From SAR324 cluster bacterium (GTDB taxonomy: Bacteria > SAR324 > NAC60-12), in contig JADFZZ010000001.1 of assembly GCA_015232315.1 (NCBI GenBank), positions 272,835 through 336,834 of the forward strand: a DNA stretch of 64,000 bases. Reading direction: 5' to 3'. Both the position numbers and the translations under genes were made by a program. Below the pieces are notes generated by a model. That model saw nothing but the letters and a program-made list of their open reading frames with translations. It did no database searches and had not been told where the DNA came from. Positions 1 through 64,000 of this stretch are shown piece by piece. The number at the start of each line of letters is the position of its first letter. Position 1 is the stretch's first letter.

Positions 1-99
1 GGTCAGACCGACAGTGTACCTCTGAATCAATTCTTGGTGGCGGTTGGGGGGCCTGGACAATTTAAAAAACTGTAAACTGACGGCTGATAGCAGAAGGCT

Positions 100-1215
100 T
101 CAATAAGCCAGAATCAGCCTGAAAAAGAAACTGGCATCAATGTTGTGCGGTTCCCAGGTGACATTGTTGACCAATCCCGTTTCCACATTCAAATTTTCGC
201 CAACCGCGATTCGGATGGCCAGAGCCCGTTCCCGCAAATCATGATGCAGACTCTCCCTGCCATCTTTGGGGAAGATGGTGGAATAAAACAGGTCCTGAAT
301 CAGAAAATAAGTATACTCTGAGAGTTGGAATACAAATCCCAGAAAAAAGAAATTGAGAGGAGTGGGGGATTTCTCAAAACGTGGTTTGTGGGAGATGGTT
401 TGTGCTCGGCCCACATGAAGTGCCCAGGTATCTCCCAGATAAGATGATTCAAGAGCCATGTTGTAATCGTTAAAATCAGGAGATGTCTCCTTGGATACTG
501 TATTGAGAGTTTCCAGATATTGGTCTTCAAAGTTGGAGGCAAGTTTGAAAGAGAACGCAAAATGTTCACTCTGAATCAGCGTTTGTTTGAGGGACAAGGT
601 GCGTGATTCAATTTGGTATTCATGGGTTGGTTGATCCTGAAAATACACAAATTTTTGTTCCTCATTATCCCAGACAAAAATGCTGAATGAATCCCGGCTT
701 GCCTGGTTGCGTTCATCGCTCATGCCCCACAAACGATGATATTGTTCAATCACCCGATCCAGTTCGCCCCCACGGAAATAAATATCCCGATAGGCCCACT
801 GTATCTCGGTAGAACTACCCCATTGCAAGCTGAACAGGGCAATCCGTCGCAGGTATTCTCCATCCTGAAAAATGGAATAGCCACGGCCTTTGCAGTTCCA
901 GTCATAAGCAGGTAATTCAACATGATATCCTTCACAGCGTTTGAACCGTATGGGAAAGTCTTCTGGAGGGCCATCTACGCCTACATTCACGCTCTTTTCA
1001 AAAAAATTTACATGGTAATATCCCAAGTCCAGAATCGCCCATTGACTATCCTTTTGTCCGGCGGTATCTGGCATGTAAAGTGTATTTACAAAAAAAAGTG
1101 GATGCTGGGGGCCAATGGACAAGGGACGATACATATAAAAAGAATTCAAACCCCATGCGTTTGATATGTAGATCAGCCAGAAGATTCCCCCCAAAACAAA
1201 GCGAATGGTCATCAT
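100..1215 (-). CDS. DUF3187-like outer-membrane-type protein
   Basis: Predicted exported protein of about 371 residues. The chosen ATG (1215) begins MMTIRFVLGG, followed by a hydrophobic stretch ending ISNAWG, a plausible signal peptide, and is preceded by GGAGC at good spacing; an upstream in-frame start would add 38 charged residues before the signal and is unlikely. The body is rich in aromatic and alternating residues, as in outer-membrane beta-barrels. The stretch GGELDRVIEQYHRLWGM resembles the conserved core of DUF3187 proteins, a family of unknown function usually predicted to be in the outer membrane. The C-terminus ends in F-F-R-L-I-L-A-Y, which fits a terminal barrel strand. It is transcribed divergently from the lipoprotein gene beside it with essentially no gap between the starts. 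The DUF3187 assignment is from memory of the family pattern. Confidence 0.6.
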   Translation of the reverse strand: MMTIRFVLGGIFWLIYISNAWGLNSFYMYRPLSIGPQHPLFFVNTLYMPDTAGQKDSQWAILDLGYYHVNFFEKSVNVGVDGPPEDFPIRFKRCEGYHVELPAYDWNCKGRGYSIFQDGEYLRRIALFSLQWGSSTEIQWAYRDIYFRGGELDRVIEQYHRLWGMSDERNQASRDSFSIFVWDNEEQKFVYFQDQPTHEYQIESRTLSLKQTLIQSEHFAFSFKLASNFEDQYLETLNTVSKETSPDFNDYNMALESSYLGDTWALHVGRAQTISHKPRFEKSPTPLNFFFLGFVFQLSEYTYFLIQDLFYSTIFPKDGRESLHHDLRERALAIRIAVGENLNVETGLVNNVTWEPHNIDASFFFRLILAY

Positions 1216-1216
1216 G

Positions 1217-1609
1217 ATGCTCCGGAAAAGTGAATATTTGCAGAAATGCAACAAACATTCCCATCTCTTGACATTCCTCCTGGTACTATCCCTGGCAGAA
1301 AGTTGTGCTGTGGAATCCGCCAAAGCCAAACTTCAGCTTAAAATTATGCCTTCCACCACGATCCATGTTGGCGAAACACTGACCCTTGATGCCTCTGAGT
1401 CGGTTTATGATCTGATTGCCTGGAAACTCGATGGCGTGATCTATGGCCCCTGTCAAACTGAAGAAGTGTGTGAACTCACGTTTGATCAGCCTGGATTTCA
1501 TGAAATGCTGGTGGAAGTGACGATGGATTCAAAACCTGATGTGCTGGGTGTTTCTAAAACCAGGCATTCCATCGATGAACAATTACTGGAAATCACCGTT
1601 CTGCCTTAA
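1217..1609 (+). CDS. small PKD-like lipoprotein
   Basis: About 130 residues. The N-terminus has basic residues, then a hydrophobic run (LLTFLLVLSLAESC) ending in a possible but non-ideal lipobox Cys. The rest resembles a single PKD/Ig-like beta domain, with VGETLTLDASES early and PGFHEMLVEVT near the end. Two Cys in the domain (within GPCQTEEVCEL) could form a disulphide. The start is uncertain: in-frame ATGs at 1205, 1214 and 1217 and a TTG at 1238 are available and none has a convincing ribosome-binding site. All but the TTG overlap or abut the start of the divergent DUF3187-like gene. Function unknown; probably an envelope protein. Confidence 0.5.
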   Translation: MLRKSEYLQKCNKHSHLLTFLLVLSLAESCAVESAKAKLQLKIMPSTTIHVGETLTLDASESVYDLIAWKLDGVIYGPCQTEEVCELTFDQPGFHEMLVEVTMDSKPDVLGVSKTRHSIDEQLLEITVLP

Positions 1610-1852
1610 TTTTTTGTAAGATCACTGTTTACATGTTTGGACAGTCCGTCCATTATTTATCAAAGATTCCATAACAAAATCTTGAAAGGTATAATTCTTT
1701 CTTTGCCAATCGAGGTGTTGATTTTTGAGGTCATTTGCGCTTAAAGTTTAGTTAGGCCTTCAACTTTTAAGAGGATGAATCATGATGATGCATGAAAACA
1801 TGCTATGTTTGTATAAGCAATAACAAGTGATGATACCCGTTATGGAGCAAGA
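1610..1852 (+). promoter_or_regulatory. leader region of the cyclase-like gene, with possible -10 and short ORF
   Basis: This 243-base gap contains a perfect TATAAT at 1690-1695, though no good -35 lies 17 bases upstream. It also holds a 13-codon reading frame (1782-1823, beginning Met-Met-Met-His) with an AGAGGAT Shine-Dalgarno-like sequence just before it. That frame ends 29 bases before the ATG of the large downstream gene, so it could be a leader peptide. Both are weak calls. Confidence 0.25.
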
Positions 1853-4800
1853 ATGAGTCTTTTTTCCAAAATGGTCGGAAAGAAAAGCTCTCCCACATCG
1901 GCAAAAAAAGGGGTGACGCCAGCAAAAACGGCTGTAACTCCGCAAAAAAACAAAACAACCTCTGTTAAAAACACACTCGCTCCAGTTGTATCTGAAAAAG
2001 ATAATTTTTCCAAAAAATCTCCCCAATATTCTCAACAACTGGAATCCCTGAAAGGACTGCATCAATGGTTTTTTCCGGGGGCTGTTCCTGAGGAAATGAA
2101 TGAACTTCTGCCCAAAATATTACGAGTACTTCAGGATTACACGATCACTGAGGCTCTGGAGCAATCTTATCCTGCGGATAGTCTGAATGATTATAAAAAT
2201 TATGCTGAACTTGAATTCAAGACGATGGGAGAGACCAACAGATTGCGTTGCCAGAGTCTTTTGGAACTAGCCGAAGAAAATTTGCGGAAAGTGATTTTTG
2301 AACTAATTATTTTGTTTCATATTAACCCTGAAAATACCGCACCTGTGGAGGTTACCCCGAAAACCAGGCATTTTGATGAAGCCGGGCGCCCTGTTGTTCA
2401 AAAATACTCCTTTGATATTTTTCCCTCTGGTTGCATTTCAGGAATTGAGGGCATCACGCGTTTTCTTCCGAAAGAGAGTATTGAAAATAAGGGTGGTTTG
2501 TATGATGTGTTGAAATTCGAATATCCATCGCTCATGGAGCACTTCCAGAAAAAACAGGGGCCGTTTGCGATCAAGGCCTTGACCACACTGGGCAGTCTTG
2601 GCGGCATTGGTCATAAACAGGATTCAGATATTGACGCGCAGATTGTGATCAACAGCAGTCCTGAATACAATTATCGATGGAATGATGGTGATTTTTTTAT
2701 TGCAATCCTTACCAAGGTTTTGTGTCGTGTTCAGGCCTATTTCTGGAACAGTGTACTGAGCGAAGGGGAGCGAAACGTTATTAAAAATCAGGCCTTCCAG
2801 ATTCTTCAAAAGAGGGTTGGAGGCGCTGTGCCCCTGGAGGATCACAAACTGATTCCAGAGATCTTCCCCAGTTCCATTCAGCATGAAATCTTTCGTTTGA
2901 GTTGGGACCGCTTCCTGGTAATTCCTCAAAAGCAGCAAACAGCCATCATCTGGAAAGAGTTGGCTGAGACGATTTCCGTGTTTCCTCATATTTCAGCATA
3001 TCTGCAGTGTTTCATCGATTTTTTCCCGTTTTTACAGCAGGTTCCCAAGGAAAAAGTGCATCTACGGTGTCTGCCGTTTTATAAAGAGCAGATCGACCAA
3101 AATGCTGTTGTGCAGTGGCTTTCGGGATTCTATGCGGACGCAATGAATCCCAACGATAGAGATCTGTTGCTGAAATACATTGCCAAAAAGAAAAATATTT
3201 CAGTGGACCAGATTCCACCGAAACTCAAGTATGCGGTGTTTCTGGATCATTTGACCAAGTCTCCTTCCCGCTGGTCCATTCTCAACGAATTTCTGAATTA
3301 TCTGTCAGAACGCATTCCCTTTCATCAAAGCAAAACATCTCTGACAAAAATTATTCCGATTCTGCGTGAGATGTATGATCCTCAAAACCGGTTTTTTAAC
3401 AATACCAGGATTGAGGCCATCCAGGAACAGAGCAAACAACGTTTTCGCAATCAGATGGTAGTCCTGATTGAGGAATACGAAGATTGGGAAGCACAGAAAG
3501 GCGAAGCGGTTCATGAAATTAATTTTTATAAAAAGACCAAGGTGGTTGAGCAGTATTTGAGCATGAAATATCCGGATGTGGAAATTCATTTGTTTACCAA
3601 TTTATTGAGAAATCAACGCCGGGGCAAACACACACCTTTTCTGGTATCACCTGAAGGGAGCATGGCTTATTATCTGATGTTGAATGATCTGTTGCTCAAT
3701 CCGTCGGTGCTCTTTTGTGGGATTTCACCATTTCCATTTGATATTCCTCATGAATTTAAAGTTTTAACGCGAGTGGGCGTTTGCGCGAATCAAAACTGGA
3801 ATATGAACCAACTCAGAGATGGGGCCCAGGAAAAATTTTCAATACAGCAACTGCCGGATTGGGGACAGGTGGACATTTCCAAAGATGTCTTTCTGGAACA
3901 TGCCATTCCAATTTTTCTCAGGGAAAGCGAGAAAGTAAGCCATCGCAATCTGCCCAAGGCCTTGCTGAATTGCTGGTGGATCGAGATGATTTGCGGCACC
4001 GGTGAGGATGACCATTGTGTCCCAACCAGCCTGACACGGTTGTTGTGGAATCCGAATCAGCGGTATTTTATACGTGAAGGCGTGGAGAATGAATATGTCA
4101 TCATCATTCGTACTCTTGAAAGTGATTATCCTCAGCTTCAACAGGATCCCTGGTGGATCAAATTCACGGAAATGCTGACCCGTACCAAAGATTCCATGGT
4201 TCAAAAACAGATGGTGTATTGTTTTGCGCAACATGTCCGGATTTCTGACATCATTAATTTTAACAATGAGGCAAAACCCATCTGGATCGATAAAAATGAG
4301 GCTTCCTGGCGTCTGAAATGTTTGATCAACTTTTATGAATTGTTTTTTAAGGATCAGGAAGAGCGCATCAATCTGATGAAATTGGCACAAGGACGAGATG
4401 ATGTTAGCCACAAAATGGAACTTCTTCTGAAGCAGACCTTTCTCAAATCGATGCAGAATGTGGAAAAAAGAATTTTGACGTTCAACCAGAAACGGGCCAT
4501 GCAAAAACTGGTTCCTTACATCAACAAGGCGACTGCTGGTAAATATACTCCGGATGAAATCCGTGATTTTCTGGATCCTCTGCTCAAAATTCTTTATCAA
4601 AAAATCGTGATTGCTGATGAGTCAATCCTGGCACTGCCTGTTGCGGACCTGGATCAGATTCAAAAAATCCAGCTTCAGGAACTTAAAAAAGAGCGGAGCA
4701 AACTGGAGCTGGTGAGCAATAATATTCTGGATTTTTATCAATCCCAGAATTTTAAGATGGAGGGCAACACCATCAAAAAAATTATTTTAGGCTCCAATAT

Positions 4801-5731
4801 CAAAATGGGCGGCAATGCAATGGAAAATTTTATTTTCAAATACCATTTTGAAAAGAATTTTGAAAAACGTCCTTTTCAGGTGCCATTGCCCATTTCCAAA
4901 ACACTGTGCATCCCGCGTAATAAAATTTCTATTGAATTTCTTGATAAAAACCAAAAATGGCTGTTCAAGTCGATTATCAGCAAGAAAGAAGCCCGTCGGT
5001 CAGGAACCTTTCTTGATAATGAGATGGCCATGTTCACCGACCATTTGATTCAGGGACTGGCACGTTGTGTTTTCAGTGGTTACATCGGTTTTGACTCCAG
5101 GAATATGACTTATTTTGAGAAACCCGCGTCATCCTCTAAAAAACCAATTGCGACCAACCCTGTGACTCATCAGGATCTTCAGTTTCTGGCGGCGGAATTC
5201 AACCAGTTTTTTCAGCCGATTGTCGTGTCATCACGGGAATTTTTGAATGATACCCATTATTTACGAGATATTTTTATGGTGTGTCATGTCAATCGGCACA
5301 ATATTTTGTCGCTGGTTGTGCGTGATAACCTGGATAGCAGGTTTGTGGTCGATATGGATATTTCCAATATTGAAGTCAGGATGGAAATGAAACATCCTGG
5401 AATGGGAGAAAAATTCCCTCGATTTTTACAACAGCTTTATAGTACAGAATGCCGACAGCTCTTCCTGTCAACATTAGACCAGTTGAAAATTCCCCTGGAT
5501 CATGAAAAACCTCCAAGAGTAAAAATCTGGGTTAACACCGGAAGTTTCAATTTATCGGTGGCTCCCAAATTCTATCGGGTTTATGTGGATGGCATCGTAA
5601 ACGATTTATGGCCTGATGACGTGACCAGTCCTCATTTTCTGAATCCTGCACCGTTGAAAAAGTCGTTTGACGTCATGGGTAAAGACGCGATTCGTGTTTA
5701 TCAGGAAAATCAGGGCAAAGCGACTGGATGA
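1853..5731 (+). CDS. class I adenylate cyclase-like protein (nucleotidyltransferase fold)
   Basis: 1292 residues, soluble, with no membrane segment visible. The first 55 residues are Lys/Pro/Thr/Ser-rich and look disordered. Residues about 247-261 read GSLGGIGHKQDSDID, which matches the GS...DxD active-site pattern of nucleotidyltransferases and the position of the GSxxSxGQ...SDLDIW motif in class I (CyaA-type) adenylate cyclases. Near the C-terminus (about residue 1240) FYRVYVDG parallels the FYQIVKVDG found close to the end of E. coli CyaA. The protein is about 450 residues longer than enterobacterial CyaA. If the assignment is right it makes cAMP from ATP; a non-cyclase nucleotidyltransferase is the alternative. 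The start has GGAGC six bases upstream. It lies 56 bases before efp on the same strand. Confidence 0.55.
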   Translation: MSLFSKMVGKKSSPTSAKKGVTPAKTAVTPQKNKTTSVKNTLAPVVSEKDNFSKKSPQYSQQLESLKGLHQWFFPGAVPEEMNELLPKILRVLQDYTITEALEQSYPADSLNDYKNYAELEFKTMGETNRLRCQSLLELAEENLRKVIFELIILFHINPENTAPVEVTPKTRHFDEAGRPVVQKYSFDIFPSGCISGIEGITRFLPKESIENKGGLYDVLKFEYPSLMEHFQKKQGPFAIKALTTLGSLGGIGHKQDSDIDAQIVINSSPEYNYRWNDGDFFIAILTKVLCRVQAYFWNSVLSEGERNVIKNQAFQILQKRVGGAVPLEDHKLIPEIFPSSIQHEIFRLSWDRFLVIPQKQQTAIIWKELAETISVFPHISAYLQCFIDFFPFLQQVPKEKVHLRCLPFYKEQIDQNAVVQWLSGFYADAMNPNDRDLLLKYIAKKKNISVDQIPPKLKYAVFLDHLTKSPSRWSILNEFLNYLSERIPFHQSKTSLTKIIPILREMYDPQNRFFNNTRIEAIQEQSKQRFRNQMVVLIEEYEDWEAQKGEAVHEINFYKKTKVVEQYLSMKYPDVEIHLFTNLLRNQRRGKHTPFLVSPEGSMAYYLMLNDLLLNPSVLFCGISPFPFDIPHEFKVLTRVGVCANQNWNMNQLRDGAQEKFSIQQLPDWGQVDISKDVFLEHAIPIFLRESEKVSHRNLPKALLNCWWIEMICGTGEDDHCVPTSLTRLLWNPNQRYFIREGVENEYVIIIRTLESDYPQLQQDPWWIKFTEMLTRTKDSMVQKQMVYCFAQHVRISDIINFNNEAKPIWIDKNEASWRLKCLINFYELFFKDQEERINLMKLAQGRDDVSHKMELLLKQTFLKSMQNVEKRILTFNQKRAMQKLVPYINKATAGKYTPDEIRDFLDPLLKILYQKIVIADESILALPVADLDQIQKIQLQELKKERSKLELVSNNILDFYQSQNFKMEGNTIKKIILGSNIKMGGNAMENFIFKYHFEKNFEKRPFQVPLPISKTLCIPRNKISIEFLDKNQKWLFKSIISKKEARRSGTFLDNEMAMFTDHLIQGLARCVFSGYIGFDSRNMTYFEKPASSSKKPIATNPVTHQDLQFLAAEFNQFFQPIVVSSREFLNDTHYLRDIFMVCHVNRHNILSLVVRDNLDSRFVVDMDISNIEVRMEMKHPGMGEKFPRFLQQLYSTECRQLFLSTLDQLKIPLDHEKPPRVKIWVNTGSFNLSVAPKFYRVYVDGIVNDLWPDDVTSPHFLNPAPLKKSFDVMGKDAIRVYQENQGKATG

Positions 5732-5787
5732 ACAGGGCTGTAAAAACCCGGGAAAGGTTCCCTATTGATTAACTTTTTGACTAATGA

Positions 5788-6357
5788 GTGGTTGTGTACG
5801 AAACATCCGATATTCGCAAAGGATTACGTGTTGAAATTGATAATAACCCCTATGTGGTGATTGATTTCCAGTTTGTAAAACCCGGAAAGGGAAATGCCTT
5901 CACTCGAACCCGAATCAAGAACATGTTGACCGGAGCTGTGCTGGATCGAACTTTTAAAACAGGCGAAAAACTCAAACCCGCCAATATGGAAGACAAAGCG
6001 GCTCAATATCTGTATAAAGATTCTGCCTGCCATTTCATGGATACCAGCAACTATGAACAGCTTGAAGTGTCCATGGACCAGGTTGGAGACGCTATCAATT
6101 ATCTGGTTGAAAACATGGAGGTCAACCTCAGTTTTTATAATGGAAGAGCCATTGGCATCACACTGCCTAACTTTGTCATTCTGGAAATTGTGGATACCGC
6201 TCCGGGAGAGAAAGGCAACACGGTCACAGGTGCCACGAAACCCGCTACGCTTTCTACAGGCCATATGGTGTATGTTCCTCTGTTTTTTGCGACCGGTGAG
6301 TTTGTCAAGGTGGATACACGAACCGGCGAATATGTGGAACGGGTTAAAGTCAAGTAA
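5788..6357 (+). CDS. efp: translation elongation factor P
   Basis: 189 residues, the usual length. EF-P binds ribosomes stalled at consecutive prolines and promotes peptide-bond formation. The three-domain KOW/OB architecture is recognisable from residue 5 (ETSDIRKGLRVEI) to the C-terminal TGEYVERVKV. The tip of the first loop reads KPGKGNAF with Lys at residue 34, exactly the position beta-lysylated by EpmA in E. coli. The reading frame begins with GTG at 5788; the ATG at 5784 is out of frame. The stop overlaps the ATG of epmA by one base, so enzyme and substrate are translationally coupled. No lysine 2,3-aminomutase (epmB) is visible in the window. Confidence 0.95.
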   Translation: MVVYETSDIRKGLRVEIDNNPYVVIDFQFVKPGKGNAFTRTRIKNMLTGAVLDRTFKTGEKLKPANMEDKAAQYLYKDSACHFMDTSNYEQLEVSMDQVGDAINYLVENMEVNLSFYNGRAIGITLPNFVILEIVDTAPGEKGNTVTGATKPATLSTGHMVYVPLFFATGEFVKVDTRTGEYVERVKVK

Positions 6358-7628
6358 TGCTTCATAGCAGACAGACGCCATACCGGACACATCGGAAGCC
6401 TCTTCTTTCCATCGAAAAGCTTGACGCGGGACAATATGCCGGCCGATTTTCGGGTTATGTAGAAGGTGAAAAAACATTTGCCTGGGTTCTGCTCGAGGAG
6501 GTAGCGTTTAAGTTATGCTTTCAGCAGTATCCTCAAATCCCTGAAGGTGCCATTATTCGCTTTGACGTGGATCACTCCTGTCACGTTCTGGATGTTGAAA
6601 TTCTGAATTGTCCTGTCACGTCTGTGCCTGCGTCAGGAGATGTTTTAAGGTGGCGTCAGGGAACTGTGCCAAGAATGAAGATCCTGCGGGAACGTCACAG
6701 TATTTTGCGAGATGTCCGGAACTGGTTTGATCAACAGGATTTCATGGAAGTCCAGACGCCCTGCCTTGTGCAGGCTCCCAGTCCGGAAGCACAGTTTTTT
6801 CCGTTTCGAGTGGAAGAAGATAATTATCTGATCACTTCACCTGAATTTCAGATGAAACGACTGCTGGTCGGCGGTTTCGAGCGCATTTATCAGATAACAA
6901 CCTGTTTTCGTGGAAAAGAAAACGGGAGCCGGCATAATCCTGAATTTACGATGCTGGAATGGTACAGGGCTTTTGACACATTGGGTCGTATTTATCAGGA
7001 TTTACTTGAATGCCTCGTTTGTGTTACAGAAAACCATCTGGCGCGGACAGGTGGCAGTGATTCGATTTTTCTGAAACCATGGCAATATGCCTCTGTAGCA
7101 GAAGTTTTTCAGGAATATTTACACCTTCCTGCTGAAGCTTTACTGTCAAAGCACGCACTTAAATTGCACGCCTTGGAGCAGAAACACGGAGCATGTCTGG
7201 AAAACGCAGAGAGCTATGAAGAAATTTTTTTTCGCTTATGGCATCTCATGGAACCCAAATTGGGCCACTCCAGTCCAATTGTGGTCTATGACTGGCCTGT
7301 GCAACTTGCCAGTCTTGCCAGGACTCGGGAAGATCATCCTGAGTTTGTGGAACGTGCGGAACTGTATGTTTCCGGCATGGAATTGTCCAATGGTTTTGGT
7401 GAATTGATCGATGCGTCAGTTCAGCGTCAGCGTTTTGAGCAGAATCTGGTGGATTATGCAGAGATCCATCGTCGCCTGCCACCGCTTGATGAATGTTTTT
7501 TATCCAGCCTCGAACAGGCTATGCCCCCCAGCGCCGGAATTGCGTTGGGTCTGGACAGAGTTGTCATGTTGCTGACTGGAACCACTTCCATTCAGGATGT
7601 TTTGTGTTTTGCGTGGAATGAACGATAA
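6357..7628 (+). CDS. epmA: EF-P-(R)-beta-lysine ligase, N-terminally extended
   Basis: 423 residues. EpmA is a class II lysyl-tRNA synthetase paralogue that attaches lysine or beta-lysine to Lys34 of EF-P. The catalytic core runs from about residue 105 (RHSILRDVRNWF): motif 2 region CFRGKENGSRHNPEFTMLEW, and motif 3 GIALGLDRVVMLL near the C-terminus. E. coli EpmA is about 325 residues and has no anticodon-binding domain. Here about 95 extra residues precede the core, containing a beta-rich segment (RFSGYVEGEKTFAWVLLEE) that could be a reduced OB-like domain. The start overlaps the efp stop. Neighbour and core motifs make the EF-P modification role likely; a lysyl-tRNA synthetase proper would have a larger N-terminal domain. 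Confidence 0.9.
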   Translation: MLHSRQTPYRTHRKPLLSIEKLDAGQYAGRFSGYVEGEKTFAWVLLEEVAFKLCFQQYPQIPEGAIIRFDVDHSCHVLDVEILNCPVTSVPASGDVLRWRQGTVPRMKILRERHSILRDVRNWFDQQDFMEVQTPCLVQAPSPEAQFFPFRVEEDNYLITSPEFQMKRLLVGGFERIYQITTCFRGKENGSRHNPEFTMLEWYRAFDTLGRIYQDLLECLVCVTENHLARTGGSDSIFLKPWQYASVAEVFQEYLHLPAEALLSKHALKLHALEQKHGACLENAESYEEIFFRLWHLMEPKLGHSSPIVVYDWPVQLASLARTREDHPEFVERAELYVSGMELSNGFGELIDASVQRQRFEQNLVDYAEIHRRLPPLDECFLSSLEQAMPPSAGIALGLDRVVMLLTGTTSIQDVLCFAWNER

Positions 7629-7658
7629 AAATTATGAAATTATAATGATGAGTCACCC

Positions 7659-8585
7659 ATGAAACGAGATTTTATTTCACTACTGGACTGGAGTTCCCGG
7701 GAAATCAGGGAAACCCTTGAACTGGCAAAAGAATTGAAACGTCTTAATCTCAAAGGCGAATGTCCGCAATACCTTAAAGGAAAATCCTATGCGATGATTT
7801 TTCACAAGGATTCTCTCAGAACCCGTGTTTCTTTTGAAGTTGGGATCAAACAGATGGGAGGACATTGTGTTCATCTCACCGACAAAGATTTTGTCATGGG
7901 AAAACGCGAACCTGTCGCTGATGTGGCCCAGGTGCTATCACGGTATGTGGATGGCATTCTGATCAGAACATTTGGACACCAGGAAGTTGTCAGACTGGGA
8001 CAGGTCGCCAGTGTGCCTGTCATCAACATGCTGACAGACTGGTTGCACCCTTGCCAGATCATGGCCGATATCATGACGATTGAAGAACATCAGGGCAGTT
8101 CTGAACGTGCAAGGGTGGTTTATCTGGGCGATGGTAACAATGTGACCAATTCATGGATCAACATGGCCGCCAGACTTCCCCTTGATTTATGGGTTGTGAC
8201 ATCACCGGAAACTCTGCCCGATATGGAACTTGTGGAAAATGCCCGCAAAGAAGGACTTTCCAACATTCATGTTGTTCATTCCTGGGATGACGCTGTCAAA
8301 AATGCGGATGTCCTGTATACCGATGTGTGGGCCAGCATGGGCGAAAAAGAAAAAATTAATGAACGTGTTCAGATGTTGCAGGGATTTCAGATCAATCAGA
8401 ACATGGTCAATCACAGCAAGAAAAATGTCATGGTTATGCATTGTCTACCTGCCGAAAGAGGCCATGAAATCACCGCCGAAGTGCTGGATGGTCCGAATTC
8501 CGTAGTGTTTGATCAGGCCGAAAACAGGTTACATGCCCAGAAGGCAATCATGGTTCAGTTAGAAAAATGGAGAACTGCGGGTTAA
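7659..8585 (+). CDS. argF: ornithine carbamoyltransferase
   Basis: 308 residues, the usual size. It condenses ornithine and carbamoyl phosphate to citrulline in arginine synthesis. The carbamoyl-phosphate loop is SLRTRVSFE (S-x-R-T-R), the second motif is DWLHPCQIMAD, and the ornithine-binding HCLP is in VMHCLPAERGHEI. It follows epmA by 30 bases in the same direction and precedes gltA by 40 bases, so it may share a transcript, although no other arginine gene is present. Confidence 0.95.
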   Translation: MKRDFISLLDWSSREIRETLELAKELKRLNLKGECPQYLKGKSYAMIFHKDSLRTRVSFEVGIKQMGGHCVHLTDKDFVMGKREPVADVAQVLSRYVDGILIRTFGHQEVVRLGQVASVPVINMLTDWLHPCQIMADIMTIEEHQGSSERARVVYLGDGNNVTNSWINMAARLPLDLWVVTSPETLPDMELVENARKEGLSNIHVVHSWDDAVKNADVLYTDVWASMGEKEKINERVQMLQGFQINQNMVNHSKKNVMVMHCLPAERGHEITAEVLDGPNSVVFDQAENRLHAQKAIMVQLEKWRTAG

Positions 8586-8625
8586 GCCACAGGAGCTCAC
8601 TTTATAATTCTGGTAATGAGGTTGT

Positions 8626-9918
8626 ATGTCTGAAAACGTTAAGATTACTTTTCCTGAAGGAAAAACAATTGAATGCCCGGTAGTCACAGGGTCTGAAAAT
8701 GAAAAAGCGATTGATATTTCCAAATTACGCAGTTCAACCGGCTATATTACTCTGGACCCCGGCTATATGAATACCGGTGCCTGTGTCAGTTCCATTACCT
8801 ATCTGGATGGTGAAACAGGTATTTTGCGCTATCGGGGAATACCGATTGAACAACTGGCCGAGAATTCTACATTCACAGAAGTTTCCTATCTTCTGATTTA
8901 TGGCGAATTACCCAATCAAACAGAATTGAAACGTTTTTCCAGCGGACTGACGGCCCATTCCATGATCCATGAAGACATGATCAATTTTTTTGAAAGTTTT
9001 TCCGTACAGCCTCATCCGATGGCAACCTTGTCGGCCATGGTTTGTTCGCTGTCAGCTTATTATTCCGAGGCCTCCGGTACAGTGGATATGCATGAGTTTG
9101 ACCGGAATGTGACCCGCCTGCTGGCGAAAATCCGTACCATTGCGGCGTTTTCATATAAAAAATCAATCGGTCAGCCGTTTGTTTACCCCAAAGATTCACT
9201 GGCTTATTGCGCGAATTTTCTGCGGATGATGTTTGCTGTTCCCGCGGAAGAATATGAATTGGATCAGGAGATTGTTGATGCGCTGGATTTGCTGTTGATC
9301 CTGCATGCGGATCATGAACAGAATTGTAGCGCATCGACAGTAAGAGGTGTCGGTAGCAGTCACGCCAATATTTACGCATCAATCGCATCTGGAATTCTTG
9401 CGTTGTGGGGACCATTGCATGGCGGTGCCAATCAGCAGGTGATGTTCATGCTGGAAAAGATTCATGCCAATGGCGGGAATGTGGATACCTTTATGGAGCA
9501 GGTTAAGGACAAAAATTCCACTGCACGATTGATGGGGTTTGGGCATAGAGTTTATAAAAACTACGATCCACGGGCTAAAATTGTCAAACAGGCTTGTGAC
9601 AGGATTCTAAATAAACTGGGAATTAAAGATCCTCTGCTGGATATTGCCATGAAACTTGAAGAACGGGCATTGGCAGAGGACTATTTTATTGAAAGAAAAC
9701 TGTATCCAAACGTTGATTTTTACAGTGGTATCATCTATCGGGCCATTGGTATTCCCAGCAATATGTTTACAGTCATGTTTGCACTTGGACGTATTCCGGG
9801 GTGGATTGCTCAATGGAAAGAAATGCATGATGATCCGGCTACCAAAATCATGCGTCCCCGTCAAATTTATTCAGGACCGACCGTGCATGATTATGTCCCT
9901 ATGAAAGATCGAGTCTGA
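8626..9918 (+). CDS. gltA: citrate synthase (type II, hexameric form)
   Basis: 430 residues. It condenses oxaloacetate and acetyl-CoA to citrate. The N-terminal beta-strand extension of the Gram-negative NADH-regulated type is present (VKITFPEGKTIECPVV). The three catalytic residues can be placed: His in LHADHEQNCSAS, His in GPLHGGANQQ, and Asp in PNVDFYSG. The substrate-binding block FGHRVYKNYDPRAK is intact. GAGG precedes the ATG. Other TCA genes (mdh-sucCD) are some 45 kb away in the same window. Confidence 0.96.
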   Translation: MSENVKITFPEGKTIECPVVTGSENEKAIDISKLRSSTGYITLDPGYMNTGACVSSITYLDGETGILRYRGIPIEQLAENSTFTEVSYLLIYGELPNQTELKRFSSGLTAHSMIHEDMINFFESFSVQPHPMATLSAMVCSLSAYYSEASGTVDMHEFDRNVTRLLAKIRTIAAFSYKKSIGQPFVYPKDSLAYCANFLRMMFAVPAEEYELDQEIVDALDLLLILHADHEQNCSASTVRGVGSSHANIYASIASGILALWGPLHGGANQQVMFMLEKIHANGGNVDTFMEQVKDKNSTARLMGFGHRVYKNYDPRAKIVKQACDRILNKLGIKDPLLDIAMKLEERALAEDYFIERKLYPNVDFYSGIIYRAIGIPSNMFTVMFALGRIPGWIAQWKEMHDDPATKIMRPRQIYSGPTVHDYVPMKDRV

Positions 9919-9950
9919 CAGATAATATTCCAATCCTTGTTTCCTCTCTT

Positions 9951-10002
9951 GAGTCAGGATGTCCTCTTGACAACCCTGACTCGCTCTTACATAGACTAAG
10001 AG
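9951..10002. terminator. two short inverted repeats between gltA and sthA
   Basis: GAGTCAGG (9951-9958) pairs with CCTGACTC (9975-9982), a perfect 8-bp stem. CTCTTA (9984-9989) pairs with TAAGAG (9997-10002). A run of six T follows only after a further 13 bases, so these are possible weak terminators or regulatory sites within the 205-base gap rather than a canonical terminator. Confidence 0.3.
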
Positions 10003-10123
10003 TCCGCTTCTCTCAATTTTTTCAGGATCTGTTTTGTCGATGATTTCAGGAATATTGTATTATCAATATTTGTCATAATCACGATTTCGCAGAAGATCCG
10101 GCACAAGACTAAAGGAGTCTGAT

Positions 10124-11524
10124 ATGCAGGAAAGCATGCAATTTGATATCGCTGTGATAGGCTCAGGTCCAGCCGGAGAAAAAGCGGCGATGCAGGCCGC
10201 CAAGCTGGGTAAAAAAGTTGTTCTGATTGAAAAAAATAAACATATCGGGGGTGCGTCTCTGCACACAGGAACCATTCCTTCCAAATCGCTGAGAGAAACA
10301 GTGGTCGATCTGGAATTGCTTCACAAGATGACGCATGGGATCCAGATTTCTTACCGTGAAGGGTTGACGACTGAAGAATTCATGTCTTTGACCAAAGTTG
10401 TGATTGATGAGCAGGAAAGCCTGTTTCACAGGAACCTCAGCAAAAACCAGATTCCCTTGATTTTTGGCACGTCTCATTTCAAATCGGCCCACCAATTGGA
10501 AGTGGTTCGTGAACAAAATCCTCAGCCGCTGATTATTGAAGCCGATTATTTTGTGCTTGCGACTGGTTCTCATCCACATCATCCGGTATGGGCGCCATTT
10601 GACAATGAATCTGTTTTTGATTCTGACACCATTCTACAGATCAAGCATCTTCCCAAAAAAATCACGATCATCGGGGCTGGTGTGATTGGCTGTGAATATG
10701 CCTGTATATTCTCAAAATTGGGAATCCGGGTGAATTTGATTGCCAGAGATCGGGACATCCTGAATTTTCTGGATGGTGAAATTGTGGATACACTGGTCTA
10801 TCGGATGCGTAACCAGCGGATCACCTTGCGTCTTGGTGAAAGTGTCAGGCACATTGAAAAAATTTCTCAGGATGAAGTTCATGTTCACCTGGATAGTGGA
10901 AAAATTCTTCCCTGTTCTACCGTGATGGTGGCCGCCGGAAGAAGAGCCAATACCGAAGGACTTGGACTTGAACAGGTCGGGATTGAGATGTCACCAAACG
11001 GGCCTGTCGCCGTGAATGAAAATTATCAGACTACTCAGGAAAATATTTATGCTGTGGGAGATATCATTGGCTTTCCCGCATTGGCATCAACAGCCATGAC
11101 ACAGGCACGAATTGCGGTATTGCATGCGTTTGGTGAACTTCATAATGAAAAAATGCCGACAGCGCTACCATTTGGCATCTGGACTATTCCCGCGATTGCC
11201 ATGGCTGGGAAAACAGAGGAAGAACTGACGGATATGCAGATTCCCTATGAAGTCGGGATAGCGCATTTCAAAGAAGTAGTTCGTGCTAAAATTATGGGAG
11301 ATGACGAGGGGATTCTCAAACTGCTGTTTGACCCCGGTTCATTGAAACTGCTGGGGGTGCATATCATTGGTCCCCGTGCGACAGAATTGATCCATTTGGG
11401 ACAGGCTGTCCTTTATTTTGAGGGCACTGTTAAATATTTCATGAATGCGGTGTTCAATTATCCAACGCTGGATGAAGCCTACCGTATCGCGGCATTCAAT
11501 GGTGTCAATCGGTTGCGGGTGTGA
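10124..11524 (+). CDS. sthA: soluble pyridine nucleotide transhydrogenase-like flavoprotein
   Basis: 466 residues, full length for the family. It has two Rossmann folds, an FAD-binding GSGPAG at about residues 13-18 and an NAD(P)-binding GAGVIGCEYACIF mid-protein, then the C-terminal dimerisation domain (VFNYPTLDEAYRIAAFNG). Similarity to E. coli SthA is visible throughout. The redox-active dithiol of dihydrolipoamide dehydrogenases is absent: the equivalent segment is IGGASLHTGTIPSK. SthA normally keeps one Cys there (GGGCTHWGTIPSK), but here it is Ser. It probably transfers hydride between NADPH and NAD+. AGGAGT precedes the ATG. Confidence 0.8.
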   Translation: MQESMQFDIAVIGSGPAGEKAAMQAAKLGKKVVLIEKNKHIGGASLHTGTIPSKSLRETVVDLELLHKMTHGIQISYREGLTTEEFMSLTKVVIDEQESLFHRNLSKNQIPLIFGTSHFKSAHQLEVVREQNPQPLIIEADYFVLATGSHPHHPVWAPFDNESVFDSDTILQIKHLPKKITIIGAGVIGCEYACIFSKLGIRVNLIARDRDILNFLDGEIVDTLVYRMRNQRITLRLGESVRHIEKISQDEVHVHLDSGKILPCSTVMVAAGRRANTEGLGLEQVGIEMSPNGPVAVNENYQTTQENIYAVGDIIGFPALASTAMTQARIAVLHAFGELHNEKMPTALPFGIWTIPAIAMAGKTEEELTDMQIPYEVGIAHFKEVVRAKIMGDDEGILKLLFDPGSLKLLGVHIIGPRATELIHLGQAVLYFEGTVKYFMNAVFNYPTLDEAYRIAAFNGVNRLRV

Positions 11525-11630
11525 AACAGGGCAATATTGATTCATGAAAATCCAATATGCGGCCTGTCACAGTTATTGCATTGATAGGAGTTCACTGAAT
11601 TTATGCCATAATTTTTGATGAAAGGTCACT

Positions 11631-12638
11631 ATGGGAGCTGTCTTGTCACAACAGGAAGTTGATGCCTTGCTGAGAGGTGTCGCTGGTGATGATATGGGAA
11701 GCGATGATGAGGAAGAATATGATCCCAATGAGGTCGTCCCGTTTGACCTGACAGCTCAGGATCGCATCATCCGGGGACGTATGCCCACACTGGAGATCAT
11801 CCATGACCGTTTTGTTCGACTGTTTCGACTGACATTGTCCAATGCGCTTCGTAAGGTGGTGGATATCAGTGTGCGTTCCACAGAGCTGATCAAGTTTGGC
11901 GAATTTTTGAAAACACTGCCTGTTCCGTCATCATTGAATCTTTTCCGCATGACGCCACTGAGGGGAAATGCCATCATGGTGCTGGAAACACGCCTTGTTT
12001 TCACATTGATTGATTTGTTTTTTGGTGGAACCGGAGAACTTGAAGTCAAGGCTGAAGGTCGTGATTTTACTGAAATTGAACAGCGTATGATCAAACGGGT
12101 GGTGATCAGTGCGTTGGAAGATCTGCAAAGTTCGTGGCGTCCTGTGTTTCCAATCCAGATCAATTACACTCGATCCGAGGTCAATCCACAGTTTGTGGCG
12201 ATTGTGCCTCACAGCGAAATTGTGATTGTGGTGACCTTTGATGTGGAGATTGGACGTGCCCCCATGTCGATTACGGTATGTGTCCCCTACTCCATGATTG
12301 AACCCATCCGGGTCAAGCTCAATGCGGGTTTCCAGAGTGAACAGGATGAAGCGGATAATACGTGGATCAACAGGTTTAAGAAAAACCTGGATAAAGCTAA
12401 TGTCGAATTTGTGGTGCAGTTGGGACAAACAAACATGAATGTCAGAAATTTCCTCAATCTGCAGGCCGGAGATCTCTTGTTGCTGGATCAGGAAGTCCAT
12501 GAACCGGTTGATGTTCTCATCAATGGCGTCAAAAAAATTACCGGCTATCAGGGATCTTATAAAGGACACAAGGCGATCACGATCAAAGATTTGATTTATA
12601 TCCCACCCATGGTGGATGAAATCTTTTCCAGTTCCTGA
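11631..12638 (+). CDS. fliM: flagellar motor switch protein FliM
   Basis: 335 residues. FliM forms the middle ring of the flagellar C-ring and binds phospho-CheY. The N-terminal CheY-P peptide is clear (LSQQEVDALLRG, residues about 5-16), followed by an acidic linker, the CheC-like middle domain and a C-terminal SpoA/FliN-like domain (DLLLLDQEVHEPVDVLINGV). No other flagellar gene is near, so it is separated from the usual fliL-fliN cluster. Its TGA (12636-12638) is immediately followed by the TAA of convergent panB, leaving no intergenic base. Confidence 0.95.
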   Translation: MGAVLSQQEVDALLRGVAGDDMGSDDEEEYDPNEVVPFDLTAQDRIIRGRMPTLEIIHDRFVRLFRLTLSNALRKVVDISVRSTELIKFGEFLKTLPVPSSLNLFRMTPLRGNAIMVLETRLVFTLIDLFFGGTGELEVKAEGRDFTEIEQRMIKRVVISALEDLQSSWRPVFPIQINYTRSEVNPQFVAIVPHSEIVIVVTFDVEIGRAPMSITVCVPYSMIEPIRVKLNAGFQSEQDEADNTWINRFKKNLDKANVEFVVQLGQTNMNVRNFLNLQAGDLLLLDQEVHEPVDVLINGVKKITGYQGSYKGHKAITIKDLIYIPPMVDEIFSSS

Positions 12639-13448
12639 TTATTTTTTAAGATGATACAGCTCTTTTTCAGCAGGATAATTCCCCCCCTGAACGTCCTCGA
12701 GCCATTTATGAATCCCCTCTCTGGCTGATTCCGCAAGAGAGGCGTAACGCCGCACAAAGGATGGCACTTTGCCAGTGGTCATTCCCAGCAGGTCATGAAA
12801 TACCAGCACTTGTCCATCAACAAATCGTCCTGAACCAATGCCAATGGTAGGAATGTTTAGTTGTTTTGTGACATCTTGGGCGACTTCTTCGGTCACACAC
12901 TCCAAAACAATGCTAAAAACACCTGCCTCTTCAAGTTTGGCAGCTTCATCCATTAATCTGGCCCGGTCGGTGTCGCTCTTGCCATCCACTTTATAGCCAC
13001 CATAGACATGGACTGATTGGGGCCGAAAACCCAGATGTCCCATGACAGGAACTCCGATATCATTGAGCAGTGGAACAGCCTGAAGGATAGCAGGCGATGT
13101 TCCTTCCAGCTTAACCGCGCTGGCACTACTGGCTTTGAAAACTTCCATACAATGGCGAACTGTTTCTTCCACACTCACGCCAACACTTCCAAAGGGCATA
13201 TCTGCAATGATGAATTTTTCCGGGGCATTTTGAACCACAATGCCTGAATGGTAGATAATGTGCTCCATTGAAACGCCAATGGTTGTGTTTTTTCCCTGGA
13301 TCACATGTCCCAGCGAATCACCTACCAGAATCATATGAACGTCCGATTGACCCACCATGGTGGCAGAAAACGCGTCATAGGCGGTTAAGCATAAGATTTT
13401 TTCCTTTCCTTTCGCTTGTACAATCTGGGGAACACCGATTTTTTTCAT
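12639..13448 (-). CDS. panB: 3-methyl-2-oxobutanoate hydroxymethyltransferase
   Basis: 269 residues from the chosen ATG, which has AGGAG eight bases upstream; an in-frame TTG six codons earlier is less likely. PanB makes ketopantoate in pantothenate/CoA synthesis. Seen: LTAYDAFSATM, the metal/substrate site VGDSLGHVIQG, VKLEGT, MGHLGFRPQ, and IGIGSGRFVDGQVLVFHDLLG, all standard PanB blocks. No panC or panD adjoins it. Confidence 0.96.
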   Translation of the reverse strand: MKKIGVPQIVQAKGKEKILCLTAYDAFSATMVGQSDVHMILVGDSLGHVIQGKNTTIGVSMEHIIYHSGIVVQNAPEKFIIADMPFGSVGVSVEETVRHCMEVFKASSASAVKLEGTSPAILQAVPLLNDIGVPVMGHLGFRPQSVHVYGGYKVDGKSDTDRARLMDEAAKLEEAGVFSIVLECVTEEVAQDVTKQLNIPTIGIGSGRFVDGQVLVFHDLLGMTTGKVPSFVRRYASLAESAREGIHKWLEDVQGGNYPAEKELYHLKK

Positions 13449-13552
13449 AGGAACAGCTCCTGTCAATGATCCGGGGGATCGTTTGAAATATCATTTCACA
13501 TTTCCAGGAAATGAAACCATGAGGTATCATTCCAACCACGAACAGAAATTTA

Positions 13553-15532
13553 TCAGGAAGAAACAACATGTGCCTGAACAATATGTCGTTCACGGTCAAC
13601 ATGATCAATCTGAAGCAAAATCTCATCACCTTCCTGGTACGATGTCAATCCTGGTAATGACAGCACAAACAACAATTCTTTCAATTCTATGTTGGTGGCG
13701 TGGTGTTTGTGCCGTAGTATGGTGGCTTTGAATGGTTCGCCAATATGCTGAGACAGATAACGGATTTTCCAGTGTGCAGTGATCTCACGCTCTATCTGGG
13801 CATAGGTTTTTTGCTGGAGTTCGGCCTGTTGTGCCCAGACCATGAGTTTTTCTTCATCAAACAGAGATGGTCCATTGGCCAGACTTTGCTTTAATTGATG
13901 CTGCACGATTAAATCGGTAAAACGTCGGATTGGCGAGGTTACCTGTGTATAAACATCACATCCCAGACCTGAATGGCGCCCGGGGACGGTTGTGAGACGT
14001 GCCGGATCTATCTGGATATGGCGCATCTCTAGAGATTCTCCTGGTTGTGGCTGTTTTACAATCTCATAGGGCGGTTGCGTGCGGAAAATAGCCGGATATT
14101 TTTTTTCAGACAAGTATCTGGCCGTTTCATGATTCACCAGAATCGCCAATTCTTGAATGATCAGATTGGACGGACTGTTGCGGTCAAGAGGGATGATTTT
14201 GATTTGATCAGGATTGCTGATATCCATTTCTACTTCACGTCGTTCCAGTTCCAGAGCGCCATTTTCGATCCGACGTTTCATCAATGCCTGGCAGGCGGTG
14301 AATAGTCGCGGCCAGTAATCGGTTTCCTGACGGACATATTCATCGGCCTGATTATAACTGAGATTTCGGGATACCTGAATGGTTTCGCTACGAATTGCGT
14401 TTATTTGATAAGTTCCTGTTGCCGAAATTTCAAAAGTAAACGCAATGGCGGGTCTGTTTTTATGCGCCACCAGTGACAGTGCCTGATTGGACAGAATTTC
14501 AGGTAGCATGGGAAAGATTTGACGCAGTGTGTAAACGGTGGAAATTTTTTTTCTGGCATCCTCAAAAACCAGGGATTCAGGAGCTATTCTATCAGCAACA
14601 TCTGTAATATAGACTACAATCGTTAGCTGTTGATCGTTCCAGGATAACACTGAAAAAGCATCATCATAGTCACGTGTCTTTTCAGAATCAATTGTCAGGC
14701 ATTCCGCATTACTTGAAGGAGATTTTTCATGGAGAATTTCTGCGATACTCGTTGCTTCTTCCAATACATTTTGTGAAACATGGTCACGAATCTGCGATTT
14801 TTCCAATAAAAGTCGACACCACGAAACCGGCATTCCAGATTGTAACAACCATTTCCTGATTTTACATTCATCATCTCTCTCCAGGGTATTCCAATTCATC
14901 AAAGTGCTGATTTCTTTCCAGTGAGGAGACTCTTTAGCCTGGATCAATACACTGCGCAGTTGTTGAAGCCATTCACGCAAATCAGGATCGTCATCGACTG
15001 ATAAGGACTGTTGCTGATCCAGTTGCATAATCCATTTCTGAATCTGAATACTTTTTGCGGCCAATTTCCGGGCTTGTCTGGTCTGCGTTTCAATCAGTTC
15101 GAGTTCGGCAGATGTCCTGGGAATGAAGGTTTGGTGACGGGTGCGTTTGAACCAGAGATTGTCTTCAAGCAAGGCGATGAGCAATGCCAAACGGGGAACA
15201 GGTTGGGGGGAATCCAGAAAGTTTTCTGCCAGTTCTTCCAGCGTATATTCCTGATCAGGCACTAGAAGCTCATGAATAATTTGAAGGTCTTGCTGTTGTC
15301 GGATTTCCTGAATTTCATGGATTTGGTGTTCCAGCAGAATTCTTATACGGGATGATTCAGTGATGGATACCGGGATGCTCCATTTCATCAAAAGCCGATT
15401 TTCAGGAAGAAACAACTCTTTGCCCTGAAAGGGTTGTATGATCAGTTTATTTTTTTGCTCACCTGCAATCCATCCAAAGGTAAGGTGATCATCTTTGAAA
15501 AAGAGGCAACATTCAGTCAAATGGCTGGACAT
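13553..15532 (-). CDS. RNase II-family 3'-5' exoribonuclease (RNB domain)
   Basis: About 659 residues. The RNB catalytic block TIDSEKTRDYDDAF lies at about residues 280-293, giving the metal-binding aspartates. Downstream are the family segments VYITDVADRI and YTQVTSPIRRFTDLIVQHQL. The first 270 residues do not look like the tandem cold-shock domains of E. coli RNase II; they are helical and charged, as in the RNB proteins of cyanobacteria and plastids. The last 60 residues could be a small S1-like domain. It probably degrades single-stranded RNA. The ATG lies 11 bases after the upstream gene's stop and has no good ribosome-binding site, suggesting coupling to that gene. Confidence 0.85.
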   Translation of the reverse strand: MSSHLTECCLFFKDDHLTFGWIAGEQKNKLIIQPFQGKELFLPENRLLMKWSIPVSITESSRIRILLEHQIHEIQEIRQQQDLQIIHELLVPDQEYTLEELAENFLDSPQPVPRLALLIALLEDNLWFKRTRHQTFIPRTSAELELIETQTRQARKLAAKSIQIQKWIMQLDQQQSLSVDDDPDLREWLQQLRSVLIQAKESPHWKEISTLMNWNTLERDDECKIRKWLLQSGMPVSWCRLLLEKSQIRDHVSQNVLEEATSIAEILHEKSPSSNAECLTIDSEKTRDYDDAFSVLSWNDQQLTIVVYITDVADRIAPESLVFEDARKKISTVYTLRQIFPMLPEILSNQALSLVAHKNRPAIAFTFEISATGTYQINAIRSETIQVSRNLSYNQADEYVRQETDYWPRLFTACQALMKRRIENGALELERREVEMDISNPDQIKIIPLDRNSPSNLIIQELAILVNHETARYLSEKKYPAIFRTQPPYEIVKQPQPGESLEMRHIQIDPARLTTVPGRHSGLGCDVYTQVTSPIRRFTDLIVQHQLKQSLANGPSLFDEEKLMVWAQQAELQQKTYAQIEREITAHWKIRYLSQHIGEPFKATILRHKHHATNIELKELLFVLSLPGLTSYQEGDEILLQIDHVDRERHIVQAHVVSS

Positions 15533-15543
15533 AAACAATAGAG

Positions 15544-16377
15544 TTAAAATTTTGCGGTGATAGTAGCGCTCATGAGGAGTCCGGTGAAATAAACTTCTTC
15601 GGCGGCACCCGGCGCCTGTGGATTGCCGTAAAAAATATTTTCATCTTTTTGAATGATGACTGTTTTAGTAATGAAATGCATGGAAAACCTGAAGCCAAAT
15701 GTCTCCCCATTGGTATCTATCGCAACAAATCGGATCGGAACCGGGGCAGCCTGGAATCGCTGCAATTGTGTACTGCTCCTGAAGTGGTTTGCTGCAGAAC
15801 CCCGGAATCCACCACGATAGATACCCTGAATTTTGGCAAATCCTGTGCCTACGGAAATATCAATGTCTGATTCATTTGGGTTAAATAGCGGATGGATGGC
15901 TGCTACAAACAAATCGTAATAGGTTTTCATCTGGACGATAGGACGTTCAGATCTTGGTACAGTCGTAAGTCCTCCTACAGTTCCATCATCTTCATAAGTG
16001 GTTACGTGTGTGTACATCAGCGAAACATAATTGATCAATGTGTCTGTCGGAAATGCATATTCAATGGTGGATGGAGGCATTTCATGGACAAATTTTTGTT
16101 CAATGGTTTCTTCTTTCTGCCCCTCTAGTCTCCCCCGGTAGTCCAAGGAAATGTTAACAGAAAATGGTGGAATATCAAAAGCCGCTGAACCACTCATTTG
16201 AGTGAATGGATGGGGGGTGTCATATCGTGGGGTTGTCAGTCCCAAAAAACCTAATCTCCAGTATGAATCAGTAGAACCACCACCTCCTCCTTCCTGGGCA
16301 TAAAGATTGGGGGTTATAAAAAATATCAACACATACCCGCCGCACAAAATCATGAATTTTCTGAGCAAAGCAAGCAT
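15544..16377 (-). CDS. secreted protein of unknown function
   Basis: 277 residues. A signal peptide (residues 1-27, cleavage near NLYAQ) is followed by a Gly-rich patch and then alternating hydrophobic/polar segments with many aromatics, ending in a strand finishing K-F. That pattern suggests an outer-membrane beta-barrel or periplasmic beta protein. I recognise no family. AGGAGT precedes the ATG. It is upstream of and probably co-transcribed with the RNB exonuclease gene, and 17 bases downstream of the DUF2007-like gene. Confidence 0.6.
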   Translation of the reverse strand: MLALLRKFMILCGGYVLIFFITPNLYAQEGGGGGSTDSYWRLGFLGLTTPRYDTPHPFTQMSGSAAFDIPPFSVNISLDYRGRLEGQKEETIEQKFVHEMPPSTIEYAFPTDTLINYVSLMYTHVTTYEDDGTVGGLTTVPRSERPIVQMKTYYDLFVAAIHPLFNPNESDIDISVGTGFAKIQGIYRGGFRGSAANHFRSSTQLQRFQAAPVPIRFVAIDTNGETFGFRFSMHFITKTVIIQKDENIFYGNPQAPGAAEEVYFTGLLMSATITAKF

Positions 16378-16394
16378 GTGACTCCTGTTTGAAA

Positions 16395-16865
16395 TTATAA
16401 TGGACCAGATGGCGCATTCTGATCCTGACGGTTTTTTATGAGATCCTTTGCTTTTCTCTCATCGGACGGTTTGACTAAAACTTTAATCTCCAGAGCATCG
16501 ACTGGGTGTATCAGGATGCTGGCTTGCTGTTTGTTCAAGACCCTGGTTTCAATACCTTCTGCTTCCAGAAAACCTGAAACCAGCTCCGCTTCAATCACTG
16601 ACGTTGACGCCAATACAGGGACCCATGAGGGGAACGTTGAGTTGTTTCGAGCCTCTTGTTTTTTTTTGCGATACTCATCAAGTGAGATTACCTCAGCGGT
16701 ATTCTGGGGCCTCTGGGGTCGTGGTTTCTGTGAATATTCGGTGAATTTTATCACCAGGGCTCCTGCAAGGATGAGAATGCCATAAACCACCCATTGACTC
16801 TGTGGATTGAGTCCCCAAATCAATACGGAAGAAATGATTATAGTCAATGTCAGTATTTTTCCCAT
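16395..16865 (-). CDS. membrane-anchored DUF2007-like protein
   Basis: 156 residues. Two hydrophobic segments (about residues 3-16 and 24-42) anchor a soluble tail. The C-terminal segment WVPVLASTSVIEAELVSGFL through the Lys-rich helix near the end matches the pattern of DUF2007, a small ferredoxin-like fold annotated as putative signal-transducing. AGGGGGG lies seven bases upstream of the ATG. It is first in the three-gene (-) group ending in the RNB exonuclease. Confidence 0.6.
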   Translation of the reverse strand: MGKILTLTIIISSVLIWGLNPQSQWVVYGILILAGALVIKFTEYSQKPRPQRPQNTAEVISLDEYRKKKQEARNNSTFPSWVPVLASTSVIEAELVSGFLEAEGIETRVLNKQQASILIHPVDALEIKVLVKPSDERKAKDLIKNRQDQNAPSGPL

Positions 16866-17223
16866 AAATCCCCCCTAAATCCCTCTGCAATGATGTTTAT
16901 TGTCAATGTGATGAGCTGACAATCGTAAATGTGTCAATTTGATTTTATTAAATTGTGGAAATTCAGATTGATGCATATCCCTGAGATAGATTATCAGGAT
17001 TTCAGCATAATAGGACGCTCAACTTATGCTTGAGGCAATGTCACAAACCATACAGATGAAGGAGCTTCTAACAGGCCTAAAAAACAACAGATATTTTTGA
17101 ATATTAAACGGGATGAAAGGGGCTTTGCGGGGTAGAATGAGCCAATTTGAAATTGAGAAAAATACTTCAAATTGGTTTCAGGGATGTTGTATCTGATCAA
17201 AATCGGATCCCTATTTTTTTCTA
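16866..17223. other. 358-base non-coding gap between the DUF2007-like gene and tRNA-Lys
   Basis: No convincing gene. It contains a perfect 10-bp inverted repeat, CCAATTTGAA (17142-17151) with TTCAAATTGG (17166-17175), without a T-run on either side. TTGACA-like hexamers occur on the minus strand upstream of the DUF2007-like gene but have no good -10 at the right distance. Confidence 0.5.
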
Positions 17224-17299
17224 TGGTGGGTCGGCTGGGATTCGAACCCAGGACCACCTAATTAAAAGTCAGATGCTCTACCAACTGAGCTACCGACCC
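17224..17299 (-). tRNA. tRNA-Lys (anticodon UUU)
   Basis: On the minus strand the sequence folds as a cloverleaf: acceptor GGGTCGG pairs with CCGACCC, the D-arm contains AGCTCAGTTGGTAGAGC, the anticodon loop is CTTTTAA with anticodon TTT, and the T-loop is GTTCGAATC. The discriminator is A and an encoded CCA follows (17224-17226), giving 76 nucleotides. The anticodon stem has two G-T wobbles. No integrase or duplicated tRNA fragment adjoins it. Confidence 0.95.
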
Positions 17300-17310
17300 A
17301 TCCAAAGAAA

Positions 17311-17346
17311 GTCGAAATGTATACTTAGCCTTAACATTAATGTCAA
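17311..17346 (-). promoter_or_regulatory. sigma70-type promoter of tRNA-Lys
   Basis: On the minus strand TTGACA (17346-17341) and TATACA (17323-17318) are separated by exactly 17 bases. The expected start would be about ten bases upstream of the mature tRNA 5' end. Confidence 0.7.
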
Positions 17347-17387
17347 TGTTTCTTTTTAGAAAATTCCCGTTTTTTCAACACAAATAA

Positions 17388-17948
17388 TTATTCTGTTGGT
17401 TCTGTCTCATCCGTACCCGTGGTTGCCTGTTCCGGGGCCGGTAAATCCTGTTCCACTTGTTGGCGTATGACTTCAACCATGGTTTCCGACTTGTCTTCAT
17501 TTGCAAAATATTCAAACAGCCAGTAACCCGGCTTATTCACAGCTTCATCGACTTCCACTGTGTAGACGATGGAGAATCGTGAAAGATTTTTAGTCAAGGT
17601 CACGATGCCATCCTGAAAATGAATTCCAGCGGCAAGATTGGCATCATGATCACCACGTTCTTCAATACTGCCACGCTGTTCCAGGACAATATTGCCCTCA
17701 CCATCTGTAATACGTATTCCAAAAATATAGACATCCGGGTTCAAATCGAAATAATGCACCACAGGATAAAAGGTTTTTATACTTAAGGGAACCCGTTTGA
17801 TGGAATCGATAGGGACTCCATTTTCATCAATCTGACTGGAAAAGCTGAAACTTGTATTATAAATGCTGTCCTGATTGCCATCACGCTCAGCACATCCGCT
17901 GAACAGGATGGCCGGAAGAAGTATCAGAAGTAACAGAAACAACCGCAT
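17388..17948 (-). CDS. lipoprotein at the end of the pilus operon
   Basis: 186 residues. A signal sequence with lipobox LFSGC (Cys at residue 19) is clear; the residue after Cys is Ala, which favours outer-membrane sorting. The mature part is mixed alpha/beta with an acidic Thr/Glu-rich tail. No family recognised. It begins 13 bases after the secretin stop with an AGGATTC ribosome-binding site, so it is probably the last gene of the pilus assembly operon and may act as a pilotin or accessory protein of the secretin; that role is inferred from position only. Confidence 0.6.
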   Translation of the reverse strand: MRLFLLLLILLPAILFSGCAERDGNQDSIYNTSFSFSSQIDENGVPIDSIKRVPLSIKTFYPVVHYFDLNPDVYIFGIRITDGEGNIVLEQRGSIEERGDHDANLAAGIHFQDGIVTLTKNLSRFSIVYTVEVDEAVNKPGYWLFEYFANEDKSETMVEVIRQQVEQDLPAPEQATTGTDETEPTE

Positions 17949-17961
17949 GAATCCTCATAAA

Positions 17962-19692
17962 TTATAATTCTTGAAATAAAGTGGGATCTTTTTGTTTGAA
18001 ATATTTTTTCTCACGCTCGGACAATTGATGGATGGTTCGCCCCGTGATGATGGTCGGGGTCAATAAAATCACCAGTTCTGTTTTCTCTTTTTGAATTTTT
18101 GTGGATTTGAATAATTCGCCGAGGATGGGAATCTCACTTAAAATGGGCACTTTATTTTCTGATTCAGAAACACGATCCTTGATGAGTCCTGCAATCAGGA
18201 TGGTTTCACCGTTACGTGCGTTTACCATGGTGTTGATTTCACGAACACTCAATACGGGTGCAGAGGCCATGATCGTTCCATATTGAGGATCTCTTATCAC
18301 AGCATCCTCCCCGACGGTATCCGTAATCACCGGATGAATGTCGATCATGATGTCTCCGTTTTCACTGATATAAGGCGTGACCCTGAGAGAGATACCAATC
18401 GTAACATGTTCTTTTTCTGCGGTTCGTTGAATGATGGGGGTTCCTGAGGTTGCCAACGGAGTTTCTTTTATGGAAAAAACAGGCTGTTCCTTGGCAATTT
18501 TGATGATGGCCGGTTGATTGTTCAACGTAGAAATACTGGGTGAAGAAAGAATCTTTACTTCCTGATTTTCCTGCAATGCTCTCAAGATCGCACTGGCTCG
18601 ACCACGATCTCCACGAATTGTTGCTGAAAAAAACGACGAATCAGAAAAGGGGGGTTCCGAAGTAAAGCCACTCACACCATTTTGTTGTCGTTCACCAAAA
18701 GGGGTGATTCTTTCCCAGTTCACACCAAATTGAGTGTTGTCATCCAGGGTGACTTCAGCAATTTTGGCTTCTATGCGAACCTGGCGGTGAACAGAGTTTT
18801 CTACGACTTCCAGAAATTTGGCGACGTCATTGATGATTTCTTTACTGGCACGTACCAAAATCAGTCCGCTGTTTTTATTAATAACCAACTTAGGTTGCTC
18901 CCCCGCTACGGGCATAATTTGGGAGCCTTGCGAAACAGTTTGTGCCGAAACCGGCGGTTGTGCCGAGGACGCTGAGGAGAACAGACTGCCTAACCCTCCA
19001 CTTGACGTTGGTGCCGTAGTAGTTGGCGATGTTTCCTGACTATCGCCTTGTTGAGGGTCACCTTCTGCGGCCGCGTCTTCTGTCGTAGAAAGGCCAACAA
19101 GCGCTTTGAGCTGTTTTTCAAGATCAACCCAGAAATCGGTTTCCATTTCACTGGTAATACTCCCTGTTCCTGTTCCTCCGGCTGTTTCTCCAATACTACT
19201 GACAGCGATTTCTCCTTTGCTGGAGCGTTTGATCATCAGGTGGTTCAAGGTAAATATTCGTGTTTCAAATTTTTTCCTGAAAACGCGAAGCACATTGCCT
19301 TCTCTTGAATAATCAAGGGCAATAGGGTCCAGCATGAAGAACAGAATTTCTTCAAGTGTTACCTGTTTAAGATCCACACTCACATTCCCTTCCACATCCG
19401 GATCGATCACAATGCTCAATTGACTGTCTCGGGCAAAAGCCTTGAGTACCTTACGAATATCGGTGTTTTCTACAGCGATAGTGAACAGGCGAGGTCCCTT
19501 TTTGTCTTCCATCTGGGCGACAGGAACTTCAGGTAATGCTTCAAGCCCGTCAGCTTTTTCACCTGTTAAAGGTTTATAGGGAGAAACTTCTATTTCATCC
19601 CGCGTTTTTTGAGGAGTACTTTTATACTGTGACGAACAGCCAACCAACATACTCATCAATACAATTCCCAAAATTGCCTTCATTTTATTCAC
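17962..19692 (-). CDS. MshL/PilQ-type secretin lipoprotein
   Basis: 576 residues. Secretins form the outer-membrane channel of type IV pili and type II secretion. The N-terminus has a lipobox (MLVGCSS). An N0/STN-type domain follows (LSIVIDPDVEGNVSVDLKQV), then a Thr/Ser/Ala-rich linker around residues 205-255, an N1-like segment, and the secretin core with ILSSPSISTLNNQPAIIKIA and a C-terminal VPILSEIPILGELFK. The order of domains and length match MSHA biogenesis protein MshL. The start is GTG at 19692, where GAGAGGT is well placed; an ATG three codons later is further from it. Confidence 0.88.
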   Translation of the reverse strand: MNKMKAILGIVLMSMLVGCSSQYKSTPQKTRDEIEVSPYKPLTGEKADGLEALPEVPVAQMEDKKGPRLFTIAVENTDIRKVLKAFARDSQLSIVIDPDVEGNVSVDLKQVTLEEILFFMLDPIALDYSREGNVLRVFRKKFETRIFTLNHLMIKRSSKGEIAVSSIGETAGGTGTGSITSEMETDFWVDLEKQLKALVGLSTTEDAAAEGDPQQGDSQETSPTTTAPTSSGGLGSLFSSASSAQPPVSAQTVSQGSQIMPVAGEQPKLVINKNSGLILVRASKEIINDVAKFLEVVENSVHRQVRIEAKIAEVTLDDNTQFGVNWERITPFGERQQNGVSGFTSEPPFSDSSFFSATIRGDRGRASAILRALQENQEVKILSSPSISTLNNQPAIIKIAKEQPVFSIKETPLATSGTPIIQRTAEKEHVTIGISLRVTPYISENGDIMIDIHPVITDTVGEDAVIRDPQYGTIMASAPVLSVREINTMVNARNGETILIAGLIKDRVSESENKVPILSEIPILGELFKSTKIQKEKTELVILLTPTIITGRTIHQLSEREKKYFKQKDPTLFQEL

Positions 19693-19706
19693 ATTGACCT
19701 CTCAGG

Positions 19707-20228
19707 TTAATACTCATCATCATTGCGAGATTCTTCTACGGAAAAACTAATGTCTGGCTGATTCAAAAACAAGGTTCTTTTCCCTCGTTTGGAGCGCAGA
19801 ATAATGTAATCTTCGCCAATAGTCGCCAGTGTTTCGATTCCAATGGGATCGCCTTTTTTCAACACCTGACCACTAATGGTCGCCACATACTCTTTGCCAT
19901 TAAAAAAAATCAATTCAAGGCTCAATTCAGGCAAAGGCTCTTCAAATGCCTGTTGGATAATCTGATTGATCCTGGTTTCTTCTACCGGTGTTGTGAATGG
20001 ATCTCGAACCCATCCCAACCGCTGAATCCTTGCGATTTCCTGCTGGATTTCCTTGGAGGACACCTTTCCCGGAACTTCCTGCTGAATTTCTTCCACAGAC
20101 GCGGTGTTCTCCTGTGAGGGGGTATAGGTGACTGACGGCGCTACAGAATCAAATAACCCGTTTGAATATGCGGCAAACAAGGCACCCACAGGCAACAGCA
20201 ATAATGCGATTTTCTCACTGGTCTTCAT
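19707..20228 (-). CDS. PilP/MshK-like pilus assembly protein
   Basis: 173 residues. One N-terminal membrane segment (about residues 7-25) precedes a Gln/Glu-rich linker. The motif GWVRDPFTTP and a C-terminal beta domain (ISGQVLKKGDPI...LFLNQPDI) resemble the homology-region domain of PilP, GspC and MshK, which link the inner-membrane platform to the secretin. It sits directly upstream of the secretin, in the usual place. AAGG lies before the ATG. Confidence 0.65.
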   Translation of the reverse strand: MKTSEKIALLLLPVGALFAAYSNGLFDSVAPSVTYTPSQENTASVEEIQQEVPGKVSSKEIQQEIARIQRLGWVRDPFTTPVEETRINQIIQQAFEEPLPELSLELIFFNGKEYVATISGQVLKKGDPIGIETLATIGEDYIILRSKRGKRTLFLNQPDISFSVEESRNDDEY

Positions 20229-20237
20229 GACAGCCTT

Positions 20238-20882
20238 TTAATTGTATTGAGGGAACGGATTTTTTTCCTTCCGATTCATGTAGTATACGGTCAAATGAGT
20301 TTTTACCAGACCATCTTTCTGAGACAATCTCATTTTGGCCACTTCCAGTACCAGGGGAAGTTGTCTCAGTTCTTTGATGAAACGGAAGACAGTTCCATAT
20401 TGCGCGCTGAAATATATATCCAATTGTTGAATATTCAGAAACTGGTTTATTTTCTCATTTTGATAGGCATTGTTGATCTCGCCTTCAATGATATCAATAT
20501 TCTGAATTCCTGTCAGTCGGGTGATACCATAAAGCATTTCATACAGGGAAACGGCTTCAATTGGAATATCTACGCCCTGAAAGGACCGATTAATCGCATC
20601 ATAGGTGATCTGTTTGGGAAGTGCTGACGCCAAAGGATAACTATCCATAAACGTATCAGAGATTTTTTTCCACTGGGCCTTGTCTTCTTCTGTTACTTGT
20701 GAATATTGCGACACCTGACGTTGGGTTGATAAGACCTGTTTCTGAAGTTGTGTCAGCATGTCTTGCTGTTGTGATGTGTCCATGAAGGCCATACCTGCCA
20801 GATACCCCGTGATGAGCAGAACGATGAGTAACCCACCAAGGATTAATTCAGAGATAAACCATTTCAGATCTTTTATATTCAT
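20238..20882 (-). CDS. PilO/MshJ-like inner-membrane pilus assembly protein
   Basis: 214 residues from the ATG at 20882, eight bases after the stop of the PilMN gene; a longer upstream extension would overlap that gene heavily. Residues 9-30 form one membrane segment, followed by a coiled coil (QQQDMLTQLQKQVLSTQRQV) and a ferredoxin-like domain ending in short strands. This is the layout of PilO/MshJ, which pairs with PilN in the inner-membrane alignment complex. Confidence 0.7.
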   Translation of the reverse strand: MNIKDLKWFISELILGGLLIVLLITGYLAGMAFMDTSQQQDMLTQLQKQVLSTQRQVSQYSQVTEEDKAQWKKISDTFMDSYPLASALPKQITYDAINRSFQGVDIPIEAVSLYEMLYGITRLTGIQNIDIIEGEINNAYQNEKINQFLNIQQLDIYFSAQYGTVFRFIKELRQLPLVLEVAKMRLSQKDGLVKTHLTVYYMNRKEKNPFPQYN

Positions 20883-20889
20883 AATACAC

Positions 20890-22470
20890 TTACGGCTGAG
20901 AAAGAGGAACGAGTTCGAAGGTAACATCAAAGCGCAATGTGACCTTTTTTTCTTCATTCTGTTTGATGACAGTATTTCCTGTGGATGAAGCATTGTCTTC
21001 TGAAATTTTTAACGGCCGGGCTTCCAGTTTGGAAAACAGCGGAGACGCCTGTAAGGCACTGTAAAATCGATCAAAGTGACGTTTGGCACGATCTGCGTTG
21101 GTATCTTCCACGATGCCTGTCATATTTCCAATCCATCCATTGGGGGTGATTTCGGTGTTGATTTCTTTCAGGATCATCTGTTTGGGAATCACCTGACTGA
21201 TCTTTTTGTAGGGATAATGCGATAATTGATATGGTTTATAGATTTCTCGTTCTGTCAACACTTTGACCCGGTGATAAAAACTCCGGATGCTGTCATCCTG
21301 TTGCAGTTTTGCCAGAACAGCCTGTTCGTTGGAAAGGATGCCTTGCTGTTCCATCACTTTGACATTCAATTCAGCATATTCTGAATTCCAATGAAAAAAT
21401 AAAATACCCATGCAAAGGATCAAACCCAGAAACAGTCCGCCCAGAATAAATCTCAATTTGTGGAAAATCGTTGGTGGATTCAGTAAGTTGAGTTTATCCT
21501 TGTAGGGATTTCCCAAGGCCAGGCTCAGGGCACCACTGAATAAGCCGAGGTGATCCTTGAACGCTTCATTTCCCTGGAAATTCCCAATATCCAGATCTGC
21601 GATGGAATCATAGCCATTGACTTCCAGAGGTTTCCCATCCACTACATGCTCGCCAACAGCGTTGGCTGGAACCGGCATGCCGCAAAGGATCACCCTTTTG
21701 ATATGATAATCCCGGAAGTTTTGCTGAAAATACTGTATGGATCGTGAAAGTTCTGTTGAAAAGCGATGCAGGTTTTGCCCTGTGAATTCCTCAATATCAG
21801 CGTTCTCTGCCTGATTGTCCGATTTCCCGAGAAAAAATTCCCGTGAGAAAACAAACCAGTTATTTTGCATGAACGAAATAGTATTCAAGCCTTTGCCGAC
21901 ATAAACATAAACATCAATTTTATTTTCCAGTTCACTTTTATCAGAAGTATCACAGCAAAAACCGGACATTGTCATGTTCATCGGTGCAATCAATACTGGT
22001 TTGAGACCAGCTTTTCTTAAAAACGCGTCAAATTGATCAACTTCAGGGCGTTCCATGGAAATGAGCAAATGTTCCCAACGTGGATTCCCTTTTTTGTCTT
22101 GGACCGTCTGGACCATTTTGTTGTCAAAATAAAGACTGGCGACCGGTTTGTTATGCAATTTTTCAATATTTCTATTGAAGATGGCCTTTAACTCATTGCT
22201 GCTGAGATCTGGCAGAACAATCCGTTGATAATGAGCCTGGTCTGTCAGCAGGGAGGCATAGGTGATATCTGTCTTGAATTGACGAATCTTGAGCAATTTT
22301 CTTAATTCAGCGGCCGATCGTGCATCATTCTGGGTTTGAGTGTAAATAGCCGAATTGAATACCTTGATCCGGTTGTTTTCCATGCCGACTTCGATGATAT
22401 AATAACGCTGATCGGCCTTGCTGATGCATAAGACACGTTTCGAATACAAAAAAGAGGATTTATCGCTCAT
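20890..22470 (-). CDS. PilM-PilN fusion (MshI-like) pilus assembly protein
   Basis: 526 residues. Residues 1-320 resemble the actin-like PilM/MshI fold. At residues about 326-333 the protein reads KLNLLNPP, the typical cytoplasmic N-terminal PilN signature by which PilN docks into PilM. A membrane segment (about 340-359), a coiled coil and a C-terminal PilN-like periplasmic domain follow. In most type IV pilus systems pilM and pilN are separate genes; here ligand and receptor are joined in one chain. The next gene is PilO-like, as expected in a pilMNOP order. Confidence 0.72.
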   Translation of the reverse strand: MSDKSSFLYSKRVLCISKADQRYYIIEVGMENNRIKVFNSAIYTQTQNDARSAAELRKLLKIRQFKTDITYASLLTDQAHYQRIVLPDLSSNELKAIFNRNIEKLHNKPVASLYFDNKMVQTVQDKKGNPRWEHLLISMERPEVDQFDAFLRKAGLKPVLIAPMNMTMSGFCCDTSDKSELENKIDVYVYVGKGLNTISFMQNNWFVFSREFFLGKSDNQAENADIEEFTGQNLHRFSTELSRSIQYFQQNFRDYHIKRVILCGMPVPANAVGEHVVDGKPLEVNGYDSIADLDIGNFQGNEAFKDHLGLFSGALSLALGNPYKDKLNLLNPPTIFHKLRFILGGLFLGLILCMGILFFHWNSEYAELNVKVMEQQGILSNEQAVLAKLQQDDSIRSFYHRVKVLTEREIYKPYQLSHYPYKKISQVIPKQMILKEINTEITPNGWIGNMTGIVEDTNADRAKRHFDRFYSALQASPLFSKLEARPLKISEDNASSTGNTVIKQNEEKKVTLRFDVTFELVPLSQP

Positions 22471-22497
22471 GAGTTAACTACCCTATAGGTCAAAAAA

Positions 22498-23697
22498 TTA
22501 TACGACAGCTTCAATCATACCAAACATTGGAAGCATGATCGCCATGGCAACGACAATCAACACGCCTGCCATGATAAGCATCATAATCGGTTTGAATGCC
22601 GCTAGAGCATTATCAATCGCTTCCGGAATTTCTTTATCGTAATATTCTGAAATTTTAGACAGGGAACTCTCCATCATGCCTGTCACTTCTCCCAGATTGA
22701 TCATTCTCAGCACCAAGCTTGGGAACGTGTTTGTCTGCTTGAACGCCTCACTCATGGGCTGGCCGTTGATGATGGCTTGTCTCGCCTCCAGAATGGACGT
22801 CTCCAGACTTTTGTTCAGTACCACTTCGGAAACTATTTCCAGTGTTTTAGCCAGATCGACTCCGCTCATAAATAACAATTTCCAGAAATGAGCAAATCGG
22901 GACATGGCAATTTTCTGGTTCAAGGGACCCATGATCGGTAACTTGAGTTTCATTCGATCAATCGCCAACTTACCCTGGGACGTTGATCCAATATATTTAT
23001 AAGCACTGATCATGCCTACAATCAATCCGAGTAGCAAATACCAGTAATTGCTCATGAAATCACCAAGCCAAAGCAAAAACCGGGTTGGTCCGGGAAGTTG
23101 TTTTCCTCCCATAGCGAATAAATCACTGAAATTGGGAATCACGACTGTCAAAACCAGCACGATCAGACCTGTCAGCATGGTCAACATGCCAAGAGGATAT
23201 CTGACAGCGGCTTTGACCTGTTTTTTAAGGTCCCGATCCCATTCCAGCAAAGAAACAAGATCCTTGAAAATCACATCCAGTTGCCCACTCTGCTCGCCTG
23301 TATTCACGATGGCACGGTATATTTCATTGAAATAATTGGGATACAGACCGAGAGCCTCTGACAGCGAATTTCCAGATTCAACGTTGATTTTAATATCCTG
23401 AACAACTCTTTTAAAATGGTTTTGTTCCATTTCTTCGAGCATATCATCCAGCACATCAATCAACGGAAGTCCTGACGGAAGGCCAGTAGCCATCTGAACA
23501 GTAAACAGCAGCGTATCATTGGCACCGCTGAAAAACCCTTCAAGAAAGTTGGTTCCACGGGATTGTTCCTTGTAATCAATCAGCAGCAATCCACGTTGTG
23601 CCAGCAATTTTTCAAGCTGATCCGCATTTCCCGCGACCAATGATCCTGTGATAGCGGTTCCCGCTTCAGTTTTCGCATTATAATTATATGCAGGCAT
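22498..23697 (-). CDS. PilC/GspF-type inner-membrane platform protein
   Basis: 399 residues, the usual size. Two T2SSF domains are separated by membrane segments (about residues 165-190, 215-235 and 365-392). Family hallmarks include the N-terminal strand PAYNYNAKTEAG, SGNSLSEAL with INTGEQSGQL in the first half and MSRFAHFWKLL, GEVTGMMESSL in the second. It is the rotor/platform driven by the adjacent ATPase. AGGATCAGG precedes the ATG. Confidence 0.92.
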   Translation of the reverse strand: MPAYNYNAKTEAGTAITGSLVAGNADQLEKLLAQRGLLLIDYKEQSRGTNFLEGFFSGANDTLLFTVQMATGLPSGLPLIDVLDDMLEEMEQNHFKRVVQDIKINVESGNSLSEALGLYPNYFNEIYRAIVNTGEQSGQLDVIFKDLVSLLEWDRDLKKQVKAAVRYPLGMLTMLTGLIVLVLTVVIPNFSDLFAMGGKQLPGPTRFLLWLGDFMSNYWYLLLGLIVGMISAYKYIGSTSQGKLAIDRMKLKLPIMGPLNQKIAMSRFAHFWKLLFMSGVDLAKTLEIVSEVVLNKSLETSILEARQAIINGQPMSEAFKQTNTFPSLVLRMINLGEVTGMMESSLSKISEYYDKEIPEAIDNALAAFKPIMMLIMAGVLIVVAMAIMLPMFGMIEAVV

Positions 23698-23715
23698 ACC
23701 TGATCCTTATTATTT

Positions 23716-25419
23716 TTATGAATATTTGGACATATCCAGTTTTGGTGCCCAGAAACCACTTCGTTCCAGTTCCGCCAAAGAAATCATGCCCTCGGCAACC
23801 TTGCGGAGTCCATCAATTTTCAGGGGAATCATTCCATTTTCGACTGCGGCTTTTTCAATACGGCTACTATCCCCCCCCGCGACAACGAGTTCTCTGATAG
23901 TGTCATTCACGATGAGAAGTTCAACCAGAGCAAGTCGTCCGGCAGTTCCCTGCCCCTTGCATTCAGCGCAACCGGCACCTTTGTAAAACACCACTTCTCC
24001 GGGGAGTTTCCCCAACTCTTCAAGAACCTGGATATGTTTCTCTGACAAATAATCCTCTGTTCGACAATGCGGACAAATTTTTCTGACCAGACGCTGGGCA
24101 ACGACCGCCAGAATCGCGGAGGAAACCAGAAAGGGTTCTGCGCCCATATCCGCCAGTCGCGGAAATGCTCCAGACGCCTCATTGGTGTGGAGTGTGCTCA
24201 ACACCAGATGTCCTGTCAATGCGGCCTGAATGGCGATGCCAGCGGTTTCCCCATCTCTCATCTCTCCAACCATGAGAATATCAGGATCCTGGCGCAACAG
24301 GGCACGTAGTCCGGAGGCAAAGGAGAGTCCTGCCTTTTCGTTAACCTGAGCCTGACAGATCAGTGGCAGTGTGTATTCCACCGGATCTTCCAGTGTCATG
24401 ATATTTTTGTCCAGAGAGTTGACATAGGACAAAGATGAATACAACGTCGTACTTTTTCCTGAACCAGTTGGACCTGTGATCAGGATAACGCCATAGGGTT
24501 TTTTGAGAATTTGTAGAAATTGTACCAGCACATCCGGCATAAACCCTAATTTCTGCATACCAACTTGTAAACCGCTGCTATCCAGAACCCGCATGACCAG
24601 TTTTTCACCGTCAACAATAGGGTAGCTTGAAAAACGGAGAGAAATATGACGGGAGCCATACATGAATGAAAGTTGACCGTCCTGAGGCGCTCTGGTGATG
24701 GAAATATCCAGGTTGGCCATGATTTTCAGACGGGTAGTGATCGCGGACTGAAGCACCTTCGGCATGACAGGGCCAGGCAATAACGCACCGTCAATACGGT
24801 AACGTGACCGGATAATGGTCGCCGTTGGTTCAATATGAATATCTGTTGCCTTGTTTTTTACGGCATAGACCAGCAGGTAATCCACCAGGACTTTGATGCC
24901 ACCTTCATCAGAGGCCGCACCTTTTTGGGCACCAATATTTGATTCCGCGGCGGCGATCAATTCTTCCAGCGTTACGTCATCCTGTGCCGCTTCATGAAAA
25001 TAACAGCGGTCCAGTGCTGTTAAAATATCTGTTTCTGTGGCTTGTACCACATCGATGTAGCGTCCGGACATTTTCTGGAGTTCATCAATGGTCTCAATGT
25101 CAAAGGCATTGGCCATGGCGACCAGAAACATGTCCTGTCCCATGCTGATTGGAACAACCAGCCTGTCCCGGGCAAATCTTTCAGGAATCATGCTTGCGGC
25201 ATCTGCAGGAAATTCCGCGTTTTTAATATCAATAAAAGTTCGTCCGGACTGACTGGCCAGCACTTCAGACAAATCTTTTTCCCGAACAAATCCATGCTGA
25301 ATGAGAATTTCACCCAGCAGTTTTCCGGTTCTTTTCTGTTCGCGAAGTGTAATCCCCAGTTGTTCCTCTGAGATAAATCCCCGATCAACCAGCATTTCCC
25401 CTAATGATTTCCCCTTCAT
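23716..25419 (-). CDS. PilB/MshE-type pilus extension ATPase with MshEN domain
   Basis: About 567 residues from the ATG at 25419, which has AGGAAGG just upstream; a GTG six codons earlier would overlap that site. The N-terminus contains two tandem motifs, KSLGEMLVDRGFISEEQL and KLLGEILIQHGFVREKDL, matching the MshEN pattern that binds cyclic di-GMP in MshE. The ATPase core has Walker A GPTGSGKST, the Asp box, RQDPDILMVGEMRDGETA (Walker B) and a His box, then a four-Cys zinc site (CPHC...CAEC). It is the first gene of the assembly operon and powers pilus extension. Confidence 0.92.
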   Translation of the reverse strand: MKGKSLGEMLVDRGFISEEQLGITLREQKRTGKLLGEILIQHGFVREKDLSEVLASQSGRTFIDIKNAEFPADAASMIPERFARDRLVVPISMGQDMFLVAMANAFDIETIDELQKMSGRYIDVVQATETDILTALDRCYFHEAAQDDVTLEELIAAAESNIGAQKGAASDEGGIKVLVDYLLVYAVKNKATDIHIEPTATIIRSRYRIDGALLPGPVMPKVLQSAITTRLKIMANLDISITRAPQDGQLSFMYGSRHISLRFSSYPIVDGEKLVMRVLDSSGLQVGMQKLGFMPDVLVQFLQILKKPYGVILITGPTGSGKSTTLYSSLSYVNSLDKNIMTLEDPVEYTLPLICQAQVNEKAGLSFASGLRALLRQDPDILMVGEMRDGETAGIAIQAALTGHLVLSTLHTNEASGAFPRLADMGAEPFLVSSAILAVVAQRLVRKICPHCRTEDYLSEKHIQVLEELGKLPGEVVFYKGAGCAECKGQGTAGRLALVELLIVNDTIRELVVAGGDSSRIEKAAVENGMIPLKIDGLRKVAEGMISLAELERSGFWAPKLDMSKYS

Positions 25420-25585
25420 AAACCTTCCTGATAGCACAAATAAAAAATGTAATGATAAGGTTTGTTTATTCCTTAACTAAACAAATTCAGAATGACAACA
25501 AAAATTTTTTATGATTGATTTTAATTTTCAGCAGGCCTGTTTGAGTGACCACATGTTTTATAAAACAGAGTCCTCGGGTGTCCCC

Positions 25586-26227
25586 TTAAAACAGGTTGGA
25601 TTGATGTGCATAAATCAGAAACAGACAACCCTGTTTCAATGAAATATGAACATCAGATTCAAGGACTTCATTGGACAATCCTGTTGGTTCTTTACCTGGA
25701 ACAAGATCCGTTCCCTGAAGTTCATATTTCAAGCCGTGAGTTTCAATACCAAATCCCCCGCCAAACAATGGCAACAGGGAAAGCACCGTTCCCGACTCCA
25801 GAGATCTGTTCCATTGAGTCCGGATACACTCAATGCGTTCCGTTGCTGTCCAGAGGATAATCCGGGCCTCATCGGAGTATTTATACAGCACCTCCAAATT
25901 TGCCAGAAAGTGATCCATTCGCTTGCCATCCGCACCCAGTAAATGTATTTCTGTCACTTGATGCTGCAAACAATATCGGATAGCTTTATCGGCGTCGTTT
26001 GTATTTTGCTCGTCGACTTTGATCAGAGGGATCGCTGATACGGTATCTGTCGATGCTTTCAGCGAATCGCCATCACCAATGATAACATCGGGGACACGGT
26101 TTTGTTGAAGCAACTGATTCGCACCGCCATCTGCCGCTATTTTGAGATCTGCCCACTCCCATAATCTCGTAAGAATCGCGGGATCCGGGGATTTTCCATT
26201 GCATACAATCAACGCTGTTTTTTTCAT
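25586..26227 (-). CDS. thiamine pyrophosphokinase
   Basis: 213 residues from the ATG at 26227. It transfers pyrophosphate from ATP to thiamine, making thiamine diphosphate. The Rossmann-like N-terminal part reads ALIVCNGKSPD and IAADGGANQLL; the catalytic IIGDGDSL, the Asp-rich NTNDADKAI and LLGADGKRMDHFLAN are all family signatures, followed by a C-terminal beta-sandwich (SLLPLFGGG). The ATG shares the palindrome CATG (26225-26228) with the start of the divergent gene. No other thiamine gene is present, which fits salvage of imported thiamine. Confidence 0.88.
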   Translation of the reverse strand: MKKTALIVCNGKSPDPAILTRLWEWADLKIAADGGANQLLQQNRVPDVIIGDGDSLKASTDTVSAIPLIKVDEQNTNDADKAIRYCLQHQVTEIHLLGADGKRMDHFLANLEVLYKYSDEARIILWTATERIECIRTQWNRSLESGTVLSLLPLFGGGFGIETHGLKYELQGTDLVPGKEPTGLSNEVLESDVHISLKQGCLFLIYAHQSNLF

Positions 26228-26957
26228 GAATTCATCCAATTCTTCAAATTCAGGCAAATTATATCTGGTTTCAACACATGTCGGACATCCGGATGATATT
26301 TCCAAACGAGCCATTGATGTCTTGACTCAGGTGGATCTTGTGGTGTGTGAGGAACGTAAAAATGGCTCACAACTCCTCAAACATCTGGGAATCCAGAAAG
26401 AGTTATTTTCTCTGAATGAACATAATGAAGCCGAGGAGTCACAGGGGCTCATTCACCAATTGCGCCAGGGACGAACGATGGCGTTGATTTCTGATGCGGG
26501 AACACCTGTATTTGCTGATCCGGGAACCATACTGGTTCAGCAGGCCATTCAGCAGGGTATCATGATTGTTCCGATTCCCGGCGCATCCTCCTTGATGGCG
26601 GCGTTGGTCTGTAGTGGTTTTTCGCTGAAAAGCTTCTATTATGCGGGTTTTCTGCCAAGAAATTCTCAGGATAGGCGGCATGCGATTGAAAACCTGACAA
26701 ATTATCATTCCGTTCTTGTTATTTATGATACACCTTACAGGCTGGGTGCTCTGTTGAAAGATCTGTCACACTATTTTGGGAATCAGAACGGCGTGATCTG
26801 TTGTCAACTCACATATCCTGATGAAAAAATCTATCGGGGAACGGTTCGCAAATTATCAGAACAAATTACCAAAAATCCTGTTAAGTGTGAATTTGTCATC
26901 ATCATTGACAATATCCGACACTCCGGGCCCAAAAACCGGAAATTCCCCAAGTCATAA
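26226..26957 (+). CDS. RsmI-like SAM-dependent methyltransferase (tetrapyrrole methylase fold)
   Basis: 243 residues from the ATG at 26226; a longer form would run through the divergent gene. The fold is that of RsmI, which 2'-O-methylates C1402 of 16S rRNA: LISDAGTPVFADPG, IPGASSLMAAL, YYAGFLPR are conserved. Two N-terminal motifs differ from typical RsmI: TPIGNLxDIT appears as THVGHPDDIS, and AEDTR as CEERK. The C-terminal HTH-like domain of longer RsmI proteins is missing. It may be a diverged RsmI or a related methylase with another substrate. No ribosome-binding site is visible. Confidence 0.68.
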   Translation: MNSSNSSNSGKLYLVSTHVGHPDDISKRAIDVLTQVDLVVCEERKNGSQLLKHLGIQKELFSLNEHNEAEESQGLIHQLRQGRTMALISDAGTPVFADPGTILVQQAIQQGIMIVPIPGASSLMAALVCSGFSLKSFYYAGFLPRNSQDRRHAIENLTNYHSVLVIYDTPYRLGALLKDLSHYFGNQNGVICCQLTYPDEKIYRGTVRKLSEQITKNPVKCEFVIIIDNIRHSGPKNRKFPKS

Positions 26958-26985
26958 TCCTGTTCACCCATTCTGAAGGAGTCTC

Positions 26986-27429
26986 ATGGAATCGTTGCTC
27001 AACAATTTTCCCGTGGTTATTGAAATCCCTGTCGCATGGGGTGAAATGGATGCGTTTCAACATGTCAATAACACTGTCTATTTTCGGTATTTTGAAGATG
27101 TCCGGATTGCCTATTTTGATAAGCTCAAGTTTATGGAGTCCATGCAAAAGACAGGTGTAGGTCCGATTCTTTCGCATATTCAGTGCAGGTTTCGTGCTCC
27201 TGTCACATTTCCTGATACATTGTCAGTTGGCACCAAAATCACACAAATTGAAGAAGACCGATTTATCATGAGCTATCGGATTGTCAGCCATAAACTCCAA
27301 AAATTGGTAGCAGATGGCGACAGCATTATTGTTGTCTATGATTATCAGCAACAAAAAAAGGCAGCGATTCCAGAAGAGATTCTCAAGAAAATTCTGCTTT
27401 TGGAAGATGGAAAAGAAGTGGAAAGTTGA
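26986..27429 (+). CDS. hotdog-fold acyl-CoA thioesterase
   Basis: 147 residues, single hotdog domain of the 4-hydroxybenzoyl-CoA thioesterase/YbgC type. The active-site region reads WGEMDAFQHVNNTVYFRYFE, with Asp and the HVNN turn conserved, followed by the long helix RIAYFDKL. It hydrolyses an acyl-CoA; the substrate cannot be told from sequence. AAGGAGT is well placed before the ATG. It is 29 bases after the RsmI-like gene and probably co-transcribed. Confidence 0.82.
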   Translation: MESLLNNFPVVIEIPVAWGEMDAFQHVNNTVYFRYFEDVRIAYFDKLKFMESMQKTGVGPILSHIQCRFRAPVTFPDTLSVGTKITQIEEDRFIMSYRIVSHKLQKLVADGDSIIVVYDYQQQKKAAIPEEILKKILLLEDGKEVES

Positions 27430-27437
27430 GTTCCGGG

Positions 27438-27905
27438 TCAGGGTTTTTCAGTAGGAAGATGAAAACTGTCGCTAGAGGATAAGTAATAAACGTGCTCATT
27501 TTTTCTTAAGAGTCCCAGTTCTTCTTTGGCCAGTTTTTCAAGATAATTGACATTGCTATGCAACGATTCAACTTCTTTGACCAGTGAGTTTTCTCGTTCC
27601 TGGAGTCTCAGAATTTCATTTTCCAGTTCTACTGTTCTGTGTTTTATATCTGTTGTCGCAAGCAGTCCATAATCACCAACGACAGATATTCCAATCATGG
27701 TCATCCCGAACAATACCAGAATAGAGACCACAAACCATGTCCTCCATTCGGCCTCTTCTTTGAGGATGCTCAGATTGGATGGGATATTCTCCCCTGGAAA
27801 AAACTGTTTTGAAAAAATAACACGATCCCGTGCTCCCGGAGATTTCCGGTAATGTGCGGGTTTTTGTTGTTTTTCCAAAAATTTTCCTGATTTCAGATCA
27901 CGCAT
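27438..27905 (-). CDS. FtsB/DivIC-like septum formation protein
   Basis: 155 residues. A basic cytoplasmic N-terminus of about 55 residues is followed by a membrane segment (TWFVVSILVLFGMTMIGISVV), a coiled coil (ELENEILRLQERENSLVKEV) and the typical short C-terminal segment ending near LAKEELGLLRKNEHVYYL. This is the FtsB/DivIC layout; FtsB works with FtsL and FtsQ at the divisome. It is longer than E. coli FtsB because of the N-terminal tail. The ATG overlaps the end of purM by eight bases. FtsB genes often follow eno; here eno is 8 kb away. Confidence 0.75.
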   Translation of the reverse strand: MRDLKSGKFLEKQQKPAHYRKSPGARDRVIFSKQFFPGENIPSNLSILKEEAEWRTWFVVSILVLFGMTMIGISVVGDYGLLATTDIKHRTVELENEILRLQERENSLVKEVESLHSNVNYLEKLAKEELGLLRKNEHVYYLSSSDSFHLPTEKP

Positions 27906-29076
27906 GTTCCCGGTAATGAAAAGTGCCGTATTCTGATTGGATCCTCAGTTCATTGTATCCTGGCGCGGCTGTTTCACAATAGCCGATTTGCTGTGCTTTC
28001 AGGTCAAACTGCTGTGCGATGTCACAGACAATAGGCAGTAGCGATTTCGGGCCAATGATTTCCATACGATGTCCCATGTTAAACACCTGGTACATTTCTT
28101 TCCAGGGGGTTTCTGAAACACGTTGAATGGTTTGAAAGAGAGGGGGTACCGGAAACAGGTTATTTTTCACATATAAAATATTTTTCCCAAACTTCAGACA
28201 TTTGGTTTGACCGCCTCCGGAACAGTGAATGATTCCATTGATTTGAGAACGGTGACTGTCCAACAGTTGTTTGATCACAGGCGCATAGGTCCGTGTGGGA
28301 GAGAGTAAGGCCTGGCCGATATTCAACGGTGTCTGTTCCAGAGGATCAGACACATGAAATGGTCCGCTGTAGGCCAAGTGTTCAGGAATCTCCGGGGAAA
28401 AACTTTCAGGATATAAGCGAACGTAATCTTTGTGGAGCATGTCATGACGTGCCGAGGTCAGGCCATTACTCCCAATGCCACTATTATATTGAGATTCATA
28501 GGTCGTTTGACCATCACTGGCGAGTCCGATGATGATATCACCGGGAGCCATTCGGTCATTTGCGACAATGAGGTTTCTTGGTACTCTGGCGGTCACGGTA
28601 GAATCAACAATCAGTGTTCTCACCACATCTCCTACATCAGCGGTTTCGCCACCTGTTGTGATGATCCGGATGCCAAAGTCCTGGAATTGTTGAATCAGTT
28701 CCTCATTGGCATTGATGATGGTCTGAATGACTTCTCCCGGAATATATTTGCTGTTACGTCCGATTGTGCTGGAAAACAGGATATTATCCACAATACCAGC
28801 ACATAACAGATCATCCATGTTCATCACCAGTGCGTCTTGCGCAATGCCTTTGAATACGGAAAGATCTCCGGTTTCCCTGTAATACAGATAGGCCAATGAT
28901 GATTTTGTACCTGAGCCATCCGCATGCATGACATTGCAGTATTCAGGATCATGTCCTAGAAAATCCTCAACAATTTTGCAAAAAGCAGACGGATACAATC
29001 CTTTCGAAACATTCCGAATGGCGGCATGAACCTCTTCTTTTTGGGAAGATACCCCGCGTTGCTGATAACGTGACAT
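27898..29076 (-). CDS. purM: phosphoribosylformylglycinamidine cyclo-ligase (long form)
   Basis: 392 residues from the ATG at 29076; a TTG six codons upstream is possible. It closes the imidazole ring to form AIR in purine synthesis. The start MSRYQQRGVSSQKEEVHAAI, the HADGSGTKSSLAYL loop, ITTGGETADVGD, and NMGHRMEI match the long PurM variant (about 390 residues) known from Bacteroidetes and some other phyla, rather than the 345-residue E. coli type. No other purine gene is nearby. Confidence 0.9.
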   Translation of the reverse strand: MSRYQQRGVSSQKEEVHAAIRNVSKGLYPSAFCKIVEDFLGHDPEYCNVMHADGSGTKSSLAYLYYRETGDLSVFKGIAQDALVMNMDDLLCAGIVDNILFSSTIGRNSKYIPGEVIQTIINANEELIQQFQDFGIRIITTGGETADVGDVVRTLIVDSTVTARVPRNLIVANDRMAPGDIIIGLASDGQTTYESQYNSGIGSNGLTSARHDMLHKDYVRLYPESFSPEIPEHLAYSGPFHVSDPLEQTPLNIGQALLSPTRTYAPVIKQLLDSHRSQINGIIHCSGGGQTKCLKFGKNILYVKNNLFPVPPLFQTIQRVSETPWKEMYQVFNMGHRMEIIGPKSLLPIVCDIAQQFDLKAQQIGYCETAAPGYNELRIQSEYGTFHYREHA

Positions 29077-29124
29077 GAAAATTGAATGCTCCAAAAAATA
29101 GGGAGGAAAAAGGGGGTGCCGAGA

Positions 29125-29490
29125 TCAGATATTTGAGGAAGACATCTGGCACTTGCCTTCGAGCACAGCACCCTGATGCACCATCATCCCGCCTGGAGGG
29201 ACCAGAATGGTGCCCTGGATGTGTCCGTTTTTCAGAATTTCCAATTGCCGGTCAACTTTCATACTGCCTTCAATATGTCCGCCGACAATCACATTGTTTC
29301 CATGAATGTTTCCTTTAACATTTCCACTCTGTCCAATCAACAGTTCTCCTTCGCTAACGACAGTTCCATCAATATTCCCATTGATGTAAACCACTCCGTC
29401 ACAATACACTTCTCCTTCAATAAACAGGCTTTCGCTCAGGTGACTGGGACCTCTGACGACTGGCAATGACGAATTTTTTGATTTGGGCAC
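29125..29490 (-). CDS. bactofilin
   Basis: About 121 residues from a GTG at 29490 preceded by AAAGG; a TTG at 29553 would overlap the upstream peptidase gene. The core is a right-handed beta-helix of short repeats (FIEGEVYCDGVVYINGNI, GELLIGQSGNVKG, NVIVGGHIEGSM, LEILKNGHIQGTI), flanked by flexible termini, as in the DUF583/bactofilin family. Bactofilins polymerise at the membrane and position cell-wall enzymes. It starts ten bases after the stop of an M23 peptidase gene; this pairing is known in other bacteria, where it controls cell shape. Confidence 0.9.
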   Translation of the reverse strand: MPKSKNSSLPVVRGPSHLSESLFIEGEVYCDGVVYINGNIDGTVVSEGELLIGQSGNVKGNIHGNNVIVGGHIEGSMKVDRQLEILKNGHIQGTILVPPGGMMVHQGAVLEGKCQMSSSNI

Positions 29491-29500
29491 AGAACCTTTA

Positions 29501-30871
29501 TTATTTGAAGGAAACAACAGATTGCTTCCTGTATAAGGGATAAGGAGTTCCAAACTGGCTGATCACACTCATCGGGTTGATATGGCGGCCATTGACAATG
29601 ATTTCATAATGCAGGTGAGGACCCGTACTTCGTCCGGTACTGCCTGCAAGCGCAATCACATCGCCTCGCTTAACTCGTTGTCCGGGATGAACCAGAATTT
29701 TTGAAAGATGGCCAAAACGTGTGACATAGCGAACTTCACGACCCCCATGAGGATATATCCCATAGCCATGTTTGATTTCAACAAGCAGTCCATATCCAGA
29801 CTGATCTCCAGTGCGAGTAACAACACCATCAGCAGGAGCGTTAATCTGACCACCTGTTTTTACTACAAAATCGGTTCCACCGTGAAACGCTGTTTCTTTG
29901 GTGAAGGGATCCGTGCGAGAGCCATAATCATCCGAGATCAATCGACTCTTCACGGGTAAAATGGTTGGTGTGTTTCGCCATGCCGCATAATTGTTTTCGA
30001 TAGACAAGCTCAGTTTTTCAAAATCAGAAACAGCCTCATCATAATATTGAGCAGAATCTTCTATGGTTTGACGCAACAATCGGGATTGAATCAGGGAATC
30101 TCTGGAGTTCAAACTGAAAGTTTCTTCCATGGTTGGTCCACCACGTCCCCAATTGCCGGATTTTTTGGGCAGATTTGATTTGGTTGCATCGGCGGCTGTA
30201 CGAAACGTCACCCCCGTCACACTACGGATTTTTTGGGAAATCTGGTCAATTGTTTCTTCCTTGGATTTTACAAATTGTAAATGTTCTTCAAAATCACGTT
30301 CTGATTGTGCGACTTTCATCTGAAGTTGCTGGATTTGTGTTTCCTGTTCTTCATACGTCAGTTTTCTTGAATAAAATTCACGTAATTCCTTGTCAAACTG
30401 TTGAAGATTCTGCTGTACACGTTCAATCCAGAGCACAGCTTGCTGGGGATGGTTGGGGTCATAGGAATTAGGAAGGCATTTGGTTCCAAGGGTTTGGCAG
30501 ATATATTCCTGCATTTCCAGCAGTTTCACAGTGTTGGAATTGACGAGTGCCAGATGTTTTTTAAGGGAAGCTTCGCTATTATAAGCAGACTGTTTGAGCT
30601 CTTCAATGTAATCTTCAAGAAATACAATGCGGTCTTCTTTTTCAGAAAATTCACTTATTTTCTGTTGAAGAGTTGCTTTGTCCTGTTCTTGCTGGGAAAT
30701 CAGTTCCTGCTGTTTCTGGATCGTATGATATTGATGGTAATACAAATAACCAATCCCCGTTATTCCTGACAGGAGGAACAGCGTGAAAACATAGAACGTG
30801 GCTGAATTTAGAGAATAGTGAAAAACTCCAGCGTTCGGATTTTTTATAAAGAGAATTGAGAAATCTTTCAT
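29501..30871 (-). CDS. M23 family peptidoglycan endopeptidase with coiled coil
   Basis: 456 residues. An N-terminal membrane segment (about residues 26-45) is followed by long coiled-coil regions up to residue 240 and a C-terminal LytM/M23 domain with FHGGTDF (zinc His/Asp) and GPHLHYEI (HxH). The domain should lie in the periplasm and cleave peptide cross-links. Pairing with the bactofilin gene suggests it is positioned by that filament to shape the cell. Several family members with this layout lack activity and act as regulators, but the zinc ligands here are intact. Confidence 0.92.
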   Translation of the reverse strand: MKDFSILFIKNPNAGVFHYSLNSATFYVFTLFLLSGITGIGYLYYHQYHTIQKQQELISQQEQDKATLQQKISEFSEKEDRIVFLEDYIEELKQSAYNSEASLKKHLALVNSNTVKLLEMQEYICQTLGTKCLPNSYDPNHPQQAVLWIERVQQNLQQFDKELREFYSRKLTYEEQETQIQQLQMKVAQSERDFEEHLQFVKSKEETIDQISQKIRSVTGVTFRTAADATKSNLPKKSGNWGRGGPTMEETFSLNSRDSLIQSRLLRQTIEDSAQYYDEAVSDFEKLSLSIENNYAAWRNTPTILPVKSRLISDDYGSRTDPFTKETAFHGGTDFVVKTGGQINAPADGVVTRTGDQSGYGLLVEIKHGYGIYPHGGREVRYVTRFGHLSKILVHPGQRVKRGDVIALAGSTGRSTGPHLHYEIIVNGRHINPMSVISQFGTPYPLYRKQSVVSFK

Positions 30872-31081
30872 ATCTTTCCGTGTTCACGTTATCAAAAACA
30901 GTTCTGAAGAAGTCATTAACAGACAAAAGGGTTGATTTGCAACTCATTTTTAAGATTTTCAATTTTTTAACGAGCCTTTTGTGGTGATCCAGCATTTTCC
31001 TTGAAACTATTGGATGGTTCGTCTACTGGAATAACCATACACCTGTTCTCTTTTTCTTATCTCATTGAGGTGGCATAAGCA

Positions 31082-33229
31082 ATGACTACACCACAAACAG
31101 CAAAAACCTTTGAAAATTTATTACTCAAGGTTGTTGAAGCTCAGATGAATAAAGCCTCAGAAGAAAATTCTGAAACCTCTTATCTGGCTCCTGATGCTCG
31201 AAAAAATCTGTTATCTCAACTCAAATTTGTTCTGGACCACGAAGGTGCGCAAACCCCCCTGTTTGACCAGGTCAGTCTCGAATCCATGGTTCACGTGTTC
31301 CGCCAGGCGGATGGTTATCAAAAACGGCTTTATGAAACTGTGCATCCGTGCCATGTGCTGTTTAAAAATCCTGCTGATTGGTTCGCTCAAAGTTATCGTT
31401 TTTTATATGATGAAGTATCCTTCCTCGAACTGATCCGGTATTTTGGAGGCGGAAAAAACGCTACTGAAAAAGAAATTATTTTTCGCTCACTGGTCGCAAA
31501 ACTCATTAAAACTCAGGAAACAATCCGTACCATTGAACAGAATACGGATTTTTTAGGAAAATATCTTAAAAACTATCCCAAGTTTGGAAAGCATTATCCT
31601 GAATATCTTCAAGAAAGCAAACAAAGCCCCAAACTCCTTTCAGCCGAAGACAGCCTGAAGCATGGAATTCATGTTCTGATTCGGGACATAAGCATCAGTT
31701 GTCTGAAACTGTTGACAGAACTTAAAATTCCTCTTCCTGAAAACGCAAAAAACGCATTTGACAAGAAAATGTATTATGATGCGCTGGTTCTCACTATCCG
31801 TACAGCAAAAGACAAAGACATGTTTGAAAAAGTAACACAGGAACAATATCCCGCTCTCGTCAAGGCGCTAGGTGTTGTGATCGAAAAATCATTGTTGCAT
31901 CCTGAAAGCTATTTATTTCAGCATGTCAAGCGTCAGTATATGACTGATTGGCTGGTGCACCATCTGAGAGAGTTGGATCAAACATCCAAAGACGTATTTT
32001 ATCAGGCGGGAAAAGCCAGTATCTACGAACGCTTTTATGCATTAATGTTGCCAGATGACTTTGTCAAACAGTTGAGTGACCGTGCCAACTTGAAGAACAA
32101 TGACATTATCGAACTTGAAGAATCAGCCCTGGAAGGTTTGTTTGAACCTGAATTTTATGATCTTTTACTCAAAGTGTACACGCGTTATAAGGATGATAGC
32201 AAACTTGGAAAAGGCTTTCCTATGTCGGCCCAGGCTTTATCATCCGCTGGTGATATTTCATGGGAAAAACAGACAATGGTGGCCCAGGTTGCCAAAAAAG
32301 TGGAAGCAGGAAATCTGACACCGGGACAAGCGAGTGGGTTTGCTTCGATGCTGGCATCCCTGAAAAAAATCACAGTGTCATTCACCAGCATTGCAAAAAA
32401 GAAAACTGAGGCAAAGCAGTCGGCTAAAGCGACTCCAGTCGAGGAACCTGTAAGCGCTACGCCACCCGTCAATCCGGAAAACGCCCCACCTCCTGTGATT
32501 TTTAAGGTCAGCCACTCTGGAACTTTGCTGGAGGCTTGTTTCCCCTTACCTAAAAAAGATGTCCCCAATCCTGTCAAGGGGCAGAAGCAGGATATTTCTT
32601 ATAAAGATTCTGACACAGACGCCGCCATGGCTCCGGGGGATCAGGAATATTTTGTGGACCTGTTCAATCTGACAAAAGAAAGTAATACTCCTGTCAATAA
32701 GTATTATATAAAATTTTCCAATGCGTTGCTGGCAATTTTAAGATCCTACAACAAGGCCACCAGACATGTGCAGAAAAAAATGTCGGTTGCAGGGAATGTC
32801 ACGTCATACAATGAAGATGTCCTGTATCTTAAAATCACAGATGAAATTATTTTGGCGCTTGGGGTTGCGAATATGGGACAAAGCAAAAATCTGGGTAAAG
32901 TTCCCAATGGCCAGACTGTTTACCTGCGCTTGTTTGTAAACGGGGATTGGACACAGGCACTATTCAGAACAAATGCCGCTAATTTCATGAAAGAATTCAT
33001 GATCGGGGATGCGGCAAAGCGATTTCGGGAAGTGCAGATTGAGCATTTTCAAAACAAGCCTGAATTTGAGGCTCTGCTCACCCATGCATTGATCAAAGTG
33101 ATAGAAAGTTTACCACAATCAGATTTTGATTTTCTCAATGATGAATCCCTTGTCGGATTTGTCGGATTGATTCAGCGTAAAGCCCAACTGCTCAAAGACA
33201 AGGGCGTTTCTTTTGATAAATTGATATGA
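31082..33229 (+). CDS. large soluble protein of unknown function
   Basis: 715 residues, no signal peptide or membrane segment. Residues 1-435 are mostly helical; about 437-475 is a Lys/Ala/Pro/Glu-rich linker; the C-terminal 240 residues form a second domain with beta strands (QTVYLRLFVNGDWTQALF). I recognise no family. GAGGTGG lies upstream of the ATG. Its TGA overlaps the ATG of the acyltransferase gene (ATGA), so the two are translationally coupled and may function together, for instance in envelope work, but nothing in the sequence proves this. Confidence 0.75.
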   Translation: MTTPQTAKTFENLLLKVVEAQMNKASEENSETSYLAPDARKNLLSQLKFVLDHEGAQTPLFDQVSLESMVHVFRQADGYQKRLYETVHPCHVLFKNPADWFAQSYRFLYDEVSFLELIRYFGGGKNATEKEIIFRSLVAKLIKTQETIRTIEQNTDFLGKYLKNYPKFGKHYPEYLQESKQSPKLLSAEDSLKHGIHVLIRDISISCLKLLTELKIPLPENAKNAFDKKMYYDALVLTIRTAKDKDMFEKVTQEQYPALVKALGVVIEKSLLHPESYLFQHVKRQYMTDWLVHHLRELDQTSKDVFYQAGKASIYERFYALMLPDDFVKQLSDRANLKNNDIIELEESALEGLFEPEFYDLLLKVYTRYKDDSKLGKGFPMSAQALSSAGDISWEKQTMVAQVAKKVEAGNLTPGQASGFASMLASLKKITVSFTSIAKKKTEAKQSAKATPVEEPVSATPPVNPENAPPPVIFKVSHSGTLLEACFPLPKKDVPNPVKGQKQDISYKDSDTDAAMAPGDQEYFVDLFNLTKESNTPVNKYYIKFSNALLAILRSYNKATRHVQKKMSVAGNVTSYNEDVLYLKITDEIILALGVANMGQSKNLGKVPNGQTVYLRLFVNGDWTQALFRTNAANFMKEFMIGDAAKRFREVQIEHFQNKPEFEALLTHALIKVIESLPQSDFDFLNDESLVGFVGLIQRKAQLLKDKGVSFDKLI

Positions 33230-34149
33230 ACCAGCTTTCTCCGGATGAACCCATTCGCTGGTTTCATCGACTGGAATACGCCTTTCTTCTATTTTTAAGA
33301 AAACTCGCGCTCACCATAAATCCACAGAAACGGAATTTTTTTCAATGGTGTCTGTATGCACTGGCCTACCATGTTATCCGCATTTGCCGCAGTATTGTGA
33401 AAACAAACCTTGATCTGGCATTCCCCAACTTGTCTGATGAAAAAAAAGCTCAAATTGGACGTGACAGTTACCGCTGGTTTTCACGACTTTCCTTTGATGC
33501 GTTGCGCTTGGATCTGTTTGCGGGGAAAACTCAGCAATTGGCACAACTCGAGAATCTGGCCGTTCTGGATGAGGCTCTGGCGGAAAACAAAGGCGTGTTG
33601 TTGGTGAGCGGACATTTTGGTAATTGGGAAGTGGTCGCGCCGGTACTTGCGGAAAAACAATATTCAACCTGGATGTATGTCGGACAGCAGTCTAATCCGC
33701 TCGTGGATGAACACCACAATCAGGTTCGTCAAAAATTAAACATTCAAACCATTGGCAAGGGAAAAGCCGCGGCGTTGCAGATTGGGCGTGTTCTGAATCA
33801 TAAAAATATTTTGTGCATGCTGGTGGATCAGAATGATCGTAAATCGTCACTGTTTGTTGATTTTTTCGGAAGAAAAGCCTCCATGAGCAAGGGTGTCGCG
33901 TCTTTTTATTTGATGAAACGTTCCCCGATAGTGCTGGTCACCTGTCCTTACGTGGGAGACAAGGTATTGATTAAATTTGAGAGAATTTACTGTGACTTGA
34001 CAGGCAACCGGGAACGGGACACGCAGTTGATCGCACAGGCAGTGACGGACAGGTTGGAAGATGTGATTCGTGAATATCCGGATCAGTATTTCTGGATGCA
34101 CCGGCGTTGGCGCACCCGACCTCAGGATGATCCTGTTTCCCTCTATTGA
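33226..34149 (+). CDS. LpxL/HtrB-family acyltransferase
   Basis: 307 residues, the normal size. The catalytic motif SGHFGNWEV (H-x4-E) is present, followed by family segments [17 protein letters not shown] and [12 protein letters not shown]. Members transfer a secondary acyl chain to lipid A precursors, or acyl groups to other lipids, at the inner membrane. Other lipid A genes are absent, so the exact acceptor is open. It overlaps the upstream unknown gene by four bases and its 3' end overlaps the convergent CLC gene by seven bases. Confidence 0.88.
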
Positions 34150-35582
34150 TCTGTTTCAGAACTTTGGCCGGTCATTTTTTTTTGGTCTGGCCGAAAGATT
34201 GGTTGTCCTTCATATTTTTTTCTATTGTCTCTCCCGTGTTTAAGCGTTTCCCCGTCATGATGATCTTTGTGAAATTTTGAAACAGCCACGCGCTGTGAAT
34301 GATAAATGCCGGTATGACCACTGAAATAATAGGCCGTGAAACAGGCAACCGCATAGTAAATGACATTTTCAGCGCCAAAAAGTTCGATGCCCATCATGGT
34401 GCAAGCCAGCGGCGTATTGGTGGCTCCCGCGAAAACAGCGATAAACCCCAGTCCCGCGAACAGATCAACAGGAACGCCTGTCAAGGTTGCGATCGCATTG
34501 CCCAATGTTGCGCCGATAAAAAATAAAGGCGTGACTTCTCCCCCTTTAAAGCCTGTGCCCAGAGTGATTGCCGTCAGCAACAACTTCCAGAACCAACTGA
34601 AATAGTCAGCGCCACCCTTGGAAAAAGCAGATACAATACTGATTCCGTCAGGGGATGAGGAATGGACTCCGAGTCCAAGATAATCAAACGTGTCTAACAA
34701 ATAGCTGATGCCGATCACCAAAACAGCGCCGACAACCGGAATGAGCCATTTTTTGGGGATGAACTGATGGCTTTTGGCTTTTATCCCATGCGAGAGTTCC
34801 GCAAACAAAAAACTGGCCAGACCAAAAAAAATCCCTGCGACAAGGACTTTCAGCAACAGCAACACATCAAAAGAAACAAATGGAAGTGCACCCGGGTTTT
34901 TTCCTGAAAACGCGATGGAATAATGGGTATGTCCCACTTGACAGGCCGTACAGACAATATCCGCAATGATGCTGGCCATTAAGCAAGGTGCAAGTGCGTC
35001 ATATTTGATTCTGCCAATGGCCAGCACTTCCAGCGCAAAAATCGCTCCTGTCACAGGAGTTCCAAAGACGGCGCCAAAACCTGCCGCCATTCCGCACATC
35101 AATAGAATTCTTTGATTTTCATGTCTTAATTTGAACTTGGTGGCCACAAACGCCGCCACACTTCCACCCATTTGCACAGCGGTTCCCTCTCTTCCCGCGG
35201 AGCCGCCGAATAAATGGGTAATCACCGTGGTGATCAGCACCAGCGGGGCCATCCGAAACGGAATACCGCCACCGGGCTTGTGTATTTCATCCATGATGAG
35301 GTTATTGCCGGCTTCAGCGTTTTTACCAAAAAAACTGTATAGCCAGGAAATGAAAATTCCAGCAAGAGGCAGAAGAAAGATAAGCCACATGTTTTCCCAA
35401 CGAGTGTGGGTGGCCCATTCCAGCATTTTTAAAAACAGCGCGACAAATAATCCGACAGCAATCGCTACGGGTAAAACAAGCAGTGTCCAGCGAATCAGAT
35501 GTGATGCGATACGAAATTGTTCGAATGAATATTTTGATTTAGGCATTCTGGAATGTTCTTGAAGGATTGGAGCATCTTTCAT
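34143..35582 (-). CDS. CLC-family anion/proton antiporter, probably fluoride-type
   Basis: 479 residues with about ten or more hydrophobic membrane segments. The gating-glutamate motif reads [14 protein letters not shown] (Glu at about residue 132), with [14 protein letters not shown] and [15 protein letters not shown] following. The first selectivity motif, GSGIP in chloride-type CLCs, is replaced by [11 protein letters not shown], and GREGP by GREGT. From memory these are features of the CLC-F group that exports fluoride. No fluoride riboswitch motif is visible upstream. The start could be residue 13 (Met-Pro-Lys-Ser); no clear ribosome-binding site decides. Confidence 0.78.
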
Positions 35583-35665
35583 TGGCTCAAGATTTCTCGC
35601 GCTGGTTGAGATGACACTTCTGTTGAATTAAGGAATGGCAAAAAAATAAGTTGTAAAAGTGCGCT

Positions 35666-35768
35666 CGTGCCCTACGTTCCGTGGGGCACGTTATTCCTCA
35701 GGCTCTGCTCTGCTTCGCATCCACCGGAGGTGGGTCATGGAACGGTTACGAACGGGACGTTCGTAACC
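35666..35768. repeat. cluster of three palindromes (REP-like)
   Basis: Between the CLC and enolase genes are three consecutive hairpins with three-base loops. The first, CGTGCCCTACG-TTC-CGTGGGGCACG (35666-35690), is an 11-bp stem with one T-G wobble. The second, CCACC-GGA-GGTGG, spans 35721-35733. The third, GGTTACGAACG-GGA-CGTTCGTAACC (35744-35768), is a perfect 11-bp stem. The stretch is more GC-rich than its surroundings and has no T-runs, so it is not a standard terminator; it resembles repetitive extragenic palindromes. Confidence 0.6.
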
Positions 35769-35804
35769 AGAAAGTTTTCCATTTCTTCAGGGTTTCTCGC
35801 TGAA

Positions 35805-37085
35805 TCAGACCAGTCTCATGCCAAACTGGGAGGCACTGCCCAATTCATCTTCAATTTCCAGCAGACGGTTGTATTTGGCGGTACGCTCACCACGTGAGGT
35901 AGAGCCTGTTTTAATTTGCCCACCACCCATGGCAACCGCAAAATCTGCGATAAACGTATCTTCTGTTTCACCGCTTCGGTGTGAAATGATATAGCTCCAA
36001 CCAACTTCCCGGCACATCTGGATGGTGGCGATGGTTTCTGAAACAGAGCCAATCTGGTTGACTTTGATCAACACGGAATTGGCGGCTTTTTTCTGAATAC
36101 CTTTTTTGACAAAGTCAGTGTTGGTCACAAACAGGTCATCACCGACGATCTGCACTTTTTCTCCAATAGCGGCCGTCAAACCAGTGAAGCCATCCCAGTC
36201 ATGCTCACTCAAGGGATCTTCAATGGAGATGATTGGGTATTTGGAACACCAGTTTTGATAAAGTTCCATCATTTCTTTGGTGCTCTTTTTGCCCTGACCG
36301 GATTTTTTCAAATTATAGCCACCATCGCTTTTCTCATAAAATTCACTGGAGGCGGCATCCAGGGCGATGGCAATGTCTTTGCCGGGTTTGTAGCCAGCTT
36401 TTTTGATGGCTTCAATGATCAGTTCGCAGGCTTCCTCATTGCTTTTGAGACTTGGAGCGAATCCGCCTTCGTCACCAACTCCGGTGGAATATCCGTTCTT
36501 TTTCAGAATGGCCTTCAAATTATGGAATGTTTCCGCGCCATAGCGTAGCGCTTCACGGAAATTAGGCGCGCCAACCGGCATAACCATGTATTCCTGAAGG
36601 TCCACGCTACTGTCGGCATGTGATCCTCCATTCAGAATATTCATCATAGGCACAGGCAGACGACTGGCTCCGGCACCGCCAAGATAGGCATACAATGGCA
36701 GATTGACTGCTTTTGCGCCAGCACAGGCAACGGCCATGGACACCCCCAGAATCGCGTTTGCGCCCAGGTTTTTCTTGAACGGGGTTCCATCCATATCAAG
36801 CATGACTTTGTCAATCTCGCCTTGATGTGTGACATCCATACCGGTCAATTTGGGACCAATGGTTTTGTTGATATTTTCCACGGCTTTCAAAACACCTTTG
36901 CCCAAATATCTTTTTTTGTCGCCATCCCGTAATTCCAGTGCCTCATTTTCTCCTGTGGAGGCTCCTGAGGGGACCGATGCGGATGCGGAAACACCATCAT
37001 CCAGAGTCACCTTGACCCTGACAGTCGGGTTGCCACGGGAATCCATAATTTCAATGGCTGATACTGTTTGAATTTTTCTGCTCAT
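35805..37085 (-). CDS. eno: enolase
   Basis: 426 residues from the ATG at 37085, which has GGAGG/AGGAG upstream; a longer in-frame extension lacks one. It interconverts 2-phosphoglycerate and phosphoenolpyruvate. Seen: [57 protein letters not shown], the Mg2+ ligands in [22 protein letters not shown] and [10 protein letters not shown], the catalytic Lys in [13 protein letters not shown], and SHRSGETED. Complete and typical. Confidence 0.98.
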
Positions 37086-37238
37086 GTTGCTCCTCCAATT
37101 TTTATGTGAACTAAAAATTAACATGCCTGTTGCTGATTTAACAGCCTCTGCTTCATTCAAAAGTGAGGCTCGATGTATACATTTAGCAAACCCACCCCTC
37201 CAATGGAAAGTGGAAAATGCGAAAATAAATAAATCAAC

Positions 37239-40200
37239 TCACATTTTCCCATATTCATAACGGGTGTGGACCTCGGTCTGGCTGATGCTGGCAGGAGCCA
37301 CATATTGAACAGGGGGTTCGCCTTTTTGTGGAAAAATTCCGCAGGTTTCATAATCCTTGCTGCCATTTATTTCAGGAGGATAAGGCAGACCGCCACCAAA
37401 CGTTTCGAGCAGACCGCGGATCACACTGCGGTTGTTGATGATGTTCCAGACACTGCTGATGCCTTCATTGACTTTAATGATGCCTGAAAAACGTTTGCCG
37501 TCATGGATCAGCCGATCCACTTCAAGCGAACCTGTCAGTGCGTTGCCTACGATTTCAGGATAGTAGGTGCCGGCTCCGCAGAAGGCTTCACGGTGCTCAT
37601 AGTGGTGAACGTAATCTCCATAAAACAGATCGCCGGTGATTGCGATGTTTTCCATAGCACTGAATTCTTCATCCTTTCCCGGTTTGGGCTCGTTGGGATA
37701 CTGATCGGTCAACACCTGGTGATCTTTGACACCCAGACCGCAAACCAGCGCGGGAATTGCCGTCCTCCAGCCGAAATTACGGATTACATTTTTCAGGCTT
37801 TCGCCGGTTTCCACATTCAGAATTTTTCCGAGTCGTTCAGGCCCTACTCCGGTGTAATATCGGCATTGGCCATTACGTTCCCGGCCATCGCCAATCCCTG
37901 TGCCAAAATGAATCAGGCTGGCCATGGCCCGAGCCTCCAGATTGTTGGCAATGTAGGCCAACGAACGGTAAATCGCATGGATGCTGGTGGTGTTGATCAA
38001 CTTGGCTGTCACTTCGCCGGGAAGCAGATTCACAAGCTGGGTCAAGGCGTGAATATCCCGTTGGGCATTCATGATGCGGAGGGTTTTTTCAGTATTTCGC
38101 ACATCGCCCACAATGATGGAAACCGGCCGGGCGTTATCCAGTCCCAGCAGAAATGTTCCCAGACGGGGAGTCGGGTTGTTGCCGTCACGAACCTGACCAT
38201 CGCAGGGATGAAAATATTTTTCCGGAGGTATGGCGGTGGTGATGGTGGTGTCAAATTCCTGCTTGATTCCGCAGTATGTGACGCCGTTGACCAGTAAATT
38301 GATTCGATTCTGTTCATTCAATGGACGTGGCGTCACACCATCAGACTGGTACCCCAGCAGATTGATGGTATCCGCGATGATCGACATATCGCCCACCGTC
38401 TTGGTGTAACTGCCTTTTTGAACCGAAGACCCCACCTGATTGAGTAATACCACCAGATTGTCTACATGATCGACTCCATTCAACACCACCACCATGAGAT
38501 CAATGTTATACAACCGATGAATGAGATCGACCAGATACTGCAACCGTTCCACTTTTCGCACCAAAATCGACACATTGGAAATTTTACTGGAATCCAGTTT
38601 GTTGATCAGGGCGATGACACGATCCACGGACGACGCATTGGCGGAAAGCGTGTTGATGAACACGATCAGGCGACCGAAGGGATCCTGTTGTCCGGTATCA
38701 TTCAGATTCAGATAAGGATTTTCAGGATTGCTCGGAAACACGCCTTTCATCAGATTCACCAACCGTTGAGTGCCGCTGAGTTTTTCCGCGTTCTGATCCA
38801 GACCATTGATCAGTGCCGCCACGGTGACAGCACCGGAATCGGTGTTATGCAATTCATTGATCAGCCGGACCATGTGATTCTGGATGGTCAGTTCTGGTGC
38901 TTCATCAATTTTGTTCAGAATATCCAGCAGTTTTTCCATGCCGGTCGGTTGTGTTTCACGTGATAAATGGTTGAGCAGTACCACAATATCCGACGCACCG
39001 GACGCGCCATTGATGAGATCTGAAAACACCCTGATTTTGCGGACATCACGAATCAGCAGGACCAACCCCGGAAACTGTTTGAAATCCAGATCATTGATCA
39101 GTGTCACCACGTTGTCAGAGCCTTTGCCTGAAATTTCTCTGAGCAGGGTCGTCAATCGGCCGAAATGGTCCTCACGGGAAGTATCATCCGGTGCGTTGTA
39201 TGGAGTTTCTGTGCTTTGCTGTCCAAGACCTTCGAGCAAAAGCATCAATCGGTTGACACCATTCTGTTCAGGATTTTTGCTGTAGCGCAGACCATTGATA
39301 ATTCGAGCGACATTTTCAGGACCACGGGACGTGTTATTGGCGGAAAGATCATTCACCAGCCGGACAATATGGTTGCGAATCGTGAGTGCTTTGTGAGCGT
39401 TTACCTGCGCTAATATATCTTTGAGTTTTTCACAACCGGAGGGCTGACTTTTCTCGTCGAGATGATTGATCAGGGAACTGACTCGACTCGCATCTTCAAT
39501 GCCGTCAATGAATTCTGTCAGTGCTTTCGAATTGCCCAGACTGTTGACCAGATAGCTCAGACATGCCAATTTATCGGAATGGATGTTGTTGAGCAGACCA
39601 TGGACGTTTTGAGATCCCCGCTGAGACAATCCTCCCAGTAAATCCGTGAGTTTCGCAAATTCCTGACTGTTTCGACCTGCTTTCTGTTCATGGCTCATTT
39701 CAGCCAACAGTTTGACCACCTGATTTTCTCCATCCGGCCGGATGCCATTGATGACCGATGCCACATTGCGGGCACCGTTTTCACCACGGGACAACTGATT
39801 GATAAAACGCACCAGTGCCCCTTTGATGGTCAAACCCGGATCATGAGCCACAGTTTCCAGCGTGATCCGAAGTTTGTCACAACCGGAGGGATTTCCCTGA
39901 AGATCCAGATGATTGATGAGTTCCGCCACTGTCGCGGCATCATCCAATCCGTTGATCAGGTCGGTGAGGTAACCGATTTGTTCCATATTGGCGATCAGTC
40001 CTGACAAACATCCCAGTTGTGGCGCTTTGATCACATTCAGCAGAGTGACCACATTCCGGGAACCGGCAGAGTCAATGGTATTGATGAGCGTCAGCAAGCG
40101 GCCAAAACGATCGGATTTTGCAGTCTCGTTCGGTTTTCGGTAGGGATGATCCATATCGTTTTCATGCAGAATTGACATGAGTTTGGCCATTCTCAGCACG

Positions 40201-42626
40201 GCACTCTGGTCCAACGTATTCCCCTGATGGCTCAAACCATTGAGAATCCGGGCAACGTTTTCCGCACCGGAAGAGTCTCTGGAAAGTTCATTGATCAACC
40301 GGACCAGATGGGTTTCCACCGACAAGTCCGGATCATGATCCAGCGCGGCAATCAGGGTCAGTACATTCCTGGTGCCGGGGGCGGGCGTTTTTGAGTCCAG
40401 ATGATTGAGCAGTGTGACCATTTGTTGAGGCGAATTCAAACGGTTGATCAGACCTGTCAGCAGGGAAATTTTGGGAACATCCCGCACCAGCATGACCAAG
40501 GCCGGAATCTGCTCTGATTTTACATCGTTGATCAGGGAACTGATATTGGCCGTGCCATGATCTGACACGGCATTGATTAGGGTGGTCAATCGGCCGAAAT
40601 GGTCGGTGGTTCCAGTATCTTCCGGATGATTGTAGGGGTGTGTCAAATCCTGACGGGACACCCCGGCGAGAATCTGGGTCAGGTTGGCAATACTGCCGGA
40701 ACGGGTATGCAGATCATTGAGCAGATTGGCCACATTTCTTGCGCCCTGACTGCCTGACGAAAGATCGTTCACCAGCCGAACCAAATGTCCGATTGTCAAA
40801 TCCGGATGCTGATCGATCTGATGGATCACCTGTGTGAGTGTATCCACCGCATTGGGTTTGCCACCCAGATCAAGCGCGTTGAGCAGAGTCACCACGTGTT
40901 CCGGTTCACGGATACCATTGACCAGATCGGCGACATTCCGGATCTGATACACACTGCCGATCAACTGGATGAGCGCGGAGATCTGGGCCGGATCGGTCTG
41001 ATTGAGCAACACCACCGTGTTGCGGGTGCCTGAACCTGAAATGGCGTTGATAAATGCGGTCAACCGGCCAAACGCATCGGATTGATGGGTATCGAGGGCG
41101 TTTTTATAGGGATGTTCCGGATCTTGTGTGGACAAGCCTTTGAGCAGAGACACCAGTTGATACAAGCCGCCGGTATGGTTTTCTTTAAATTCCAGCCCAT
41201 TGATGATTTGAGCTACATTGGCCGCACTGGTTCCATGAGACAGATCGTCGATCAGACGGATCAGATGGCTTTGAACAGACAGAATTTCCTCTCTGGAAAT
41301 CTGATTGATGAGTTCCGCCATTTTCAGTGCGCCCGTCGGCGAATTCCGATGGTCCAGATGCTTCAGAATGACCAGCATTTGCTGAACATTGCGTACCTGA
41401 TTGATCAGGATGACCAGATTTTGTGGATCCTCCACTTCATTGATCAGGGTGATCAGCGATGCTAATCCATCCTTTGAGTTTTGAGCATTGGTTTGAATTT
41501 TTTCCAGAATCATCGACAGGTTTTCAATGTTTTCCACATAACCAATGATTCCCGCCAGTTTATCCATGTCCTTCACTTCATTCAACAAACGCATGAGATT
41601 CGCCTGCTTCTGCGGAGTGTCAAACGTTTGATTCAGCAACACAGACAACCGCCCGGGACCCTTCAGACGATTGATCAGCATGGCAAGTCGAACAGTGGCT
41701 GTTTGATCGTTGTTGTCTTTGATTTCCTGTAACACTGTGACCACTGATTTCGTTTGCTCAATATAGTTCAGGACTTCCACAATGGCCTGGGTATTTTCCA
41801 CATGATTCAGCAGGTAAACAATACGATCCAGATAATCTTTTTCTTCTGCCGACAGTTTTCCGGGATCCGCTTTGCCAAGGTTGACATCCAGCATGTCGGT
41901 GATTCGACTGAATTCTGTCACATTATCCACGATTGAAGCAATGGTTTGAAAGGTCTGAATCCGGGCCAGCACATATCCCAGTTTGATCAGATACCGCTGT
42001 TCTTCTGGTGAAATTTCAGCAATGCCGGGAGTTTTTTTATAATTGACCAGATTGACCGCTCGGCGAGGATCATGAATGTCATCAATCAGATGGGCGATGA
42101 TGGCAATATGGTTGAAATCATTCAGCGTACAGGCACTGTACCACTGTTTTTCCGGAATCTGGAACCGGGGTTTTCCCTGTGGGGTTTCCAGTTGGTTGCA
42201 TCCGGATTCCTTGATGGCATACAACAGTGATAAGATTCGGTCGCCGCCGGATTCGAGCGAAAAATCAATCAGCACATTCATGTCCATATCCCTGAGCAGA
42301 TAGGCCAGGTCCAAGGACTCAAGTCCGGGATGCTCGCGATTTTCAGGGCTGTTCATCAGCACATTCAATTCCTGTGGCAACTGCATGGTGAACTGGGCAA
42401 TCAAGGAACGGTCTGAATCGGATAGTTTTTCACCCTTGTAAAAATAATAGTTGACGAGGATCAATCCGAAAACAGATACGGCCGCGGCTATTGCCAGAAA
42501 AACCCTGAATTGCAGCAGATGTTTGAACGACTGCTGCTGTTTCTTCAGACTGAAAGTGATCAATATCAGTCCTGTGACTAGGGCGATCAGGGTTAAAATG
42601 ATTTCAATAATGATTTTTATCTTCAT
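37239..42626 (-). CDS. giant membrane-anchored 'LIN'-repeat protein, unknown family
   Basis: About 1795 residues from the ATG at 42626 (GGGGGC upstream); an ATG four codons earlier is also possible (numbering below uses it). Two membrane segments (about 8-30 and 46-65) are followed by a huge Leu/Ile/Val/Asn-rich helical region. Short sub-repeats of about 20-25 residues end in L-[IV]-N-x-[LIV]. From residue 458 to 1415 these group into six tandem super-units of 149-165 residues, each with HLVRLINDLS, then an ARIINGL block, HPY...DT, FGRLTTLINA, and LLNHLD. Residues 1415-1799 form a Cys-containing C-terminal domain shared with the divergent lipoprotein. The likely topology puts the repeats in the periplasm. 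I recognise no Pfam-type family; the regular helical repeats suggest a solenoid scaffold. Confidence 0.85.
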   Translation of the reverse strand: MKIKIIIEIILTLIALVTGLILITFSLKKQQQSFKHLLQFRVFLAIAAAVSVFGLILVNYYFYKGEKLSDSDRSLIAQFTMQLPQELNVLMNSPENREHPGLESLDLAYLLRDMDMNVLIDFSLESGGDRILSLLYAIKESGCNQLETPQGKPRFQIPEKQWYSACTLNDFNHIAIIAHLIDDIHDPRRAVNLVNYKKTPGIAEISPEEQRYLIKLGYVLARIQTFQTIASIVDNVTEFSRITDMLDVNLGKADPGKLSAEEKDYLDRIVYLLNHVENTQAIVEVLNYIEQTKSVVTVLQEIKDNNDQTATVRLAMLINRLKGPGRLSVLLNQTFDTPQKQANLMRLLNEVKDMDKLAGIIGYVENIENLSMILEKIQTNAQNSKDGLASLITLINEVEDPQNLVILINQVRNVQQMLVILKHLDHRNSPTGALKMAELINQISREEILSVQSHLIRLIDDLSHGTSAANVAQIINGLEFKENHTGGLYQLVSLLKGLSTQDPEHPYKNALDTHQSDAFGRLTAFINAISGSGTRNTVVLLNQTDPAQISALIQLIGSVYQIRNVADLVNGIREPEHVVTLLNALDLGGKPNAVDTLTQVIHQIDQHPDLTIGHLVRLVNDLSSGSQGARNVANLLNDLHTRSGSIANLTQILAGVSRQDLTHPYNHPEDTGTTDHFGRLTTLINAVSDHGTANISSLINDVKSEQIPALVMLVRDVPKISLLTGLINRLNSPQQMVTLLNHLDSKTPAPGTRNVLTLIAALDHDPDLSVETHLVRLINELSRDSSGAENVARILNGLSHQGNTLDQSAVLRMAKLMSILHENDMDHPYRKPNETAKSDRFGRLLTLINTIDSAGSRNVVTLLNVIKAPQLGCLSGLIANMEQIGYLTDLINGLDDAATVAELINHLDLQGNPSGCDKLRITLETVAHDPGLTIKGALVRFINQLSRGENGARNVASVINGIRPDGENQVVKLLAEMSHEQKAGRNSQEFAKLTDLLGGLSQRGSQNVHGLLNNIHSDKLACLSYLVNSLGNSKALTEFIDGIEDASRVSSLINHLDEKSQPSGCEKLKDILAQVNAHKALTIRNHIVRLVNDLSANNTSRGPENVARIINGLRYSKNPEQNGVNRLMLLLEGLGQQSTETPYNAPDDTSREDHFGRLTTLLREISGKGSDNVVTLINDLDFKQFPGLVLLIRDVRKIRVFSDLINGASGASDIVVLLNHLSRETQPTGMEKLLDILNKIDEAPELTIQNHMVRLINELHNTDSGAVTVAALINGLDQNAEKLSGTQRLVNLMKGVFPSNPENPYLNLNDTGQQDPFGRLIVFINTLSANASSVDRVIALINKLDSSKISNVSILVRKVERLQYLVDLIHRLYNIDLMVVVLNGVDHVDNLVVLLNQVGSSVQKGSYTKTVGDMSIIADTINLLGYQSDGVTPRPLNEQNRINLLVNGVTYCGIKQEFDTTITTAIPPEKYFHPCDGQVRDGNNPTPRLGTFLLGLDNARPVSIIVGDVRNTEKTLRIMNAQRDIHALTQLVNLLPGEVTAKLINTTSIHAIYRSLAYIANNLEARAMASLIHFGTGIGDGRERNGQCRYYTGVGPERLGKILNVETGESLKNVIRNFGWRTAIPALVCGLGVKDHQVLTDQYPNEPKPGKDEEFSAMENIAITGDLFYGDYVHHYEHREAFCGAGTYYPEIVGNALTGSLEVDRLIHDGKRFSGIIKVNEGISSVWNIINNRSVIRGLLETFGGGLPYPPEINGSKDYETCGIFPQKGEPPVQYVAPASISQTEVHTRYEYGKM
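38441..41267 (-). repeat. six in-frame super-repeats of about 160 codons
   Basis: Taking the first HLIRLIDDLS-type block as the unit start, the copies begin at residues 458, 618, 777, 941, 1090 and 1255. The FGRLTT block falls at 523, 681, 845, 994 (degenerate, FAKLTD), 1159 and 1321. Spacings are 149-165 residues. The copies are clearly related in protein but well diverged, so they are old duplications rather than recent slippage. Confidence 0.8.
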
Positions 42627-42935
42627 GGTTGCCCCCATTGACTTCGAGAATGATCAATCAAAATCCTGTTAAGATCGGTACACTTGTGCTGATAAGTGTT
42701 TTACACAAAAACGATTATCGTCAAATTCGATGTCGTAAAATGTCCCGATGACATAATCCTTCAGGAAGATCAAGGTCTCTTCATTGAAAGACAATTTACA
42801 CAACATCCCGGACTGTTAGCGACATGACCGCTTCCTATTTTTAAATTATTGGTACAACTGTACTAACAGTTATTTAATTGCTGTCAAAACTCTCATTAAA
42901 CAAAACAGGTTTCAACTACAGACCAAGGAGGCAAT
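42627..42935. promoter_or_regulatory. shared divergent control region of the two repeat-protein genes
   Basis: This 309-base gap separates the starts of the two giant paralogues, so both promoters must lie here or nearby. Visible elements are AAGGAGG (42925-42931) four bases before the lipoprotein ATG, and inverted repeats ACACTT/AAGTGT (42680-42699) and AACTGT/ACAGTT (42856-42871). No clear -35/-10 pair stands out. Confidence 0.45.
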
Positions 42936-45900
42936 ATGCGGAAATGGGGGATCACCACCATCTGGTTCATCGTCATGATCATCAGTCTTGTTGGCTGCCA
43001 AAAACGGCCGGAACGTACCTTCAAGGTTTCAACCAGTTATTATGACCACAAGGAACAGGAAAGTCATCAGACTGATACTGATATGGACGCGTTGCTCCAG
43101 GGGATCGGTCAGTACAAGTTTGACGCGCTGGTAGCCGGATTGGGGGAAGCCAATCTGCAACGAATGGTGTATGAAGCGGGACACAGCAATATTATTGATT
43201 TGATCAATCAGATTGGTGATCCGCAGAAACTGGTATCATTGATGTCCGGTGACAATGCGTTGAGCGTTACTGAAGTGCTGACACTGCTGAACGCTACCGA
43301 TGAAATGATCCGCGTGGAAAATCCGCCATCTCAGGATACCATCGGCAAAATCGCAAATGTCATCAATAATGTGCATGACATGAACTCCCTCAAAGACATT
43401 GTGCATGGAATGTTGCCGTATCAGGACCTGACCGGAATTGAACGTCTGAGTCTGGTGATCGCACTGGTTGATGAACAAGTGAACACCATGCCGAACCTGT
43501 TGAATGACGTCGCAGGCACCTCCGCAGGAAAAGCCAAACTGCTTAGAATTTTGAATGAAGTGGAAGAACTGAAAAAACTCACCACTTTCATCAACAACCT
43601 GCTTGCACTGAGCAATGCCACCAACCTGATCAATTCAGTAGACTCAGCCGGAATGGAGGCTTTGATCACTACGGTTCGATTGACCGCAAATTCAGAGATG
43701 ATCGCCACCCTGGTTAATTTGCTGGATGTGCAGGGTGTGGTCAGCAATGACGAGGATTTTGAAGGAACCGCCAGCCAGACCTGGGCTGTCTCATCAACTG
43801 GTGGGCACATGTGGGTTATCGACAATCAGCAGGCCAGCGGCGGACAGAACAGCGCAGGCACACCGGAAGGCATGGCACACAATGAAGTGCTGAGTGCCGA
43901 GATGTTCAGTCACATCATTACCGCTGGCACTATGAATTTTCATTACAAAGTCAGCACGGAGTCTGGTCATGACTATCTGAAATTTTATATTGATGATGTG
44001 CTTCAGGGAAAAATTTCCGGCGAAACAGGCTGGAGTCAATCACCAGACTATTATGTGGAAGCAGGTGTTCATCGTTTTCGCTGGGAATATGAAAAAGACG
44101 CCTCTGGAAGCGCAGGACAGGACCGAATATGGCTGGACAACATTGTTCTGCCCGGAGACAAGGGAACACTGCGTACTCCCTACGAAAAAGTCGCGATTTT
44201 GCTGAATCAGCTTAAACCACAGATTCCTGACGCGATACCCCGGATTATTAATGGTCTTACACCAGCCGGAATGGTCACACTCACCCGTTTGCTCAATGGC
44301 ATTGAATATCCTCAGGACATTCAGGCGGAACCCCGTTTGGTCAGCATTGTCAATGGCATTCAGGCCATTCCCACCATCATTGAACTGCTGAACGGCATCA
44401 ATGACAATGGTGCGGTTCAACTGCTGAGTCTGGCGAACTACATTGACAACACCACCGGGATTGTTGACTTGATCAATGGACTGGCGGCTCAGGGAAGCGG
44501 GCGCAAGGCCTATGATCTGATCAACGCCGTGAATTCAACCGGTGTGTTTCAATTTGTCCGTGTGCTGGATGTGGTGGAACCCGCCGACATTGTGACCATC
44601 GCTGATGGCATTTTTCAAACGTCTCATCTGGCAGAAATTCTGAACAACCTCTATCTCAATGGACAGAAAATCTCTCAGGAAAATCAAACCAGCGGTTATA
44701 CCGGTGGACACAAAGTGACGGATGCCATTATGGGGATTAAAGCTGACGCAAATCTTTCCATTGGTTACCATCTGGTCCGACTCATCAACGATATCGCGGT
44801 CAGCGGAACTCATGGAGCAAAAAACGTGGCGGATATTATCAACGGGATGGAACCTCCCACCACCGCATCACCGGAATATGGCATCACCAAGATGGTCAAG
44901 ATACTGTCCGGGATGTCAGCACACGATGAAACGTATCTTTATAAAAATCCGACGGATTCGGGGTATTCAGACAAGTTTGGCCGATTGACCACCTTGATCA
45001 ACAGCATCTCTGAATCTGGAGCCAGTAGCGTTGTCAAAATCATTAATGGAATGGAGGTTGCTCATTTGACGGCATTGACCCAGCTTGTGTCCGATATCAG
45101 CCAGATCCGCCAGATTTCGGAACTGATCAATCAGGTCGATGACGCGGAAAATATCGCCGTGATTTTCAATAATCTGGATCAACAGATCGATCCAAACGGT
45201 GTCACAAAACTGAAAGATGTGATCCATCTGGTCGATGGTAACACGCAACTGGAGATCCAGCATCTGGCCCGCTTGATCAATGACCTGGCCGCACAAGGTG
45301 GAAACAATGGAGCGAGCAATGTGGCTCGCATCATCAATGGATTGACACCTGTCAGTGTCTCTACACAGGAAACCGGCATTATCCGGGTTGTGTTGATCAT
45401 GCAACACTTATACGCCCAGGATTCAGGGAACATTTATACCAGTCCGGATCAAACTGGCACCAGCGATCAGTTTGGCCGCCTGACAACATTAATAAACGCT
45501 ATCTCCGCGAATGGAACCGATAATGTGGTGATTCTGCTGAATAATCTTTCCAACCAGAAAATTCAGGATCTGGGCTATTTGCTGACGCACACAGGCCGCA
45601 TTCGCTATGTTTCTGATCTGGTGAACCGCATGATCAATGTCCAGTTGCTGACCGTGATTCTGAATGGAGTGAACAGCATTGGTTCGTTGACCCAGATTGT
45701 GAATGATATTGGCGGCTCCACCATTTCTGGAAGTGTGGTCAACGCCAAAGCAGTGGGTGATATGACCATTCTGGCGGATACCATCAATCTGCTGGGATAT
45801 CAGGCCGATCGGGTCACACCTCGATCCCCCACAGAACAGCAACGGATCAACACCTTGATCAACGGCATCAATTCCTGCGGCGTCGGGCCGGCCAATAGCA

Positions 45901-46874
45901 GTCAGTCTGAAACGCTGTATGATCTGGATTCACCCTGGAGTCATTTGCGGGCGGAAGGACAGTCCTATTGCCGTGAATACGCCAATTATGGTTCTGTCAA
46001 ACGGCTCAGTTCCCTGTTGCTGGGACTCAACTCGGCAGTGCCGTTGTCTCCGCTGGTGGGTGATGTGACTGACACCATGAAAACCGTCAAAGTAGTCAAT
46101 GGTATTAGGGATATTCAGCAGTTGATCAATCTGGTGAATTATCTGCCGGGACAGGTGCTGAGCACATTTTTGAACACCATCGACTCCAGTGACGCGGTGG
46201 TTTACGGATCTGTTGTATTTCTGCTCAACCGTCTGAACGCCCAGGAACTTGCGGCCTTGCTTCATTATGGCACAGGACTTCCCGGAGACAGTTCATGCAG
46301 TTATTTCACGGGTGTCGGACCACAACGTTTAGGCACTCTATTATCCGCTGAAACAGGGCCACGACTGAATAATCTGCTGAACAAATTCGGGGTACGCCAT
46401 GCGATTGCCGCCGTGGATTGTGGTTTGGCAACCCCCAATGCCGGAACGCCCCAGGATTTTGACAACCGTCACAGTGGCGGCGGACGCAATATCAGCCTGG
46501 GTCGGACTGAAGAATTGCGGATTGACAGCGCACCCAGATATCCGGGAGGAACAGGCGCAGGCTATATCCATACGTATCGTGCCAGTGAAAGTGCCTGCAA
46601 AAATTTTTATTCTGAAAAAGCGGCACTTACAGGTTGGTTGTTCCTGTGTCCCAACAAGAGTCAGGAAATCGACAAGATCATCTGGGAAAGCTATAGTTTC
46701 TGTCTGGTGGTAAAGGCTGGTCCCGGTTTGGCCGCAGTGTGGGATATTGTCAACGGAGAAGGTTTTGTGGGAACCCTTGTGGATAAATATGGTGCCGCCA
46801 GCATTCCATCTCCGACAAATAAAAATCCTTCCAGTTGCCAGGTGAATCCCGCGTTTGACAACCCTGTGCATTGA
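42936..46874 (+). CDS. giant 'LIN'-repeat lipoprotein with lectin-like insert, unknown family
   Basis: 1312 residues. The signal peptide ends in lipobox SLVGC (Cys21, followed by Gln, favouring outer-membrane sorting). Residues 50-265 and 410-600 carry degenerate Leu/Ile/Asn repeats (for example LINQI, LVNLL, IINGL). Residues about 270-408 are a beta-rich insert with FHYKVSTESGHDYLKFYID, a Trp-containing loop and a final DRIWLDNIVLPG, like concanavalin/MAM-type jelly-roll domains of bacterial surface proteins. Two full super-units start at 612 and 776 (HLVRLINDI, FGRLTTLINS). Residues 938-1312 match the C-terminal domain of the divergent paralogue (VGDMTILADTINLLGYQ; YFTGVGPQRLGTLL). The strong AAGGAGG site fixes the start. 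Confidence 0.85.
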   Translation: MRKWGITTIWFIVMIISLVGCQKRPERTFKVSTSYYDHKEQESHQTDTDMDALLQGIGQYKFDALVAGLGEANLQRMVYEAGHSNIIDLINQIGDPQKLVSLMSGDNALSVTEVLTLLNATDEMIRVENPPSQDTIGKIANVINNVHDMNSLKDIVHGMLPYQDLTGIERLSLVIALVDEQVNTMPNLLNDVAGTSAGKAKLLRILNEVEELKKLTTFINNLLALSNATNLINSVDSAGMEALITTVRLTANSEMIATLVNLLDVQGVVSNDEDFEGTASQTWAVSSTGGHMWVIDNQQASGGQNSAGTPEGMAHNEVLSAEMFSHIITAGTMNFHYKVSTESGHDYLKFYIDDVLQGKISGETGWSQSPDYYVEAGVHRFRWEYEKDASGSAGQDRIWLDNIVLPGDKGTLRTPYEKVAILLNQLKPQIPDAIPRIINGLTPAGMVTLTRLLNGIEYPQDIQAEPRLVSIVNGIQAIPTIIELLNGINDNGAVQLLSLANYIDNTTGIVDLINGLAAQGSGRKAYDLINAVNSTGVFQFVRVLDVVEPADIVTIADGIFQTSHLAEILNNLYLNGQKISQENQTSGYTGGHKVTDAIMGIKADANLSIGYHLVRLINDIAVSGTHGAKNVADIINGMEPPTTASPEYGITKMVKILSGMSAHDETYLYKNPTDSGYSDKFGRLTTLINSISESGASSVVKIINGMEVAHLTALTQLVSDISQIRQISELINQVDDAENIAVIFNNLDQQIDPNGVTKLKDVIHLVDGNTQLEIQHLARLINDLAAQGGNNGASNVARIINGLTPVSVSTQETGIIRVVLIMQHLYAQDSGNIYTSPDQTGTSDQFGRLTTLINAISANGTDNVVILLNNLSNQKIQDLGYLLTHTGRIRYVSDLVNRMINVQLLTVILNGVNSIGSLTQIVNDIGGSTISGSVVNAKAVGDMTILADTINLLGYQADRVTPRSPTEQQRINTLINGINSCGVGPANSSQSETLYDLDSPWSHLRAEGQSYCREYANYGSVKRLSSLLLGLNSAVPLSPLVGDVTDTMKTVKVVNGIRDIQQLINLVNYLPGQVLSTFLNTIDSSDAVVYGSVVFLLNRLNAQELAALLHYGTGLPGDSSCSYFTGVGPQRLGTLLSAETGPRLNNLLNKFGVRHAIAAVDCGLATPNAGTPQDFDNRHSGGGRNISLGRTEELRIDSAPRYPGGTGAGYIHTYRASESACKNFYSEKAALTGWLFLCPNKSQEIDKIIWESYSFCLVVKAGPGLAAVWDIVNGEGFVGTLVDKYGAASIPSPTNKNPSSCQVNPAFDNPVH

Positions 46875-46890
46875 TCGCCCTTGAAAACAT

Positions 46891-46920
46891 CAGCCTGAGG
46901 ACACAATTGTCCGAGGGCTG
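46891..46920 (+). terminator. hairpin after the repeat lipoprotein
   Basis: CAGCC...GGCTG and GGACA...TGTCC form a two-part stem with a 3x3 internal loop and a CAAT tip, beginning 16 bases after the stop. No T-run follows, so a Rho-independent terminator is only possible. Confidence 0.3.
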
Positions 46921-47056
46921 AGGTGGTCATGATTCGGCAAACACTGAATCTATTCAATGGAAAATTCAACCGAACTCCTCCATTTTTCTCTTGTGGAATC
47001 AATGGGAATTCTCTATTCCTGACCAAATTAAAGTAACAATTTATTTTGGGTTGAGC

Positions 47057-48232
47057 ATGTTCCTGTCCAGAGATCTGACATCTGTTTTTCAGCAAAGCCG
47101 AAAGATGTTTCCCGCTGTTTTGATTACCGGACCTCGTCAGTCTGGCAAAACGACTTTTTTAAAAGAAGAAACAGCGGCAACCTATTGCAGTTTTGATGAT
47201 CCCTTGAGTCGCGATTTCGCAAAGCAGGATCCCCATGCTTTTCTGGATCAGTTTCAGGGAAAACCGGTAATTCTGGATGAAATTCAGTATTCTCCTTCTA
47301 TTTTGCCGTATCTGAAAATGCGGATTGACCAGGATCGAACTCCGGGCCAGTGGTTGATGACCGGCTCTCAGCAATTTCATCTGATGAGCAATATCTCGGA
47401 ATCCTTGGCCGGACGGGTGGCCATTCTGGAATTGCCGCCATTCAGTCTTCATGAAGTGAAGGAACAAAAAATTTCCCTCTCAAAATTATTGTGGAACGGA
47501 TTTTATCCGGAGCTTGTCTGTTTTCCGGAAAAACGTGAACTCTGGGTAAAATCCTACATCCAGACCTATCTGGAACGAGATGTCCGCCAAATAGAGGAAA
47601 TCCGGAATTTTCGTGGATTTGAACTATTTGTTCAACTCTGTGCGGCGCATCACTCTCAGGAATTCCATCCAGCGACGCTGGCCAGTCAGTGTGGTGTTTC
47701 ACAACCGACGATCAAATCATGGAGCAAGGTTCTGGAAATGAGCTATCTGGCTTTGCTACTGCAACCCTATTTCAATAATTTTGGAAAGCGAATCATCAAG
47801 GCGCCCAAATTCTATTTCAGTGATCCCGCTCTCGTTGCCTGGATGACACGTCAACCCTCTCAAGACGCACTTCTAGTGGGGAATATGGGCGGAGCTTTAT
47901 TTGAAGGGATGATCATTTCAGAAGCGTGGAAGATTTTTTTGAGTCTTGGCAAAAAACCATCCCTTTACTTTTGGCGTTCTCAAGGAGGCCTGGAAGTGGA
48001 TTTGCTGATTCACGCACAAGGAACACTCTATCCGGTTGAAATCAAATTGACTTCCACCCCCACTGCCAATCATGTGATCCCTCTGAACCAATTCAAGCAG
48101 ATCGCAGAGGAAATATCCTCGCCACAAGGTATTCTGGTGTGCAATGTAGACCGGGAACAGGCTTTGCCGGGAAACAACAAGGCATTGCCCTGGTGGATGT
48201 TCTCTGAATGGATGAACGAATTGCTCTCGTAG
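47057..48232 (+). CDS. DUF4143 AAA-type ATPase
   Basis: 391 residues from the ATG at 47057 (start uncertain; a longer frame opens at 46991). The N-terminal AAA_14-type ATPase has Walker A GPRQSGKTT and Walker B VILDEIQ, then MTGSQQF (sensor-like) and SLAGRVAILELPPFS. The C-terminal DUF4143 domain contains a helix-turn-helix-like stretch (CGVSQPTIKSW) and a restriction-endonuclease-like core (FWRSQGGLEVDLLI...YPVEIKL). This family is common, mobile and of unknown function; some members are thought to act in toxin-antitoxin-like or DNA processes. It follows the repeat lipoprotein by 182 bases. Confidence 0.88.
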   Translation: MFLSRDLTSVFQQSRKMFPAVLITGPRQSGKTTFLKEETAATYCSFDDPLSRDFAKQDPHAFLDQFQGKPVILDEIQYSPSILPYLKMRIDQDRTPGQWLMTGSQQFHLMSNISESLAGRVAILELPPFSLHEVKEQKISLSKLLWNGFYPELVCFPEKRELWVKSYIQTYLERDVRQIEEIRNFRGFELFVQLCAAHHSQEFHPATLASQCGVSQPTIKSWSKVLEMSYLALLLQPYFNNFGKRIIKAPKFYFSDPALVAWMTRQPSQDALLVGNMGGALFEGMIISEAWKIFLSLGKKPSLYFWRSQGGLEVDLLIHAQGTLYPVEIKLTSTPTANHVIPLNQFKQIAEEISSPQGILVCNVDREQALPGNNKALPWWMFSEWMNELLS

Positions 48233-48391
48233 CGCCCCCCGATTTCCTCTCAGCCAGTACTCTGCTTGATCCCCGCAAAATTACAGACTCCATCATTAAG
48301 CAGAATTTTCGCTTGAGTTCGTTAAAATCTCATGCCACTGTTTTTTGCGTTTTCATCCAACTGTAAATTCTGCTTTCAGGGGAGTCCATCC

Positions 48392-48763
48392 ATGATTTCA
48401 ATCATCAACGTATTGCTGTTTGCCGGTGCCGGATTGCTTGCGGTATCTCTTTATCAACTCAAACTGCGTCAGTCCCGGCAGATGGAAGCGTTGTTTTCCG
48501 ACATACGGGAACTCCAGCAAAGTCTGAAAATGGAGTTGTCGCCATCAGAGGGCAACGGTAGCCGTAAACCGGGGGTTTTCCTGTCCATCAAAATTCGCGA
48601 TCCTCTGGGGGTTGCCCGAAAAGAATCAAAACTGGCACCTCTCGTAGCGGATATTGCTCCGGGCATTGTGACTAGGGAAGTGTATAAACAAGTAAGAAAA
48701 GAATCGCTTCAAATGCTGGCACAGCGGGGTGTTGAAGCGGATGTCGATATTGTCATTCAGTAA
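48392..48763 (+). CDS. small membrane-anchored protein of unknown function
   Basis: 123 residues from the ATG at 48392, chosen because AGGGGAG lies just upstream. An N-terminal membrane segment (about residues 4-20) is followed by a short coiled coil (MEALFSDIRELQQSL) and a globular tail with SIKIRDPLGVARKES and a conserved-looking GIVTREVYKQVRKE helix. No family recognised. It is followed 17 bases later by another small membrane protein and the two probably act together. Confidence 0.65.
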   Translation: MISIINVLLFAGAGLLAVSLYQLKLRQSRQMEALFSDIRELQQSLKMELSPSEGNGSRKPGVFLSIKIRDPLGVARKESKLAPLVADIAPGIVTREVYKQVRKESLQMLAQRGVEADVDIVIQ

Positions 48764-48780
48764 TAAAGGGGAGACGACAC

Positions 48781-49215
48781 ATGGAATTTATATTATTGGG
48801 GGGATTGGCCGGGTTGGTGGCTGTAATGTCCCGAATGGTTCATCAATGGCATTATCAACTGACACAGTTGCAGGAACTCCGGCGGCAAACACGGACCATG
48901 CTGGAGATTCGTAAAAGTGATGAATTTAAAAAAATGGAATTCAAAGAAAAGCAGGAACTTGCTGAACGTGCGATAGAGACAGGAACCACTACAGTTGAAT
49001 CAATCCACCAGATCATCTCAGGGTTGACCTTTGGTATTCTCGAAAGCATTCCGGCAACCAGCCTCACCTCCCGGTTAGTCCGTGAAATTCATGACAAAAC
49101 TGCTGGAACCATTTATTCCACCATCCGAACGGTAAATCGCCAGATCGGAGAATTGGCCAATGATATGGTGGGGGCCGCCAATACCAGCACTTCAACTGAA
49201 GCCTCCGAAAATTAG
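48781..49215 (+). CDS. small membrane-anchored coiled-coil protein of unknown function
   Basis: 144 residues. One N-terminal membrane segment (residues 3-19), then a long charged coiled coil (about 22-75) and a second hydrophobic-to-amphipathic stretch (IHQIISGLTFGILESIP). It ends in a Ser/Thr-rich tail. AAGGGGAG lies eight bases before the ATG. No family recognised. The shared layout with the preceding gene suggests a two-component membrane complex. Confidence 0.65.
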   Translation: MEFILLGGLAGLVAVMSRMVHQWHYQLTQLQELRRQTRTMLEIRKSDEFKKMEFKEKQELAERAIETGTTTVESIHQIISGLTFGILESIPATSLTSRLVREIHDKTAGTIYSTIRTVNRQIGELANDMVGAANTSTSTEASEN

Positions 49216-49291
49216 GAGTCCCGCCCAAGTTTGACGGGCACGTAGTCCCGTCCTACCGTAGAACTGAACAGCCATGGAGTCCCGCCACTCT

Positions 49292-49325
49292 AAAAAATCT
49301 GCCTGATTCTTCAAGGTCAGGCAGA
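49292..49325 (-). terminator. Rho-independent terminator of the HIT gene
   Basis: Read on the minus strand, TCTGCCTGA (49325-49317) pairs perfectly with TCAGGCAGA (49306-49298) across a 10-base loop and is followed at once by six T. It begins eight bases after the HIT stop. Confidence 0.85.
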
Positions 49326-49332
49326 AATCATT

Positions 49333-49746
49333 TCAGTCTTTCAAACAATTTCTGATCAGTTGCCCGACCTTGCTCATTTCACCTTCCGGATAAGGTTTTC
49401 TGTTTTTAAAGCTATAATAGGAACTGTTGACAGCCCGGGGAATGATATGAAAATGAACATGGGGCACTTCCTGTCCTGCATGCGGCCCATTGTTCAATAT
49501 AATATTGTAATCCAGACCGCCCATTGCCCGGCTGACAGCGCGCGCGGTTGTTTGCAGAGTCAGCATCAGTGCCGTCACTTCTTCTGTGGAAAGTTGTTCC
49601 AGTTTCATGACTTCATGTTTGGGAACAACCAGTGTGTGTCCATGAAAACAGGGAAGAATATCCAGAAACGCAATTTCACTTTCGGTCTCCAGAATTTTTT
49701 CACAAGGAATTTCCTTGTTGATAATTCGGGTAAAAATTGAGGGCAT
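49333..49746 (-). CDS. HIT-family nucleotide hydrolase/transferase
   Basis: 137 residues. The histidine triad VPHVHFHIIPR is intact, and the N-terminus (SIFTRIINKEIPCEKILE) and NNGPHAGQEV are typical of the HinT/FHIT-like branch, which hydrolyses nucleoside phosphoramidates or dinucleoside polyphosphates. AAAGGA precedes the ATG. It is 125 bases after the unknown 562-residue gene and ends at a good terminator. Confidence 0.93.
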   Translation of the reverse strand: MPSIFTRIINKEIPCEKILETESEIAFLDILPCFHGHTLVVPKHEVMKLEQLSTEEVTALMLTLQTTARAVSRAMGGLDYNIILNNGPHAGQEVPHVHFHIIPRAVNSSYYSFKNRKPYPEGEMSKVGQLIRNCLKD

Positions 49747-49871
49747 AAATTTCCTTTATCCTGAGATCTGTTAGAAAATGGAATGCCGTCCGGCATGGCA
49801 TAAAACGATTGAAACCCTATCATGATTGCGTTGTCGCTGTCGAGGCGTTTATCCATGGTGGTTGCGCAAAA

Positions 49872-51560
49872 TCAGGAGTGCAACACGCTCAGCAACGGGC
49901 TGGATTTTTGAGGCAACAATTCAGGCAAAATCTGCACAAGATAGTTTTTCAGCAGGGGAGGGAGTTCTACAGAAAAAGTGTGACGTGCTGACAGCAGACA
50001 TAAAAAAAACAGATGACGGCATTGCTGAAGCTGGTTGGAAGTCAGCATGTAATAAGGGATTTTTCCAATGTAGATGACAGCGGAATGGGGTGATAAAACC
50101 CTGCCTTGAAACAAGATCTTGAAAAACCCGCAGGAACGGGTTTTGTTTTTTTTATGTTTGGGCTGGTCATAATCAAAATGCGCAATTCCCATCTGGATCA
50201 CAAAGCTCAAACCTTGTTGAACGTTCAAGGGACGTGGGCCTTCAGAAACCAGGGTGATGGGAAACGTTGTGCGGCTTTTCAGCATCAGACTCCATTCCCG
50301 TTCCCGTTCAATCTGCCCCTGAATCTGCCACTGATCTTCAATTTTGGCCCATAAGGGAATGGTTTCTTTTTTTCCCGGAAAAGGATTCTGACTGGTGGTG
50401 TATTCCAGCAGACGAGTCACATAATCCGTGAAATCATTCAACACCATGGGGCTGGAGCCAAACATTCCCTCAAAAAAAGATTCCATGTCGGAAATATAGT
50501 CTTCACTTTTTGACCTGAAATAAGGAGAAGAGCATTCCTTAACCCAACTGAAATGTTTGGATATTCCTAAAATATGCCGGGCATAACTGAAACACAGCCA
50601 CTCAAAGGGGGATCGTTCCATCTCGATTTCGGGGCCCTGCTCCAGAACAGTGGGTTGAGGCGGTGTTTCCTTCAGCGTCGGTACACCCGGTGTGTCATAA
50701 AATGCCACCACTTTCAGAATGGTGCTGTCATCGGAATCCATATCCTGATTGGCTTCGACCTGTGAGTCATCTTCCATGAGGCGCAAAGGTGGGGCATCTT
50801 CAGTCAGCCGGTCATTGCCTTCAAAACGTCGTGTCATTTCTCTGGCCAAACGCTCAAGGGTACGAAAATCCTGCCGGGACAACAGGTGGTCCAGTGGGCG
50901 CCGTTCCGCGTCTGGTTCTGGTATCAGTTTGATGCGAGAGCGAATCCAGGATTCAATTTCCGGATCACAGGCACAATGAATGAGCTTGGAAAAAAAATAA
51001 CGGTTTCTCAGAATAAGGTAGGAAAAATAGGCTGGTGAAAACAGCAATCCCAGCCGATCTCTGAAAAACCGTCGGGCCTGTTCCTGATTCAGTTGGGCAA
51101 TGTTGGAGTCAATGGCCCACAACATGGTGCTTTGATTGTGCAGATCCTGCTGACTGCAATGAAATGCCCGACAGATAGCATGTTCGACCATTTCTCGATA
51201 TTGCTCAAGTTCCTGCGATTCTCGCGGCGTCAGGATCACTTTTCTAAGCAGAGGAATTGCGGAGAGGGAACTGAAACTTTTATGCACACCCGTGCGAATG
51301 CCCTCCACGATTCCCTGGGAGGGGTCATGGTTGCTGATCAGTTTCAACGTATCTTCCACATGATACAGTTGCAGGCCATGAATGACCGCTTTCTGAAACT
51401 GACGGGGCATGGGATGCTGCCGTCGCGCAAGCATGGGACGGAGCAGATGTTCCGTGCTTTGGGATAGTTTGTAACGGAACTGCTGCACAAACCCCGATGA
51501 GTATTGAGCCAGTTCCTGATCAATATCCTGTATCTGTCCGGTTATCTGCTCAAATTCCAC
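49872..51560 (-). CDS. protein of unknown function in the moxR-tex group
   Basis: 562 residues beginning with GTG 15 bases after the tex stop. Soluble and mostly helical in the first 270 residues (many Arg/Gln), with an acidic Asp/Glu/Pro-rich linker at about 270-320, and a C-terminal part that ends in short hydrophobic strands (PHSAVIYIGKIPYYMLT). I recognise no domain. Its position suggests co-transcription with tex and moxR. Confidence 0.65.
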   Translation of the reverse strand: MEFEQITGQIQDIDQELAQYSSGFVQQFRYKLSQSTEHLLRPMLARRQHPMPRQFQKAVIHGLQLYHVEDTLKLISNHDPSQGIVEGIRTGVHKSFSSLSAIPLLRKVILTPRESQELEQYREMVEHAICRAFHCSQQDLHNQSTMLWAIDSNIAQLNQEQARRFFRDRLGLLFSPAYFSYLILRNRYFFSKLIHCACDPEIESWIRSRIKLIPEPDAERRPLDHLLSRQDFRTLERLAREMTRRFEGNDRLTEDAPPLRLMEDDSQVEANQDMDSDDSTILKVVAFYDTPGVPTLKETPPQPTVLEQGPEIEMERSPFEWLCFSYARHILGISKHFSWVKECSSPYFRSKSEDYISDMESFFEGMFGSSPMVLNDFTDYVTRLLEYTTSQNPFPGKKETIPLWAKIEDQWQIQGQIEREREWSLMLKSRTTFPITLVSEGPRPLNVQQGLSFVIQMGIAHFDYDQPKHKKNKTRSCGFFKILFQGRVLSPHSAVIYIGKIPYYMLTSNQLQQCRHLFFLCLLSARHTFSVELPPLLKNYLVQILPELLPQKSSPLLSVLHS

Positions 51561-51575
51561 AAGGCGTCTATTCCG

Positions 51576-53828
51576 TCAACGGTTAAATTTCTGCATGAGT
51601 TGGACCAGATCCGACTGAAAATCTCCTGACACCGGGGCCGGTGCTTTCTCTGCCTTGGGCTTGCCTGTTTTTTTGCCGGCGGCATTGCCTCCAGGCTTCA
51701 TGCTCAGAGAAATTCGATGTCGTTCCACATCAACCTCTTTAACATACACGACCACTTTCTGCCCGACAGAACAGGCTTCAAGCGGATTTGCGATAAAACG
51801 GTCTGACATCTCTGAAATATGGATCAGGCCATCCTGATGAACGCCCACATCCACAAACGCACCGAAATGAGTGACATTGGTGACGACTCCGTTCAGTTTC
51901 ATCCCCGGATGAAGATCCGTCATTTCCTGAATATTTTCATTGAACTGGATTGTTTCGTGATCCGTTCGGGGGTCTCTTCCGGGTTTTCTCAATTCTTCCA
52001 GAATATCTTTCAGGGTAAAAGCACCGACACTGGCATCAATATATTTTTCAACTGGAATATTGTTGATCACCGAAACATTGCCAATCAACTGATCTACAGA
52101 AATATGATGATCGCTGGCAATTTTTTCAACCACGCCATAACGTTCAGGGTGAACCGATGAACGGTCCAGCACATGGTCCCCATCCGCGATTTTTAAAAAT
52201 CCCGCAGACTGTTCAAATGTTTTGGGGCCGAAACCGGTGACTTTGCGGATCTGTTCCCGACTCCGGAAGGGGCCATTCTGGTCTCTAAAATCCACAATGC
52301 GCTGAGCCAGCGTTTTGGAAATACCCGAAACATAACTGAGCAATGCCATAGATGCGCGGTTCAAGTCAACTCCAACGTAATTCACGCAGGATTCCACACA
52401 GCGATCCAGCGATTGTTTGAGCCGGGTCTGGTTGACATCATGCTGGTATTGTCCGACACCAATCGATTTCGGGTCAATTTTAACCAGTTCTGCCAGCGGA
52501 TCCTGATAACGTCGGGCAATCGAAATCGCACCCCGATAGGAAACATCCAGATCGGGAAATTCTTTACGGGCCATTTCTGACGCGGAATAAACGGAGGCAC
52601 CGGATTCATTGACCACCACATGTTCCACAGGGCGAGTCACTGTTTTCAGCAGATCTCTCACAAACTGCGATACTTCACGGGACGCGGTTCCGTTACCGAT
52701 GCAAATCACATCAACCTGATACGTGCTGATCAGATTTTTCACGATTTTCTGGGATTCCGCCACATGATTTTGCGGAGGCACCGGAAAAATCACACTATGG
52801 TGCAACAGTTTTCCTGTGTTATCGACCACAACCAGCTTGGTGCCAGTTCTGAATCCAGGATCCAGACCAAGAACAACCCCGTTTTTTCCGGGAGGCAGCA
52901 ACAGCAGTTGACGCAGGTTTTTTGAAAACATGTCAATCGATGTTTCATCGGAGTCTGTTTTCAAATTAAGACGAATGTCTGTTTCAATGGCCGGACTCAG
53001 CAACCGGTTCCATGAATCCTGAAGGCAGAGTTCCATCTGCATGATCAGAAATTTATCAGAATGCCGCAACCATTTGCTCCGTAGCACTTCCAAAGCCTGG
53101 ACTTCCTCCACTTCAACGGAAACACGCAACACTTCTTCCTTTTCGCCACGGCGGATCGCCAGATAGCGGTGAGCGGGAATTTCACGAATGAGTTCAGAAA
53201 AATCGTAATACATTTCAAATTTACTGGTTTTTCCCTCAAATTCAGACTTCACCTTTGAAATCAGTGTGCCCATGCGGAATGTCAATTCTCTGAGTTTGAC
53301 CAGTGTTTCCGCATCTTCCGAGATCCATTCCGCCACAATATCCCTGGCACCTTTCATTGCTTCTTCAAGGGTCATTGGCGCGGTTTGTGTCTCCTTGAAT
53401 TCGCTAAACCATTGTTGGAGTTGCGTTTCTCTGGCTTGAGGGGAGGCCAGCAAAACAGCCAACGGTTCCAGACCTTTTTCTTTGGCAATCATGCCGCGGG
53501 TACGCCGTTTGGGTTTATAGGGCAGATACAGATCTTCCAACTGCTGTTTGGTGGTGGTGTCAATGATGCTCTGGCGCAGTTCCGGAGTCAGTTTTCCCTG
53601 GGATTCAATGCTTTGCAGAATCGTCTGGCGGCGATCTTCCATTTCCTTGAGATAGGTGTATCTGTCATGAATCTGTTCAATCTGTACTTCATCCAGATTG
53701 CCGGTCATTTCCTTACGGTATCTCGCGATAAACGGGATGGTATTGTCATTTTGTAGCAACTCAACGGTATTTGTGACCTGCAACACGGTCAGTTTCATTT
53801 CCTGACGAATGTGTTCAATAAAATCCAT
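51576..53828 (-). CDS. tex: Tex-family S1 RNA-binding protein
   Basis: About 750 residues from an ATG at 53828 with GGAG seven bases upstream (another ATG lies four codons earlier). Tex is a conserved nucleic-acid-binding protein linked to transcription and RNA handling. Domains in order: N-terminal helical region (IPFIARYRKEMTGNLDE), a YqgF/RNase H-like domain (VLGLDPGFRTGTKL), a helix-hairpin-helix unit (IRKVTGFGPKTFEQSAGFL), and an S1 domain (GVVTNVTHFGAFVDVGV) followed by a Lys/Ala/Pro-rich tail. Full length for the family. Confidence 0.95.
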   Translation of the reverse strand: MDFIEHIRQEMKLTVLQVTNTVELLQNDNTIPFIARYRKEMTGNLDEVQIEQIHDRYTYLKEMEDRRQTILQSIESQGKLTPELRQSIIDTTTKQQLEDLYLPYKPKRRTRGMIAKEKGLEPLAVLLASPQARETQLQQWFSEFKETQTAPMTLEEAMKGARDIVAEWISEDAETLVKLRELTFRMGTLISKVKSEFEGKTSKFEMYYDFSELIREIPAHRYLAIRRGEKEEVLRVSVEVEEVQALEVLRSKWLRHSDKFLIMQMELCLQDSWNRLLSPAIETDIRLNLKTDSDETSIDMFSKNLRQLLLLPPGKNGVVLGLDPGFRTGTKLVVVDNTGKLLHHSVIFPVPPQNHVAESQKIVKNLISTYQVDVICIGNGTASREVSQFVRDLLKTVTRPVEHVVVNESGASVYSASEMARKEFPDLDVSYRGAISIARRYQDPLAELVKIDPKSIGVGQYQHDVNQTRLKQSLDRCVESCVNYVGVDLNRASMALLSYVSGISKTLAQRIVDFRDQNGPFRSREQIRKVTGFGPKTFEQSAGFLKIADGDHVLDRSSVHPERYGVVEKIASDHHISVDQLIGNVSVINNIPVEKYIDASVGAFTLKDILEELRKPGRDPRTDHETIQFNENIQEMTDLHPGMKLNGVVTNVTHFGAFVDVGVHQDGLIHISEMSDRFIANPLEACSVGQKVVVYVKEVDVERHRISLSMKPGGNAAGKKTGKPKAEKAPAPVSGDFQSDLVQLMQKFNR

Positions 53829-53863
53829 AAACAACTCCATGTTGATTGAGGGAAAAACAATGA

Positions 53864-54883
53864 TTAAAACGGTGCGGGATGCTTGCTCAACAGGTGATCA
53901 ACAATCCGGTCTGCTGTCCATTGAGCGGCTTCTCCCATGAAACCCGGAATGATCCGGTGCCGGAGGACCGCATGTAGAACCCCGCGCACATGGGTTCCAT
54001 TCACCACGGTTTGCCCGTCCAGCAACGCACGGGCTTTTGAGGCCATCACAATGTTTTGTGAAGCGCGCACACCAGCGCCCCAGGCGACATATTTCTGGAT
54101 GATTTCATCAGTTGATTCCTGTGGGCGAGTGGCCTTGACCAGTTCTACGATCCAGCGGACAATATACGGCGGAACCGGAATCTGATGAATAATTTCCTGA
54201 AATTTCAGCAGTGTTTCCGCATCAAAAATGGGGGATAGTTCAACTGTTTTGGGCGACACGGGTCTGGCCGCGATCAGAATTTCATCTTCCAGCGAGGGGT
54301 AAGTCATTTCAATGTTGAATAAAAACCGGTCCAGTTGTGCTTCCGGCAAGGGGTAAGTGCCTTCGGAATCAATCGGGTTTTGCGTGGCAAACACCATGAA
54401 GGGTGGGGCCAGTTCATAAGTTTTTCCGGCAATGCTGACCTGACGTTCCTGCATGGCCTGAAGCAAGGCGGATTGCGTTCTGGGTGAAGTTCGGTTGATT
54501 TCATCCACTAGTAGCAAATTGGTAAATACCGGACCATGCACCAGACGAAAAAAACGTTCTCCTGTTCCGGGATGTTCTTCCAGAATTTCATTGCCGATCA
54601 CATCCGACGGCATCAGATCGGGGGTGCATTGAATGCGGTTGAAATTGAGATGAAACACACTGGAAATTGCCCGGATCAGCAGGGTTTTTGCCAGTCCGGG
54701 AACTCCGGTCAGTAGCACATGACCATTGCAGAACAAGGCCAGCACCAGCAAATCCAGAATGTCTTCCTGTCCAACAATCACTTGCCGGAGTTCGGTTTTA
54801 AATTTTTCAGGAAACTCCATCAATTGTTGATGGAGTTCTTGTATTTCCTGAGTATCAAAGGGCGATGGATTCACTGAAGTCAT
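53864..54883 (-). CDS. MoxR-family AAA+ ATPase
   Basis: 339 residues. Walker A is GVPGLAKT, Walker B LLVDEINR, followed by SPRTQSALLQAMQERQV and FATQNPIDSEGTYPLPEAQ, all MoxR hallmarks. MoxR ATPases act as chaperones that activate or assemble partner complexes, usually encoded next to DUF58 and von Willebrand A genes. No such genes are adjacent: it is followed 35 bases later by tex. No strong ribosome-binding site is visible. Confidence 0.93.
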   Translation of the reverse strand: MTSVNPSPFDTQEIQELHQQLMEFPEKFKTELRQVIVGQEDILDLLVLALFCNGHVLLTGVPGLAKTLLIRAISSVFHLNFNRIQCTPDLMPSDVIGNEILEEHPGTGERFFRLVHGPVFTNLLLVDEINRTSPRTQSALLQAMQERQVSIAGKTYELAPPFMVFATQNPIDSEGTYPLPEAQLDRFLFNIEMTYPSLEDEILIAARPVSPKTVELSPIFDAETLLKFQEIIHQIPVPPYIVRWIVELVKATRPQESTDEIIQKYVAWGAGVRASQNIVMASKARALLDGQTVVNGTHVRGVLHAVLRHRIIPGFMGEAAQWTADRIVDHLLSKHPAPF

Positions 54884-55248
54884 GACTTAAACAGGCTGGA
54901 TATCTGGATGTACAGAATGACAATTTTTTCCGCAACACACATGGATTGAGAAATGGATGGAAATGGAACTTGCTTGGATGTTTGTTCAACAGTTTAGCAG
55001 CGCCGACCCGACAGGGCGTAACGATTAACACGGAACAGAAAAAAATGGCAAGAAGTCTTTCCATGGATCAGTGATTCAAAAAATTATTTCTGAATCACTG
55101 AAACGAAAAGGAGAACTTGCAATGTTTTGCTGACCTTTGATATGAAGTACTGGTTTTGTAAATGATTCAACATTTACTTATCAGGAAACATCTTTGGCAA
55201 AAATCGTGGGAATCATTCCTTTTAGTAACCTGAGGCAGGAGAAGTTCT
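54884..55248. promoter_or_regulatory. divergent control region between moxR and mdh
   Basis: 365 bases without a gene. It holds a perfect 11-bp inverted repeat, TCAGTGATTCA (55068-55078) with TGAATCACTGA (55091-55101), spaced 12 bases apart, which could be an operator. Downstream of it TTGCAA (55117-55122) and TATGAA (55141-55146), 18 bases apart, are a possible promoter for mdh. AGGAG lies nine bases before the mdh ATG. Confidence 0.45.
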
Positions 55249-56229
55249 ATGAAAAAAGTTAAAGTTGCGGTGACAGGAGCCGCTGGTCAAATTGGATATG
55301 CTATTTTATTTCGCTTGGCATCAGGCGCGATCTTCGGACCTGACACTGCTGTTGAATTGCAGTTGATCGAACTGGAACAGGCTCTGCCTGCTCTGGAAGG
55401 TGTAAAAATGGAACTGGATGATTGCGCGTTTCCGTTATTGCAAAAAGTTACTTTGACTTCAGACATCAACGTGGGTTTCCGCGATGCAAACTGGGTTCTT
55501 CTGATCGGAAGTGTTCCCCGCAAAGCTGGTATGGAACGTGGTGATTTGCTGAAAATCAATGGGGGGATTTTCACTGGTCAGGGCAAAGCCATCAATGAAA
55601 ACGCCAGTGATGATGCCCGTATCGTTGTAGTGGGAAATCCCTGCAACACCAACTGTCTGATCGCCATGAATCACGCTCCACGTTTTGGAAAAGATCGCTG
55701 GTTTGCCATGACCGCTCTGGATGAAAATCGTGCTAAATCTCAATTGGCTAATAAAGCGGGTGTCCTCTCACGCCAGATTTCAAACATGGCAATCTGGGGA
55801 AATCATAGTGCCACCCAATATCCTGATTTCTATAAAGCTAAAATTGACGGTCAACCTGTTACCAATGTGATTACAGATACCGCATGGCTACAGGGGGAAT
55901 TTCTTTCGACCGTTCAACAACGAGGCGCCGCAATCATCAAGGCTCGAGGCGCTTCTTCCGCGGCTTCCGCGGCTAACGCCTGTCTGGATACAGTAACACG
56001 TCTTCTGACTCCTACACCTGCGGGTGACTGGTTCAGTGCTGGAGTTCCCAGCGATGGCAGTTACGGCATCCCAGAAGGATTGATTTTCAGCTTCCCACTC
56101 AAAAGTGATGGGTTCAATTATAAAATTGTTCAAGGGCTTGAGCATAATGAGTTTGCACAGCAAAAAATCAATGCAACCCGTCAAGAGCTGGAACAGGAAC
56201 GAGCTGACGTGAAAGACATGCTTCCATGA
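55249..56229 (+). CDS. mdh: malate dehydrogenase
   Basis: 326 residues of the cytosolic/chloroplast-like MDH type. It interconverts malate and oxaloacetate with NAD(H). The Rossmann motif is [19 protein letters not shown]; substrate arginines lie in [12 protein letters not shown] and [10 protein letters not shown], and the catalytic His in [11 protein letters not shown]. First of an mdh-sucC-sucD series with gaps of about 126 and 33 bases, covering three consecutive TCA steps. Confidence 0.95.
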
Positions 56230-56355
56230 TCCTCCGTTCTTGAACACAAGGAGCGACAACCTGCTCCTCCTCTACATCCGGAATCATTCCGGATGTATTC
56301 TCATCTCAATTGATTCAAAAAGCATCTCCAGTTTTATATCTTTTCAGGAGTTATT

Positions 56356-57588
56356 ATGAAAATTCATGAGTTTCAGGCAAAACAGATTTTAGCAAAATAT
56401 GGCGTGACTGTTCCACGCGGTCAATCAGCCCGCACTGTGGATGAAGCCATCGCTGTCGCCAGGGAATTGGAATCCCCCCCAAACATGGTCAAAGCCTCAT
56501 CCAGCGAGTTACTCAATCAATCGAAGGGGGCACCGGTATTCGTGGTTAAAGCTCAGATCCATGCCGGCGGACGTGGAAAAGGCGGAGGCGTCAAGGTTTC
56601 CAAGGGACTGGCGGCCGTTGAAGAAAACGCAAAAAAAATTCTTGGAATGCAACTGGTAACTCACCAAACAGGACCTGAAGGCCAAAAAGTCAAACAGGTA
56701 CTGGTTGAAGAAGGCATGGATATCCGCAAAGAATTGTATTGTTCTGTCCTGGTTGATCGGGGTTCTCAATCCATTGTCATGCTGGCCTCCACGGAAGGTG
56801 GAATGGATATTGAGGAAGTAGCCGAGAAAACTCCGGAAAAAATCCTGAAAATATTCATTGACCCCAATGTCGGCATGCGCCCGTTTCAGGCCATGGAATT
56901 GGCACACGGTCTGAAAATTCATGAATCCAATCCCAAACTGGTACGCCCTGCCGCAAACATGTTCATGGCGCTGTATAAAGCCTTTGTGCAGGAAGACTGC
57001 TCTCTGGTAGAAATCAATCCTCTGGTGTTGACCGGTGATGACCGGGTAATTGCTCTCGATGCAAAAGTAACCTTTGATGACAATGCTTTGTTCCGGCATA
57101 AGGAAATAATGGCCTTGAGAGATCTGGACGAAGAAGACGCTCTTGAAATTGAAGCCAGTGAGTCCGGACTCAATTATATCAAACTCGACGGAAACATCGG
57201 TTGTATGGTCAATGGGGCCGGACTGGCAATGGGCACCATGGATATTATCAAAAGCTATGGTGGAGACCCTGCCAACTTTCTGGATGTTGGCGGAGGCGCC
57301 ACCCAGGAAACTGTTGAGAAAGCCTTCAGACTCATCACCAAAGATCCTAATGTTCGCTGTATTCTGATCAATATTTTTGGTGGAATTGTACGCTGTGACA
57401 TGGTGGCGGCAGGTGTGATCGCGGCAATTAAAAATGTTGGAATCACCATTCCTGTCGTGGTTCGTCTGGAAGGAACCAATGCCAAGGAAGCCCATGATCT
57501 GGTCGCCAATTCAGGAATGGGCGAGAAACTTCGAATGGCTGATGGATTGCGTGATGCCGCTCAAAAAGCTGTGGCTGCCGTAAAATAA
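56356..57588 (+). CDS. sucC: succinyl-CoA synthetase beta subunit
   Basis: 410 residues, slightly longer than E. coli SucC because of a short insert after residue 40 ([19 protein letters not shown]). The ATP-grasp domain begins [56 protein letters not shown] and [13 protein letters not shown] with [13 protein letters not shown] are all conserved. It binds the nucleotide and pairs with SucD, encoded next. AGGAG precedes the ATG. Confidence 0.97.
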
Positions 57589-57621
57589 TTGATTCTCTAC
57601 ATTTTTTACAAAAGGAACATT

Positions 57622-58491
57622 ATGTCAGTTTTAGTTAACAACAACACCAAACTTCTTGTTCAGGGCATCACCGGCTCACAAGGCGCATTGCACGCCCGTG
57701 GATGCAAAAATTATGGAACCAATGTCGTTGGCGGAGTCACACCAGGTAAAGGCGGACAGGATTTTGAGGGGATCCCCATTTTCAATACTGTGAAGGAAGC
57801 CGTCGACGCAACAGGCGCAAATGCCACCATGATCTTTGTACCACCACCATTTGCTGCGGATGCCATCATGGAAGCCGCGGATGCCGGAATTCCACTGATC
57901 ATTGCCATCACAGAAGGCATTCCGGTACTGGATATGATTCCAGCGGTTCGCTATGTCAAATCCAGAAAAGCCCGTCTGATCGGCCCCAACTGTCCTGGCA
58001 TCATTACACCCGGACAATGCAAGATCGGCATTATGCCCGGACACATCCATCAGGCCGGTAAAGTCGGTGTCGTCTCACGTTCCGGAACACTGACCTATGA
58101 AGCTGTTGGTCAATTAACCCGTGCGGGACTTGGACAAAGCACCTGTATCGGAATCGGCGGAGATCCCGTCAACGGGACCAATTTCATCGACTGTCTGGAA
58201 ATGTTTCAGAATGATCCTCAAACAGAAGGGATTGTCATGATTGGTGAAATTGGTGGTGATGCCGAAGAACAGGCCGCGGCCTATGCCAAAAAGCATGTGA
58301 CCAAGCCGATTGTCAGTTTCATTGCTGGTCAAACCGCTCCTCCCGGAAGAAGGATGGGGCATGCCGGTGCCATCATCGCGGGTGGTAAGGGCACTGCCAG
58401 TGAAAAAATGAAAGCCCTGAAAGAAGCAGGGATTCATGTGGTCGCAACCCCCGCGGAACTGGGTGAGGCCATGAAAAAGCTCCTTGGTTAG
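57622..58491 (+). CDS. sucD: succinyl-CoA synthetase alpha subunit
   Basis: 289 residues from the ATG at 57622 with AAAGGAAC upstream; an earlier in-frame start lacks a site. The CoA-binding domain shows [16 protein letters not shown] and GVTPGKGG; the phosphohistidine loop is [14 protein letters not shown]. With SucC it converts succinyl-CoA to succinate with substrate-level phosphorylation. Confidence 0.97.
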
Positions 58492-58522
58492 GATTCCTTC
58501 CTGAATTTGCAGTCCTCTTTCT

Positions 58523-58549
58523 CGTACCCAATGTTCTTCGTTGGGTACG
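58523..58549 (+). terminator. hairpin after sucD
   Basis: CGTACCCAA (58523-58531) pairs perfectly with TTGGGTACG (58541-58549) across a nine-base loop, 31 bases after the sucD stop. Only TCTTTCT follows, so it is a probable but imperfect terminator. Confidence 0.55.
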
Positions 58550-58602
58550 TCTTTCTGAAGTAATTTTCGGTTCCATTCCCCTGTGTGCAAAAAATGGTAG
58601 TT

Positions 58603-59127
58603 ATGAAGCAGATCAAACCCTATTCAGGGAGTAGAGATCCACGATTCGTAACAATTCGCCGTGGTGGTACACTTAAAGACTGTGACCACTATTTACTTGC
58701 AAAATGGGCCGCTGATTGTGCTGAGCATGTTCTAAAGTATTTTATTTCTCAGCATCCTGATGATGATAGACCACGTTTCGCCATCGAACAAACTCGTGCT
58801 TGGGCGTGTGGTGAGATTACAATGACTAAAGCACGCGAAGCAGCTTATGCGGCTCATGATGCCGCAAGAACAGCTACTGGTCCAGCGCGTGAGGCTGCTC
58901 GTGCAGCAGGTCATGCTGTGGCAACCGCACATATGGCAGATCATGAACTTGGTGCCGCCGCTTATGCAATTAGAGCCGTTCAAGCGGCTTCACCAGAAGA
59001 ATTACGTGACAAAGTCGGAAAAGATGAATGGCAATGGCAACTTGAAAGACTTCCTGACGCTATCCGAGATCTTGTAATATCAGATCAAGCTAATCGCAAT
59101 AAAAAATTATGGTCCATTTTTCAATGA
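58603..59127 (+). CDS. putative immunity protein (Imm-5-like)
   Basis: About 174 residues; ATGs at 58594 and 58603 and a GTG at 58585 are possible starts, none with a strong ribosome-binding site. The sequence DPRFVTIRRGGTLKDCDHYL, HPDDDRPRFAIEQTRAW and an Ala-rich helical region (REAARAAGHAVATAHMADHE) match a widespread family annotated as putative immunity proteins. Such proteins are thought to neutralise a cognate toxin, but no toxin gene is next to it. Alone between the sucCD hairpin and a convergent envelope gene, it is likely a transferred cassette. Confidence 0.7.
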   Translation: MKQIKPYSGSRDPRFVTIRRGGTLKDCDHYLLAKWAADCAEHVLKYFISQHPDDDRPRFAIEQTRAWACGEITMTKAREAAYAAHDAARTATGPAREAARAAGHAVATAHMADHELGAAAYAIRAVQAASPEELRDKVGKDEWQWQLERLPDAIRDLVISDQANRNKKLWSIFQ

Positions 59128-59268
59128 TTTAAATAAAACATAGGGTAAGCTAGGTTGTTTAATAACGCCTTCTCAATGTTATGTGTACTCCATTCAACCG
59201 CTGACCTCTGCGCAAAAAACTGACCATACTTCCAACTATTTCACTGAAACGCACAACACAAGCCCCTG

Positions 59269-61110
59269 CTAAAAATAATATCCCAGTTGAAGTTCTTGGA
59301 ATGATTTCTGGAATACCTCACGTTGGTATCGGGAAATAAAATGGTGTTGTAAACGCAATTCCCAGTTTCTGTTCCATGACACGGATTGCCCCAGAAAAGA
59401 GTTCAGGTAAAAATCTGTCGGATCGTTATTCCAGGCATCATGACGAATCGTCTGTTTCCATTGAATTTTGTAATTTTCCCAAGGATTTCCGACAATCCCC
59501 CATTCCACAAACGGCCCGAGTCTCTGTGATTTTTCAAAAAAATGTGAAAACTCGCCAAATCCGCCCATGATCAAATAAATAATTCCTTTCGACGTTCCCG
59601 GATTCAGACTTCCCCCCATTCCAAGATCCATATCGTATTTGTAACATTGCTCGCATTCCAGATTATCAACAGGCTGGTAATTCACCCCCAGTTTCCATGA
59701 AAGGTTGGGGTCCCATGAAGTGTAGGGTTCGAGTGACATGATGTTGACCAGTCCAATATGTGAAATCTTCACATCCTCGGAATCAGCATGATAATCCACT
59801 GCCAGTTCCAGAAAATCGATCTGTGAAAACGGATCAAAACCCACATCCTTCGCCAGAAGATCATGGAGTCCGGATTTTAAACCCAGACGCAATATCGGAG
59901 TGTCCTGGATGGTTGAGGTTCCAAGAAAAACTCTGGTGACATCATGTCCAAACTCAGGACCATTTTGCTGGTAATCCACTTGTTCTACAACCGATCTTTG
60001 CGGTATTTGCGCCCTGTTGCGCAGAATTTTTTCCAGCAGATGGGTATTGGCTTCTGTCAGTTTCCCACCGGCCTCCCTTTTCCTGAAATCCCAATAGGCA
60101 ATCAAGGCATCCAGGATCTTTACATCATGGATCTCCTGTGGTGCCATGGTGCCATTGTTGACATCCTGAAAGACGGCATAGTCACTGGAATCCAGTTTTT
60201 GAAGTTTGGTGGAAAATTGTTTTTTCAGGGATGGTCGGTAACGAATGGCTTCAATCGCACCGGGAATCTGCGTGACCCGCCTGATAGAATCTGCCGGCAG
60301 ATAATACCAGCGATTGACCTGAGATAAATCCCAGTCGGAATCTCCCAGTTCCAACACCTTGTTGATGATGGTCGAACAGTTTTCTGTCAGAAAATAATAA
60401 TCAAAATAAGTGGTGGAATAGAGTTCCCAAAGATGGTTGATAATCCTCTCAACCGCTTCGGGTTGTAGCTTCAATTCATATTCATAAAGGTCCCTGCTTT
60501 CGGAATTGTTATATTCATTGACCTTCATGTAATACGGCGAAAAGCTGAAAAGTCCCTTGTAGCCTCCCAGCAACCCTCTGAACGCATAAAGCACTCCTCC
60601 GGTTTCACCCTCCGTGTGTGCAGCATAACTTGCGGAGTAATCCAGAAGTTCGTTGCGTCCATTCCATTTGAAGCGAAGAAACGTATGTCCGAAAATGGAG
60701 GCGGGATTGTTGGGATAGGAAGACGAATAAATCAACACGATGGATTGGGCACCGATGCCTGATTTCCATTCGTCGAAATCAGAACATGCCACCTCATGAG
60801 ACGGCACCAACCCGGCTGTTTTTAAAAAACGGAATCTTTCAGGGAAGGCGCATGGAAGGGGTTGGTTGAAATAACCGGCCCGAGCCTGGGTATTTTGGAA
60901 TCCGGCAATGGTTGCGTCCAGTTCTTTTTCAGGATCACTTTTTCCTTCCGGATGTAAAAAGAAGAGAGGACCATCAACCCTGCTGGAGTAATGGCCCTTC
61001 CAGTTTTTTTCATAATGCAGGAGTTTCAGCCAGTACTGATCCAGCCCTTTGGTTTTCAATTGCTGGAACCATGAAGAGGCTTCCAGGGAATGTGCAAAAA
61101 AAAACAGCAA
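59269..61110 (-). CDS. DUF4105 envelope protein, start disrupted by a T9 run
   Basis: 613 residues from a TTG at 61110. The N-terminal 330 residues match DUF4105, a papain-like-fold domain with a His in PASIFGHTFLRF and a Cys in YFLTENCSTIIN; the C-terminal part is beta-rich, ending QLGYYF like an outer-membrane barrel. The annotated start gives a stub signal peptide without basic residues. In another frame, ATG at 61133 starts Met-Arg-Thr-Ala-Phe-Ile-Ser-Leu, a better signal peptide, and would join this frame if the nine-T run (61096-61104) had ten T. It follows the DUF3015 gene closely; these two families are often paired. Confidence 0.75.
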   Translation of the reverse strand: MLFFFAHSLEASSWFQQLKTKGLDQYWLKLLHYEKNWKGHYSSRVDGPLFFLHPEGKSDPEKELDATIAGFQNTQARAGYFNQPLPCAFPERFRFLKTAGLVPSHEVACSDFDEWKSGIGAQSIVLIYSSSYPNNPASIFGHTFLRFKWNGRNELLDYSASYAAHTEGETGGVLYAFRGLLGGYKGLFSFSPYYMKVNEYNNSESRDLYEYELKLQPEAVERIINHLWELYSTTYFDYYFLTENCSTIINKVLELGDSDWDLSQVNRWYYLPADSIRRVTQIPGAIEAIRYRPSLKKQFSTKLQKLDSSDYAVFQDVNNGTMAPQEIHDVKILDALIAYWDFRKREAGGKLTEANTHLLEKILRNRAQIPQRSVVEQVDYQQNGPEFGHDVTRVFLGTSTIQDTPILRLGLKSGLHDLLAKDVGFDPFSQIDFLELAVDYHADSEDVKISHIGLVNIMSLEPYTSWDPNLSWKLGVNYQPVDNLECEQCYKYDMDLGMGGSLNPGTSKGIIYLIMGGFGEFSHFFEKSQRLGPFVEWGIVGNPWENYKIQWKQTIRHDAWNNDPTDFYLNSFLGQSVSWNRNWELRLQHHFISRYQREVFQKSFQELQLGYYF

Positions 61111-61138
61111 AGACTGATAAAAGCAGTTCTCATCAGGC

Positions 61139-61624
61139 TCAGATCACCCGGCAACTGCCAGAAAGCGCATCGTTGTTCCTGATCTGCTGAAGGACATTCT
61201 GGTACATTTCAACAGGAGTGATCTGCTCAGAAGAATAGATTTTTTCATAATTCTTCTGCATCACCGTTCCAAACATCTCTGTGACGTCACCACATCCCAG
61301 CACTTGGGCAAAGCCAAAAAGAAACTCCCCGTTTCCCTGCGGTATTTCCATCTTCAGGTTGGAAAAATTGGCTTCAGCATAGTGAATCCCCCGGGCATCC
61401 TGCCTGACAATGGAATGCTTGTCACAACCCGAGGTTCCTGAGGTCATGGAAAACGTCGGTGAAAAGGTCGCATTGGTCGTACCTCGAGTAGACGTTCCCA
61501 GAAAAGATTTTTCTTCAGTCACGTCCCAACCCATACCACAGCCGTCACTGCCATCACGTGCAAACAAAGGAACGGCAACAGACATGCAGACCATTAAAAG
61601 GAATGTGGATATTATTAGTTTCAT
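61139..61624 (-). CDS. DUF3015 secreted protein
   Basis: 161 residues with a signal peptide cleaved near PLFARDG. The mature protein has the DUF3015 pattern: GCGMGWDV near the start, a Ser/Thr/Gly-rich region with TSGTSGC, and a final Cys near the C-terminus (SGSCRVI), suggesting disulphides. AGGAGG is well placed. It is directly upstream of a DUF4105 gene, the usual partner; function unknown, presumably periplasmic. Confidence 0.82.
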   Translation of the reverse strand: MKLIISTFLLMVCMSVAVPLFARDGSDGCGMGWDVTEEKSFLGTSTRGTTNATFSPTFSMTSGTSGCDKHSIVRQDARGIHYAEANFSNLKMEIPQGNGEFLFGFAQVLGCGDVTEMFGTVMQKNYEKIYSSEQITPVEMYQNVLQQIRNNDALSGSCRVI

Positions 61625-61776
61625 AAGCCTCCTGGAAAAGAATGAAGAAGTAGCGGATCACTTTTTTGGGAATGCAATTAAAATGCTAACAATCGGAGAC
61701 AATTCAAAGAATTTTCTGCAATTTTGTTATTTTTTGAAATGGATTTCAATATTTTATGTTTCTGAATAAAAGAACT

Positions 61777-64000
61777 CTATGCGATTGCCAACTTTGCAGC
61801 ATCATGCCAGAGATAAGATGGAAGCGTATGTTCAAGTCGCCATATAATGTTCATCGGCTGAGAACCTGAATAGGACTCCAGAAAAGCTTGTCCAAGATTG
61901 ACAAATCCCATTGCCCGCCCATATTCATTGTAGCTTGCCTCACGTACAAACAGAATAATTCGTTTTCCTGTCTGCATCTGTTGAATATAGGACAAGCCCT
62001 TCCCCCTGTCTGGTCTAGCTGAATTTTGGCTTTGCCAATGAAAGAGATGCTCGCTAAGGGCGTAATCATGGTAAAGAGTTGTCGGGGAAAACTTTTTTTC
62101 AGATTTTTGGAGTGTTACAAAAAGTATTTCCAGATTACGATTTTTGATTTCCAAAACCCCTTCTCGACTGTTTGATTTTTTATCAAAGCGATGTTCTCCA
62201 AGTGATGACAAGATTTGATCTCGGCTATATCGAGCATGTACTTGAAGAGCGTTCGGATATCCAAGATTCATAGGATATTCGGCAAAATCCAGAGAATCTA
62301 GTATTAAGCTTACAATTTGATGAAGTTCATCAACCAGAATGGGATCTTTACCCAATTCAAACAGGCTCTCTTGTAAAGATGAAAAGCCCAGTTTGAGTCC
62401 ATTTTCTTGCCAGAAATCATAATGGAACATCAAAGCCATTTGATTCTCAATCTCATTTTCTGTGTTCCATTGGAATTTATTTGAAACCAAAGCGGTTACA
62501 AACCGGAGATATGATCGGGAAGTACTCTGTAATAGTCGATTAGCAATTCCCTTATATACTGATTTTTCCACTTTAGGATTCAGTTCCTTTTGTAACACAC
62601 CAGCCTTCACACAAAGACGACTCCAGCCTCCACCTACTTCAATCTTTGTTTTATAAATATCTTCCAGTGTGACGGATGGATTGATTTTCAAAAAGTTTTT
62701 GAGCGTCAAGGGAAGATGAGTATGTTCCCGATAAGAACGAATCCAATCTATAAGTTTTTTTTGATTCACAATGGCATTTTTGATGTTATTTAAGATCACT
62801 TCACGTGCTTTTTTTTGAAGAACAATACTGCATCCAAGTGGGAGGTGAGGAAAATTCTGTTCAATTTCAGAGACAATAGAGCCCTGTGATTTTCCAATGA
62901 TAGCTCTAAATTTTTGATGAAAATCATACTCTGATCTTGCATTTCCCACAAAATCAAGCACGGTTAGACATTCCTTTCCTTCTGCTAAACGTAATCCTCT
63001 GCCTAATTGTTGTAAAAAAATGGTTAGACTTTCTGTGGGACGAAGAAATAGAAGCGTGTCAATTTCAGGAATATCTACCCCTTCATTAAAAATATCTACG
63101 ACGCATAGAATATTTATTTTTCCCTGAACCAAATCATTTCGGAGTTGTACCCGTTCTTGCGTGTTTTTACTTGTCAATACAGCAACTTTCATCCCATTGA
63201 GCATAAATTTTTCAGCCATATATTGGGCATGATCCTGGCTCACACAAAAAGCAAGGGCTTTGATTGAGTGAATATCGCCAAGAATAGTCTGCATATTTCG
63301 CAATATATGCAGACATCGAAAATCATTAGATGTGTAGATTCTTGTTAGTTCTGAAGGATTATAATGCCCTCGATCCCAACTTACCCTTGATAAATCAACA
63401 TCATCATCGATTCCGAAATATTGAAAAGGACACAAAAATCGCCGATTAATGGCATCTGGTAATCGAAGTTCTGCTGCTATGTGTCCACAAAAATCATCTA
63501 GAATATCGATGCCATCGTGTCTTTCAGGAGTAGCGGTCAGACCTAATAGAATTCTGGGATGAAAATTTGAAAGAATCGGCCGATAGCTTTCTGCTGCAAT
63601 ATGATGAACTTCATCAATAATGATAAAGTCATAATAATCTACTGATAGATCCAATGTTGGCAGTTGATTATAGAGTGTTTGAACTGAAACAAATAGAGAA
63701 TCATAACGTTCGGGTTTATTTCCCCCTACCCACAAATTTCCAAATCTTGACTGATGAAGAATCCCCCGAAACATTGACAAAGCCTGTTTTAATATTTCTT
63801 CACGATGAGCTACAAACAGCAATCTTGCGTGAGGCTTTTTTCTGTAAAAACGTTGAAAGTCGAAAGCAGAAATCACTGTTTTGCCAGTACCCGTTGCGGC
63901 AACAATCAGATTTTTCCAACGATTATGAATCTCTCGTTCCACGGCCAAACGTTCCAGGATTTCCTTTTGGTAGGGCAAAGGTTGGATATCAAAATAAAAT
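61777..64000 (-). CDS. DEAD/DEAH superfamily II helicase with DUF3427 (5' end outside window)
   Basis: At least 740 residues; the frame stays open to the right edge, so the true start lies beyond 64000 and an N-terminal domain (often PLD-type nuclease in this family) may be missing. Seen: PYQKEILERL (Q-motif-like), Walker A ATGTGKT, DEVHH box, GLTATPERHDG, then helicase C with NEGVDIPEID and QQLGRGLR. The C-terminal DUF3427 domain includes REGVLEI, FSPTTLYHDYALSEHLFHWQ and PMNIIWRLEHTLP. The gene is more AT-rich than most of the window. Members are found in defence islands and mobile regions; a nucleic-acid translocase role is certain only at family level. Confidence 0.9.
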   Translation of the reverse strand, partial: FYFDIQPLPYQKEILERLAVEREIHNRWKNLIVAATGTGKTVISAFDFQRFYRKKPHARLLFVAHREEILKQALSMFRGILHQSRFGNLWVGGNKPERYDSLFVSVQTLYNQLPTLDLSVDYYDFIIIDEVHHIAAESYRPILSNFHPRILLGLTATPERHDGIDILDDFCGHIAAELRLPDAINRRFLCPFQYFGIDDDVDLSRVSWDRGHYNPSELTRIYTSNDFRCLHILRNMQTILGDIHSIKALAFCVSQDHAQYMAEKFMLNGMKVAVLTSKNTQERVQLRNDLVQGKINILCVVDIFNEGVDIPEIDTLLFLRPTESLTIFLQQLGRGLRLAEGKECLTVLDFVGNARSEYDFHQKFRAIIGKSQGSIVSEIEQNFPHLPLGCSIVLQKKAREVILNNIKNAIVNQKKLIDWIRSYREHTHLPLTLKNFLKINPSVTLEDIYKTKIEVGGGWSRLCVKAGVLQKELNPKVEKSVYKGIANRLLQSTSRSYLRFVTALVSNKFQWNTENEIENQMALMFHYDFWQENGLKLGFSSLQESLFELGKDPILVDELHQIVSLILDSLDFAEYPMNLGYPNALQVHARYSRDQILSSLGEHRFDKKSNSREGVLEIKNRNLEILFVTLQKSEKKFSPTTLYHDYALSEHLFHWQSQNSARPDRGKGLSYIQQMQTGKRIILFVREASYNEYGRAMGFVNLGQAFLESYSGSQPMNIIWRLEHTLPSYLWHDAAKLAIA

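Follow-up and report, generated by a model that had tools for sequence, protein, structure and literature searches.

The locus analyzed here raises the question of why an enzyme expected to modify elongation factor P (EF-P) carries a stretch of N-terminal residues that is missing from its counterpart in Escherichia coli. Within a 64,000-nucleotide segment of a SAR324 cluster bacterium genome (the window), efp is followed directly by epmA, and both the identity of the gene pair and the nature, origin, and possible use of the extension were considered.

The efp-epmA gene pair

The following features were assigned to the gene pair.

5788 to 6357, plus strand: efp, elongation factor P (listed with a GTG start; TIGR00038 match over the cut-off)
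5887 to 5889, plus strand: codon of the KPGKG loop lysine, the homologue of Lys34 in E. coli EF-P (from the sequence and the PGKG motif)
6357, plus strand: one-base overlap between the efp stop and the epmA start, TAATG (from the sequence)
6357 to 7628, plus strand: epmA, putative EF-P lysine ligase of 423 amino acids with a predicted N-terminal OB domain (TIGR00462 match and orthologues)

EF-P matched the NCBIfam efp model TIGR00038 with 241.6 bits (cut-off, 185.8), retained three EF-P domains and the lysine of the PGKG loop (a motif described in a section of PMC2821294), and was the single efp match in the whole genome. An alternative GTG start at position 5794 was favored by the orthologues over that at 5788. 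Because a stop codon lies directly before the codon preceding the conserved ETSDIRKG in six relatives (L009, L013, L016, L017, L018, and L019), position 5794 is the more likely start, and the modified lysine would therefore be residue 32 here. Thus, the loop lysine named in the initial annotation stands, while its number, 34, gives way to 32. The one-base overlap proposed there is present, base 6357 being common to both genes. Among the relatives, L006 likewise showed a one-base overlap and L003 to L005 showed 4-base overlaps, with gaps of at least 21 bases in the remaining relatives showing efp upstream. Cotranscription and translational coupling of the two genes are probable.

The assignment of the second gene as EpmA was supported by TIGR00462 (300.1 bits; cut-off, 286.9), with the match confined to residues 110 to 418. 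A second EpmA equivalog model, NF006828, was narrowly missed (261.6 versus 264), and the score against the lysyl-tRNA synthetase (LysRS) model TIGR00499 was well below its cut-off (196.3 versus 427.6 bits). The class II catalytic landmarks were retained, together with Ala396, a position occupied by Ala in 117 of 118 EpmA rows (a gap in the remaining one) and by Gly in all 12 LysRS rows; we take it, in both residue number and meaning, to correspond to Ala298 of E. coli EpmA. Moreover, EpmA and LysRS were fully separated in catalytic-domain trees (100/100; SH-aLRT of 100 in a second tree), and a separate, normal LysRS is encoded in the same genome (G000:C29). The SAR324 enzyme would be expected to lysylate EF-P, activating a lysine with ATP and transferring it onto the lysine in the EF-P loop; by analogy with characterized EpmA, the lysine used would be (R)-beta-lysine.

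The extension is conserved in EpmAs of the same order

EpmA was divided into the following parts.

6429 to 6602, plus strand: predicted N-terminal OB domain, residues 25 to 82 (AlphaFold2 models, fold searches, and profile links)
6636 to 6674, plus strand: conserved linker GDxLRWR...PRM, residues 94 to 106, between the OB and the catalytic domain (alignment A1)
6684 to 7613, plus strand: class II LysRS-type catalytic domain, residues 110 to 419 (TIGR00462 match at 110 to 418 and VIA alignment to 3a5z)
7542 to 7544, plus strand: codon of Ala396, a position with Ala in EpmAs but Gly in LysRS (alignment of EpmA and LysRS rows)

The approximately 95 additional residues noted initially came to ∼92 by the offset to the E. 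coli EpmA crystal structure 3a5z, which aligned over residues 93 to 423 of the model. Residues 1 to 102 had no Pfam family match at E values up to 1. To trace the extension, 30 loci (L002 to L031) from the same family and order were collected, and 26 of them were aligned (alignment A1). Four were left out: L011 has a TAA stop in frame inside the extension, the motif was missing from L020, L022 was identical to L021 in the N-terminal part compared, and L030 is truncated by a contig end. The extension was carried in frame by 25 of the 26 aligned EpmAs, L031 being the one without it. The linker residues D95, R98, W99, and R106 were invariant across all 26 rows, while R30 and G64 were near-invariant. 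In addition, an SRxTPYRTH-like N-terminal motif was common to five genomes from four genera (the genome under study, G002, G004, G005, and G010), and in the latter four epmA and efp have 1 or 4 bases in common. Outside the order but within the same class, nine of nine EpmAs (L155 to L163) were read as core-only, and a tenth (L164) ended at a contig end.

The dN/dS values of the extension ranged from 0.11 to 0.33, versus 0.07 to 0.35 for the catalytic part, in nine hand-chosen pairs that were not all independent, some rows being used twice; in most of these pairs, dN was roughly doubled in the extension relative to the catalytic part. Judged from these substitution rates, the extension is under purifying selection.

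Predicted fold and placement of the N-terminal domain

The full-length AlphaFold2 model, built with 27 aligned sequences, had a mean pLDDT of 88.4, with values of 82 to 90 for the OB blocks, and contained five N-terminal strands (residues 25 to 35, 38 to 46, 49 to 55, 66 to 71, and 76 to 82), which were recovered when the domain was folded alone. When the full-length model was compared using VIA, EpmA crystals aligned only from residues 93 to 95 onward (3a5z, residues 93 to 423, 309 residues, root mean square deviation [rmsd] of 2.0, Z of 39.1). LysRS crystals aligned from residues 9 to 24 through the end (3e9h, residues 23 to 423, 386 residues, rmsd of 3.0, Z of 37.4; 9slz, residues 20 to 423, 389 residues, rmsd of 2.7, Z of 36.9). 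Since LysRS crystals align across the extra domain and EpmA crystals do not, the domain occupies the position of the LysRS OB in the model.

For the isolated domain, the top Foldseek match was a LysRS with weak E values throughout (best, 0.016), and the neighbors that could be recognized were mostly OB folds. VIA gave Z scores of 7.0 to 8.8 to the OBs of LEF-3, SSB, RPA, and AspRS/AsnRS. LEF-3, Rim1, and the OBs of AspRS/AsnRS led its list, with Z reaching 8.8, and it comes with the warning that a Z under 8 may reflect merely a common arrangement. No LysRS was found among the 50 VIA rows listed for the isolated domain. Taken together, both predicted models and the three structural comparisons support a five-stranded OB barrel at residues 25 to 82, in line with the beta-rich and possibly reduced OB domain that had been suspected from the sequence.

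Profile links to the LysRS OB domain

Profile comparisons connected the SAR324 domain to LysRS by way of EpmAs from other phyla. The OBs of 27 non-SAR324 EpmAs (two of the segments, L190 and L202, being cut too far upstream) matched 15 LysRS OBs at an E value of 1e-5 with a probability of 82% and a score of 33.5; the best control scores were 12.8 among 20 column shuffles and 12.5 among EF-P domains and a catalytic stretch. The SAR324 OBs in turn matched those 27 OBs at an E value of 1.9e-4 (probability, 47%), and at 3.9e-6 (87%) with the linker included. Directly compared with the LysRS OB using hhalign, the SAR324 OB showed no significant match (E value of 0.3; in a second run, 0.05 with a score of 14.8, close to the 13.7 of the best of 20 shuffles and the 14.4 of EF-P domain III). 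Direct sequence proof of descent from LysRS thus failed for the SAR324 OB, a match to LysRS being confined to the OBs of other phyla. A sequence search of the PDB with the OB profile A3 likewise returned nothing significant (best E value of 0.078, RMI2).

Distribution of OB-bearing EpmAs and history of the domain

Across phyla, 11 of the 80 EpmA loci examined were extended, three of them from SAR324, and the remainder were short or ambiguous. The other extended EpmAs came from Sandaracinaceae, Polyangiaceae, a further Myxococcales record, Bacteriovoracaceae, single Latescibacterota and Uhrbacteria records, and two records labeled Alphaproteobacteria and Proteobacteria, the latter of which grouped with Myxococcota. 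Among 30 Myxococcota loci, 18 were extended, 8 were short, and 4 were ambiguous (L185, L186, L199, and L200), while 30 Bdellovibrionota loci comprised 15 extended, 9 short, 3 LysRS, and 3 ambiguous ones (L221, L224, and L232). These labels were assigned by eye, L187 and L213 repeat L036 and L093, and the counts do not represent prevalence because the loci were the top hits of a profile that was itself partly extended.

In LysRS-rooted catalytic-domain trees, all EpmAs formed one clade with SAR324 nested inside. The core-only EpmAs of Gammaproteobacteria, Alphaproteobacteria, and Thermodesulfobacteriota were also nested, partly on weak forks. The extended rows of Latescibacterota and Uhrbacteria lay near the EpmA root, as did one short row, the Paceibacter L072, which stood beside the extended L041 (Uhrbacteria). 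For these trees, L012, L017, L019, L027, L037, L043, and L164 were thinned or dropped, and L051 was also absent; in the later, larger tree, L191 and L231 were absent and L187, L213, L240, and L242 were excluded as duplicates or near-duplicates. A two-state model favored presence of the OB at the EpmA root (lnL of -39.5, versus -43.6 for absence), also without LysRS (-35.1 versus -41.0), and the fitted rate of gain was near zero when EpmA was analyzed alone. Parsimony within EpmA depended on the costs: equal costs gave a tie (11 versus 11), loss-punishing costs favored absence at the root (16 versus 18 and 16 versus 20), and a gain-punishing cost favored presence. We therefore regard, with moderate confidence, the OB as ancestral in EpmA and repeatedly lost. 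Under such a history, SAR324, a large share of the Myxococcota and Bdellovibrionota sampled, and a small number of further lineages would have retained the remnant, whereas several independent losses would have removed it elsewhere, one of them on the line leading to E. coli. The notion of an intermediate between LysRS and EpmA, raised by the initial annotation, accordingly holds for the architecture (an OB in the LysRS position without conserved anticodon-reading residues) but not for the phylogeny, in which SAR324 is nested within the EpmA clade.

Possible present role of the OB domain

All 15 LysRS OBs agreed at the four positions that we take to read the anticodon in E. coli LysRS (R78, F85, Q96, and E135), which were not conserved among 53 EpmA OBs, the alignment being uncertain in this region. 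With the same uncertainty, and in counts covering the commonest residues listed per column, the Q96-like column held Q in 7 of the 53 EpmA OBs, the E135-like column was a gap in 51, and the G and D of the GD landmark were kept in 51 and 27, respectively. The GR landmark was used for cutting the OB segments, which makes its conservation there circular. Considering that the anticodon-reading residues are not conserved and that the genome has a separate gene for a full LysRS, tRNA charging by SAR324 EpmA is unlikely.

The lack of conservation at these positions points instead to a probable use of the domain as a scaffold or as a contact for EF-P. According to a passage in PMC4231759, EF-P mimics tRNA, and its lysine stands in for the tRNA 3′ end; an OB in the LysRS position could therefore touch the body of EF-P. 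The most likely role would be support of the fold or of a dimer and/or contact with the EF-P body in place of tRNA, a purely structural remnant and an EF-P contact being equally possible. A more speculative scenario, which we put forward tentatively as possible but rather doubtful, is that EpmA first kept the OB and switched it from anticodon reading to holding the EF-P body, with the core-only E. coli enzyme being a later reduction. If true, the OB-bearing EpmAs of SAR324, Myxococcota, and Bdellovibrionota would be living cases of tRNA recognition turned to the recognition of a tRNA-mimicking protein.

Source of the attached lysine

No epmB had been seen in the window, and the sole EpmB/KamA match of the genome indeed lies on a contig other than that of efp (G000:C23:10893-12011). 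The protein scored 285.7 bits against the KamA family TIGR00238, over its cut-off of 199.2, and fell below those of EpmB (TIGR03821; 253.9 versus 369.3) and, more nearly, of the lysine 2,3-aminomutase model (405.3 versus 525.4). It has 246 residues after the Cys motif, nearer to the 238 of the efp-linked L046 than to the 289 of L120. Its LAM_C match covers positions 2 to 55 of 127, and its chain stops 34 residues past PGGGGK, which is shorter than in L120 and similar to several other relatives. EpmB has been distinguished, in a part of PMC2821294, by lacking the C-terminal multimerization domain of lysine 2,3-aminomutase. The protein grouped only with SAR324 relatives (nine rows; SH-aLRT of 99), and neither AblB nor EpmC had a match in the genome. 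It may plausibly act as EpmB, and beta-lysine would then be the substrate in this organism.

The picture across the family is different. Among the matches listed, EpmA was found in 27 of 31 family genomes, in pieces in G003 and G026, with none shown by G001, G013, G023, and G030. A KamA-family protein over the cut-off was found in 5 of the 31, and two further genomes gave generic matches under 20 bits. Since all five of these genomes are EpmA positive, 22 of the 27 EpmA-encoding genomes (matches listed) have no KamA over the cut-off, among them G008, which is 99% complete. Thus, the question left by the initial annotation, alpha- or beta-lysine, finds a KamA-family candidate in this genome and none over the cut-off in most EpmA-encoding genomes of its family. 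Outside SAR324, where 12 genomes were searched, the KamA family was present in eight of nine with OB-bearing EpmAs (Uhrbacteria being without) and in one of three with short EpmAs. The EpmA-type Ala was kept in all 16 aligned EpmAs from KamA-less genomes, and the pocket thus offers no indication of a change to alpha-lysine. One catalytic column, at position 334 of the SAR324 protein (Phe to Val), was specific to KamA-less genomes at the thresholds used, in a comparison set that included EpmAs from genomes not searched for EpmB.

Alternative explanations

Several other readings of the locus were weighed against these results. Were the start mis-called, with translation beginning at an internal Met or Val near residue 105, the protein would be the core-only EpmA that has been described; such an error is contradicted by the in-frame conservation of the extension in 25 of 26 rows of its order, by the N terminus shared among five genomes of four genera, by purifying selection over the region (dN/dS, 0.11 to 0.33), and by the stable fold predicted for the domain, and we give it virtually no credence. 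A weightier objection is that an OB or similar small barrel was fused secondarily to a core-only EpmA, perhaps several times, and is not a LysRS remnant. The absence of a significant direct profile match between the SAR324 and LysRS OBs would fit such a gain, as would the failure of equal-cost parsimony inside EpmA to separate gain from loss and the VIA list for the isolated domain, headed by SSB-type and AspRS/AsnRS OBs rather than by LysRS. Nevertheless, position, linker, and orientation are as in LysRS in the full-length model, the OBs of other phyla match that of LysRS at an E value of 1e-5, near-root EpmA lineages carry the OB (L072 excepted), and the fitted gain rate for EpmA alone is near zero, which together make secondary fusion unlikely. 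Descent from LysRS remains our preferred reading: quite probably, epmA is a functional EpmA/PoxA orthologue whose ∼92 extra residues are a remnant of the OB (anticodon-binding) domain of a LysRS ancestor, and we infer this descent for the SAR324 OB as well.

With respect to function, the LysRS-like domain arrangement might suggest that EpmA still binds tRNA(Lys) or another tRNA via the OB, acting as both a tRNA synthetase and an EF-P ligase and thus as a true functional intermediate. The anticodon-reading positions, not conserved in 53 EpmA OBs (in an uncertain alignment), the EpmA-type Ala396, and the normal LysRS at G000:C29 all speak against such a dual enzyme, which we consider very improbable. 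More room must be left for the possibility that EpmAs of the SAR324 lineage attach alpha-lysine, or a lysine form derived from outside, rather than beta-lysine made by EpmB. It draws on the 22 of 27 EpmA-encoding family genomes (matches listed) without a KamA over the cut-off and on the ability of PoxA to accept alpha-lysine, if less well, as stated in portions of PMC9437257 and PMC5354580. The genome under study itself has a KamA-family protein scoring above the family cut-off, ablB, a pointer to osmolyte synthesis, was not found in it, and Ala396 is EpmA-type in 16 of 16 EpmAs from KamA-less genomes, all of which argue against alpha-lysine; we regard it as a minority possibility.

Comparison with known systems

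In the PMC literature, as covered by titles and the openings of abstracts, neither an OB-bearing EpmA nor EF-P modification in SAR324 was found, and, to judge from the literature that could be searched, the OB-bearing architecture is provisionally considered new for an otherwise known enzyme. If a degenerate OB persists in many EpmAs, living intermediates would allow the route from charging tRNA to modifying a protein to be tested.

The closest described enzyme is EpmA (PoxA, GenX, or YjeA) of E. coli and Salmonella (PDB accession numbers 3a5y, 3a5z, and 3g1z). Its catalytic domain is like that of SAR324 EpmA, with 34 to 36% identity over the structural alignment, and the pocket residues, including the EpmA-type Ala, are alike, as is the location next to efp. 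The SAR324 gene differs in encoding the ∼92 extra N-terminal residues, the predicted OB domain, that the enteric enzyme lacks. EpmA has been described, in passages of PMC4231759 and PMC2821294, as a LysRS lacking the anticodon-binding domain; because an OB barrel is predicted at residues 25 to 82, SAR324 EpmA is classed as an OB-bearing variant rather than the core-only form. The class II LysRSs (LysS/LysU) share with the SAR324 model the order of OB followed by catalytic domain and their relative placement, and the LysRS OB landmarks GR and G(D) also occur in EpmA OBs. SAR324 EpmA is nevertheless unlike LysRS in scoring below the LysRS cut-off, in its nonconserved anticodon-reading residues, in the Ala at position 396, and in belonging to a separate clade.

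For EpmA without EpmB, a 2010 survey (in the part of PMC2821294 concerned) named only two organisms, Buchnera and Planctomyces limnophilus, both called symbiotic, and a section of a 2015 review (PMC5354580) gave incomplete EF-P modification systems as known only from symbionts. With the KamA-less SAR324 genomes, the question of whether EF-P requires beta-lysine at all can be posed in a case other than those symbionts. They resemble Buchnera and Planctomyces limnophilus in keeping EpmA without EpmB and differ from them in extent, two organisms there standing against 22 of 27 EpmA-encoding genomes (matches listed) of one family in SAR324.

The efp-epmA locus in SAR324 genomes

Upstream of efp lies one long open reading frame:

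1853-5731, ORF of 1292 residues

It has a weak match to the adenylate cyclase N-domain (PF12633), which at 23.4 bits falls under the cut-off of 27. For efp itself (start region 5788-5796 of the window), translation probably starts at the GTG at 5794 rather than at 5788, in which case the modified lysine of EF-P would be residue 32. Comparison of the relatives revealed that the EF-P loop of L003 and L004 (genus g5) reads VNPGKG in place of VKPGKG, so that the Lys three residues ahead of the modified Lys is absent there. In another relative (L011 of genome G011), epmA contains an in-frame TAA inside the part encoding the OB domain, which may reflect either an assembly error or decay.

EpmA outside SAR324 and without a KamA-family aminomutase

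Two records filed as Alphaproteobacteria (L063 and L068) encode EpmAs that adjoin SAR324 in one tree and were grouped together with L225 of Bdellovibrionota in a second; the N-terminal extension is present in L063 and absent from L068. EpmA was also encoded in records named Uhrbacteria (L041) and Paceibacter (L072), and searches of these two genomes returned a KamA-family match in neither. Within the family of the window's genome (31 genomes), 22 of the 27 SAR324 genomes with EpmA among the matches listed had no KamA-family aminomutase, the candidate EpmB, over the cut-off. The KamA-family protein of one member (L126 of G005) clusters with alphaproteobacterial EpmB-like proteins, outside the SAR324 clade, a placement that may reflect transfer or contamination. 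Judged from gene content, this family would appear to extend the occurrence of EpmA without EpmB beyond the symbionts of earlier reports.

Follow-up and report, generated by a model that had tools for sequence, protein, structure and literature searches.

Organization of the divergent gene pair

The window, i.e., the whole stretch of 64,000 nucleotides that was analyzed, contains two large genes, designated A and B here, which are read away from each other from a short intergenic region:

37239-42626, minus strand: gene A, LIN-repeat protein of apparent inner-membrane type (1795 aa, 198 kDa; open reading frame with ribosome-binding site)
42627-42935: divergent intergenic region between A and B (309 bases)
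42936-46874, plus strand: gene B, LIN-repeat lipoprotein of apparent outer-membrane type (1312 aa, 142 kDa; open reading frame, AAGGAGG at 42925-42931)

Both open reading frames are intact and lie where the initial annotation had placed them, as a divergent pair around a 309-base gap, and AAGGAGG for B and GGGGG for A back their starts. The best start of A is the ATG at position 42626, which has GGGGG five bases upstream, yields a protein of 1795 residues and is separated from the ATG of B by exactly 309 bases. An alternative in-frame ATG upstream, at 42638, adds four residues, and the residue numbers of the domains, helices and repeat units of A follow this 1799-residue reading. The GC content is 36% in the intergenic region vs. 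49% in the genes, and no convincing sigma-70 promoter was found within the 309 bases. The proteins can be divided into the following parts, where C and D are paralogues described below:

42546-42614, minus strand: membrane helix 1 of A (residues 9-31; hydropathy 2.93)
42441-42509, minus strand: membrane helix 2 of A (residues 44-66; hydropathy 2.48)
41913-42428, minus strand: N-terminal domain of A (residues 71-242), common to D, with two conserved cysteines
41079-41912, minus strand: irregular helical repeats of ~13 residues in A (residues 243-520; motif scan)
38211-41078, minus strand: six units of ~160 residues in A (residues 521-1476)
37242-38210, minus strand: C-terminal domain of A (residues 1477-1799), with C.YYTGVGPERLG, aligned with B, C and D
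42936-42998, plus strand: predicted signal peptide and lipobox SLVGC of B (Cys21, Gln at +2; sequence and hydropathy)
42999-43751, plus strand: N-terminal domain of B (residues 22-272), common to C
43752-44168, plus strand: inserted domain of B (~140 residues, about residues 273-411)
about 44475-44969, plus strand: decayed third unit of B, before the two clear ones
44970-45944, plus strand: two clear units of ~160 residues in B (residues 679-1003)
45945-46871, plus strand: C-terminal domain of B (residues 1004-1312), with C.YFTGVGPQRLG, aligned with A, C and D

Membrane anchors and lipoprotein sorting

The two N-terminal membrane segments ascribed to A are present as helices starting at residues 9 and 44 (hydropathy 2.9 and 2.5, respectively). 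They are separated by a positively charged loop (KKQQQSFKHLLQFR), which, according to the positive-inside rule, points to a periplasmic location of most of A. At its N-terminus, B has a signal peptide with lipobox (LVGC-Q) and thus, as judged by eye and from hydropathy, is a lipoprotein, as the initial annotation had it. The further claim that B is sorted to the outer membrane agrees with the Gln at +2 but depends on a rule from Escherichia coli, where Asp at +2 keeps lipoproteins in the inner membrane. This +2 rule is not valid in all Gram-negatives (PMC6469965; PMC3222651): in Pseudomonas aeruginosa, the inner-membrane signal is rarely Asp (PMC6469965), and Myxococcus uses Lys instead (PMC3222651). 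In the SAR324 lineage, the rule is unproven. The genome encodes LolA, with a score above the cut-off, and a LolC/E-like protein, of which the best match (250 bits) is below the curated NCBIfam cut-off of 362, and a lipid A acyltransferase gene lies inside the window. To judge from these genes, an outer membrane is present, and a Lol-type pathway probably is, too. Directly before the lipid A acyltransferase gene, a 715-residue protein is encoded (31082-33229) that has no match in Pfam or NCBIfam, and the protein encoded at 59269-61110 weakly matches the lipoprotein N-acyltransferase Lnb (E 0.063).

Helical repeats and predicted fold

The smallest repeat in A and B is a helix of ~13 residues with the pattern LxxLINxV. 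The autocorrelation of hydrophobic residues in A shows peaks at 3, 13 and 16, and also at 161-164. A contains the motif [LIVMF]xx[LIVMF][LIVMF]Nx[LIVMFA] 42 times and B 32 times, vs. 1.7 and 1.0 times in shuffled sequences, which rules out that the repeats arose by chance. The higher-order unit of ~160 residues is marked by FGRL and LVRLIN-GA.NVARIING. Six copies are found in A, with FGRL or FAKL at residues 523, 681, 845, 994, 1159 and 1321, and two clear and one decayed copy in B, so that this element of the initial annotation, too, stands. The units are 20-44% identical to one another; the closest are the last one of A and the last one of B (44%). The irregular repeats of A (residues 243-520) are related to the middle parts of C and D (z 7-9).

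The relatedness of A and B extends over most of both lengths, with 29% identity between residues 536-1775 of A and 81-1310 of B, and is highest from the last repeat unit through the C-terminus (40% over 441 residues), which confirms that the two proteins end in the same domain. Their likeness could result from gene conversion between neighbors. An unlikely, broader form of this explanation holds that the proteins are plain paralogues from the duplication of one gene, that their N-termini were swapped by recombination and that neighbor gene conversion keeps the C-termini alike, in which case the likeness of A and B reflects proximity rather than interaction. Indeed, A and B are adjacent, repeat arrays recombine easily, and the identities between units within A (about 20-41%) are similar to those between A and B, the last unit (44%) excepted. 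The paralogues described below bear on this explanation as well.

AlphaFold2 predicted a superhelix of short helices for the first two units of A (pLDDT 77, pTM 0.77) in one of five models, the other four reaching a pLDDT of only 39-46; the prediction thus represents a single good model and no consensus. The input was a seven-row alignment of repeat units, every row of which came from the window. The model consists of 18 helices of 9-14 residues each, connected by short turns, and supports the helical repeat solenoid proposed in the initial annotation. Residues 417-1312 of B, modeled from a three-row alignment, gave a pLDDT of 34, and this result was taken only as "all helical."

No described family was recognized before, and this still holds. 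Searches of Pfam, NCBIfam, PHROGs and PDB sequences yielded only chance matches for A and B. Among these is PDB entry 8k06, which matched residues 425-525 of B (E 8e-4, 20 bits) inside the repeats and was judged a chance match. Foldseek found no match to the two-unit model at E ≤ 0.001 in the PDB or BFVD. The best PDB matches were designed helical proteins (E 0.018 and 0.031, TM-score about 0.15). Phage tape-measure proteins, with E ≥ 0.04 and low TM-scores, were rejected, as the likeness is one of helix content only.

Two further paralogues and a mosaic of four

Two more proteins with the same type of helix are encoded in the same genome and were missed by the initial annotation:

L010:4794-7346, minus strand: C, predicted lipoprotein (850 aa)
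L016:5780-8074, minus strand: D, predicted lipoprotein (764 aa)

Both have diverged from A and B and are unlinked, on different contigs. Profiles of the four members and of their domains revealed no fifth member in this genome. Hence, the family has four members here, two per N-terminal type. In comparisons with local shuffles, the N-terminal domain of A is related to that of D (31.5% identity over 200 aa, z 23.5) and that of B to that of C (33.9% over 239 aa, z 16.8), with z ≤ 4.2 for all other pairs. The C-terminal domains pair differently: z is 55 for A and B, 24 for C and D, and ≤ 5.3 for the other pairs, again against local shuffles. In sliding windows, the best partner switches along all four proteins. 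Consistently, the maximum-likelihood quartet was AD|BC for the N-terminal domain (p-AU 0.999, alternatives <0.0005, 100% bootstrap) and AB|CD for the C-terminal domain (alternatives p-AU about 3e-8, 100% bootstrap). The two trees thus conflict, and the AU test rejects the alternatives for both. Since the alignment between the AD and BC types of N-terminal domain is weak, what can safely be stated from these comparisons is that two N-terminal types are combined with two C-terminal types and that all four combinations are present.

The anchor tracks the N-terminal type: A has two transmembrane helices and D has Asp at +2, whereas B and C have Gln and Ala, respectively, at this position. By eye and hydropathy only, the lipoboxes of B (SLVGC) and D (IVSGC) fit the lipoprotein pattern, whereas that of C (SLTNC) fits poorly, with Asn at -1. 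In D, the Asp at +2 is followed by Ser instead of the usual Asp, Glu or Gln. Hence, A and D look like inner-membrane types and B and C like outer-membrane types, where the locations of B, C and D would follow from the +2 residue. Apparently, the four proteins make up two sets, each of which has a C-terminal type of its own and provides one protein for the inner and one for the outer membrane; the genes of the second set are unlinked, as C and D occupy separate contigs with different neighbors. The inner/outer pairing proposed in the initial annotation therefore gains independent support from C and D, which likewise comprise one protein of each type, but its membrane assignment still rests on the +2 rule. 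The conflict between the domain trees indicates that the anchor type and the partner-like C-terminus were inherited separately, as would be expected for matched pairs. Gene conversion is made a less likely source of the likeness of A and B by the location of C and D on different contigs. That these two nevertheless have the same C-terminal type and different N-terminal types counts against the plain-paralogue explanation.

The inserted domain of B

The ~140-residue domain inserted in B had also been overlooked. It matches open reading frames in two other genomes from this phylum, G046 and G032, with 31-32% identity (E 8e-10 and 2e-9, respectively); these encode short, otherwise unrelated lipoproteins (loci L011:3003-3962 and L012:2479-3051). 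They were rejected as family members, since the alignment is confined to this domain. In a plasmid search, the domain was also matched in a plasmid-borne fibronectin-type protein of the actinobacterial Thermobispora. No Pfam model matches it.

Gene neighborhood and distribution

The A/B pair is flanked by an enolase-like open reading frame and a gene for an AAA_14/DUF4143 ATPase, and no TolQ/TolR-type stator is encoded among the adjoining genes. As no neighbor is common to all four of A, B, C and D, the gene context does not disclose a function. D is the last gene in an apparent operon (L016:5780-10270), after two genes for predicted secreted, possibly β-barrel proteins of 387 and 351 residues, the second of which overlaps the start of D by four bases; neither protein has a match in Pfam, NCBIfam or the PDB. 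Located 3' of C is a gene for a lipoprotein (lipobox LAGC-D; L010:1727-4897) that has an NHL propeller at its C-terminus and contains HEASH, a motif resembling a metallopeptidase site. On the same contig, the open reading frame at L010:6-923 resembles an Rhs-type C-terminus. A type IV pilus/type II secretion-like cluster, with a secretin, a T2SSF protein and neighbors, is located in the window at 17962-25437.

Two further explanations were considered. Possibly, though this is somewhat doubtful, B and C are surface-displayed lipoproteins that serve as scaffolds in adhesion or in a matrix, and the inner membrane contains A and D as separate proteins with the same type of repeat. The repeats would then bind external or periplasmic ligands, and no A-B bridge would exist. 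That small lipoproteins of relatives contain the domain inserted in B, and that D is co-encoded with two predicted secreted, possibly β-barrel proteins and C with an NHL-propeller lipoprotein, agrees with such roles; independent roles, however, leave unexplained why A and B share a C-terminal region specific to the pair. Quite improbably, A and B are accessory scaffold rings of a larger envelope machine, e.g., for a pilus, flagellum or lipid transfer, rather than a two-protein bridge. The periplasmic FlgY, an MgtE/FliG-like ARM superhelix, is a flagellar scaffold in Campylobacter (PMC11870540), and type IV pilus-like genes are present in the window. Yet, the latter are more than 11 kb away, no machine gene adjoins any of the four genes, and the family is absent from relatives.

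Searches with three profiles revealed no relatives of A and B in another 51 genomes from the phylum, a set that includes no further genome of the source genus. Neither were relatives found in genome contigs, phages and viral contigs, nor on plasmids, where only the inserted domain of B was matched, nor in 385 genomes of three other phyla, a search that had no positive control. As no relative was found, the family is an orphan known from a single genome among the collections searched, and co-occurrence elsewhere speaks neither for nor against a pair of A and B.

A putative pair of envelope-spanning solenoids

The anchors, repeats and mosaic described above suggest that A-D constitute a new family of envelope proteins that occur in pairs. 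In the preferred reading, to which we assign a probability of roughly 0.38, A and B would be the inner- and outer-membrane members of a pair of a new α-solenoid family that bridges or scaffolds the envelope. The N-terminal module would anchor each protein, by two membrane helices in A and by a lipid in B, and the periplasmic part would be a long superhelix of stacked ~13-residue helices. The partners, or their multimers, may meet through the repeat and C-terminal region that A and B have in common. Together, A and B would then link or scaffold both membranes, and C and D would constitute a second such set, diverged and unlinked. It is rather doubtful whether this can be generalized to cognate pairs of giant solenoids, in which the N-terminal module picks the membrane and the C-terminal one the partner, with two envelope-spanning sets per cell.

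The known protein links between inner and outer membrane mostly consist of unrelated partners. If the proposed pairing is correct, paralogous partners with the choice of membrane and the choice of partner in separable modules would represent a new architectural principle. Moreover, the superhelix of short helices, for which the search revealed no solved counterpart, would be a source of natural long, regular solenoids. The restriction to one genome in the sampled phylum limits the generality of these ideas, and it shows that large, structured envelope proteins can be private to a lineage.

Comparison with known systems

A and B have the α-solenoid principle in common with HEAT, ARM and TPR proteins but differ from them in their helices of 9-14 residues, in the conserved Leu-Ile-Asn motif and in that no Pfam repeat model matches. 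The ARM-like superhelices of the MgtE N-terminal domain and FliG, including that of periplasmic FlgY, are alike in being all-helical, with short helices and a small hydrophobic repeat. However, they are far smaller than A and B, which count 1300-1800 residues with higher-order units of ~160 residues. In addition, the Pfam model MgtE_N (PF03448) does not match A or B even at E ≤ 1, the FliG model does so only with E 0.046 and 12.9 bits against a cut-off of 550, and MgtE or FliG structures are not among the 50 best Foldseek PDB matches listed. With respect to the proposed function, TolA/Pal and other linkers come closest, as they combine an inner-membrane protein that has a long helical periplasmic part with an outer-membrane lipoprotein (PMC7391070). 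They have no sequence relation to A and B according to Pfam, and A and B adjoin no stator genes. Moreover, unlike the partners in TolA/Pal, A and B are paralogous to each other.

Follow-up and report, generated by a model that had tools for sequence, protein, structure and literature searches.

The locus under study raises the question of what kind of protein a bacterium makes from a block of about 160 residues that recurs six times, and how such a protein would be built, anchored, and used. The gene lies on the minus strand at positions 37239..42638 of the window, i.e., the whole stretch of 64,000 nt from a SAR324 cluster bacterium that was analyzed. It comprises 1799 codons, and its product is called P1799 here; the protein probably has 1795 residues, the length given by the first-pass annotation, which is obtained when translation starts at the second ATG. 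The genome encodes four paralogues, namely P1799, the product of the divergent neighboring gene (P1312), an ORF of 764 aa on contig C11, and an ORF of 850 aa on contig C39. The answer that we prefer, and that we believe about as readily as we doubt it, is that the bacterium, which would have two membranes, exports four paralogous alpha-solenoid scaffolds and that P1799, the largest of them, is anchored in the inner membrane.

Six super-units in the repeat protein

The block HLVRLINDLS starts at residues 458, 618, 777, 941, 1090, and 1255 of P1799. The resulting spacings of 160, 159, 164, 149, and 165 residues fall exactly within the range of 149–165 that had been claimed for six super-repeats. 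The self dot plot was generated with 30-residue windows (BLOSUM62, score of at least 40, offsets up to 699) and compared with 40 full shuffles and 40 shuffles within blocks of 20 residues. In P1799, 1396 windows passed, versus means of 1.0 in the full shuffles and 1.3 in the block shuffles (maximum 10). The best offsets were 478, 164, 314, 636, 322, 158, and 149, and the lines at about 160, 320, 478, and 636, which never appeared in shuffles, are the off-diagonals expected for an array of this kind.

Super-units 1 (residues 458–617; 40788..41267), 2 (residues 618–776; 40311..40787), 3 (residues 777–940; 39819..40310), and 5 (residues 1090–1254; 38877..39371) were delimited by the motif block and the unit alignment, and super-units 4 (residues 941–1089; 39372..39818) and 6 (residues 1255–1414; 38397..38876) by the unit alignment; all of them lie on the minus strand. 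The six units share 26–42% pairwise identity. The ordered recurrence of five sequence blocks, which had been described for all six units, was recovered for the array, but not for every unit. A deletion has removed HPY...DT from unit 4, and FGRLTTLINA is degenerate there (FAKLTDLLGG). The strict HPY is present in three of the six units and the looser form PY...[DE]T in five. Unit 6 has a shortened end and lacks the PSG loop; it reaches about residue 1414 (window position 38397), slightly past the end that had been assigned to the array. The HPY...DT and PSG loops are conserved and keep their places in most super-units, and they may mark a candidate binding site that is repeated along the protein.

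A 13-residue helix-like unit as the smallest repeat

The super-units are preceded by a plain array of 13-residue helices (residues 269–457; 41268..41834, minus strand), in which PSSM units follow one another at 13-residue steps. The small repeat is one helix of 13 residues and not the sub-repeat of 20–25 residues that had been proposed, and the longer steps consist of a helix and a loop. The consensus G-x-x-[KR]-L-[VA]-x-L-[ILV]-N-x-[LVI]-x corresponds to a helix of about nine residues plus a turn, with hydrophobic residues at positions 5, 8, 9, and 12 and Asn at position 10. An iterated 13-column matrix detected 78 helix-like units in P1799, 51 in P1312, and 28 and 41 in the two other paralogues, compared with means of 4.9, 3.2, 1.6, and 2.8 in shuffled versions; since the four proteins themselves had served to train the matrix, these counts are descriptive and do not amount to a test. 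The commonest spacings of the detected units were 13 (19 times), 19 (11 times), 15 (10 times), and 17 (seven times). The autocorrelation of hydropathy is a measure that is independent of the matrix. At a lag of 13, it was 0.138 in P1799 (maximum of 500 shuffles 0.075) and 0.149 in the 850-aa paralogue (shuffle maximum 0.131), and it stayed below the shuffle maximum in the other two paralogues (0.080 versus 0.089 and 0.108 versus 0.111).

Each super-unit consists of nine such helices. Inside the super-unit, positions 2, 5, and 8 are alike (mean scores 25.7, 19.5, and 19.3; cyclic test, p 0.0076), and therefore the super-unit looks like three triplets of helices, an ARM-like count. Positions 3, 6, and 9 are barely alike, and most of the three-helix signal comes from positions 2, 5, and 8. 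In the paralogues and in those parts of P1799 that lie outside the super-units, helices were more alike at lags 3 and 6 than at other lags (lag 3 compared with permuted order, p 0.004–0.022 for six parameter settings). When the proteins were viewed individually, lags 3 and 6 stood out in P1799 and P1312, lags 2, 3, 6, 7, and 8 were raised in the 850-aa paralogue, and no lag, including lag 3, was raised in the 764-aa paralogue. A two-helix period was not significant at any of six settings (difference of about 0.9 score units, p 0.14–0.16). Taken together, the regularity, which had been described as two-level, seems to have three levels: the 13-residue helix, the group of three, and the super-unit of nine. 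Each unit is probably a single short helix, and three of them would make up a turn, in the manner of ARM-like folds, so that the super-unit would comprise three turns.

Four paralogues with shared and unshared regions

The divergent gene for P1312 (42936..46874, plus strand; 1312 aa) is preceded by the ribosome-binding site AAGGAGG. It contains two further super-units that the first-pass annotation had overlooked, B1 (44769..45260) and B2 (45261..45746), both on the plus strand and defined by the unit alignment. P1799 and P1312 have in common the last super-unit, including two identical deletions, and the entire C-terminal region (P1799 residues 1415–1799; 37242..38396, minus strand), with 39% identity over 545 residues including super-unit 6. 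The C-terminal region of P1799 includes a GVGPxRLG module (about 37719–37871, minus strand; identified by alignment), and the four paralogues can all be aligned over a short G-[VL]-G-x module, in which only six columns are invariant. When a tree was built from the eight units, unit 6 plus B2 was the sole grouping with some support (88/93). Because the last super-unit, its deletions, and the C-terminal region are common to both proteins, the super-units seem to be older than the duplication that gave rise to P1799 and P1312, and inner units would have been gained or lost afterwards.

The nucleotide sequences confirmed that the units are diverged. Identities between super-units are 42–54% overall and 26–40% at third codon positions, and dS is above 1.3 or not computable for all 28 pairs. 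The third positions are near saturation, and the duplications are therefore old. In 28 of 28 pairs, codon positions 1 and 2 are better kept than position 3, which demonstrates selection on the protein.

Outside the repeats, the N-terminal regions are of two kinds. P1799 residues 70–243 (41910..42431, minus strand), with Cys147 and Cys170, form a type I N-terminus that is shared with the 764-aa paralogue (28% identity over residues 45–243, E 7.7e-20), in which the cysteines are found at 118 and 141. P1312 and the 850-aa paralogue have another N-terminal region in common. The C-terminal parts of the 764-aa and 850-aa paralogues align over about 550 residues (E about 1e-25). In P1312, the helix array is interrupted by an inserted non-repeat domain (residues 270–410; 43743..44165, plus strand), relatives of which form parts of two lipoprotein-like ORFs in the distant genomes G046 and G032 (31–32% identity, E about 6e-11). 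There is also a weak hint (E 0.041) that this domain resembles the end portion of VesC, a secreted protease. A 20-bit match of P1312 to a pseudouridine glycosidase in the PDB was set aside, since it covers a helical stretch of low complexity and Pfam gives no support.

Several observations were made on the surroundings of these genes. An enolase gene, named by eye, is located at window positions 35805–37160, about 80–150 bases downstream of the P1799 gene and in the same orientation; the TTG listed as its start probably lies too far upstream. A DUF4143/AAA_14 ATPase gene (46991–48232) lies directly downstream of the P1312 gene, also on the same strand. A combined scan for promoters and terminators yielded fewer promoter-like sites than shuffled sequences (8 versus 14.1). 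On contig C11 (L004:7780-12270), three overlapping ORFs on one strand, of 387 aa and 351 aa followed by the 764-aa paralogue, form an apparent operon. The 387-aa and 351-aa ORFs have signal-peptide-like starts and no match in 57 other genomes, and their strand alternation did not bear out the idea of outer-membrane barrels (36 versus a shuffle mean of 39, and 68 versus a mean of 51 and a maximum of 93). On contig C39, the 850-aa paralogue is directly followed by a gene for an NHL-repeat protein (L021:2727-5897) that begins with a lipobox-like stretch and contains an HExxH motif (HEASH). On the same contig, an ORF at L021:862-1923, located between two similar small lipoprotein-like ORFs (358–831 and 1957–2448), combines an RHS-core-like stretch with a unique tail behind it.

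Distribution among genomes

Searches of Pfam, NCBIfam, PHROGs, and PDB sequences gave no family match for the repeat proteins. Viral contigs, phages, and plasmids contained nothing of use, and the same was true for peptide-pattern scans of genome contigs, which reach close relatives only. The single-sequence search found the family in the source genome alone (1 of 58 genomes), as did the super-unit profile (1 of 52 genomes in the phylum and 1 of 383 when the set was widened) and the C-terminal profile (1 of 383). A helix profile of 39 residues matched 2 of 383 genomes. All 18 matches in the source genome fall within the four paralogues; the match in the second genome, a frame of 976 aa, was treated as chance, as the portion that was read is UvrA-like, judged by eye. 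In the searches of 383 genomes, the best candidates per genome were scored (up to 19 for the helix, 9 for the super-unit, and 3 for the C-terminal profile), and the results name 21–22 genomes individually and give the remainder as a tally. Among these best candidates, no relative was found in the 382 other genomes. The best reading is that the family is lineage-specific in what was searched. It may be genus-wide, because the source genome is the sole member of its genus among the genomes listed in the 58-genome search.

Predicted membrane anchoring and location

Residues 1–70 of P1799 (42429..42638, minus strand) were predicted by a hydropathy scan to form a membrane anchor, in which a positively charged loop connects two hydrophobic segments. 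Hydrophobic windows of 19 residues start at residues 1–15 and 40–49, with maxima of 2.93 and 2.48. According to the positive-inside rule, a positively charged loop stays on the cytoplasmic side, and in the predicted orientation both ends of the hydrophobic pair would be located in the periplasm. P1799 has no lipobox: its first cysteine is residue 147, and the two hydrophobic segments are found instead. The three other paralogues have signal-peptide-like starts that end in lipobox-like motifs, i.e., LVGC in P1312 (residues 18–21), VSGC in the 764-aa paralogue, and LTNC in the 850-aa paralogue. Outside the lipobox, the four proteins contain 12, 8, 10, and 2 cysteines, an even number in every case. 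Two of the super-units of P1799 carry a cysteine pair, 43 residues apart and at equivalent places, namely units 3 (Cys877/Cys920) and 4 (Cys1026/Cys1069); units 1, 2, 5, and 6 have none. The bulk of the proteins is predicted to be extracytoplasmic, where the putative cysteine pairs could form disulfides. We infer the presence of an outer membrane because the window contains a lipid A acyltransferase gene.

Lipobox-like starts in three of four paralogues would also be expected if the family were surface adhesins or receptor-binding lipoproteins, with solenoids that face outward and bind glycans or other cells. The inserted domain of P1312, which recurs in two lipoprotein-like ORFs, and the restriction to one lineage in what was searched, as expected of surface proteins, point in the same direction. 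However, the membrane-like segments of P1799, which come without a lipobox, are better suited to the inner membrane than to the surface, and searches of domain databases found no known adhesin domain. We regard this explanation as doubtful.

Predicted structure and fold class

Super-units 2 and 3 were modeled with AlphaFold, for which the units of the window supplied the alignment. The model is all helix, with 18 helices, nine per unit, at low confidence (mean pLDDT 57.5). Four other models reached pLDDT values of 41.7–47.9, and that of the C-terminal region (pLDDT 31.9) was useless. In the shifted super-unit alignment, units 1 and 6 align to the second half only. The top Foldseek matches to the model of units 2 and 3 were weak and mostly alpha-solenoids (Pumilio, transportin, importin, and ARM/APC/beta-catenin); none had an E value of 0.001 or better, and the TM-scores shown were at most 0.32. 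The best VIA match was the HEAT protein symplekin (Z 7.2, 235 residues at 6.7 Å), which is below the Z that helical repeats reach by chance according to VIA. The resemblance of the model to alpha-solenoids is weak and generic. A leucine-rich repeat (a beta-alpha unit of 20–30 residues) was rejected on the basis of the 13-residue period and the all-helical, though low-confidence, model, and a beta-solenoid on the basis of the period and the helical pattern.

In summary, alpha-solenoid is the likely fold class. The earlier description as an unusual HEAT/ARM-type solenoid was borne out as to the helical array and its higher-order repeat, but not as to the named families. With hmmscan against Pfam-A at E values up to 1, neither the Arm model nor the HEAT models matched either window protein or any of the eight super-units. 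The 850-aa paralogue gave only ARM_CPL3 (E 0.15, 12.4 bits versus a cut-off of 26); the FliG model gave 12.8 bits versus a cut-off of 550, and MgtE_N had no Pfam match at E values up to 1. As the profiles have no match and the two-helix period was not found, the P1799 family is not classifiable as ARM or HEAT. The proteins could be true HEAT or ARM members that have diverged past sequence recognition, in which case they would simply extend a known family. The best Foldseek and VIA matches include HEAT/ARM proteins, and three helices per group would fit the ARM repeat, which a published description defines as three helices in about 42 residues (PMC11514114). Against this stand the missing Pfam matches, structural scores at the level expected of unrelated helical repeats, and a unit of 13 residues per helix, and we consider such membership unlikely.

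Discussion

The preferred reading is an inner-membrane-anchored, extracytoplasmic alpha-solenoid. In the middle of the P1799 chain, a block of nine 13-residue helix-like units became fixed and was copied six times, and P1312 contains this block twice. P1799 would be a long, curved, and largely rigid scaffold whose N-terminus sits in the inner membrane, whereas lipid anchors would hold its sisters. For the ligand and the task of P1799, we infer that the repeat surface and the C-terminal module might be presented to partners in the periplasm or the outer membrane, e.g., the lipoprotein encoded next door.

A more specific version is that the proteins form a helical ruler or bridge across the envelope, in which the inner-membrane P1799 meets the outer-membrane P1312 via the common C-terminal region and last super-unit. 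In an ARM solenoid, each turn adds about 1 nm. P1799 would have about 26 turns of three helices and would measure roughly 25 nm, close to the width of the periplasm. We think that such a bridge is improbable; if it were true, duplication of the nine-helix block would be how this lineage set the span, and the family would match known periplasm-spanning bridges with an all-helical design. It is likewise improbable that the proteins are not solenoids at all and that short helices form bundles or coat lipid in an apolipoprotein-like manner, the repeats being merely amphipathic helix units. This would agree with the low AlphaFold confidence and the short, hydrophobic, leucine-rich units, but the hydrophobics at positions 5, 8, 9, and 12, the Asn at 10, and the fixed loops are more specific than an amphipathic coat requires, and the loops of the super-units are conserved.

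Returning to the extracytoplasmic scaffold, this looks like an alpha-solenoid family that was invented inside one bacterial lineage and in which the steps of building are still legible: the 13-residue helix, the triplets, the fixed nine-helix block, and the six copies of the block. Such a record is useful for the study of repeat-protein origins and for design.

Four known systems invite comparison. Outer-membrane lipoproteins with repeat domains resemble the family in the lipobox-like starts of three of the four paralogues, the predicted extracytoplasmic location, and the lineage-specific spread of paralogues. In contrast to them, the family matches no known lipoprotein family, and P1799, its largest member, has lost or never had a lipobox. 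The HEAT proteins, symplekin and others, belong to the alpha-solenoid class, and symplekin was the best VIA match. HEAT is a two-helix (A/B) repeat, however, and this period was tested and not found in the P1799 family. In the MgtE N-domain and FliG, many short helices, each about a dozen residues long, build a right-handed superhelix. The nine short helices per unit in the low-confidence model of P1799 may be comparable, but P1799 has no MgtE_N match in Pfam, is much longer, and is predicted to be non-cytoplasmic. ARM repeats, including the bacterial FliG ARM modules, are helical solenoids with three helices per repeat, in which a short H1 lies across the antiparallel H2 and H3. This number is comparable to the probable three-helix period here, and the weak structural matches of the model include importin and beta-catenin. 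P1799 differs from them by having no sequence match, uniform 13-residue helices, nine-helix blocks that were duplicated whole, and a predicted extracytoplasmic location. Should the family act as a bridge or scaffold in the envelope, this would represent a helical solution to a job that is known from other folds.
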